In this document: positions 1 to 34,000 of the stretch, one piece after another | Numbering within the stretch: the stretch's first letter is position 1 | Layout: each line of letters begins with the position of its first letter | Source of the DNA: Candidatus Rokuibacteriota bacterium | GTDB lineage: Bacteria; Methylomirabilota; Methylomirabilia; Rokubacteriales; CSP1-6 | DNA: 34,000 nucleotides | Direction: 5' to 3' | Assembly: GCA_003220315.1 (NCBI GenBank) | Contig: QHSA01000090.1 | Location: 1 to 34,000 of the forward strand | Made by a program: the position numbers and the translations under genes | The notes under the pieces: model-generated | Database searches by the model: none | The model's input: only the letters and a program-made list of their open reading frames with translations | Told to the model about the DNA's origin: nothing

Positions 1-359
1 AGCTTCGTGTCCTTGATGAGGCGGACGATCTCCCTCGCCTTCTCGATCGGGATCCCCTGCTGGAGCGAGATCTTCTGCTTGAGCGCCCCGCCGGAGGCCT
101 CCTCGACCTTGCCGTACGTGAGCGCCTTGAGCGGTACGCCGCGCTTGTGGAGACGCGACTGGAGGATGTCGACGACCGCCTTGAGCTTCATGTCGTCGGC
201 GCCGAGCACGGTGATCTCGTTCGCCTCGAGCCGGAGCTCGTTCTTCGAGCCCTTGAGGTCGTAGCGCGTCTCGATCTCGCGCCGCGCCTGGTCGAGGGCG
301 TTCGTGACCTCCTGCATGTCGATTTTGCATGCTATGTCGAACGAATTCTCGGCCGCCAT
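1..359 (-). CDS. yajQ: YajQ-family (DUF520) nucleotide-binding protein, C-terminus cut by the window edge
   Basis: The first 119 residues are present, opening with MAAENSFDIACKIDMQEV. This fits the YajQ/UPF0234 family, whose members begin with a short 'SFDIVSK-D--EV-NA' strand and helix. Later segments such as RYDLKGSK and a 'QGIPIEKAREIVRLIKD' stretch are also typical. Family members are small cytosolic proteins of about 160 residues with two ferredoxin-like domains; some bind cyclic di-GMP. The gene lies 35 nt downstream of lolA on the same strand, so the two are probably co-transcribed. The last 40 or so residues are outside the window. The family call is firm; whether this copy binds c-di-GMP cannot be judged here. 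Confidence 0.93.
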   Translation of the reverse strand, partial: MAAENSFDIACKIDMQEVTNALDQARREIETRYDLKGSKNELRLEANEITVLGADDMKLKAVVDILQSRLHKRGVPLKALTYGKVEEASGGALKQKISLQQGIPIEKAREIVRLIKDTK

Positions 360-394
360 TCGGGGTTTCCCCTATTGCGGGGCGTGTTTTTCCC

Positions 395-1051
395 TCATCG
401 CAGCGGCACGGTGGCGACCCCCTTCGGGGCCACGAACGTGAAGAGCCGATCGGGCAGGCTCGAGTTGATCGCGACGTTCGTGAAGCGCATCGTCACCGTG
501 TTCTCGAACTGATCGTACACGACCGCCTGCCGGATCTCCCACGTCGTCGCGTCCACGACCAGGACGAGGCGCGCGAGCGTCGGCAGCGGTTGCTTCGGGG
601 TGAGGTCGAGCACCCAGTGGCCGTCGGTATCTTGAGGTCGGGCCGGGTTTAAGAAGCGGACGCTGAACTCGGCGCGCAGGCGCCCGAGGCCCGCGAGGAA
701 GCTGCCCGCAGGTCCCGCCAGGGCCTCGGGCGCGTCGCCCACGTTGACCTGGTTCAGCGCGGGCGTGTAGACCCAGAGCTTCTTGCCGTCGGAGATGATC
801 TCCTGTGGCGTCGGCTCCTGGTACTCCCAGCGGAGCTTGCCGCCCTTCTTGAGATAGACCGTGCCCTGCGCCGGGATCGTCTGATTGAGGCTCTTGTTGA
901 ACGCCGTCTGGGTGAACTCGGCGCGGAGGTCGATCATGCGGCTGTACGTGCCCTCGAGGTCGCGGACGACGTCGTCCAGCGTCGCCGCCGGCCCGGCGGA
1001 CGGAGCCGCGAGGACGAGGCCCGCGACGACAAGGGCACGCGCGTTGCGCAT
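395..1051 (-). CDS. lolA: Outer-membrane lipoprotein carrier protein LolA
   Basis: This 218-residue protein begins with a Sec signal peptide (about residues 1-22, ending GPAA) and has no lipobox cysteine, as expected for a soluble periplasmic carrier. LolA takes lipoproteins from the LolCDE complex and ferries them to the outer membrane. Family features include the helix 'TYSRMIDLRAEFTQTAFNK', then 'QGTVYLKKGGKLRWEY', 'IISDGKKLWVYTP' and a C-terminal half-barrel ending near 'FTFVAPKGVATV'. Its length matches the family. It starts 29 nt from the divergent HAD gene and is followed by yajQ. lolA often neighbours ftsK; here ftsK lies about 9 kb away, with a strand-switching block between them. 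Confidence 0.95.
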   Translation of the reverse strand: MRNARALVVAGLVLAAPSAGPAATLDDVVRDLEGTYSRMIDLRAEFTQTAFNKSLNQTIPAQGTVYLKKGGKLRWEYQEPTPQEIISDGKKLWVYTPALNQVNVGDAPEALAGPAGSFLAGLGRLRAEFSVRFLNPARPQDTDGHWVLDLTPKQPLPTLARLVLVVDATTWEIRQAVVYDQFENTVTMRFTNVAINSSLPDRLFTFVAPKGVATVPLR

Positions 1052-1080
1052 AGAGCCACTTTACACTAGAGTCCGCGGGC

Positions 1081-1854
1081 GTGGCCGCGCCCGCGATCTT
1101 GGCCCTCGACTTCGACGGCGTGCTCTGCGACGGGATGCGCGAGTACTTCGAGTCCGCCTGGCGCGCCTACCGGCGGCTCCGTCCGGGCGCGCCGCCCCGG
1201 CCACCCGCGGGCCTCTTCGCGCGGTTCGCGCGGCTCCGGCCCCTCGTGGAGAGCGGCTGGGAGATGCCGGTCCTGATCCACGCGCTGCGCGCGGGGGCCT
1301 CCCGAGCGTCGCTCCTCCGGGACTGGCGCCCCGACGCGTGGCTCGCCGATCTCGCGGCCACGCGCGAGGCGGTCGGGGCCGCGCTCGACCGCGTGCGTGA
1401 CGAGTGGATCGCGCACGACGAGACCGGCTGGCTCGCGAGCCACGCCTTCTACCCGGGCGTGATCGAGCGGCTGCGCCGCCTCGCCGGGGGGCCGGTGCGT
1501 GTCGTCGTCGTGACCACGAAGGAGGGGCGGTTTGTGCGGACGCTCCTCGCGCGTCAGGGCCTGACGCTCGGCGACGCCGACGTCTACGGCAAGGAGGCGC
1601 GACGACCCAAGCGGACGACCCTCCTCGAGCTAGTCGCCGGCGGCGACCCGACGCGCGTCTGGTTCGTCGAAGACCGGCTTCGCACCCTCGAGGACGTCAA
1701 GCGCGAGCCGGCGCTCGCCGGGGCGAGGCTCTTCCTCGCCGCCTGGGGGTACAACACCGCCGGCGACCGCGCGACGGCGCGAAACGACGGGCGCATCGTC
1801 CTGCTCACGCTCGCGCGGTTCGCGCGGACCTTGTCGGCGTGGGTCACCTATTGA
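1081..1854 (+). CDS. HAD-superfamily hydrolase
   Basis: This 257-residue protein has a GTG start. It carries the HAD phosphatase motifs in order: motif I LALDFDGVLCDG (nucleophile D10, acid/base D12), motif II VVVVTTKEG (T145/T146), a motif III lysine (K171 or K177 in GKEARRPK), and motif IV as FVEDR (E197, D198). The helical cap of about 100 residues between motifs I and II is larger than in minimal HADs. It is probably a cytosolic phosphatase; the substrate is not readable from sequence. The gene runs divergently from lolA across only 29 nt. Its stop codon lies inside the -35 element of the next promoter. Confidence 0.85.
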   Translation: MAAPAILALDFDGVLCDGMREYFESAWRAYRRLRPGAPPRPPAGLFARFARLRPLVESGWEMPVLIHALRAGASRASLLRDWRPDAWLADLAATREAVGAALDRVRDEWIAHDETGWLASHAFYPGVIERLRRLAGGPVRVVVVTTKEGRFVRTLLARQGLTLGDADVYGKEARRPKRTTLLELVAGGDPTRVWFVEDRLRTLEDVKREPALAGARLFLAAWGYNTAGDRATARNDGRIVLLTLARFARTLSAWVTY

Positions 1855-1879
1855 CAGCGATGCGTCCGCGCCCTACGAT
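1851..1879 (+). promoter_or_regulatory. Canonical sigma-70 promoter
   Basis: A perfect TTGACA -35 (1851-1856) is followed by a 17-nt spacer and TACGAT as -10 (1874-1879). The -35 overlaps the HAD stop codon. Transcription would start near 1886, giving a leader of about 50 nt before the ATG at 1935. This is the closest match to the housekeeping consensus that I found in this GC-rich window. Confidence 0.7.
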
Positions 1880-1934
1880 CCCGCTCCGTAATGGTTGGGG
1901 CCGTCACGGTAACGCACCGAAAGGAGATCCCCCG

Positions 1935-2045
1935 ATGAAACGGCTGCTGCTCTCACTGCTGACCACGGGTGTCGTGCTGGTCGCCTCGGCGCCCGGCGCC
2001 ACCGCGAACGACGGGTTCACGAACGCCGACGTTCGAGGCCCTTAA
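1935..2045 (+). CDS. 36-residue secreted peptide, or truncated remnant of a small secreted protein
   Basis: The ATG follows an ideal Shine-Dalgarno AAGGAGAT (1921-1928) at 6-nt spacing and sits behind a near-consensus promoter. The product is a clear Sec signal peptide (MKRLLLSLL, a hydrophobic core, then APGATA) and a 12-residue tail NDGFTNADVRGP before TAA. Just after the stop, another frame reads NPGFAVRGVSVKQ and ends at 2087-2089, which looks like the C-terminus of a secreted protein. The simplest reading is an internally deleted and frameshifted gene whose expression signals survive. A genuine exported micropeptide is the alternative. I recognise no function. The match of the tail to a protein C-terminus is an impression, not a proven homology. 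Confidence 0.5.
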   Translation: MKRLLLSLLTTGVVLVASAPGATANDGFTNADVRGP

Positions 2046-2103
2046 CGAATCCCGGGTTCGCGGTCCGGGGCGTCTCCGTGAAGCAGTAGGCGCGGCTCGC
2101 GCG

Positions 2104-2346
2104 ATGGACGCTCGGCGCCTGACGCGGCGCTCCTTCCTCGGCGGCGGCCTCGCGGCGCTCTTCTGGATCTCCTTCGCGACGCTGACGGGCCTCCCGGCGA
2201 CGACCGCACCCATCGGACTCACGCGCGACGGGTTGCCCGTGGGCGTTCAGATCGTGGGGCCGTACCTCGAGGACGCGACGCCGATCGACGTCGCCGGGCG
2301 GCTCGCGGAGGTGATCGGCGGCTTCACGCCCCCGAAGGGATTCTGA
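2104..2346 (+). pseudogene. Amidase C-terminal remnant joined to a Tat-type signal
   Basis: The 80-residue reading frame starts with a twin-arginine signal (MDARRLTRRSFLGGGLAAL, motif TRRSFLG). At about residue 20 it jumps into the extreme C-terminus of an amidase-signature enzyme: LTGLPATTAPIGLTRDGLPV, then GVQIVGPYLEDAT. Amidases of this family are usually 450-500 residues with a Ser-cisSer-Lys triad; that core is missing entirely. The simplest explanation is a large internal deletion of a Tat-exported amidase, or a fusion of two fragments. There is no convincing Shine-Dalgarno. The stop lies 6 nt from the end of the convergent ABC binding-protein gene. Confidence 0.75.
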
Positions 2347-2352
2347 CGCGCG

Positions 2353-3879
2353 CTACCGGCCGACGGTCATCTCCGACACGATCAGCCGGTAGTCGGGGCG
2401 CGCCTTGAACTGGAGACGCTTCGCCACGCCGTAGACCACGACCTCCTGGAACAGCTCGAGCCAGGGCTTCTCCTCGTGGATGATCTGCGTCGCCTCGGCG
2501 TAGAGCTGCTTGCGCTTCGCCGGATCGAGCGAGTAGCGCGCCTGCTCCATGAGCTCATGGAAGCGCTGACCCGGCTGGTTCCCCGCCCAGTACTTGCCGC
2601 CGAAGCCGTTCGGGTGGAACAGGCGCCAGAGCGAGCCGTCGGCGTCGAGGAGTGTGGACTGCGGGTTGATGAGCATCAGGCTGTTCGGCGGCAGGGTGCG
2701 CTCGTTGTTCATCCGCTGGCGGGCGCCCATCTCCATCATCTCGACCCGCGCGCGGATGCCCACCTTCGCCCACCTGTCGGCGATCGCCTCGAGGAGGAAC
2801 TTGTCGTTCACCATGGTGCCGCTGCCCGCGTAGAGGGTCACGTCGATGCCGCCGGCGCGCCCGGCCTGGGCGAGGAGCCGCTTCGCCGTCGCCGGGTCGT
2901 AGGGATACGGCTTGAGCGCCGGGTTGTAGCCGAAGTCGGTGTCGGCGAGACCGCCACTCATGGGCCTTCCCATCCCGGCGTACAGGCTCTTGACGAGGCC
3001 GTCGACGTCGAGCGCCAGGTGAAGCGCCTGGCGCACGCGCGTGTCGGAGAGCGGCGGCTGGGTGGCGTTGATCCAGAAGGTGACCGTGCGTGTCGCGGCG
3101 GTCGAGACGATCTTCGTGCTCTGGCCCTCGGCCAGCGCCTTCAGGCGGTCGGGCGGGACGTTGGTGATGATGTCGGCCTCGCCCTTCTCGAGTGCCACGA
3201 TGCGGGGGAAGTCGTCGGGGATCGGCTTCCAGACCACCCGGTCGATCGCGGGCGGCCGGCCCTCCCAGCCCCACCAGTCGCGGTTGGCTTCCATCACGAG
3301 CCGCTCGTCCTTCACCCACTCGACGAACCGGTACGCGCCCGTGCCCACCGGCCGTCGCGCAAGCTCCTTCACCCCCTCGTCGGTCGTCAGGCGCGCCGGG
3401 AGGATCTGGGCGCCCATCTGGGCCAGGCGCACGAGGAGCAGGGGGTCGGGCTTCTTCGTCACGATGCGGACGGTCGTCGGGGTGACGGCCTGGATGGACT
3501 CGATCGTCGCGAACCCCGCCTGGACGACGGTCTTGCCGGGCAGCAGATTGCGCTCGAGCGTCGCCTTGACGTCCTCCGCCGTGAGCGGCGAGCCGTCGTG
3601 GAACTTCACCCCCGGGCGGAGCGTGAGCTCCCAGGTCGTGTCGTTCAGGTTCCGCCACGACGTCGCGAGCCCGGGCTGGAGGCGGAGCGCGGCGTCCCAC
3701 CGCGTGAGCGTGTCGTAGAGGTTGACGAAGTAGTTGACGGTCAGCACCTGCGTGCTGCGGCCGGGATCCATCGTCGTCGCCTCGGCCGGCGGGGCGATCG
3801 TGATCTGCACGGGCTCCGCGTGCGCCGCCGACACGAGCACGGCCAGCACGAGCGCGGCGACCCCCAGCGGGCGCGTCAT
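2353..3879 (-). CDS. ABC transporter substrate-binding protein, family 5 (peptide/nickel type)
   Basis: This 508-residue protein has a Sec signal peptide (cleavage after about residue 21, SAAHA-EPV) and the full family 5 (SBP_bac_5) architecture. Family marks are 'LYDTLTRWD', 'WELTLRPGVKFHDGSPLTAEDV' (here split for length), 'GTGAYRFVEW' and 'VRQALHLALDVDGLV'. Such proteins capture oligopeptides, nickel chelates or sugars in the periplasm for an ABC importer. No permease or ATPase gene is adjacent, so it is an orphan here. The start has a GGGAGGA ribosome site (in 3886-3892, minus strand) and a TATACT -10-like hexamer at 3899-3904. The ligand cannot be named. Confidence 0.92.
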   Translation of the reverse strand: MTRPLGVAALVLAVLVSAAHAEPVQITIAPPAEATTMDPGRSTQVLTVNYFVNLYDTLTRWDAALRLQPGLATSWRNLNDTTWELTLRPGVKFHDGSPLTAEDVKATLERNLLPGKTVVQAGFATIESIQAVTPTTVRIVTKKPDPLLLVRLAQMGAQILPARLTTDEGVKELARRPVGTGAYRFVEWVKDERLVMEANRDWWGWEGRPPAIDRVVWKPIPDDFPRIVALEKGEADIITNVPPDRLKALAEGQSTKIVSTAATRTVTFWINATQPPLSDTRVRQALHLALDVDGLVKSLYAGMGRPMSGGLADTDFGYNPALKPYPYDPATAKRLLAQAGRAGGIDVTLYAGSGTMVNDKFLLEAIADRWAKVGIRARVEMMEMGARQRMNNERTLPPNSLMLINPQSTLLDADGSLWRLFHPNGFGGKYWAGNQPGQRFHELMEQARYSLDPAKRKQLYAEATQIIHEEKPWLELFQEVVVYGVAKRLQFKARPDYRLIVSEMTVGR

Positions 3880-3929
3880 CGACGGTCCTCCCGGCGGGAG
3901 TATAGCGCGGGCCGTGATAGCGTACGGTC

Positions 3930-4889
3930 ATGGTCGGTGGGTCGCGTGCGGTCGTGGCTCTGGCACTCGGGGGGTGGCTCATGGGGAGCGCCGCGTGGGC
4001 GGCCGAGAAGACCGTCGTCGTGCTCGGGACCGCGACGCCGGGCGGGGGATTCCCCGTCTACGGCGCGGCCGTTGCCGACATCATCAACGAGACTGACCCG
4101 ACGCTCGCGGTCCAGACGCGGAACACCAAAGGCAGCACCGAGAACGTCCCGCTCCTCGAGGCGGGGCAACTCGACCTCGCCCTCGTCCAGGGCGAGGTCG
4201 TCCACGAGGCCCTCACCGGCGTCGGCCGGTCGCCGGCGAATCTCATGATCCTGGCGGCCATGTACTCCACGCCGGGCATGTTCGTCGTCCGCGCCGACAG
4301 CCCGTACCGCGCGATCGCCGACCTCCGCGGCAAGCCCGTCGCCTTCGGCGCACGGGGCTCTGGGCTCGTCATTCTCGCCCGCTACGTCCTCGACGGCCTC
4401 GGGTTCGATCAGGAGCGCGACTTCCAGGCCGTCTACCTCGACCGCGCCGGCGACGGCCCCGCCATGGTGCTCGACGGGCGCGTGGCGGCGCTCTGGGGCG
4501 GCGGTCTCGGCTGGCCCGGGTTCAGCGCGGTCGCGCAGGGGCCCGCGGGCGCGCGGTTTCTCGCACCCGACGCCGACGGGATCAGGCGCATCTTGGCGAC
4601 ACACGCGTTTCTCAAGCCGATGAGCGTCCCCGCCGGCGCGTACCCGGGGCTCGACGCTCCCCTCGCGTCGGTCGGCTCGTGGAGCTTCATCATGGCGCGT
4701 CCCACCCTCGCCGACGACGTCGCGTATCGCCTGGCCCGCGCGCTCCACCGCGGCGCGGAGGCCCTGGCCAGGCGCCTGCCTCAGGCGCGCGAGACGACGG
4801 CGACGAATACGATCGCTGCCGCTCCGCGCGGGGACCTCGTCCACCCCGGTGTCCTGCGCTACCTGCGCGAGATCGGAATCGCACGCTGA
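3930..4889 (+). CDS. TAXI-family TRAP transporter solute-binding protein
   Basis: This 319-residue secreted protein has a signal peptide ending near residue 25 (SAAWA-AEK). It follows the TAXI pattern: 'LGTATPGGGFPVYGAAVADI', then 'TKGSTENVPLLEAGQLDLAL', 'FVVRADSPYRAIADLRGKPV' and 'FGARGSGLV'. TAXI proteins bind organic acids or amino acids for fused DctQM-type TRAP permeases driven by ion gradients. No permease gene is nearby. It diverges from the ABC binding protein across 50 nt, so the two orphan receptors probably share a promoter region. The family call is secure; the ligand is unknown. Confidence 0.92.
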   Translation: MVGGSRAVVALALGGWLMGSAAWAAEKTVVVLGTATPGGGFPVYGAAVADIINETDPTLAVQTRNTKGSTENVPLLEAGQLDLALVQGEVVHEALTGVGRSPANLMILAAMYSTPGMFVVRADSPYRAIADLRGKPVAFGARGSGLVILARYVLDGLGFDQERDFQAVYLDRAGDGPAMVLDGRVAALWGGGLGWPGFSAVAQGPAGARFLAPDADGIRRILATHAFLKPMSVPAGAYPGLDAPLASVGSWSFIMARPTLADDVAYRLARALHRGAEALARRLPQARETTATNTIAAAPRGDLVHPGVLRYLREIGIAR

Positions 4890-4947
4890 CACGGGCGCGC
4901 CTGCCCACGGCCCAGGACGCCATGCCGACCACGCGCCGCCGCGTTAC

Positions 4948-5295
4948 TCACGCATGGCGAGGACCAAACATGATGACAAACATCCCGGCGACGGCCAACG
5001 CCGAACCCGCAATGTCCCACGTATCGGGACGCACGCCATCCGCGAGCCGGAGCCACAACAGGGCGGTCGCAACGTAGACCCCGCCATACGCCGCATAGGT
5101 CCGACCCGCCGCGACCGGATGAAGCGAAAGCAACCAGACGAAGAGGGCGAGACTCGCCGCAGACGGAAGAAGAACCACGAGTGGCGCTCGATCCTTGAGC
5201 CAAAGATACGGCAGGTAGCAGCCAACGATCTCGGCGACCGCGGTCACACAGAGAAGGAGCAAGGTCACCACCGGATGCATCGGCACTCCGTTCAT
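4948..5295 (-). CDS. ynfA: YnfA-family (UPF0060) small membrane protein
   Basis: This 115-residue protein has four predicted membrane helices (roughly residues 8-27, 37-55, 67-85 and 93-111). Family signatures include '[18 protein letters not shown]' and '[18 protein letters not shown]'. E. coli YnfA has 108 residues and resembles small multidrug resistance (SMR) transporters; its physiological role is poorly defined. The ATG overlaps the stop of the NTF2-like gene upstream in an ATGA, so translation is coupled and this start is preferred over the internal methionine at residue 6. The gene converges with the TAXI gene with 58 nt between them. Confidence 0.93.
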
Positions 5296-5642
5296 TTTCT
5301 GATCTCCATGTGCCTGATCAAGCCGTCCCGTATCGTAGAGACGTGCTGGACCATCTGGTCCGCCACCGTATTCCCTGACCGGTCACGGATGACCTGATGG
5401 ACATCGACAACGATCCTTCCGGTCTCATCGATTCCGAAGCGTCGCGGTTCGACACGGGGATCGATCAGACGCCACTGTCGGGTCCAGTAGTCGCGCACGG
5501 CGCCGTGGCCGTGGACGTACCCGCCTTCCATCCCGTTCGGCCAGTCCACCTCGGCATGCATTGCCGCCAACGCCCTGTCGATGTCGCGCGCATTGAAGGC
5601 GTCGGACGCGTTCGCGAGCAGGTCGCGGTCCACCGTCCACAC
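5292..5642 (-). CDS. NTF2-like (SnoaL-type) protein
   Basis: With the GTG start the product has 116 residues: '[20 protein letters not shown]', '[13 protein letters not shown]', '[20 protein letters not shown]' and the terminal strand '[13 protein letters not shown]'. This is the cone-shaped NTF2/SnoaL fold found in small hydrolases, isomerases and binding proteins of unknown substrate. The frame stays open upstream, but that part is antisense to the sigma-factor gene and does not resemble the fold, so I exclude it. No Shine-Dalgarno precedes the start. GTG codons at 5642 and 5648 are both possible. It is translationally coupled to ynfA; I know of no established functional link between the two families. 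Confidence 0.8.
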
Positions 5643-5657
5643 ACCCACGATACCGGC

Positions 5658-5687
5658 ATCATAGTTGCGCGCCGCACAGGTCCGCAA
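5658..5687 (-). promoter_or_regulatory. Possible sigma-70 promoter of the NTF2-ynfA pair
   Basis: On the minus strand TTGCGG (5687-5682) is followed by 18 nt and TATGAT (5663-5658). The -10 has one mismatch to TATAAT; the -35 keeps only the TTG. Transcription would begin near 5651, just before the GTG codons at 5648 and 5642, so the mRNA would be nearly leaderless. That agrees with the lack of a Shine-Dalgarno. Confidence 0.4.
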
Positions 5688-5733
5688 CGTGTGGCCGGAC
5701 CGATCCACGCGACAATCGAATTTAGGTCGGTGG

Positions 5734-5761
5734 GGAACCCGGCGCGGGCGGTATGGTCTAA
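5734..5761 (+). promoter_or_regulatory. ECF-type promoter of the sigma/anti-sigma operon
   Basis: GGAACCC (5734-5740), a 15-nt spacer and GTCTAA (5756-5761) followed by CC match the RpoE-like ECF class (GGAACTT / GTCTAA). The same arrangement with the same spacer occurs before the DUF4139 gene at 7300-7327. I noticed no third copy in the window. It predicts autoregulation by the sigma factor just downstream. Confidence 0.75.
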
Positions 5762-5765
5762 CCTG

Positions 5766-6323
5766 ATGGAGGGGAGGACCAGTGATGACTCCCACCTGGT
5801 GGACCGGCTCCGGCGGGGCGACGCGCGGGCCTTCGACGAGCTCGTGACCGCGTACCAGCACCGGGTCTTCTCGGTGGCCCTCAGGATGCTGCGCAACCGG
5901 ACCGAGGCGGAGGAGGTCGCGCAGGAGGTGTTCCTACGAGTGTACCGGACCGTCGCCGCGTTCCGGGGCGACGCGAAGCTCTCGACCTGGCTCTACGCGA
6001 TCGCGTCGCGTCTGTGTCTCAATCGCCTGGCGTCAAGCGACCGGCGGGTGACGCGGGAGGGCGACGAGACGCTGACGCGCCTCGCGAGCGGCGACGCCAC
6101 CCCTGTCGACGAGCTGGAGCGAAGCGAGCTGGAGGCGACGCTGCACCGCGCGATCGCCGAGCTCCCAGAGGAGCGGCGGATCGTGGTCGTGCTCCGTGAC
6201 CTCGAGGGCCTCTCGTACGAGGAGATCGCGGCGGCGCTCGACCTGGAGCTCGGCACGGTGAGGTCGAGACTCCACCGCGCCCGGATGGACCTCAAGGAGA
6301 AGCTGGAGCGGTTCCTGCCATGA
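5766..6323 (+). CDS. ECF (group IV) RNA polymerase sigma factor
   Basis: This 185-residue protein has the two-domain ECF layout. Region 2 (about residues 20-85) contains 'FDELVTAYQHRVFSVALRML' and 'AEEVAQEVFLRVYR'. Region 4 (about 125-180) contains 'LPEERRIVVVLRDLEGLSYE' and the helix-turn-helix 'GTVRSRLHRAR'. It would direct RNA polymerase to a small stress regulon and be held inactive by the membrane anti-sigma factor, whose ATG overlaps this stop (ATGA). The frame stays open upstream, but that part is antisense to the NTF2 gene and is rejected. The predicted transcription start falls at about this ATG, so the mRNA may be leaderless; no upstream Shine-Dalgarno is seen. Confidence 0.93.
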   Translation: MEGRTSDDSHLVDRLRRGDARAFDELVTAYQHRVFSVALRMLRNRTEAEEVAQEVFLRVYRTVAAFRGDAKLSTWLYAIASRLCLNRLASSDRRVTREGDETLTRLASGDATPVDELERSELEATLHRAIAELPEERRIVVVLRDLEGLSYEEIAAALDLELGTVRSRLHRARMDLKEKLERFLP

Positions 6324-7267
6324 CCTGCGACGAGGCGCGCGCGCGCCTTTCGGCTCTGCTGGACGAGGCGCTCGGCCCTGACGAGCGCGGCCCACTCGAG
6401 GCCCATGTGGCGACGTGCGTCGACTGCCGCCGCGAGCTCGGGTTGCTCAGGAACACGGTCGCCCTCCTGCAGTCGGTGAACCCGGTGCGCGCGCCGGCGG
6501 GCTTCGCCGATCGCGTGCTCGCGGCCGCGCGCCCCGCGCCCTGGTACCGGCGTCTCCAGCGCGCGCTCTCGCTCCCCTGGTCGGTGAAACTCCCGCTCGC
6601 GGCCGCGGCGGCCCTGCTCGTCGGCGTAGCGGTCGCCCACCTCCTCGAGATGGCGCCCGAGCTCCAGCGAGCCGCACGTGTCGAGTCCCCGAGCCCCGCA
6701 GTCACGGAATCTCAAGAGCCACCGGCCACACCGACCGGGGCGCCAGGCCAGAAGGCCAAGGCCGAGTCCGAGCCCGCGACGAGGGAGCGTCGCGAGGGGC
6801 GTGCCAGAGACCTCGCCGACGAGGCGACCGACGCGACGCGACGGCGCGACCTCGCCAAAGCCGCGCCAGCCCCGGCGCCCGCGACGGCGCCGGAGCGCAA
6901 GGCGGAGTCCGCGGTGGGCGCTGCGGCGCCGGCGCGCGAACCAGCGAGGGAAGGCGCCAGACCCGACGCGGCGACCTCGCGACGCTCTGCGCTCCGCACG
7001 GCGGCCGCGGCCGACGTCTCCGGCCGCCTGGTCGTGACGGACCGCGAGGCGGCCGCGCGCGGGCTCACGGAGCTCGTGGCGAGGACCGGGGGCGCGGAGG
7101 TCGCCAAAAGCGCGGGGGCCGACGCGATGGTGATCGAGCTCACGATCCCCCGCGCGGCCTGGAGCGAGTTCACGCGCGAGCTGGCGGCGCTCGGCGCGTG
7201 GACGCCGGACCGCGAGCCCGCCGAGCTTCCCGCCCAGGTCCGCGTCGCGCTTCGGATTACCGAGTAG
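6320..7267 (+). CDS. Transmembrane zinc-binding anti-sigma factor with periplasmic sensor domain
   Basis: This 315-residue protein has an N-terminal ZAS/zf-HC2 domain with zinc ligands C3, H29, C33 and C36 (HVATCVDC). One membrane helix lies at about residues 90-108. A long Ala/Pro/Arg/Glu-rich linker (about 112-230) leads to a folded C-terminal domain (about 233-315). The N-domain should bind the sigma factor in the cytoplasm. The C-terminal domain, with GRLVVTDREAAARGL, TGGAEVAKS and LTIPRAAWSEFTRELAALG, resembles the DUF4349-type domain ('GG-v--s', then 'l-iP---f---l--LG'); that is by eye only. Presumably it senses an envelope signal. It is translationally coupled to the sigma gene. The sensor ligand is unknown. 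Confidence 0.88.
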   Translation: MTCDEARARLSALLDEALGPDERGPLEAHVATCVDCRRELGLLRNTVALLQSVNPVRAPAGFADRVLAAARPAPWYRRLQRALSLPWSVKLPLAAAAALLVGVAVAHLLEMAPELQRAARVESPSPAVTESQEPPATPTGAPGQKAKAESEPATRERREGRARDLADEATDATRRRDLAKAAPAPAPATAPERKAESAVGAAAPAREPAREGARPDAATSRRSALRTAAAADVSGRLVVTDREAAARGLTELVARTGGAEVAKSAGADAMVIELTIPRAAWSEFTRELAALGAWTPDREPAELPAQVRVALRITE

Positions 7268-7299
7268 CGCCCTTCCGGAAACGCGCGCCCACGCGCTCG

Positions 7300-7327
7300 G
7301 GAACTTCCCCGGTGCTCCCCTGTCTAA
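7300..7327 (+). promoter_or_regulatory. ECF-type promoter of the DUF4139 gene
   Basis: GGAACTT (7300-7306), a 15-nt spacer and GTCTAA (7322-7327) followed by CC form an exact match to the RpoE-like ECF consensus, with the same spacer as the promoter at 5734-5761. Transcription should start near 7334, leaving a leader of about 87 nt before the ATG at 7421. The rest of the 153-nt gap after the anti-sigma gene shows no other clear element. Confidence 0.8.
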
Positions 7328-7420
7328 CCGGACAGACGCCGACGCCGGCGGGACGCAGGGCGAGCCCCAGCTCGAGCCCCCGCCGTGCGAGGCGAGCGAA
7401 CACACGGGGAGGAACGACCG

Positions 7421-8836
7421 ATGCGGACGCGACCGATCGCCCTGACGCTGCTCGTGCTGTTCGCCACCACCGAGGCCCCCGCTCGGGCGGCCACCCCTCG
7501 GAGCGTCACGCACGAGGACCAGCGCGACGTGATGGTGACGATCTACAACGGGAACCTCGGCCTCGTGAAAGACGTGCGCGAAGCGCGCTTCCCGGCCGGG
7601 ACGACCGAGGTGCAGTTCACGGAGGTCGCCGCCCGGATCGATCCGACGACCGTCCACCTCAAGTCGCTGACCGATCCGGCCGGCCTCCGAATCCTCGAGC
7701 AGAACTACGAGTACGACCTCTTGACGAGCCAGAAGCTCATGGAGAAGTACGTCGGCAAGAAGGTCCGGCTCTATCAGGGCGACGGCACGTACCACGAGGC
7801 GACCCTGCTCTCCACCAACGGGCCGATCTTCGAGATCAACGGCCAGATCCACATGGGTCAGTACGGGCGCCTCGTGCTGCCCGCGCTCCCGGAGAACCTC
7901 GTCGCCCAGCCGACGCTCGTCTGGCTTCTCCGCAACCAGGCGCCCCGCCCCCAGCGGGTCGAGGCGTCCTATCTCACCGGCGGTATCACGTGGAAGGCGG
8001 ATTACGTGATGGTCCTCAACGCCGCCGACACGCTCTCCGACCTCACGGGCTGGGTCACGATCGACAACCAGAGCGGCGCGACGTATAAGGACGCCGCGCT
8101 CAAGCTCGTCGCGGGGGACGTGAACCGCGCGCGCGACCCACGGCGTGAGGCGCGGATGCTGGATCTCGCCGCGAAGGCGGCATCGGTCGCCGAGGCTTCG
8201 CGCGACTTCCAGTCCGAGGGGTTCTTCGAGTACCACCTCTACACGCTCGACGGGCGGACGACGATCAAGGACAACCAGACCAAGCAGCTCGCGCTCCTGA
8301 CGTCGGACGAGGTCCCCGTCACGAAGCAGCTCATCTACTACGGCGCTCAGGACTACTATCGGAACGCCTACGGTGTGCCCATTTCGAACCAGAAGGTCGC
8401 GGTCTACCTGGAGCTCCGGAACAGCAAGGAACACCGGCTCGGCGTCCCGCTGCCGAAGGGGAAGATCCGCGTCTACAAGGCGGATCGGTCAGGCAGCCAG
8501 CAATTCATCGGCGAGGACTGGATCGACCACACCCCCAAGGACGAGCGACTGCGCATCAAGATGGGCGACGCCTTCGACCTCGTCGGCAGCCGTACCCAGA
8601 GGGACTGGAAGAGGCTCGCCTCGAACCTCTGGGAGGTCGAGTGGGAGATCACGCTCCGCAATCACAAGTCGGAGGCGCAGACGGTGACGGTCGTCGAGCC
8701 GGTTCCGGGTGACTGGCAGATCCTCGCCTCGAGCCACCCCGGGGAGAAAGTCGAGGCCCACACGCTGCGCTACACGATCACCGTCCCGAAGGACGGCGCC
8801 ACCACGCTCACCTACCGGGTCCGCATCCGCGCCTAG
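7421..8836 (+). CDS. Secreted DUF4139-domain protein, predicted ECF regulon member
   Basis: This 471-residue protein has a Sec signal peptide (to about residue 25, PARA-ATPRS) and no membrane anchor. It then has a beta-rich domain ('VMVTIYNGNLGLVKDVREAR') and the DUF4139 region: 'YLTGGITWKADYVMVLN', 'DLTGWVTIDNQSGATYKDA', 'ALKLVAGDVNR' and a terminal beta-sandwich ending 'TLTYRVRIRA'. DUF4139 proteins are periplasmic or surface proteins of largely unknown function. The ATG is chosen for its GGGGAGGA ribosome site (within 7407-7413); an upstream in-frame GTG lacks one. An ECF promoter lies about 90 nt upstream, so it is probably the effector of the neighbouring sigma factor. Confidence 0.88.
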   Translation: MRTRPIALTLLVLFATTEAPARAATPRSVTHEDQRDVMVTIYNGNLGLVKDVREARFPAGTTEVQFTEVAARIDPTTVHLKSLTDPAGLRILEQNYEYDLLTSQKLMEKYVGKKVRLYQGDGTYHEATLLSTNGPIFEINGQIHMGQYGRLVLPALPENLVAQPTLVWLLRNQAPRPQRVEASYLTGGITWKADYVMVLNAADTLSDLTGWVTIDNQSGATYKDAALKLVAGDVNRARDPRREARMLDLAAKAASVAEASRDFQSEGFFEYHLYTLDGRTTIKDNQTKQLALLTSDEVPVTKQLIYYGAQDYYRNAYGVPISNQKVAVYLELRNSKEHRLGVPLPKGKIRVYKADRSGSQQFIGEDWIDHTPKDERLRIKMGDAFDLVGSRTQRDWKRLASNLWEVEWEITLRNHKSEAQTVTVVEPVPGDWQILASSHPGEKVEAHTLRYTITVPKDGATTLTYRVRIRA

Positions 8837-8883
8837 CACGAATTTCCTTGGCGCGGCGACCGCGTGGCGGTCAAATAGGGCCC

Positions 8884-9405
8884 GTGGAGTGGCTGTCGAC
8901 GGAGGAAATCGTCCTCGCCTTTACGACGCTGGTCGCCTCGGGCCTCCTCATCCTCGGAACCCTGAAGCTCGTCCGGCCGCCTCGCCCGAAGAGCGCGCCG
9001 CCCCGCGGCGGAGTCACGCCGCGCGTCGCCATCGCCGCGCCGTCGGTGCGGCCCGAGCGTCCGAGGACGCGCCAACTTCCGGAAGACCGCGCCGCGATCG
9101 CGCGCCGCCTCGGGCGGACGCTTCTGGACCGGGCGGTCCAGGAGTCGGAGCCCGGGCGGCGCCGCACGCTGATCTACCGGGCGATCGCCTGTCTCAACCG
9201 CGGCGTCGAGGCCGCGCCCGACGATGAGCCCCTCCGGGACACGCTCACCGCGGCTCACGCGGCCCTGTGGAACACCTATCAGCAGATCGGGCTGGAGCGT
9301 CTCGCCCAGGAGATGCCGTGGCGGGCGACGGCGCTCGCCCCCGCCGAGCCACCCCCAGGATCGGTCGCGCGGGCGACGCCCGCGCTCGAACGGCGGTCGG
9401 TCTGA
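8884..9405 (+). CDS. Small membrane-anchored protein of unknown function
   Basis: I prefer the GTG giving 173 residues (MEWLSTEEIVLAFTTLVASG); a TTG 36 nt upstream is the alternative. One N-terminal membrane helix (about residues 7-27) is followed by a Pro/Arg-rich linker. A helical region (about 65-150: 'RAAIARRLGRTLLDRAVQES', 'IYRAIACLNRGVEAAPDD', 'AAHAALWNTYQQIGLERLA') looks like a pair of TPR-type helical hairpins. I recognise no named family. It follows the DUF4139 gene by 47 nt on the same strand, so it may belong to the same ECF-controlled transcript. Its stop is 20 nt from the convergent gene at 9426. Confidence 0.65.
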   Translation: MEWLSTEEIVLAFTTLVASGLLILGTLKLVRPPRPKSAPPRGGVTPRVAIAAPSVRPERPRTRQLPEDRAAIARRLGRTLLDRAVQESEPGRRRTLIYRAIACLNRGVEAAPDDEPLRDTLTAAHAALWNTYQQIGLERLAQEMPWRATALAPAEPPPGSVARATPALERRSV

Positions 9406-9425
9406 GGCGCCACAACCTATAGAGG

Positions 9426-9950
9426 TCAGTCGCCGGGCACGCCGAGCCTGCGCAGCTGGTGGCGCATCATGGGCCGGTTGGCGTCGTCCCTCTGCGTGAG
9501 CAGGACGTCGCCCGGCGGTGACGCCACGCCGCTCCGCGGATCGATCACCTCCCGCGTGAGCACCTCGCACGCCGCCGCCTCGGGGCCGACCTCCCCCTGG
9601 CGCTCCACGACGAGACGCCCGGTGCCGTCCACGGACCACGCGGTCGGCGCCGCCCGGGAGAGCAGGGCGCGGTAGAGCGCGGGCGTGATCCGCGTCTTCG
9701 ACGTCACGTGGCGCATCGTGGCGTTCGCGGAGAAGACGTAGCGCTGGTACGGGTAGAAGTACGGATCGCTCCGGTCCACGCGCGCCGGGGCCACCACGGC
9801 GAAGCGGATGACCTCCCAGGTCCCGACGAGATCCGCGGTCGCGCAGGGGCGGAGGACGTCCTTCGCCTCCTGCGCGACGGCCGACGTGGCGTCGAGCCAC
9901 GCCAGAACGGTGAGCGCCCGGAGGAGCGAGCGGGCGCGCGCGCCGGTCAC
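9426..9950 (-). CDS. Unknown secreted protein coupled to ftsK
   Basis: This 174-residue protein begins at a GTG that overlaps the ftsK stop in a GTGA, the junction style used throughout this strand. Residues 1-27 look like a signal peptide (hydrophobic LLRALTVLAWL, then SAVAQ). The mature part has 'DLVGTWEVIRFAVV', 'FYPYQRYVFSANATMRHVTS', 'GTGRLVVERQGEVG' and 'MMRHQLRRLG'. The opening 'LVGTWEV' and the strand pattern recall lipocalin-like small beta-barrels, but I cannot assign a family. The frame continues upstream inside ftsK; that part is a shadow. It is the last gene of the long minus-strand run. Confidence 0.7.
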   Translation of the reverse strand: MTGARARSLLRALTVLAWLDATSAVAQEAKDVLRPCATADLVGTWEVIRFAVVAPARVDRSDPYFYPYQRYVFSANATMRHVTSKTRITPALYRALLSRAAPTAWSVDGTGRLVVERQGEVGPEAAACEVLTREVIDPRSGVASPPGDVLLTQRDDANRPMMRHQLRRLGVPGD

Positions 9951-12130
9951 TTCCCGCGCTTGGCGAGATACTCGGGGCCGACCAGGATTTCGCGGGGCTT
10001 CGCGCCGTCGCCGGGACCGATGACCCGATCCTGCTCCATCATGTCGATGAAGCGGGCGGCCTTCGGGTAGCCCAGCCGCATGCGGCGCTGCAGAAACGAG
10101 ATCGACGCCTGGCGCTGGCCCACGACGAGGTGCACGGCGTCCCAGTAGAGGTCGTCGCGCTCGGCCGACTCCCCCTCCGCCGTCTCCTCCTCGGTCGGCA
10201 ACACGACCTCCTCGTAGACCGCGGTGCCTTGCGTCTTGAGGAAGTCGCAGATCGCCCGGACCTCCTCGTCGGCCACCCACGCGCCGTGTACGCGCATCTG
10301 CCTGTTCGTCCCCGGCGGGACGAAAATCATGTCCCCGCGTCCCAAGAGTTGTTCGGCTCCGTTTCCGTCCAGCACGGTCCGCGAATCCACCTTGGACGCG
10401 ACCTGGAAGGCGATCCGCGTCGGGAAGTTCGCCTTGATGAGCCCCGTGACGACGTCCACGGACGGCCGCTGGGTCGCGATGATCAGGTGGATGCCGACGG
10501 CGCGGGCGATCTGCGCGAGCCTCACGACCGAGGTCTGCACCTCGCCCGCGGAGGCCATCATGAGGTCGGCGAGCTCGTCGACGACGACGATCCAGCACGG
10601 CAGCCGCTCCTCGGCGGGGACCGCCTTGTTGTAGCCCTCGATCGAGCGGACCTGGCGGGCCTGGAGCAGCTTGTAGCGCTCGTCCATCTTCCCGACGATC
10701 CAGCGGAGCCGCGCCGCCGCCTCCTTCGCGTCCGTCACGACGGGCGCCAGGAGGTGCGGGATGCCCTCGTAGACCGAGAGCTCGAGCCGCTTGGGGTCGA
10801 TCAGGAGGAAGCGCACGTCGGCCGGCGTCGCCTTGTAGAGGATCGAGCAGATCATCGCGTTGAGCCCGACCGACTTGCCGCTCCCCGTCGCGCCGGCCAC
10901 GAGCAGGTGCGGCATCGCCGTGAGGTCGGCGACGACGGGCAGGCCGGTCACGTCCTTGCCGAGCGCCAGCGGCAGCCGCCCCTTCGACTCGGCGAACTCC
11001 GCGGAGACGAAGATCTCGCGGAGGTAGACGGTGGCGGCCTCCCCGTTCGGGACCTCGATGGCCACGGTGCCGCGGCCGGGGATCGGCCCGACGATCCGCA
11101 CCGAGGCCGACTTGAGCGCGAGCCCCAGGTCATCCGCCAGGTTGACGACCTGGCTCACTTTGATACCCGGAGCGGGCTCGAACTCGTACGACGTGATGAT
11201 GGGGCCGGGGCTCACCTGGACGATGCGCCCTTCCACCTCGAAGTCCTGGAGCTTCCGCCGGAGCGTCTCGGCATTGTCCTGGAGCTCCTCGCGGGTGCGC
11301 CGGAGCTCGGTGGCCGGGGGCGCCTGGAGGAGCCCGACCGGGGGGAGCTGGAACGACTCGGCTCCGCCCGTGCCGAAGTCGAAAGTCTCCTGCCACGCGA
11401 GCCCCTGCTCGGCCAGGCGCCCGCGCGGGGACCTGGGCTCGACGACGAGGGGCGGCGCCACGACCTCGGGCAGCGCCTCGGCGACCGTCGCGGCCGCCGA
11501 GACACCGGCCATTCGCGCCGGCGCCGCCGTGCGCGCGGCCACGGGTGCGCGTCGCAGCTCGGCGAGCCGCGCCGAGGTCACGCGCACGACCGCGGCGTAG
11601 GAGATGCGGGTGACGAAGAGCACCCCCACGGGCAGCGCGACCAGGAGGACGAGCCACGCGCCGAGGTTGCCGACGCCCGTGCGGAGGGCCGTGCTGACCG
11701 CCCAGCCCACGAGGCCGCCGGCGATCGTCGCGTTGCGCTCCGCGGCGCCGTGGGACAAGGCGCTCGACGCCTGCGCGACGAGCCCCGCCGCGCTCACGAG
11801 GAGCACGGCGAGCCCGGTGAACGGCAGGACACCGCGCGTCACGGGCGGCCGCACGAACGCCGAGGCTCCCCAGGCCCCGAGCAGGAGCGGGAAGAGAAAG
11901 CCCGCGTACCCGAAGGACTGGAAGGCGGCCCAGCCGAGCCACACGCCGACGGGGCCCACCGGGCTCTGCTGCCCGGCGGGCGGTCGCGAGGGATCGAACG
12001 TCGCGAGCGCGATCAGACCGAACCCGGCGATCGCGAGTGCCAGGATCCCCTTGACCTCGCTGAGCCAGCGGTCGGTCCGGGGGCGGCTTCTCCGCGGGGG
12101 TCGGTCGCCGCTCGAGGCGAGGGTCGCCAT
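9947..12130 (-). CDS. ftsK: DNA translocase FtsK/SpoIIIE
   Basis: This 727-residue protein pumps DNA at the division septum and helps resolve chromosome dimers. The N-terminus has four or five membrane helices (about residues 28-195), then a short linker instead of the long Pro/Gln-rich one of E. coli. The motor has Walker A GATGSGKSVGLNAM (about residue 411) and Walker B WIVVVDELADLMM (about 515), with 'LIIATQRPSVDVVTGLIKAN' after it. The C-terminal gamma winged helix (about 660-715, 'ISFLQRRMRLGYPKAARFID') recognises oriented KOPS-type sequences. Its ATG overlaps the RNase J stop by one base (TGATG), and its stop overlaps the next gene by 4 nt. Confidence 0.96.
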   Translation of the reverse strand: MATLASSGDRPPRRSRPRTDRWLSEVKGILALAIAGFGLIALATFDPSRPPAGQQSPVGPVGVWLGWAAFQSFGYAGFLFPLLLGAWGASAFVRPPVTRGVLPFTGLAVLLVSAAGLVAQASSALSHGAAERNATIAGGLVGWAVSTALRTGVGNLGAWLVLLVALPVGVLFVTRISYAAVVRVTSARLAELRRAPVAARTAAPARMAGVSAAATVAEALPEVVAPPLVVEPRSPRGRLAEQGLAWQETFDFGTGGAESFQLPPVGLLQAPPATELRRTREELQDNAETLRRKLQDFEVEGRIVQVSPGPIITSYEFEPAPGIKVSQVVNLADDLGLALKSASVRIVGPIPGRGTVAIEVPNGEAATVYLREIFVSAEFAESKGRLPLALGKDVTGLPVVADLTAMPHLLVAGATGSGKSVGLNAMICSILYKATPADVRFLLIDPKRLELSVYEGIPHLLAPVVTDAKEAAARLRWIVGKMDERYKLLQARQVRSIEGYNKAVPAEERLPCWIVVVDELADLMMASAGEVQTSVVRLAQIARAVGIHLIIATQRPSVDVVTGLIKANFPTRIAFQVASKVDSRTVLDGNGAEQLLGRGDMIFVPPGTNRQMRVHGAWVADEEVRAICDFLKTQGTAVYEEVVLPTEEETAEGESAERDDLYWDAVHLVVGQRQASISFLQRRMRLGYPKAARFIDMMEQDRVIGPGDGAKPREILVGPEYLAKRGK

Positions 12131-13800
12131 CAGACCTCCAGGATGATCGGGAGCACCACGGGCTTGCGACGAAACCGCTGGTTGACGAAGTGCCGGACCG
12201 CCGTGCGCACGCGCGCCCCGACGGTCTCGCGGTCGAACGCGCCCTCGGTGTCTCCCTCGGCGACCGCCGCCAGGACCACGGCCCGGAGCTCCTCGAGCAG
12301 CGCCTCGTTCTCCTTGACGTACACGAAGCCGCGCGAGGCGATCGCGGGCCCGGCGACGACGGCGCCCGCGCGGTTCACGGCGACCGAGACCGCGATCAGG
12401 CCGTCCTCGGCGAGGAGCTGGCGGTCGCGGAGCACGACGGCGCCGATCTCGCCGACGGACTTGCCGTCGACGAGGACGCGGCCGGCCGGGAAGCCGCCGA
12501 CGACGCGCGCGGTCGTCTTCGTCACCTCCACGCCGGTCCCGTCCTCGATCAGGAGGATCTGGTCCGGCTCGAGGCCGACCGACTCGGCGAGCCGCGCGTG
12601 GCCGAGCAGGTGTCGGTACTCGCCGTGCACCGGGATGAAGTAGCGCGGACGCGTGAGGTTCAGCATCAGCTTCAGGTCCTCTTGGCTCGCGTGGCCGGAG
12701 ACGTGGACGAAGGCGTTGTCCTCGTAGAGGACCTCGGCGCCCAGGCGATACAGGGCGTTGACCACGCGGCCGATCGTCCGCTCGTTGCCCGGGATCACGC
12801 GCGCCGAGATGATCACGAGGTCGCCGGGCTGCACCTGCACGTACTTGTGCTCGGCCGCGGCCATGAGCGCGAGCGCCGAGTTGGGCTCGCCCTGGCTCCC
12901 CGTCGAGAGGATCACCTGGCGCGCGGGCTCGAGCGAGGCGAGCTCCTCGAGCGGCACCAGGAGGTCGGCCGGGACCCCGAGGTAGCCGAGCTCGGCGGCG
13001 ATCGCGACGTTCTTCTGCATGCTCATGCCGAGGAGCGCGACCCGCCGCCCCTGGGTCGCGGCGAGCGTGAGGACCTGCTGGATCCGGTGGATGTGCGACG
13101 CGAAGGTCGCGACGATGATGCGCCCGGGCGCGCGCGCAAACCGCTCCGCGAGCGCCCGCCCGACCTCCACCTCCGAGCGCGTGTGGCCGGGCCGGTCGAC
13201 GTTCGTGGAGTCGGAGCAGAGCACGAGCACGCCCTCGGCGCCGAGCTCGGCGAACCGCCGGTAGTCGGGCGTCTCGCCGTCGAGCGGGCTCGGATCGAGC
13301 TTGAAGTCTCCCGTGTGCACGAGCGTGCCGACCGGCGTCCCGATCGCGAGGCCGACGCCGTCCGCGATCGAGTGCGTGACACGGATCGGCTCGACGATGA
13401 ACGGGCCGATCTCGATGCGGTCGCGCGGCCGGATCGCCCGAAGATCGGCACCCTCGTCGAGCCCGTGCTCGCGGAGCCGCTCGGCGACCAGCGCGAGCGT
13501 CAGCGGCGTGCCGAAGACGGGTACGCGCGCCTGCCCGAGCAGGTAGGGCAGCGCGCCGATATGGTCCTCGTGGCCGTGGGTCAGGAAGACGGCGCGGAAG
13601 CCGTCCCGCTTGGCGAGCGCGTAGGTGAAGTCGGGGATCACGCGGTCGATGCCGGGCAATTCGTCGGCGTCGGGGAACATGAGCCCGCAGTCGACCGCGA
13701 TGAGATCGTCGCCGGACTCGACGAGCATCATGTTGAGGCCGATCTCGCCGAGCCCGCCCAGGGGGATCAGCCGGACGGTCGGCTCGCTCAGAGGCTCCAC
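12130..13800 (-). CDS. rnj: Ribonuclease J
   Basis: This 556-residue metallo-beta-lactamase/beta-CASP nuclease has both endonuclease and 5'-3' exonuclease activity in the family and takes part in mRNA decay and rRNA maturation. The zinc site is HGHEDH (H75, H77, D79, H80), with further ligands around 'RVTHSI' and 'VHTGDFKLD'. The beta-CASP part has 'ILSTGSQGEPNSAL', and 'HVSGHASQEDLKLML' is diagnostic of RNase J. The C-terminal domain ends 'NQRFRRKPVVLPIILEV'. The GTG start follows AAAGGAG (13806-13812, minus strand) at good spacing. The 90-nt gap upstream suggests its own promoter, with a TACCAT -10-like hexamer at 13828-13833. Confidence 0.96.
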   Translation of the reverse strand: MEPLSEPTVRLIPLGGLGEIGLNMMLVESGDDLIAVDCGLMFPDADELPGIDRVIPDFTYALAKRDGFRAVFLTHGHEDHIGALPYLLGQARVPVFGTPLTLALVAERLREHGLDEGADLRAIRPRDRIEIGPFIVEPIRVTHSIADGVGLAIGTPVGTLVHTGDFKLDPSPLDGETPDYRRFAELGAEGVLVLCSDSTNVDRPGHTRSEVEVGRALAERFARAPGRIIVATFASHIHRIQQVLTLAATQGRRVALLGMSMQKNVAIAAELGYLGVPADLLVPLEELASLEPARQVILSTGSQGEPNSALALMAAAEHKYVQVQPGDLVIISARVIPGNERTIGRVVNALYRLGAEVLYEDNAFVHVSGHASQEDLKLMLNLTRPRYFIPVHGEYRHLLGHARLAESVGLEPDQILLIEDGTGVEVTKTTARVVGGFPAGRVLVDGKSVGEIGAVVLRDRQLLAEDGLIAVSVAVNRAGAVVAGPAIASRGFVYVKENEALLEELRAVVLAAVAEGDTEGAFDRETVGARVRTAVRHFVNQRFRRKPVVLPIILEV

Positions 13801-13890
13801 GGAGACTCCTTTCGGTCGAGCGGCTCTATGGTAGCACCGGGGTGAGCGGGCCGGAACTTCCTCGGGGCGTCGACGCCCCGCTCCGAGGCT
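13801..13890 (-). other. Gap between M23 peptidase and RNase J with a perfect palindrome
   Basis: The gap holds an 18-nt perfect palindrome centred on GTCGAC (13863-13880). Flanking CCTC/GAGG extends it into a bulged hairpin. There is no T-run after it on the minus strand, so it is not a standard intrinsic terminator. Downstream lie a weak -10-like TACCAT (13828-13833) and the rnj Shine-Dalgarno. It may be an attenuator, an mRNA-stabilising hairpin or a rho-assisted stop. Confidence 0.4.
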
Positions 13891-15141
13891 CTAGAACGCG
13901 GCCTCGGCCTCCAGGCGCTCGAGGAGGGCGCGGGTGTAGCGTTCGAACTCCGTCCGCTCGGCGCGCGGGATGGGGTCGCCGGGGATGAACTTCTCACCGA
14001 GCGGATTGACGCGTCGGCCGCCCTTGATCACCTCGTAGTGGAGATGCGGCCCGGTGCTCAACCCGGTCGAGCCCACGTAGCCGATCACTTGCCGCTGGTT
14101 CACCCGCGTCCCCGCACGGACGTCGTGGCCGAACCGGGAGAGATGGGCGTAGAGGGTCTGGTACCCCGAGCGGTGGCGGACCCGCACCGCGAGGCCGTAG
14201 CCGCCGTCCCATCCGGCGTGGGACACGGTCCCGTCGGCGACCGCCCGGACCGGCGTGCCCGGCGGCGCGGCGTAGTCAACGGCGAGGTGGGGCAGCGTGC
14301 CGCCCAGAATCGGGTGGGGGCGCGCGTACGTGAACCTCGACGTGATGCGCGAGAACTCGAGGGGCGACTTGAGGAAGCTCTTCTTGAGCGAGCGCCCCTC
14401 GGGGTCGTAGAAACTGTAGCGGCCCTCGCCGCCCGCCGCGAACCCGACGCCCGAGATGACGCGACCGTTGCTCACGTACTGAGCGACGCGGATCCGGCCG
14501 TAGTTCACGAAGCGGTCGCCCGCGTAGCGCTTCTCGACCAGGAGACGGAAGCGGTCCCCCGTCCGGGTGTCGGCGGTGAAGTCGAAGTCCCACTCGAAGA
14601 TGTTGACCAGCGCCATCACGAGCTGTGGGGACTCACCCACGTCGTCGATCGCCTCGAAGAGCGAGCTCTTCACCTCACCGTGCACCGCCGCGACGCGCAC
14701 GTCGGGCTCGGTCTCCGCACGCGTGATCCCCCAGCTTCCATCCTCGCGTGCGGCCGCGAAGCGCACCCAGGGGCTCGGGGCGTAGCGGACCTCGATCGGC
14801 TCGCGGCGGAAGTTCCACGTGACCTCGAGCCTGCTGCCGGGCCGGAGCTTCCGGAGCTCCGCGCCGTTCTTCGCGAAGAGGGTCGCGAGCTCGGCGGCCA
14901 TGCGCGCGCGGAGGCCCGCGCTCATGAGCGCGCCCGCGAAGTTGTCGCCGGGCCTGATCTCGACGCTGCGGGTCGCGGCCGGGGCCGTGGGCGGGATCGC
15001 GAGCGGCGGGGGCGGCGACAGCAGCACCGGGCCCGGCGCGTCCGGCCAGAGGTAGAGGCGCGCCGACGCCGCGAGTGAGGTCAGGCTTGCGGCGAGGAGC
15101 GCCGCCACGACGGCGCTGCGATTCTCCATGGGCCTCATCAT
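13891..15141 (-). CDS. M23-family murein endopeptidase
   Basis: This 416-residue envelope protein has an N-terminal signal or anchor (about residues 9-28) and a Pro-rich spacer. A LysM/OapA-like region follows (about 58-112, 'VEIRPGDNFAGALMSAGL'), then a middle beta domain and the LytM/M23 peptidase domain (about 270-385). Zinc ligands and catalytic residues are visible: H285 and D289 in HLAVDY, H333 in YAHL, H366 and H368 in PHLHYE. All are present, so it should be active against peptidoglycan cross-links. The first ATG overlaps the rsmA stop (ATGA) and is taken as the start; the methionine at residue 5 is an alternative. The domain order matches MepM-type proteins. Confidence 0.92.
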   Translation of the reverse strand: MMRPMENRSAVVAALLAASLTSLAASARLYLWPDAPGPVLLSPPPPLAIPPTAPAATRSVEIRPGDNFAGALMSAGLRARMAAELATLFAKNGAELRKLRPGSRLEVTWNFRREPIEVRYAPSPWVRFAAAREDGSWGITRAETEPDVRVAAVHGEVKSSLFEAIDDVGESPQLVMALVNIFEWDFDFTADTRTGDRFRLLVEKRYAGDRFVNYGRIRVAQYVSNGRVISGVGFAAGGEGRYSFYDPEGRSLKKSFLKSPLEFSRITSRFTYARPHPILGGTLPHLAVDYAAPPGTPVRAVADGTVSHAGWDGGYGLAVRVRHRSGYQTLYAHLSRFGHDVRAGTRVNQRQVIGYVGSTGLSTGPHLHYEVIKGGRRVNPLGEKFIPGDPIPRAERTEFERYTRALLERLEAEAAF

Positions 15142-15923
15142 AGCCGGCGCGCGAGCCCTGCAAACTCAAGAATTGTGAGGGTTTCCGCCCGCCGGCCGGG
15201 GTCGACCCCAGCCGTTGTGGTCGCCTTCCGGACCACCTCAAGCGGCAGGCCCAGGCCGGCGGCCAGCGCGTTCGCGAGCGTCTTGCGCCGCTGCGCGAAC
15301 GCGGCGCGGACGACCGCGTGAAAGCGGCGCTCGTCCGCCAGGGGGACGCACGGCCCGGGGCGGACGCGCAGGTGCAAGACCGCCGACTCCACCTCGGGCG
15401 GCGGGCGGAACGCGCCCGGCGGGACGCGGAGCGCGACGCGCACGTCGCAGTAGAGCTGGGTGAGGACCGAGAGGCTGCCGTACGTCTTGCTGCCCGGCGG
15501 CGCCGCCACGCGCTCGGCAACCTCGCGCTGGAGCATGAGGGCCATCTCGTCGATGGCGGTCCGGGCGGCGATCAGCGCCGCCAGGATCGGCTTCCCGACG
15601 CTGTACGGCAGATTCCCGACGACGAGCGCGCGCCCGCCGGGGGGACGCGCGAGCGCGCCGTAGTCCCACGCGCGCGCGTCGGCCTCGACCACCTCGACCG
15701 ACGGAATGCGGGCGCGCAGCCGCGCGACGAGCCCGCGATCGATCTCGAGGGCGACGACGCGGCCGGCGCGGCCCGCGAGCTCGCCCGTGAGCGCGCCCTC
15801 GCCGGGGCCGATCTCGACGACGAGGTCCCCCCGCGCGGGCGCGACGAGGTCGACGATCGCGCGGGCGACCCCGGCGTCGCGGAGGAAGTGCTGGCCGAGC
15901 GCGCGCCGCCTAGTCGCGTGCAC
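15138..15923 (-). CDS. rsmA: 16S rRNA (adenine1518/1519-N6)-dimethyltransferase
   Basis: This 261-residue KsgA/RsmA enzyme uses S-adenosylmethionine to dimethylate two adenines near the 3' end of 16S rRNA during late 30S assembly. The family start 'RRALGQHFLRD' is followed by SAM motif I 'VVEIGPGEGALT', the acidic residue in 'ALEIDRGL', and catalytic motif IV 'VVGNLPYSVGKPI'. The C-terminal helical domain contains 'AFRPPPEVESAVLHL' and 'FAQRRKTLANAL'. The length is normal. The GTG start lies 14 nt inside the end of coaE, the longest overlap of this strand. Confidence 0.96.
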   Translation of the reverse strand: MHATRRRALGQHFLRDAGVARAIVDLVAPARGDLVVEIGPGEGALTGELAGRAGRVVALEIDRGLVARLRARIPSVEVVEADARAWDYGALARPPGGRALVVGNLPYSVGKPILAALIAARTAIDEMALMLQREVAERVAAPPGSKTYGSLSVLTQLYCDVRVALRVPPGAFRPPPEVESAVLHLRVRPGPCVPLADERRFHAVVRAAFAQRRKTLANALAAGLGLPLEVVRKATTTAGVDPGRRAETLTILEFAGLARRL

Positions 15924-16548
15924 GCCCCCGCGCCTTGAGGTCGGCCTGGAGGGCCGCGTACACCCGGCGCGCCTCGGCGATCGTCGTCTCGCGGTCGCCC
16001 GAGTTGTCGATGACGTAGTCCGCCAGCTTCGCCTTCTCCGCGACGGGCATCTGGCTCCGCATCCGCTGCTCCGCCGCCGCGGCGCCCAGCGCGTCGCGCG
16101 CCGTGAGGCGCTGGGCCTGCGTCGCCGCGTCCGTGACGACCACGACGAGGCGATCCATGGCCGTGGAGTTCCCGCTCTCGATCATCACGGGGGCGTCGAA
16201 GATCACGAGGCCGGCGAAGTCGCGCGCCTCGAGCTCGGCGAGCGTCCGCGCAAACCGCTCCCGGATCCGCGGGTGGGTGATCGCCTCGAGGCGCTTCTTC
16301 GCGTCGGGAGCGGCGAAGACGATCGCGCCGAGCTTCTGGCGGTCGAGCAGCCCGTCGGGCCGGAGGATCCCGCGCCCGAACGTCGCGACGATCTCGTCGT
16401 ACGCGGGCTCGCCGGGGACCACCACCGCGCGCGCGAGCACGTCGGCGTCGATGATCACGGACCCGAGCCGCCGGAAGACCTCGGCGACGGTGGATTTGCC
16501 GGTCGCGATGCCCCCCGTCAGCCCCACGAGGAGGAACCTCCGCGTCAT
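15910..16548 (-). CDS. coaE: Dephospho-CoA kinase
   Basis: This 212-residue enzyme catalyses the last step of coenzyme A synthesis, ATP-dependent phosphorylation of the 3'-hydroxyl of dephospho-CoA. The P-loop is GLTGGIATGKST (residues 9-20). It is followed by 'VIIDADVLARAVV', 'ITHPRIRERF' and 'VIFDAPVMIESG', the usual CoaE elements. In the last of these most members have 'PLLFE'; here it is PVMIE, a mild variation. The terminal helix 'YVIDNSGDRETTIAEARRV' is typical. The ATG overlaps the polA stop in an ATGA. The frame stays open far upstream inside polA, but CoaE homology begins at this methionine. Confidence 0.95.
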   Translation of the reverse strand: MTRRFLLVGLTGGIATGKSTVAEVFRRLGSVIIDADVLARAVVVPGEPAYDEIVATFGRGILRPDGLLDRQKLGAIVFAAPDAKKRLEAITHPRIRERFARTLAELEARDFAGLVIFDAPVMIESGNSTAMDRLVVVVTDAATQAQRLTARDALGAAAAEQRMRSQMPVAEKAKLADYVIDNSGDRETTIAEARRVYAALQADLKARGRARD

Positions 16549-19190
16549 ACCTCCGCCCAGTCCGCGCCCGACTTCACGTCGACGACGAGGGGGATCTGGA
16601 GCGGCAGCGCCAATTCCATGATTTCCCGCGCGAGCGCCTCGACGGCGGCGACCTCCTCGGGCGGCGCCTCGAAGAGGAGCTCGTCGTGGACCTGCAGCAG
16701 CATCCGCGCGCGCAGGCGGCGCGCCTCGAGCGCCGCCTGCATCCGCACCATCGCGATCTTGATCATGTCGCTCGCGGTGCCCTGGACCGGCGCGTTCATG
16801 GCCATGCGCTCGGCCGCGTTGCGCGCGATGGGGTTCGCGCTCCTGAGGTCGGGCAGGTACCGGCGGCGGCCCAGCAGCGTGGTGACGAAGCCGTGCTCGC
16901 GCCCGAACGCCAGCGTCGCGTCGATGAACGCGCGCACGCGGGGGTGGGCCGCAAAGTAGTCGTCGATGTAGCGCTGGGCCGCCTTCTGGTCGATCTTCGT
17001 CGCCTGCGAGAGGCCGAAGGCCGAGACGCCGTACAGGATCGCGAAGTTGGCGCTCTTGGCGATCGTCCGCTGGAGCGGTGTGACCTCCGCGGGGGGGAGC
17101 CTGAACACTTCCGACGCCGTGCGCGTGTGGATGTCCTCGCCCCGCCGGAAGGCCTCGATGATCGCGGGATCGCCGGACAGATGCGCGAGGATTCGGAGTT
17201 CGATCTGCGAGTAGTCGGCGGCGACGAACCGCCAGCCCGCCGCCGGGATGAACGCGGCACGGATCCGCCGGCCGAGCTCGGTCCGGATCGGGATGTTCAT
17301 GAGGTTCGGGTCCTGCGAGGAGAGCCGCCCCGTCGTGGCCACGAGCTGGTTGAACGTCGTGTGGATGCGCCCGGTGCGCGGGTCGATGAGCGCCGGCAGG
17401 GTGTCGGCGTAGGTCCCCTTGAGCTTGGCCAGCGTCCGATGCTCGAGGATCTTCGCGGGCAGCGGGTGGCCGAGCGCGAGCTCGGTGAGGACGTCGGCGT
17501 CGGTCGAGTAGCCCGTCTTCGTGCGGCGGAGCGCGGGCAGCCCGAGCTTCTCGAAGAGGATGTGCGCGAGCTGCTTCGGCGACGCGATCGTGAACTCCTC
17601 GCCGGCGAGCTGCCAGATCTCCCGCGTCAGGTTGTCGAGGCTCCGCTCGAGCTCCTTCGCGAACGCCTCGAGCCGCGCGGGATCGACGCGGATGCCGTGG
17701 CGCTCCATGCGCGCGAGCACCGGCACGAGCGGGCGCTCGATCTCCTCGTAGACCTTCCAGAGCTCCTTGTCCCGGAGCTCCGCCGCCACGTGCTCCCAGT
17801 AGCGATGGACCCACCTCGCGCGCTCCGCGAGCACCCGCCCCAGCTCCGCGTCGTCTCCGGCGGGTGCCGGGGCGGGCTCCGAGCGAGTGTCGTCCCGAGC
17901 GGAGGAGCCTGCCCCGGCACCCACCGCCGCCGGCGCCGGAAGCGGGGGCGGGCACTCGCCGAACGCTTCGAGGCACAGCTCCTCGAGGCGGTACGCCGAG
18001 CGGGCCGGATTGAGGAGATACGCGGCGACCGCACTGTCCTGGATCGGCGGGAGCGCCACCCCGTGGGCGAGCCACGCCTCGACGAGCGGCTTCGCGTCGT
18101 GAACCCGGACTTCAAGGTCGCCGAGCGGGACGGCGTCGGGCGACGGGACCCGCGCGGCCCCGGCGGCCGGATGGAAGACGGCGATCCCCGCGAGGCGCGG
18201 GTCCGGTGGCCGGGCGTTGCCCGCCCAGTCGAGGGCGAGCGGCGCGCCGGCGGGGAGGGAGGCGAGCCACGCCGCGACCGCGGCGCGATCCGGGAGGACG
18301 GTGACGGGCGCCCCGCTGACGGCGGCGACCGGTGCCGGGAGGTCTTTCAGGAGCCGCGTGAACTCGAGCTCCATCCAGAGGGCCCGAAGCTTCGTCCAGT
18401 CGGGCTCGCGCCGGCGGGCCGTCTCGAGGTCGAACGCGAGCGGCACGTCCCGGTTGAGCGTCGCCAGCTCGCGGGAGAGGAACGCGTCCTTGCGCCCGGT
18501 GGCGAGCGTCTCGCGCAGCTTGCCGGGGACGAGCGGCAGGTTCTCGTAGAGTCGCTCGACCGAGCCGAACTGGCCGATGAGCTTCACGGCCGTTTTCTCC
18601 CCCACCCCGTGAACGCCCTTGATGTTGTCGATCGCGTCACCCATGAGCGCCAGCACGTCGGCGATTTGCCCGGGCTCGACGCCCCACCGCTCGCGCACCT
18701 TCGCCTCGTCGTACAGGACGGGCTCCCCGGTGCGGCCCGAGACGGAGAGGACGCGCACGCGCGGGCCGACGAGCTGGAGGAGATCCTTGTCACCGGTGAC
18801 GATCACGACCTCGAGGTCGGGCCGCGCGAGGGCGCGGGCGACGAGGGTGGCGAGGACGTCGTCGGCCTCGAAGCCCGCGACCTCGATCACCGGGATCCGG
18901 AGCGCCTCGAACAGGCGCTTGACGTAGGGGAGCTGCCGAACGAGGTCGTCGGGCATCGCCGCGCGGGTCGCCTTGTACTCGGCGGAGAGCGCGTCCCTGA
19001 ACGTGGGCCCGGGGGGGTCCCAGGCGACCGCGAGGTAGTCGGGCTGCTCCTCGCGGCAGAGCTTCCAGAGCATCGTGCTGAGGATCAGCACCGCCTGCGT
19101 CGGGATCCCCTTGGAGGTCGAGAGGTAGCCGACCGCGTGGTAGGCGCGGAAGAGCTGCGAGTGACCGTCGACCACGTAGAGCGTCTTCAC
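16545..19190 (-). CDS. polA: DNA polymerase I
   Basis: This 881-residue protein has three parts. The 5' nuclease domain (about 1-290) shows 'LYVVDGHSQLFRAYHAV', 'EVAGFEADDVLATL', 'VIVTGDKDLLQLV' and 'GDAIDNIKGVHGVGEKTAVK'. The family A polymerase domain (about 480-881) has motif A 'ADYSQIELRILAHLSG' (D659), motif B 'RTIAKSANFAILYG' and motif C 'LLQVHDELLFE' (D836). The middle 3'-5' exonuclease domain is degenerate: Exo I reads LALDWAGNA, without the D-x-E pair, and the other carboxylates are not recognisable. It probably lacks proofreading, as in Taq and Bst. The GTG start overlaps the DUF429 stop in a GTGA; the upstream open frame is a shadow. Confidence 0.95.
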   Translation of the reverse strand: MKTLYVVDGHSQLFRAYHAVGYLSTSKGIPTQAVLILSTMLWKLCREEQPDYLAVAWDPPGPTFRDALSAEYKATRAAMPDDLVRQLPYVKRLFEALRIPVIEVAGFEADDVLATLVARALARPDLEVVIVTGDKDLLQLVGPRVRVLSVSGRTGEPVLYDEAKVRERWGVEPGQIADVLALMGDAIDNIKGVHGVGEKTAVKLIGQFGSVERLYENLPLVPGKLRETLATGRKDAFLSRELATLNRDVPLAFDLETARRREPDWTKLRALWMELEFTRLLKDLPAPVAAVSGAPVTVLPDRAAVAAWLASLPAGAPLALDWAGNARPPDPRLAGIAVFHPAAGAARVPSPDAVPLGDLEVRVHDAKPLVEAWLAHGVALPPIQDSAVAAYLLNPARSAYRLEELCLEAFGECPPPLPAPAAVGAGAGSSARDDTRSEPAPAPAGDDAELGRVLAERARWVHRYWEHVAAELRDKELWKVYEEIERPLVPVLARMERHGIRVDPARLEAFAKELERSLDNLTREIWQLAGEEFTIASPKQLAHILFEKLGLPALRRTKTGYSTDADVLTELALGHPLPAKILEHRTLAKLKGTYADTLPALIDPRTGRIHTTFNQLVATTGRLSSQDPNLMNIPIRTELGRRIRAAFIPAAGWRFVAADYSQIELRILAHLSGDPAIIEAFRRGEDIHTRTASEVFRLPPAEVTPLQRTIAKSANFAILYGVSAFGLSQATKIDQKAAQRYIDDYFAAHPRVRAFIDATLAFGREHGFVTTLLGRRRYLPDLRSANPIARNAAERMAMNAPVQGTASDMIKIAMVRMQAALEARRLRARMLLQVHDELLFEAPPEEVAAVEALAREIMELALPLQIPLVVDVKSGADWAEV

Positions 19191-20076
19191 GCCAGGCTCC
19201 ACCGGTCGCCGTCCTCGTAGACCGCGGGCTCGCAGTGTGGAACGTCGGCGGCGACGCGCGCGAGATTGGCTCGGAGCTCGCGCTCCGCCCATGGCACGGA
19301 GGACGGCGCTCCGCGCCCCCACAGCTCGCGGAGGGAGAGCACGATACAGCCGTCGCGGTCGCACCCCACCGCGACGAACCGATTCGCCGCGACCGAGAGC
19401 GCGGTCAGCGCGCACACGAAGCTCGCGACCTCCTCGTGGTCGTCGAGGCAGAGCTCCCCCTCGATCGCACGCCGGGGGACGAGCGATTCGACGAGCCTCC
19501 GGAGCTTTCGCGGGATCACGGGGTCGCCTGGAGGCCAATTGTAAAGCGTGTCGGTCCACTTCCGTCGCCGCCGGGCCGCTCGCGGGTAATCCGCCTCGTC
19601 GCAGAGCACGCCCAGGAAGAGATTCGGGAACGCCTCGACGATCGCCCGCGCGTGGATCGCGGGCACGTGCGCCGCCGGCCTGACGCGGCACTCGCGCAAG
19701 ACAAAGTTGGCGAGCCGTGTCGCGTGGGCGTGCAGGTCCCGGCCGCTTCCCCCGTTCGTCGGGCCCGGCTTTCCGCGGCGCGCGAACGCGCCGCGACTCA
19801 GCAGGCTCTCGGCGCAGCGATAGCGCGGCGTCGGGTCGAGCCGGGGAAGGAGCGGCCCGTCGATCGCCACGGCGCTGAGCTCGACCTCGCGGTCGGGCAG
19901 CACGCGTCGGAGCACGTCGCGACGGTCGGGCTCGTCGCGGCCCGCGTTGTGACACGTCCAGCGGACCGCGCGAGCGTCCCACGCGAGCCCGCAGAACCCG
20001 GTCGTCTTCCGGCGCGCGCTGTAGCCGACGTCGATCCCGAGCACGCTGCCGCGTTCGGGCAACCGGCCTCGACTCC

Positions 20077-20080
<4 letters not shown>
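19187..20080 (-). CDS. DUF429 protein, predicted RNase H-like nuclease
   Basis: This protein has 297 residues from the GTG that overlaps the glnE stop (GTGA). It begins a strand with GSVLGIDVGYSA, the first acidic motif of the RNase H-like fold, followed by 'VELSAVAIDGPL', 'IVEAFPNLFLGVL' and 'CLDDHEEVASFVCALTALSV'. The last matches the DUF429 pattern of acidic residues before a 'DA--CA-TA' helix. A nuclease role is predicted for the family from its fold, but the substrate is unknown. It sits between glnE and polA with 4-nt overlaps on both sides. I am fairly sure of the family, less so of any activity. Confidence 0.75.
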
Positions 20081-25289
<5,209 letters not shown>

Positions 25290-25293
<4 letters not shown>

Positions 25294-25997
25294 GACGCAC
25301 GACCTCCGTCGGGGGCGGGGGGCGCGCCGAGCGACGTGGGCTGCCCTGAGCGTGGGGCGTCCCCCACCCTCGACGTCTCGAACCACATGGAGCGCGGGAT
25401 CGGCGGGAGATGGGCGGTGTCGTTGACGCACACGAGCCGCGGGGGCTCCGCGATCGACAGCGAGCCGTTGTCGATGCGGAGCCGCCAGAGCGCGTTGAGC
25501 GAGACGCCCAGCAGATGGCAGAGGTAGACGCTGATCACGCCGCCGTGGGCGACGACCAGCACGTCGTCGCCGTTCCGATGGCTGGCGCCGATCCGCTCGA
25601 TGGCGCGCCCCACCCGGGCCGAGACCTCCGGGAGCGCTTCGCCACCGGGCGGCGGGCAATCGAGCGGCGCGCGGACCCACGCGTGGTACGGGTCCCCGTC
25701 GAGGGCGCGGACCTCGTCCACCGTGCGTCCCTCCCACTCCCCGAGTGAGAGCTCGCGGAGGTCCGGCAACGGTGTCCGCGGGATCGCGGTCCCCGCGAGC
25801 GCGATCGCGGCCGTCTCCAGCGCGCGGCGCATCGGGCTCACGTACGCCGCGGCCACGCGATAGCCACGCCGAACCGCGCGCCCCAGCGCCTCGGCCTGGG
25901 CGCGCCCGGTGTCGGAGAGCCCGACGTCGTTGGCGCCCTGGAAGCGCCGCACCCGATTCCACTCCGACTGGCCGTGGCGCACCAGCAGAAGCCTCAC
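25290..25997 (-). CDS. Histidine phosphatase family protein (phosphoglycerate mutase-like)
   Basis: This 235-residue protein opens MRLLLVRHGQSEWN, with the RHG motif and catalytic H8. It continues with 'VSPMRRALETAAIAL', 'ELSLGEWEG' and the second catalytic histidine in 'VLVVAHGGVISVYL'. Members include cofactor-dependent phosphoglycerate mutase, alpha-ribazole phosphatase and broad phosphatases. The short form and 'LGEWEG' favour a phosphatase over glycolytic mutase; the substrate is not decided. The last 30 residues are Pro/Gly/Ser-rich and outside the usual fold. The GTG start overlaps the gltX stop (GTGA) and directly precedes the catalytic motif, so it is well placed. Confidence 0.9.
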
Positions 25998-27412
25998 CGA
26001 CGCCTCCGCGCGGCGATCCAGTCCTGGGCCGCGCGAAGGCGCGCGAGCGCCTCCTCGCGCCCCAGCAGGGCGAGGACCTCGAAGAGGGGCGGCGACGCCG
26101 TGCCCCCGGTGAGCGCCAGGCGGGTGAGCTGGGCCAGGTCGACGAGCTTGAGCCCGAGCTCCGCGCCCAGGTCGCGGTACAGGCACTCGAGCGCGTCGGG
26201 GGTGAAGCTCGGCAGCGTCTCGAGCCGGGCGACGATCGCCGCGAGCCGCCCCGCACCCGCCTCGGTGAAGTACGTGTCCGCCGCCTCGCGCGCGTAGTCA
26301 CGCGGGCGCTCGAAGTAGAAGCGGCCGACCTCGAGCAGTTCGCGGAACGTCTTTCCGCGCTCCTTGAGGGTCGGCAGCACGCGCGCGACGTACGCACGGT
26401 CGCGGGGCCCGTCGAGTCCGACCGCCGGGAAGAACGGCGCCACCGACGCGGCGAGCTCGTCCGCGTCCATCCGCTTGATGCACTGGTGCGAGAGCCACTC
26501 GAGCTTCGCGTGGTCGAAGACGGCGCCGGAGGAGGCGACGTCCTTGATGTCGAAGAGCTCGATCAGCTCCTCCCGCGTGAAGATCTCCTGGTCGCCGTGG
26601 GACCAGCCCAGACGGGCCAGGTAGTTGACCATCGCCTCGGCGGGAATTCCCGCGTCACGGAACGCCTGGACGGAGGTCGCGCCGTGGCGCTTCGAGAGCC
26701 GGCTCCGGTCCGGTCCCAGAATCATCGAGACGTGCGCCATCTCGGGGATGGGGTAACCGAGGGCTTCGTAGCAGAGGATCTGCTTCGGCGTGTTCGGCAG
26801 GTGGTCGTTCCCGCGGATCACGTGGGTGATCCGCATCGTCACGTCGTCGACGACCACGCAGAAGTTGTACGTGGGCGTCCCCTCGGTGCGGACGAGGATC
26901 CAGTCGTCGAGCTGGCTGTGGTCGAACGTCACCGGGCCGTGGATCAGGTCGTTCACGACCGTCGCGCCCTCGTCCGGGATCCTGAGGCGGAGCGCGCCCG
27001 CGGCGAGGCCGCGCGCGCGACACCGTCCCGAGTACCGGAAGGTCTCCTTGCGCGCCTGCGCGGCCCGGCGCTCGCGCTCCAGCTCCACGGGCGCGCAGTC
27101 GCAGTAGTAGGCGCGGCCGGTGGCGAAGAGCCGCTCGGCGTGCTCGCGGTAGGTCGCGAGCCGCTCGCTCTGGCGATAGCCGGGCGTCGGCGGCCCCTCG
27201 TCCCAGGGAAGGCCGAGCCACTCGAGCGCCTCGAGGATCGCGGCGACGTTCGCGTCGGTCGAGCGGGAGCGGTCGGTGTCCTCGATCCGGAGGACGAAGG
27301 CGCCGCGGTGGTGGCGCGCGTAGAGCCAGTTGAACAGCGCGGTGCGCGCGCCGCCGACGTGCAGGTGTCCCGTCGGGCTCGGCGCGAAGCGCACACGGAC
27401 GGCGCCGGTCAC
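25994..27412 (-). CDS. gltX: Glutamyl-tRNA synthetase
   Basis: This 472-residue class I synthetase charges tRNA-Glu. The HIGH-type site appears in 'RFAPSPTGHLHVGGARTALF' and the KMSKS-type loop in 'RSRLSKRHGATSVQAF'. 'LRIEDTDRSRS', 'DDWILVRTEGTPTYNF' and 'HVIRGNDHLPNTPKQ' are family signatures, and the anticodon-binding helices follow. It may be discriminating or may also charge tRNA-Gln; that needs the gatCAB and glnS context outside the window. The first GTG is taken as the start because conserved sequence begins within a few residues. The 115-nt gap upstream is one of the few breaks in the minus-strand run and may hold a promoter. Confidence 0.96.
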   Translation of the reverse strand: MTGAVRVRFAPSPTGHLHVGGARTALFNWLYARHHRGAFVLRIEDTDRSRSTDANVAAILEALEWLGLPWDEGPPTPGYRQSERLATYREHAERLFATGRAYYCDCAPVELERERRAAQARKETFRYSGRCRARGLAAGALRLRIPDEGATVVNDLIHGPVTFDHSQLDDWILVRTEGTPTYNFCVVVDDVTMRITHVIRGNDHLPNTPKQILCYEALGYPIPEMAHVSMILGPDRSRLSKRHGATSVQAFRDAGIPAEAMVNYLARLGWSHGDQEIFTREELIELFDIKDVASSGAVFDHAKLEWLSHQCIKRMDADELAASVAPFFPAVGLDGPRDRAYVARVLPTLKERGKTFRELLEVGRFYFERPRDYAREAADTYFTEAGAGRLAAIVARLETLPSFTPDALECLYRDLGAELGLKLVDLAQLTRLALTGGTASPPLFEVLALLGREEALARLRAAQDWIAARRRR

Positions 27413-27476
27413 GTCAGTCCCGACGCGAACGGCGCGCAGCCGACGAGCGGATCGCGACGTGGTTTCTCACGCCGCC

Positions 27477-27482
27477 ATTCTA
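27477..27482 (-). promoter_or_regulatory. Possible -10 element for gltX
   Basis: On the minus strand TAGAAT, one mismatch from TATAAT, lies in the 115-nt gap before gltX and would place transcription start about 60 nt upstream of the GTG. No good -35 is seen 17 nt further up, so this rests on the hexamer and its position. The rest of the gap shows nothing else recognisable. Confidence 0.3.
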
Positions 27483-27527
27483 CCCCAGCCGCGCACCCGG
27501 GACGGCCCGGCGGCCCGCGCCGCCCGG

Positions 27528-28838
27528 CTACAAACGGATGACGTGTGGGGCGGGCAGAACGTCCGCGGTCGCGTTGCGGGTGTCGATCACGAGGCGCGCC
27601 TCCCGCACGATCGCCCCCCAGTCGTACCCGTTGTGCGGCGTGAGGATCAGCACCACGTCGCGACCCGCGAGATCGGCGTCGCGCCAGGCGATCGACTCGA
27701 GCGTCGTGCGCTCGAGCGTGAGCGACGGCACGAACGGGTCGTGGTAGACGGCCGCGGCGCCCTTCGTGAGGAGGGTCTGGAGGATCTCGATCGCGGGCGA
27801 GTCGCGCGTGTCGGCGACGTTCGCCTTGTAGGCCACGCCGAGGGCGAGGATGCGTGCGCCACGGACCGCGCGGCCACGCTCGTTGAGCGCGTCGGTGATG
27901 AGCTGCACGACGTACGTCGGCATCTGGCGGTTGATCTCGTCGGCAAACGCGATGAAGCGCGGCTCGTAGCCCTCGAGGCGCACCCGCCACGAGAGGTAGT
28001 GGGGATCGCTCGGCAGGCAATGCCCGCCGAGGCCCGGCCCGGGGTAGAAGGGCATGAAGCCGAACGGCTTCGTCGCGGCGGCGCCGATCACCTCCCACAC
28101 CGAGATGCCGAGGCGGCGGCACATGATCGCGAACTCGTTCACCAGGGCGATGTTGACCGAGCGGAAGGTGTTCTCGAACAGCTTGACCATCTCGGCCGTC
28201 TCCGGCCCGGACACCGGGACGACCTGCCGCGTGATGCGCGCGTAGAGCGTCGCCGCCAGCTCCCGGCACGCCGGCGTGAGGCCGCCGACCACCTTGGGGA
28301 TCTCCCGCAGCGTGTAGCGGCGGTTCCCCGGGTCGATGCGCTCGGGCGAGAACGCGAGGAAGAAGTCCTCCCCGGCCCTGAGCCCGCGGGCCTGGAAGCG
28401 CGGCAGCAGGATCTCCTGCGTCGTGCCCGGGTAGGTCGTCGACTCGAGCACGACGAGCTGGCCGCGTCGGATCACGCCGGCGACCGCGTCGGCGGCGCTC
28501 ACGATGTAGGAGATATCGGGCTCCTTCGACTTGCCGAGGGGCGTGGGGACGCAGATCAGGATCGCGTCGACGTCCTTGAGGGCGGCGACGTCGTCGGTGG
28601 CGGTGAGGCGCCCCGCCGTCACCAGACCGGCGAGGGTGCTGGTCGGCACGTCCTCGACGAAGCTCTCGCCCGCACGGACGCGCGCCACTCGCGTGGGATC
28701 GACGTCCAGGCCGATCACGGTCGCCCCTGACTCGGCGAACGCCACGGCCAGCGGCAGGCCCACGTAGCCGAGCCCGATGAGGCCGACGATCGGCGTCGCC
28801 GCGAGTCGCTGCTTGAGCGCCTCCGCCGTGGACGTCAT
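27528..28838 (-). CDS. Nucleotide-sugar (UDP-GlcNAc/UDP-Glc type) dehydrogenase
   Basis: This 436-residue NAD-dependent dehydrogenase oxidises C6 of a UDP-sugar to the uronic acid. The Rossmann motif is VGLIGLGYVGLPLA (about residues 18-31). 'VLESTTYPGTTQEI' and 'FSPERIDPGN' follow, and the catalytic cysteine is C274 in GGHCLPSDPHYLSW. The sequence 'GKSKEPDISYI' and the 'FGFMPFYPGPGLGGHC' run resemble WbpA/TviB-type UDP-GlcNAc dehydrogenases more than UDP-glucose dehydrogenases; I judge this by eye. It overlaps the upstream DegT aminotransferase (ATGA), the usual partner in acetamido-sugar pathways. With lptD two genes up, a role in LPS or capsule sugar synthesis is likely. Confidence 0.9.
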   Translation of the reverse strand: MTSTAEALKQRLAATPIVGLIGLGYVGLPLAVAFAESGATVIGLDVDPTRVARVRAGESFVEDVPTSTLAGLVTAGRLTATDDVAALKDVDAILICVPTPLGKSKEPDISYIVSAADAVAGVIRRGQLVVLESTTYPGTTQEILLPRFQARGLRAGEDFFLAFSPERIDPGNRRYTLREIPKVVGGLTPACRELAATLYARITRQVVPVSGPETAEMVKLFENTFRSVNIALVNEFAIMCRRLGISVWEVIGAAATKPFGFMPFYPGPGLGGHCLPSDPHYLSWRVRLEGYEPRFIAFADEINRQMPTYVVQLITDALNERGRAVRGARILALGVAYKANVADTRDSPAIEILQTLLTKGAAAVYHDPFVPSLTLERTTLESIAWRDADLAGRDVVLILTPHNGYDWGAIVREARLVIDTRNATADVLPAPHVIRL

Positions 28839-29929
28839 ATCCGCTCGCACGCCTTTCGCACGGCGGCGGCGACGGCGTCGACCTCGGCGTCGGTCAATTC
28901 CGCGAAGCACGGCAGGGACAGCACCTCGCGGGCGGCTCGCCAGGCCTCGGGGAAGCGGCGCTCGTCCCCGCCGAACAGGGGCTGATTCGGCACGGTGAGG
29001 GGATAGTGCACCGCGGTCCCCACGCCGAGATCGGTGAGCGCCTTGGCGAGCGCGTCGCGTTGCGCGTGGCGGACGGTGAAGAGGTGATAGACGTGCCGTG
29101 CCTGTCGACGCTCCACCGGGAGCCCGAGCGGCAGGTCGGTGAGGAGCTCGCGATACCGGGCCGCGACCCGTCGTCGGCGCTCCGTCCACTCCCCGAGCCG
29201 CTCGAGCTTCACGCGGAGGACGGCCGCCTGGAGCTCGTCGAGCCGGCTCGAGTAGCCGAGCTCCACGTGGCGGTAGCGGCCGCCGTCGCCGTGGTGCCTG
29301 AGGCGCCGCAGGCGCTCCGCGACGTCGTCGCGGTCGGTGAGCACCATCCCCCCGTCGCCGCACGCGCCGACGTTCTTCGTCGGATAGAACGAGACGCACG
29401 CCGCGTCTCCCCAGTTCCCAACTGGTTTCCCGGCCCACGTCGCGCCGATGGCCTGCGCCGCGTCCTCGAGGACGGCGAGCCCGTGCCGCCGCGCGAGGGC
29501 CACGATCGCGTCCATCGGCGCGGGGTGGCCGTAGAGGTGCACGGGGAGGATCGCTCGCGTCCGGGGCGTCAGCGCGCGCTCCGCCGCCGGGACGTCGAGC
29601 GTGTAGGTGGCGGGATCGATGTCGACGAAGACCGGTGTGGCACCCGCCATCACGATGGTCGAGGCCGAGGCGACGAAGGAGAACGCGGGCGTCAAGACCT
29701 CGTCACCGGGCCCGACGTCGAGCGCCACCAGGGCCAGGCGGAGCGCGTCGGTGCCGGACGCGACGCCGACCGCATGGCGGACGCCGCACGCGACGGCGAC
29801 CTCGTGCTCGAGCGCGCGGCCTTCGTCGCCCAGGATGAACTGGCTCCGGTCGAGCACGCGGGCCATCGCCGCGAGGAGCTCTGTGCGGAGTCCCGCGTGC
29901 TGGCGGGTCAGGTCGATGAAGGGGATCAC
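28835..29929 (-). CDS. DegT/DnrJ/EryC1-family sugar aminotransferase
   Basis: This 364-residue PLP enzyme transfers an amino group to a keto-sugar nucleotide. It opens 'IPFIDLTRQHAGLRTEL', typical of WbpE/FdtB-like members, then 'GVASGTDALRLALVAL' (PLP phosphate binding) and 'VLEDAAQAIGATW'. The Schiff-base lysine is K185 in SFYPTKNVGACGDGG. The substrate-binding C-terminus includes 'GVGTAVHYPLTV'. The GTG start overlaps the lptD stop (GTGA); open frame upstream is antisense-like shadow within lptD. Paired with the dehydrogenase, it would make a 3-amino-3-deoxy uronic acid sugar nucleotide if the pathway is Wbp-like. An acetyltransferase and an oxidase for that pathway are not in the window. 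Confidence 0.92.
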   Translation of the reverse strand: MIPFIDLTRQHAGLRTELLAAMARVLDRSQFILGDEGRALEHEVAVACGVRHAVGVASGTDALRLALVALDVGPGDEVLTPAFSFVASASTIVMAGATPVFVDIDPATYTLDVPAAERALTPRTRAILPVHLYGHPAPMDAIVALARRHGLAVLEDAAQAIGATWAGKPVGNWGDAACVSFYPTKNVGACGDGGMVLTDRDDVAERLRRLRHHGDGGRYRHVELGYSSRLDELQAAVLRVKLERLGEWTERRRRVAARYRELLTDLPLGLPVERRQARHVYHLFTVRHAQRDALAKALTDLGVGTAVHYPLTVPNQPLFGGDERRFPEAWRAAREVLSLPCFAELTDAEVDAVAAAVRKACERI

Positions 29930-32133
29930 TTGAGGCGGGCTCCGGACTCGCTCGCACCGAGCCGCGTCGACAGCACGCCTCCGACGCCGAGCAGGTTGAG
30001 CGAGAAGCGGAACTCGTTGTCGGCCGTCTTGCCGGCGAACTCGGGGCTCCGGTTGATGTACTCGACCACGAGCGCCCAGCACTGGAACTTGAAGTCGGCG
30101 CCGAATCGGCTCTCGACGAAGGTGTCCGTGCGCGCGTCGTAGTTCGTGCTGACGCGGAGGGTAAGGTTCTTCGAGACCTCCGCGGCAATGCTCCCCTGGA
30201 GGAAGTTCACGGTGGCCCGCTCGGGGAGCGGGAGGCCCGGGTTGTACGTGCCCGGGATCTCGACCCAGTCCGGGACGAACGGCGTCCGGCGATCGAAGCG
30301 CGTCCCGACGGTGGCCGTCACGACGGGCAGGGTCACGGCCACGTCTGTGGTCCCCGCGACGAAGGCTCCATGCTCAACGTTGTAGCTTACATCACCCCGG
30401 AAGCGAAGCACCTTCGTCGGCTGAACGGTGAGGTCACCCGCGAGGTTCCCCCAGCGCCGGCCCTCGATGTCGTACGCGTGGGCCGCGGTGAACCGGGCGA
30501 GCTCCTGCCGCACGGGCTCCGTGCCCTCCGGGCTCACGGTTCGCCCCCGCAGCCGGTTCGTGACCGAGTACTCGAGCCAGCTCGCCTCCGGGACCCGGTC
30601 GACGCGCTCATCCCAGATCGGCAGGCTGTAGAGGTTCTTGCCGAGGACGCGAATGTAGTGCACGCGCGGCTCGATCGAGTGCAGCAGCGCGTCGAAGCCG
30701 CCCGCACCACCGAGGGCGTAGACGCGCGTAGCTCGGGTCTCGAGGTCGGCGCCGAACTCGGCGAGCTGCCGGACGCGCTCCGTGTCGTCGGTGTGCTCGA
30801 TGAAGATGTCGTGCTCGAACCCGGTGCTCGTGACCGTCCGGTCGTAGGCGGTCACGCGCCCGCCGGCGAACGGCGTCAGGGTGGCGTAGCCGGCGAGCGG
30901 GATCGGCCGCGAGAGCCGGGGCCGCAGGTCGGCCCGCGTGCCGTCGGAGCCGAGCTCGCGGTAGAAGTAAATGGCGCTCGCATCGACCTGGTAGAGGACG
31001 CCGGGGAGTCCCGGGAGCGGCTGCCGCACCCCCTGGATCGACAGCTCGGGGAGCCGCTGGAGCTCGACCGGGTGCGGTGTGGTGAGGTCCTGGTAGACGA
31101 AGACGCGGCTCACGAAGTTCCAGTCCTGCAGGGTCCGCGTGAGGGACACGTTCGACTCGGCTCGCTGTGCCGCCCGCCGCTGGAGCGAGTCTTCGTAGAG
31201 CCGGAGCACGCCGTCGTCGGACACGCCGTAGAGGTCCGCACGGAACAGGAACTCGGGCGCGATCTGCCAGCGGTGCTCGAGCCGCCCCCAACCCCGGTCG
31301 TCGTCGTGCTGCATGCTCTCGTGCACCCAGAACCCACCGAGGCCGCCGCGCTGCCGCTCCGACAGGATGTACCGGTACTCCGCCGAGCCGCCGACGCCAC
31401 GACGCTCGAAGAAGTCGAGTCCGAGGGTGGCGTCCTGACTGTCCGAGATCGCCCAGAAAAACGGAATCTCGGCGAAGAACCCGCGCCGGCCCGACGTCCC
31501 GAACACGGGCGGCAGGAAGCCGGTCTGGCGCTCGCGCCGGATGGCCGCGGCGAAGAACGGGAAGAACGGCACCAGCGGGACACCCTTGGCCCAGAAGGAC
31601 GCGTTCGTCCCGTAGATCAGGTCCTCGAGGTCCGCCGTGGCCGAGCCGAAGCGGAAGGACCACGCGGGCGACTCCCCGTCCTCGCACGTCGTGAAGATCC
31701 CGCGGCGGACGCGGTAGACGCCCTCCCCGACCCGCTCCAGGCGCTCACCCGCGATCCGGTAGGAGGGCGCGACGAGGATCCGACCGCGGTAGACGACGCC
31801 GGTGCCGGTCTTCACGTTGTACTCGACGCGCTCGCCCGTCAGCTGGTCGTCGCCGTCGTAGAAGATCACGCGCCCCTCCCCGACCACGTCGCCGGTCTCG
31901 CGGTTCAGCTCCACGCGATCGGCCAAGAGACGCGCCGTCCCGCGCGAGACCTCCACGTTGCCGCTGGCGACGAGGAGGTTGTCGGGGGCGACCTCCTCGA
32001 TCCGATCCGCCAGGATCGTGACGTCGCCATTGGTCCGCACGGTCACGGAGCCGGGCGCCTGGGCGGCCGAGGGGAGCGGACCGGTGAGAAGGGCGCCGGC
32101 GAGGAGGAGCGCGGCCGCGGAGAGACCTCGCAT
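29926..32133 (-). CDS. lptD: LPS-assembly protein LptD
   Basis: This 735-residue outer-membrane beta-barrel inserts LPS into the outer leaflet with LptE. A signal peptide (to about residue 25, PSAAQA) precedes the periplasmic OstA/LptA-like beta-jellyroll (about 30-150: 'GDVTILADRIEEVAPDNLLV', 'ADRVELNRETGDVVGEGRV', 'LTGERVEYNVKTGTG'). The LptD barrel then runs to the C-terminus ('FPFFAAAIRRERQTGFLPPV', 'FFAEIPFFWAIS'). Only two cysteines are present, C150 and C685, one in each domain, against four in E. coli. A single interdomain disulfide is possible. The gene starts 20 nt after folC and overlaps the aminotransferase. I saw no lptE. Confidence 0.95.
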   Translation of the reverse strand: MRGLSAAALLLAGALLTGPLPSAAQAPGSVTVRTNGDVTILADRIEEVAPDNLLVASGNVEVSRGTARLLADRVELNRETGDVVGEGRVIFYDGDDQLTGERVEYNVKTGTGVVYRGRILVAPSYRIAGERLERVGEGVYRVRRGIFTTCEDGESPAWSFRFGSATADLEDLIYGTNASFWAKGVPLVPFFPFFAAAIRRERQTGFLPPVFGTSGRRGFFAEIPFFWAISDSQDATLGLDFFERRGVGGSAEYRYILSERQRGGLGGFWVHESMQHDDDRGWGRLEHRWQIAPEFLFRADLYGVSDDGVLRLYEDSLQRRAAQRAESNVSLTRTLQDWNFVSRVFVYQDLTTPHPVELQRLPELSIQGVRQPLPGLPGVLYQVDASAIYFYRELGSDGTRADLRPRLSRPIPLAGYATLTPFAGGRVTAYDRTVTSTGFEHDIFIEHTDDTERVRQLAEFGADLETRATRVYALGGAGGFDALLHSIEPRVHYIRVLGKNLYSLPIWDERVDRVPEASWLEYSVTNRLRGRTVSPEGTEPVRQELARFTAAHAYDIEGRRWGNLAGDLTVQPTKVLRFRGDVSYNVEHGAFVAGTTDVAVTLPVVTATVGTRFDRRTPFVPDWVEIPGTYNPGLPLPERATVNFLQGSIAAEVSKNLTLRVSTNYDARTDTFVESRFGADFKFQCWALVVEYINRSPEFAGKTADNEFRFSLNLLGVGGVLSTRLGASESGARLK

Positions 32134-32153
32134 CGGTGTCTGGAACGTCCCCG

Positions 32154-33464
32154 TCAGAAAAGGGACCCCATAATATCAACTTCGACAGGGCAAGGGTCAT
32201 CGCTCCCCGCGAGGTGTCTCCACACGTCGCCGATGAGGGAGAGCGAGCCGGCGACGCAGACGACCGGGCTCTTCGGCGAACGGCCGGCCAGCGCCAGGGC
32301 CTCGACCGGGGACGCGGCGAGCTCGACGCGCGGGACGGCGGGCGGGACAGCCGCGCGCAGCGCCGCCGGGTCGGCCGCGCGGCGGTTCGACGACGCGGTC
32401 AGGATGAGCCGGTGGGCGAGCGGTGCCAGCTCGGCCAGGATCGCGGGAGCGTCCTTGTCGCGCAGGATCCCCACCACGAACGTGACGGGGGCGGCGCCGA
32501 AATGGTCCCGCAGGGAGGTGGCGAGCGCGCGGGCACCGCCGGGGTTGTGCGCGCCATCGAGCACGAGCCATCCGCCGTCGCGCGCGAGGACCTGAAAGCG
32601 CCCCGGCCACCGGGCGCGCGCAAGACCCTGGCCGATCGGGGCGTCGCCGACGCCGAGGACGCGGGCCGCCGCGACCGCGAGGAGCGCGTTCTCGGGCTGG
32701 AAGCTCCCGAGCATGCCGAGCCGCAGGTGCGCGACGGACCAGCCGGGCCCGGCGCAGCTGATCCGCTGCCCGTCGAGGTCGCGATGCTCGACCGTCACCG
32801 ACAGATCGCGGCCCGATACGAGGAGCGGGACGCCGACCTCGGTCGCACGCCGGAGGAGCACCGCCATCGCCTCGGGCGCCTGCGACGCCACGACGGCGAC
32901 GCCCGCGCGGATGATCGCCGCCTTCTCGGCAGCGATCGCCGCGAGCGTGGTCCCGAGCACCGCCTGGTGATCGAGGTCGATGCGCGTGACGACGGTGACG
33001 GCCGGGACGCCGACGGTCGTCGCGTCGAGCCGACCGCCGAGCCCGACTTCGAGGACCGCGATATCCACCGCCTCGCGCGCGAAGTGGTCGAGGGCGAGCG
33101 CGGTCGCCGCCTCGAACATCGTGGCGTCCAGACGCGCCACCAGCGTGCCGAGCGCCTCCACGCCGTCGACCACGCTGTCCTCCGAGACGGGCTCGCCGTT
33201 GACACGGATCCGCTCTCGGAACGAGACGAGGTGGGGTGAGGTGTAGAGACCGACGCGGTGGCCGGCGGCCTTGAGGATCGCCGCCAGGATCGCGGCCACC
33301 GAGCCCTTGCCGTTCGTGCCCCCGACCTGGGCGAGCCGGTAGCGCCGCTCGGGGTGACCCAGCGCCGCGAGCAGCCCCTCGATCCGTTCGAGCCCGGGGC
33401 GCATCCCGGCGTGCTCGCCGCCGCGCAGGGCGAGCAGGCGAGCGACCGCCTCAGCGTAGGTCAC
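32154..33464 (-). CDS. folC: Folylpolyglutamate synthase / dihydrofolate synthase
   Basis: This 436-residue Mur-ligase-fold enzyme adds glutamate to dihydropteroate or tetrahydrofolate. The P-loop is VGGTNGKGSVAAIL. It is followed by 'GLYTSPHLVSFRERIRVNGE', 'VLEVGLGGRLDATTV', 'TRIDLDHQAVLGTTLAAIAA' (the usual 'HxxxLG' motif) and 'VLDGAHNPGGARAL'. Length is typical. The frame is open further upstream, but that part runs through the accD-folC inverted repeat and shows no homology, so I take the GTG before TYAEAVARLLAL. accD-folC is a widely conserved pair; here the genes are parted by 162 nt. Confidence 0.95.
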   Translation of the reverse strand: MTYAEAVARLLALRGGEHAGMRPGLERIEGLLAALGHPERRYRLAQVGGTNGKGSVAAILAAILKAAGHRVGLYTSPHLVSFRERIRVNGEPVSEDSVVDGVEALGTLVARLDATMFEAATALALDHFAREAVDIAVLEVGLGGRLDATTVGVPAVTVVTRIDLDHQAVLGTTLAAIAAEKAAIIRAGVAVVASQAPEAMAVLLRRATEVGVPLLVSGRDLSVTVEHRDLDGQRISCAGPGWSVAHLRLGMLGSFQPENALLAVAAARVLGVGDAPIGQGLARARWPGRFQVLARDGGWLVLDGAHNPGGARALATSLRDHFGAAPVTFVVGILRDKDAPAILAELAPLAHRLILTASSNRRAADPAALRAAVPPAVPRVELAASPVEALALAGRSPKSPVVCVAGSLSLIGDVWRHLAGSDDPCPVEVDIMGSLF

Positions 33465-33472
33465 GGCGGGCG

Positions 33473-33628
33473 AGTGGTCCGTCCGGCACGTACCCCGGGG
33501 TCGAAGGGACCCGTTCCCGCCGACCCGCAACGAACCCCGCGTGCTTGGATGGAGCCCAGCCGCAACGGGGCAGCGTACGCGTGCCGCGTGGTCCCGCGAC
33601 CCCCGGGGCACGTGCCGGACGGACCACT
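33473..33628. repeat. 28-bp inverted repeat around a 100-nt centre, between accD and folC
   Basis: The left arm (33473-33500) begins AGTGGTCCGTCCGGCACGT and ends CCCCGGGG. The right arm (33601-33628) is its reverse complement with one difference. In the accD-folC mRNA that position becomes a G-U pair, so all 28 positions can pair. The outer end touches the accD stop codon. The 100-nt centre has no open reading frame or tRNA that I recognise and no transposase. It could be a MITE-like insertion or a structured mRNA spacer. Confidence 0.88.
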
Positions 33629-34000
33629 AGCCGGACCGGGGCGGCTCGCCGGCGAAGAACGCGAGGATGCGGCGGAGAGTCTCCTTGAGCTCGCGCCGGT
33701 CGACGATGAAGTCGATCTGACCGTGCTCGAGCAGGAACTCCGAGCGCTGGAACCCTTCGGGCAGGGGCTGGCGGATCGTCTCGGCGATCACGCGCGGCCC
33801 GGCAAAGCCGATCAGCGCGCGCGGCTCGGCGAGGATGACGTCGCCGAGCATCGCGAAGCTCGCCGTGACGCCACCCGTCGTCGGATCGGTCAGCACCGAG
33901 ACGTACGGCAGCCGGCGCTCGCCGAGACGTTCGAGGGCCGCGGCGGTCTTGGCCATCTGCATGAGCGAGAGGATCCCTTCCTGCATGCGGGCGCCGCCCG
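33627..34000 (-). CDS. accD: Acetyl-CoA carboxylase carboxyltransferase subunit beta, N-terminus cut by the window edge
   Basis: The C-terminal 123 or so residues are present: [20 protein letters not shown], '[20 protein letters not shown]', '[20 protein letters not shown]' and '[20 protein letters not shown]'. These are the crotonase-fold carboxyltransferase signatures of AccD. The enzyme forms malonyl-CoA with AccA for fatty-acid synthesis. The zinc ribbon and the start lie outside the window. The TAG stop touches the outer end of the 28-bp inverted repeat. folC is the next gene, the usual arrangement. Confidence 0.96.

Follow-up and report, generated by a model that had tools for sequence, protein, structure and literature searches.

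A 36-codon signal-peptide frame in a Rokubacteria-type genome is very probably the remnant of a gene for a 141-residue exported protein, left inside a collapsed gene cluster

Deletional processes have been described that clear young pseudogenes from bacterial genomes (Kuo and Ochman, 2010; PMC2916853). The locus described below resembles such pseudogenes in that a disrupted gene appears to be under deletional removal while its relatives are either intact or fully lost. It differs in that three closely spaced deletions have spared the ends of two genes, and in that it lies in an uncultured Rokubacteria-type draft genome and not in Salmonella. Searches of the literature on Rokubacteria genomes, pseudogenes, deletional bias and gene remnants returned no title on this locus among the matches listed, and the word pseudogene was not found in the available part of PMC5712423.

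Two protein families are the nearest points of comparison. The first is represented by an uncharacterised exported protein of 141 aa that Candidatus Rokubacteria bacterium 13_1_40CM_69_27 encodes (MNEF01000107.1, locus L079; genome G015 below). The short frame studied here shares with it 78% identity at the N-terminus, a common C-terminal end and the same type of ribosome site, but the MNEF01000107.1 protein is full length and the copy studied here is not. The neighbours also differ, since the MNEF01000107.1 gene has a pyridoxal-phosphate enzyme (PF00291) upstream and a molybdopterin oxidoreductase (PF00174) downstream. The second is the amidase family PF01425, of which the stretch at 2104-2346 matches 37 positions near the end of the profile, but in contrast to amidases of this family it lacks the catalytic region. 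Taken together, the comparisons given below make it very probable that the 36 codons are what is left at the front of a gene encoding a 141-aa exported protein, the middle of which was deleted, and that this remnant lies within a gene cluster that has collapsed by ordinary decay. All coordinates refer to the window, i.e., the whole stretch of 34,000 nt that was analysed, and the features of the locus are collected in Table 1.

Table 1. Features of the locus, with window coordinates and the evidence for each assignment.
Feature	Position	Strand	Evidence
HAD-like hydrolase gene, GTG start, flanking	1081..1854	+	PF00702, E 1.7e-7; collinear in G002, G003 and G006
Sigma-70-like promoter, TTGACA-N17-TACGAT	1851..1879	+	10/12 consensus bases
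Ribosome-binding site, AAGGAGAT	1921..1928	+	sequence
N-terminal remnant of the gene for a 141-aa exported protein (predicted barrel)	1935..2045	+	36 codons; 75%/78% identity to G033/G015
Deletion junction	2042..2045	+	alignment to G015; about 268 nt missing; position uncertain by one or two bases
C-terminal remnant of this gene, TNPGFAVRGVSVKQ and stop, out of frame	2045..2089	+	DNA identity to G015/G033
14-nt seam at the place of the G001 ABC operon	2090..2103	+	comparison with G001
N-terminal remnant of the amidase, MDARRLTRRSFLGGGLAAL, judged Tat-like by eye	2104..2160	+	comparison with G001
Amidase C-terminal remnant, last 62 codons including stop from 2161, in-frame fusion	2157..2346	+	PF01425, NF004816, identity to G001/G003
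SBP_bac_5 binding protein, flanking	2353..3879	-	its region directly after the HAD region in G002

The preliminary description of this DNA had reported a near-consensus promoter and a ribosome-binding site ahead of a secreted peptide of 36 residues, and both signals and the frame could indeed be located. The promoter-like site, with its -35 and -10 hexamers at 1851-1856 and 1874-1879, had the top score of the three sites that passed the scan thresholds in the whole window. Two of these were found in positions 1-17000 and one in 17001-34000, compared to shuffle means of 0.4 and 0.3, the scan having been run as two halves so that a site across 17000/17001 would escape it. Exact TTGACA/TATAAT pairs with a spacer of 15-19 nt were absent from the 34,000-nt window. 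The -35 hexamer overlaps the TGA stop codon (1852-1854) of the upstream HAD-like gene. Ahead of the intact gene of G015, TCGACA-N18-CATAAT reached a score equal to that of the window's promoter-like site, and it sits at the end of an upstream gene other than the window's. Another gene lies upstream in G015, and in G001, a genome of the same genus as the window's, the upstream gene falls beyond the contig end, so that neither genome offers a counterpart for judging inheritance of the promoter-like site. The ribosome-binding site was probably inherited, as similar sites are present in G015 (AAAGGAGGTCCGCAATG) and in G033 (AAAAGGAGGTCCTCAATG). An Rfam search of positions 1700-2500 gave no match at gathering thresholds.

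The frame starts with ATG at 1935 and ends with TAA at 2043-2045. Its start is signal-peptide-like as judged by eye, with KR, a hydrophobic run and AxA before NDGFTNADVRGP, in line with the secreted product described earlier. When the 36-aa sequence was used as a query, it aligned with residues 1-37 of 141-aa proteins of G015 (E 3.5e-10) and G033 (E 1.0e-9), both of which belong to the family of the window's genome. Matches of this strength to the beginning of a longer protein elsewhere show that the frame is not a product of chance. In this search of 60 genomes, including the window's own, 17 had a match at E ≤ 1, and the strong matches were those of G015, G033 and the window itself. With the 141-aa protein as a query, 8 of 57 genomes of the family matched at E ≤ 0.001, and in the window residues 1-51 were covered with one TAA inside. 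A seven-row profile matched 9 of the 95 genomes of the class at 11 places, six of which are full length, one is open without a stop (a distant member in G044), one is cut by the contig end (G001) and three are broken, namely the window copy, G035:C334 and G074:C32. A scan of contigs in 291 stretches, which may omit the window's genome, confirmed only one record, that of G015. In the window's own genome, a 98.13% complete draft, the stub was the only family match and an intact copy could not be found.

The two other broken members can be described briefly. G035:C334 (L028, minus strand, about 1457-1677) has two internal gaps compared with the gene of G064 and apparently ATA at the start-codon position, and in G074:C32 (L030, minus strand) the N-terminal and C-terminal parts lie in different frames.

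The distribution of the family bears on whether the short frame might be a functional exported micropeptide, in which case the truncated form would have persisted through some use of the signal peptide itself or of the 12 residues left once signal peptidase has cut. Intact promoter-like and ribosome sites and a frame that is undamaged as far as the junction would also fit such a peptide. However, among the 11 matched places in the 95 class genomes only the window copy stops at this position, and 17 of the 20 weak matches, those for which a locus was available, show no NADVRGP-like continuation. A conserved short form was found neither in the matches of the 59 other genomes searched with the 36-aa query nor in those of the 94 others searched with the profile, although the window stub itself passes the profile search at E 8.8e-4 only, so that diverged stubs may fall below the thresholds. 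With the short form confined to the window among the copies found in the class, nothing points to selection for a product of 36 aa. The neighbouring amidase has lost its core as well, and in the full-length model the retained part of the frame amounts to no more than the signal-like helix and another helix of four residues (see below). A functional micropeptide, which the preliminary description had offered as one of two readings, is therefore unsupported and most unlikely.

The second end of the gene likewise supports the remnant reading. Downstream of the stop codon, an out-of-frame sequence ending ...NPGFAVRGVSVKQ (GFAVRGVSVKQ) and closed by TAG at 2087-2089 corresponds to the C-terminal end DPGVVVRGVAVKQ of the 141-aa proteins of G015 and G033, both of which terminate in ...IGTDPGVVVRGVAVKQ. 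At the DNA level, positions 2049-2093 are 84% identical to G015 and to G033. Aligned with the 426-nt gene of G015, the 155 nt from 1935 to 2089 match about 110 nt at its start and about 45 nt at its end, and the missing length of about 268 nt takes into account that the signal peptides differ by one codon. This length is not a multiple of three, which explains the TAA after 36 codons. The C-terminal island (2046-2089) aligned with G015 at a score of 52, whereas the maximum among 2000 shuffles was 27 and none of them reached 52. The same-genus copy in G001 gave a weak score of 27, the highest among 1000 shuffles being 24. The C-terminal end of the window copy is thus nearer to the copies of other genera than to that of G001, and orthology with the G001 gene therefore rests mostly on position. 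An ancestral short gene, extended in the long relatives through fusion or insertion, would not have a C-terminal end sitting out of frame at the junction; nothing was seen in favour of this idea, and on account of the C-terminal island we reject it and give it practically no chance. The other reading of the preliminary description, a secreted protein that was recently shortened and of which GFAVRGVSVKQ may be the old C-terminus, is supported by these data, as longer homologues with both the N-terminus and the RGVSVKQ end exist in G015 and G033, with the word recently resting on a small sample.

Neither Pfam nor NCBIfam placed the full-length protein in a family with the E limit set at 0.1, and Pfam searches with seven members at E up to 1 gave weak matches only (best E 0.031). 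An AlphaFold2 model from the seven-row family alignment (mean pLDDT 83.7, pTM 0.70) shows eight strands preceded by a signal-like helix and a further, short helix, so that the full-length family protein is predicted to consist of a signal-like helix and an eight-stranded barrel. The helix of residues 4-18 lies in a low-confidence stretch with block means of 56 and 51. Foldseek with the full-length model gave no match at E ≤ 0.001, and no named fold family is claimed for this reason. In VIA-align the best match was a designed barrel (Z 14.7, rmsd 2.2, 110 aligned residues), and quinohemoprotein amine dehydrogenase and OmpA were both found at Z 13.8. These comparisons agree with a small barrel of eight strands but single out no family, calycin- and avidin-like folds being among those considered. 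The best sequence match to a solved structure, a beta-1,3-glucosyltransferase (E 0.012), was not used. According to the model, the window frame would encode only the part preceding the first strand, and the last strand is retained out of frame. As the barrel strands are gone from the frame, the gene has presumably lost its function.

The surroundings of the frame were compared with those in other genomes. On contig C52 of G001 (7,803 nt), the C-terminal end of the family gene is followed by a 3.5-kb ABC operon of an SBP_bac_5 binding protein and two BPD_transp_1 permeases, a 517-aa amidase, a binding-protein gene on the minus strand and a TAXI gene. The order in the window is the same with the middle missing, and the minus-strand SBP and TAXI genes are common to both. 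From the start of the family gene to the stop of the amidase, the distance is about 5.5 kb in G001 vs 412 nt in the window; the G001 total assumes a family gene of 426 nt, as C52 starts inside the family gene and its N-terminal end and upstream gene lie beyond the contig. Relocation of the operon elsewhere in the genome was rejected on the basis of the G001 binding protein, whose best counterpart in the window's own genome, out of 14 matches at E ≤ 1e-40, reached only 42% identity. In G002, a genome given as 100% complete, the whole block is absent and the SBP region comes right after the HAD region, 2 nt separating the two aligned blocks. The sequence TTCTGA at this seam equals the last bases of the window amidase and weakly suggests that the block was once present in G002. 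In G003, the amidase is open from the contig start for 335 codons and the SBP gene after it is missing. On this contig (G003:C4, L092), at about 1000-1080, a short stretch resembling the 3' end of the missing SBP gene remains between amidase and TAXI. Judged from these contigs, the block is variable and the window represents a partly erased state, with the present, collapsed and absent states all seen among genus-mates.

An assembly artefact, in which strains or repeats were wrongly joined to create the junctions, would be conceivable in a draft of 301 contigs, especially as contigs of genus-mates end nearby (G001:C52 inside the family gene, G003:C429 in the HAD gene and G003:C4 inside the amidase). 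Against this, the pieces keep the order and orientation of G001 and all missing stretches lie between one piece and the next, an artefact would need to bridge islands of about 45-60 nt more than once, the flanks are collinear with G002 and G001, and G002 is also without the block. A wrong assembly is thus considered very unlikely.

The amidase is reduced in the same manner as the barrel gene. The 517-aa protein of G001 matches PF01425 over positions 1-442 and has a Tat-like start in common with the window remnant. The remnant matches PF01425 positions 406-442 of 445 (E 1.4e-7; 31.4 bits, passing the curated cut-off of 27) and positions 429-489 of 493 in NF004816 (PRK06170), the best NCBIfam model, at E 6.8e-21 and far below the cut-off of that model. 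It is 83% identical to G001 and 92% to G003. Compared with G001, 1,311 nt, a multiple of three, are missing, and GCTC is present at both edges of this segment in G001 and at 2157-2160 in the window. GGSTGGGAAALAAG and TVKDT, present in the G001 amidase, are absent from the remnant, as is the AAGGAG ribosome site of the G001 gene. We take GGSTGGG and TVKDT of G001 to be Ser/Lys catalytic-region motifs of the amidase. In the 62 retained codons, six of the window are private relative to G001 and G003 (five synonymous and one Ile-to-Val exchange), compared to three in G003 and eight in G001, each with one that is not synonymous. With the caution due to small numbers, the codon pattern is like that of intact copies and fits a recent loss, i.e., the remnant does not yet look relaxed. 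The shortened-gene account in the preliminary description thus holds for the barrel gene; the amidase shell and the missing operon had gone unremarked there.

Combining these results, the most probable course would be as follows. A deletion of about 268 nt in this lineage may have taken out almost all of the barrel-coding part and given rise to the TAA, with the last 14 codons surviving out of frame. The cluster of barrel gene, ABC operon and amidase would have collapsed with at least two further deletions, of the operon and of the amidase core, in an order and number that we infer from the present arrangement, and the losses might have occurred via illegitimate recombination or slippage. The remaining promoter-like and ribosome sites may still yield an exported 12-residue stub, which would be without a fold and should therefore do nothing. 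Strong expression signals before a tiny frame can thus mark a deletion and not a micropeptide, and caution is advised in naming signal-peptide-plus-stub frames in draft genomes micropeptides. The locus also provides a small case of gene-cluster loss in uncultured bacteria.

A more general idea is that gene loss here proceeds by repeated interior deletion that spares the start and stop ends and leaves gene shells. The cases are the barrel gene and the amidase in the window and G035:C334, and perhaps the short end traces in G002 and G003. This generalization is considered unlikely; a real bias of this kind would suggest either a distinctive mechanism of deletion or selection acting on the parts left behind.

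Some further observations were made in the window. In G006, which belongs to another genus, an inverted-repeat element occupies the gap between the HAD and SBP genes, and positions 33497-33616 of the window are 84% alike to this gap (L033, 2305-2426). The element at 33450-33650 has 43-nt inverted-repeat arms that are 84% complementary and 78 nt apart, and it was found at at least 20 further places in the same genome at E ≤ 1e-4, self-matches excluded, with 40 of 66 candidates scored. It looks like a MITE- or REP-like repeat. Within the stretch collinear with G002, about 840 nt (4890-5732) are without a match; they contain a YnfA/UPF0060 gene (4948-5295, minus strand) and a SnoaL_2-like frame (5295-5642, minus strand). 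At 27512-27522, about 1.1 kb are extra in G002 in otherwise collinear DNA, and perhaps one gene is missing from the window's genome. At 9937-9963, about 970 nt are extra in G002, and the matching blocks overlap by 27 nt in the window, which suggests a short repeat at the edge.
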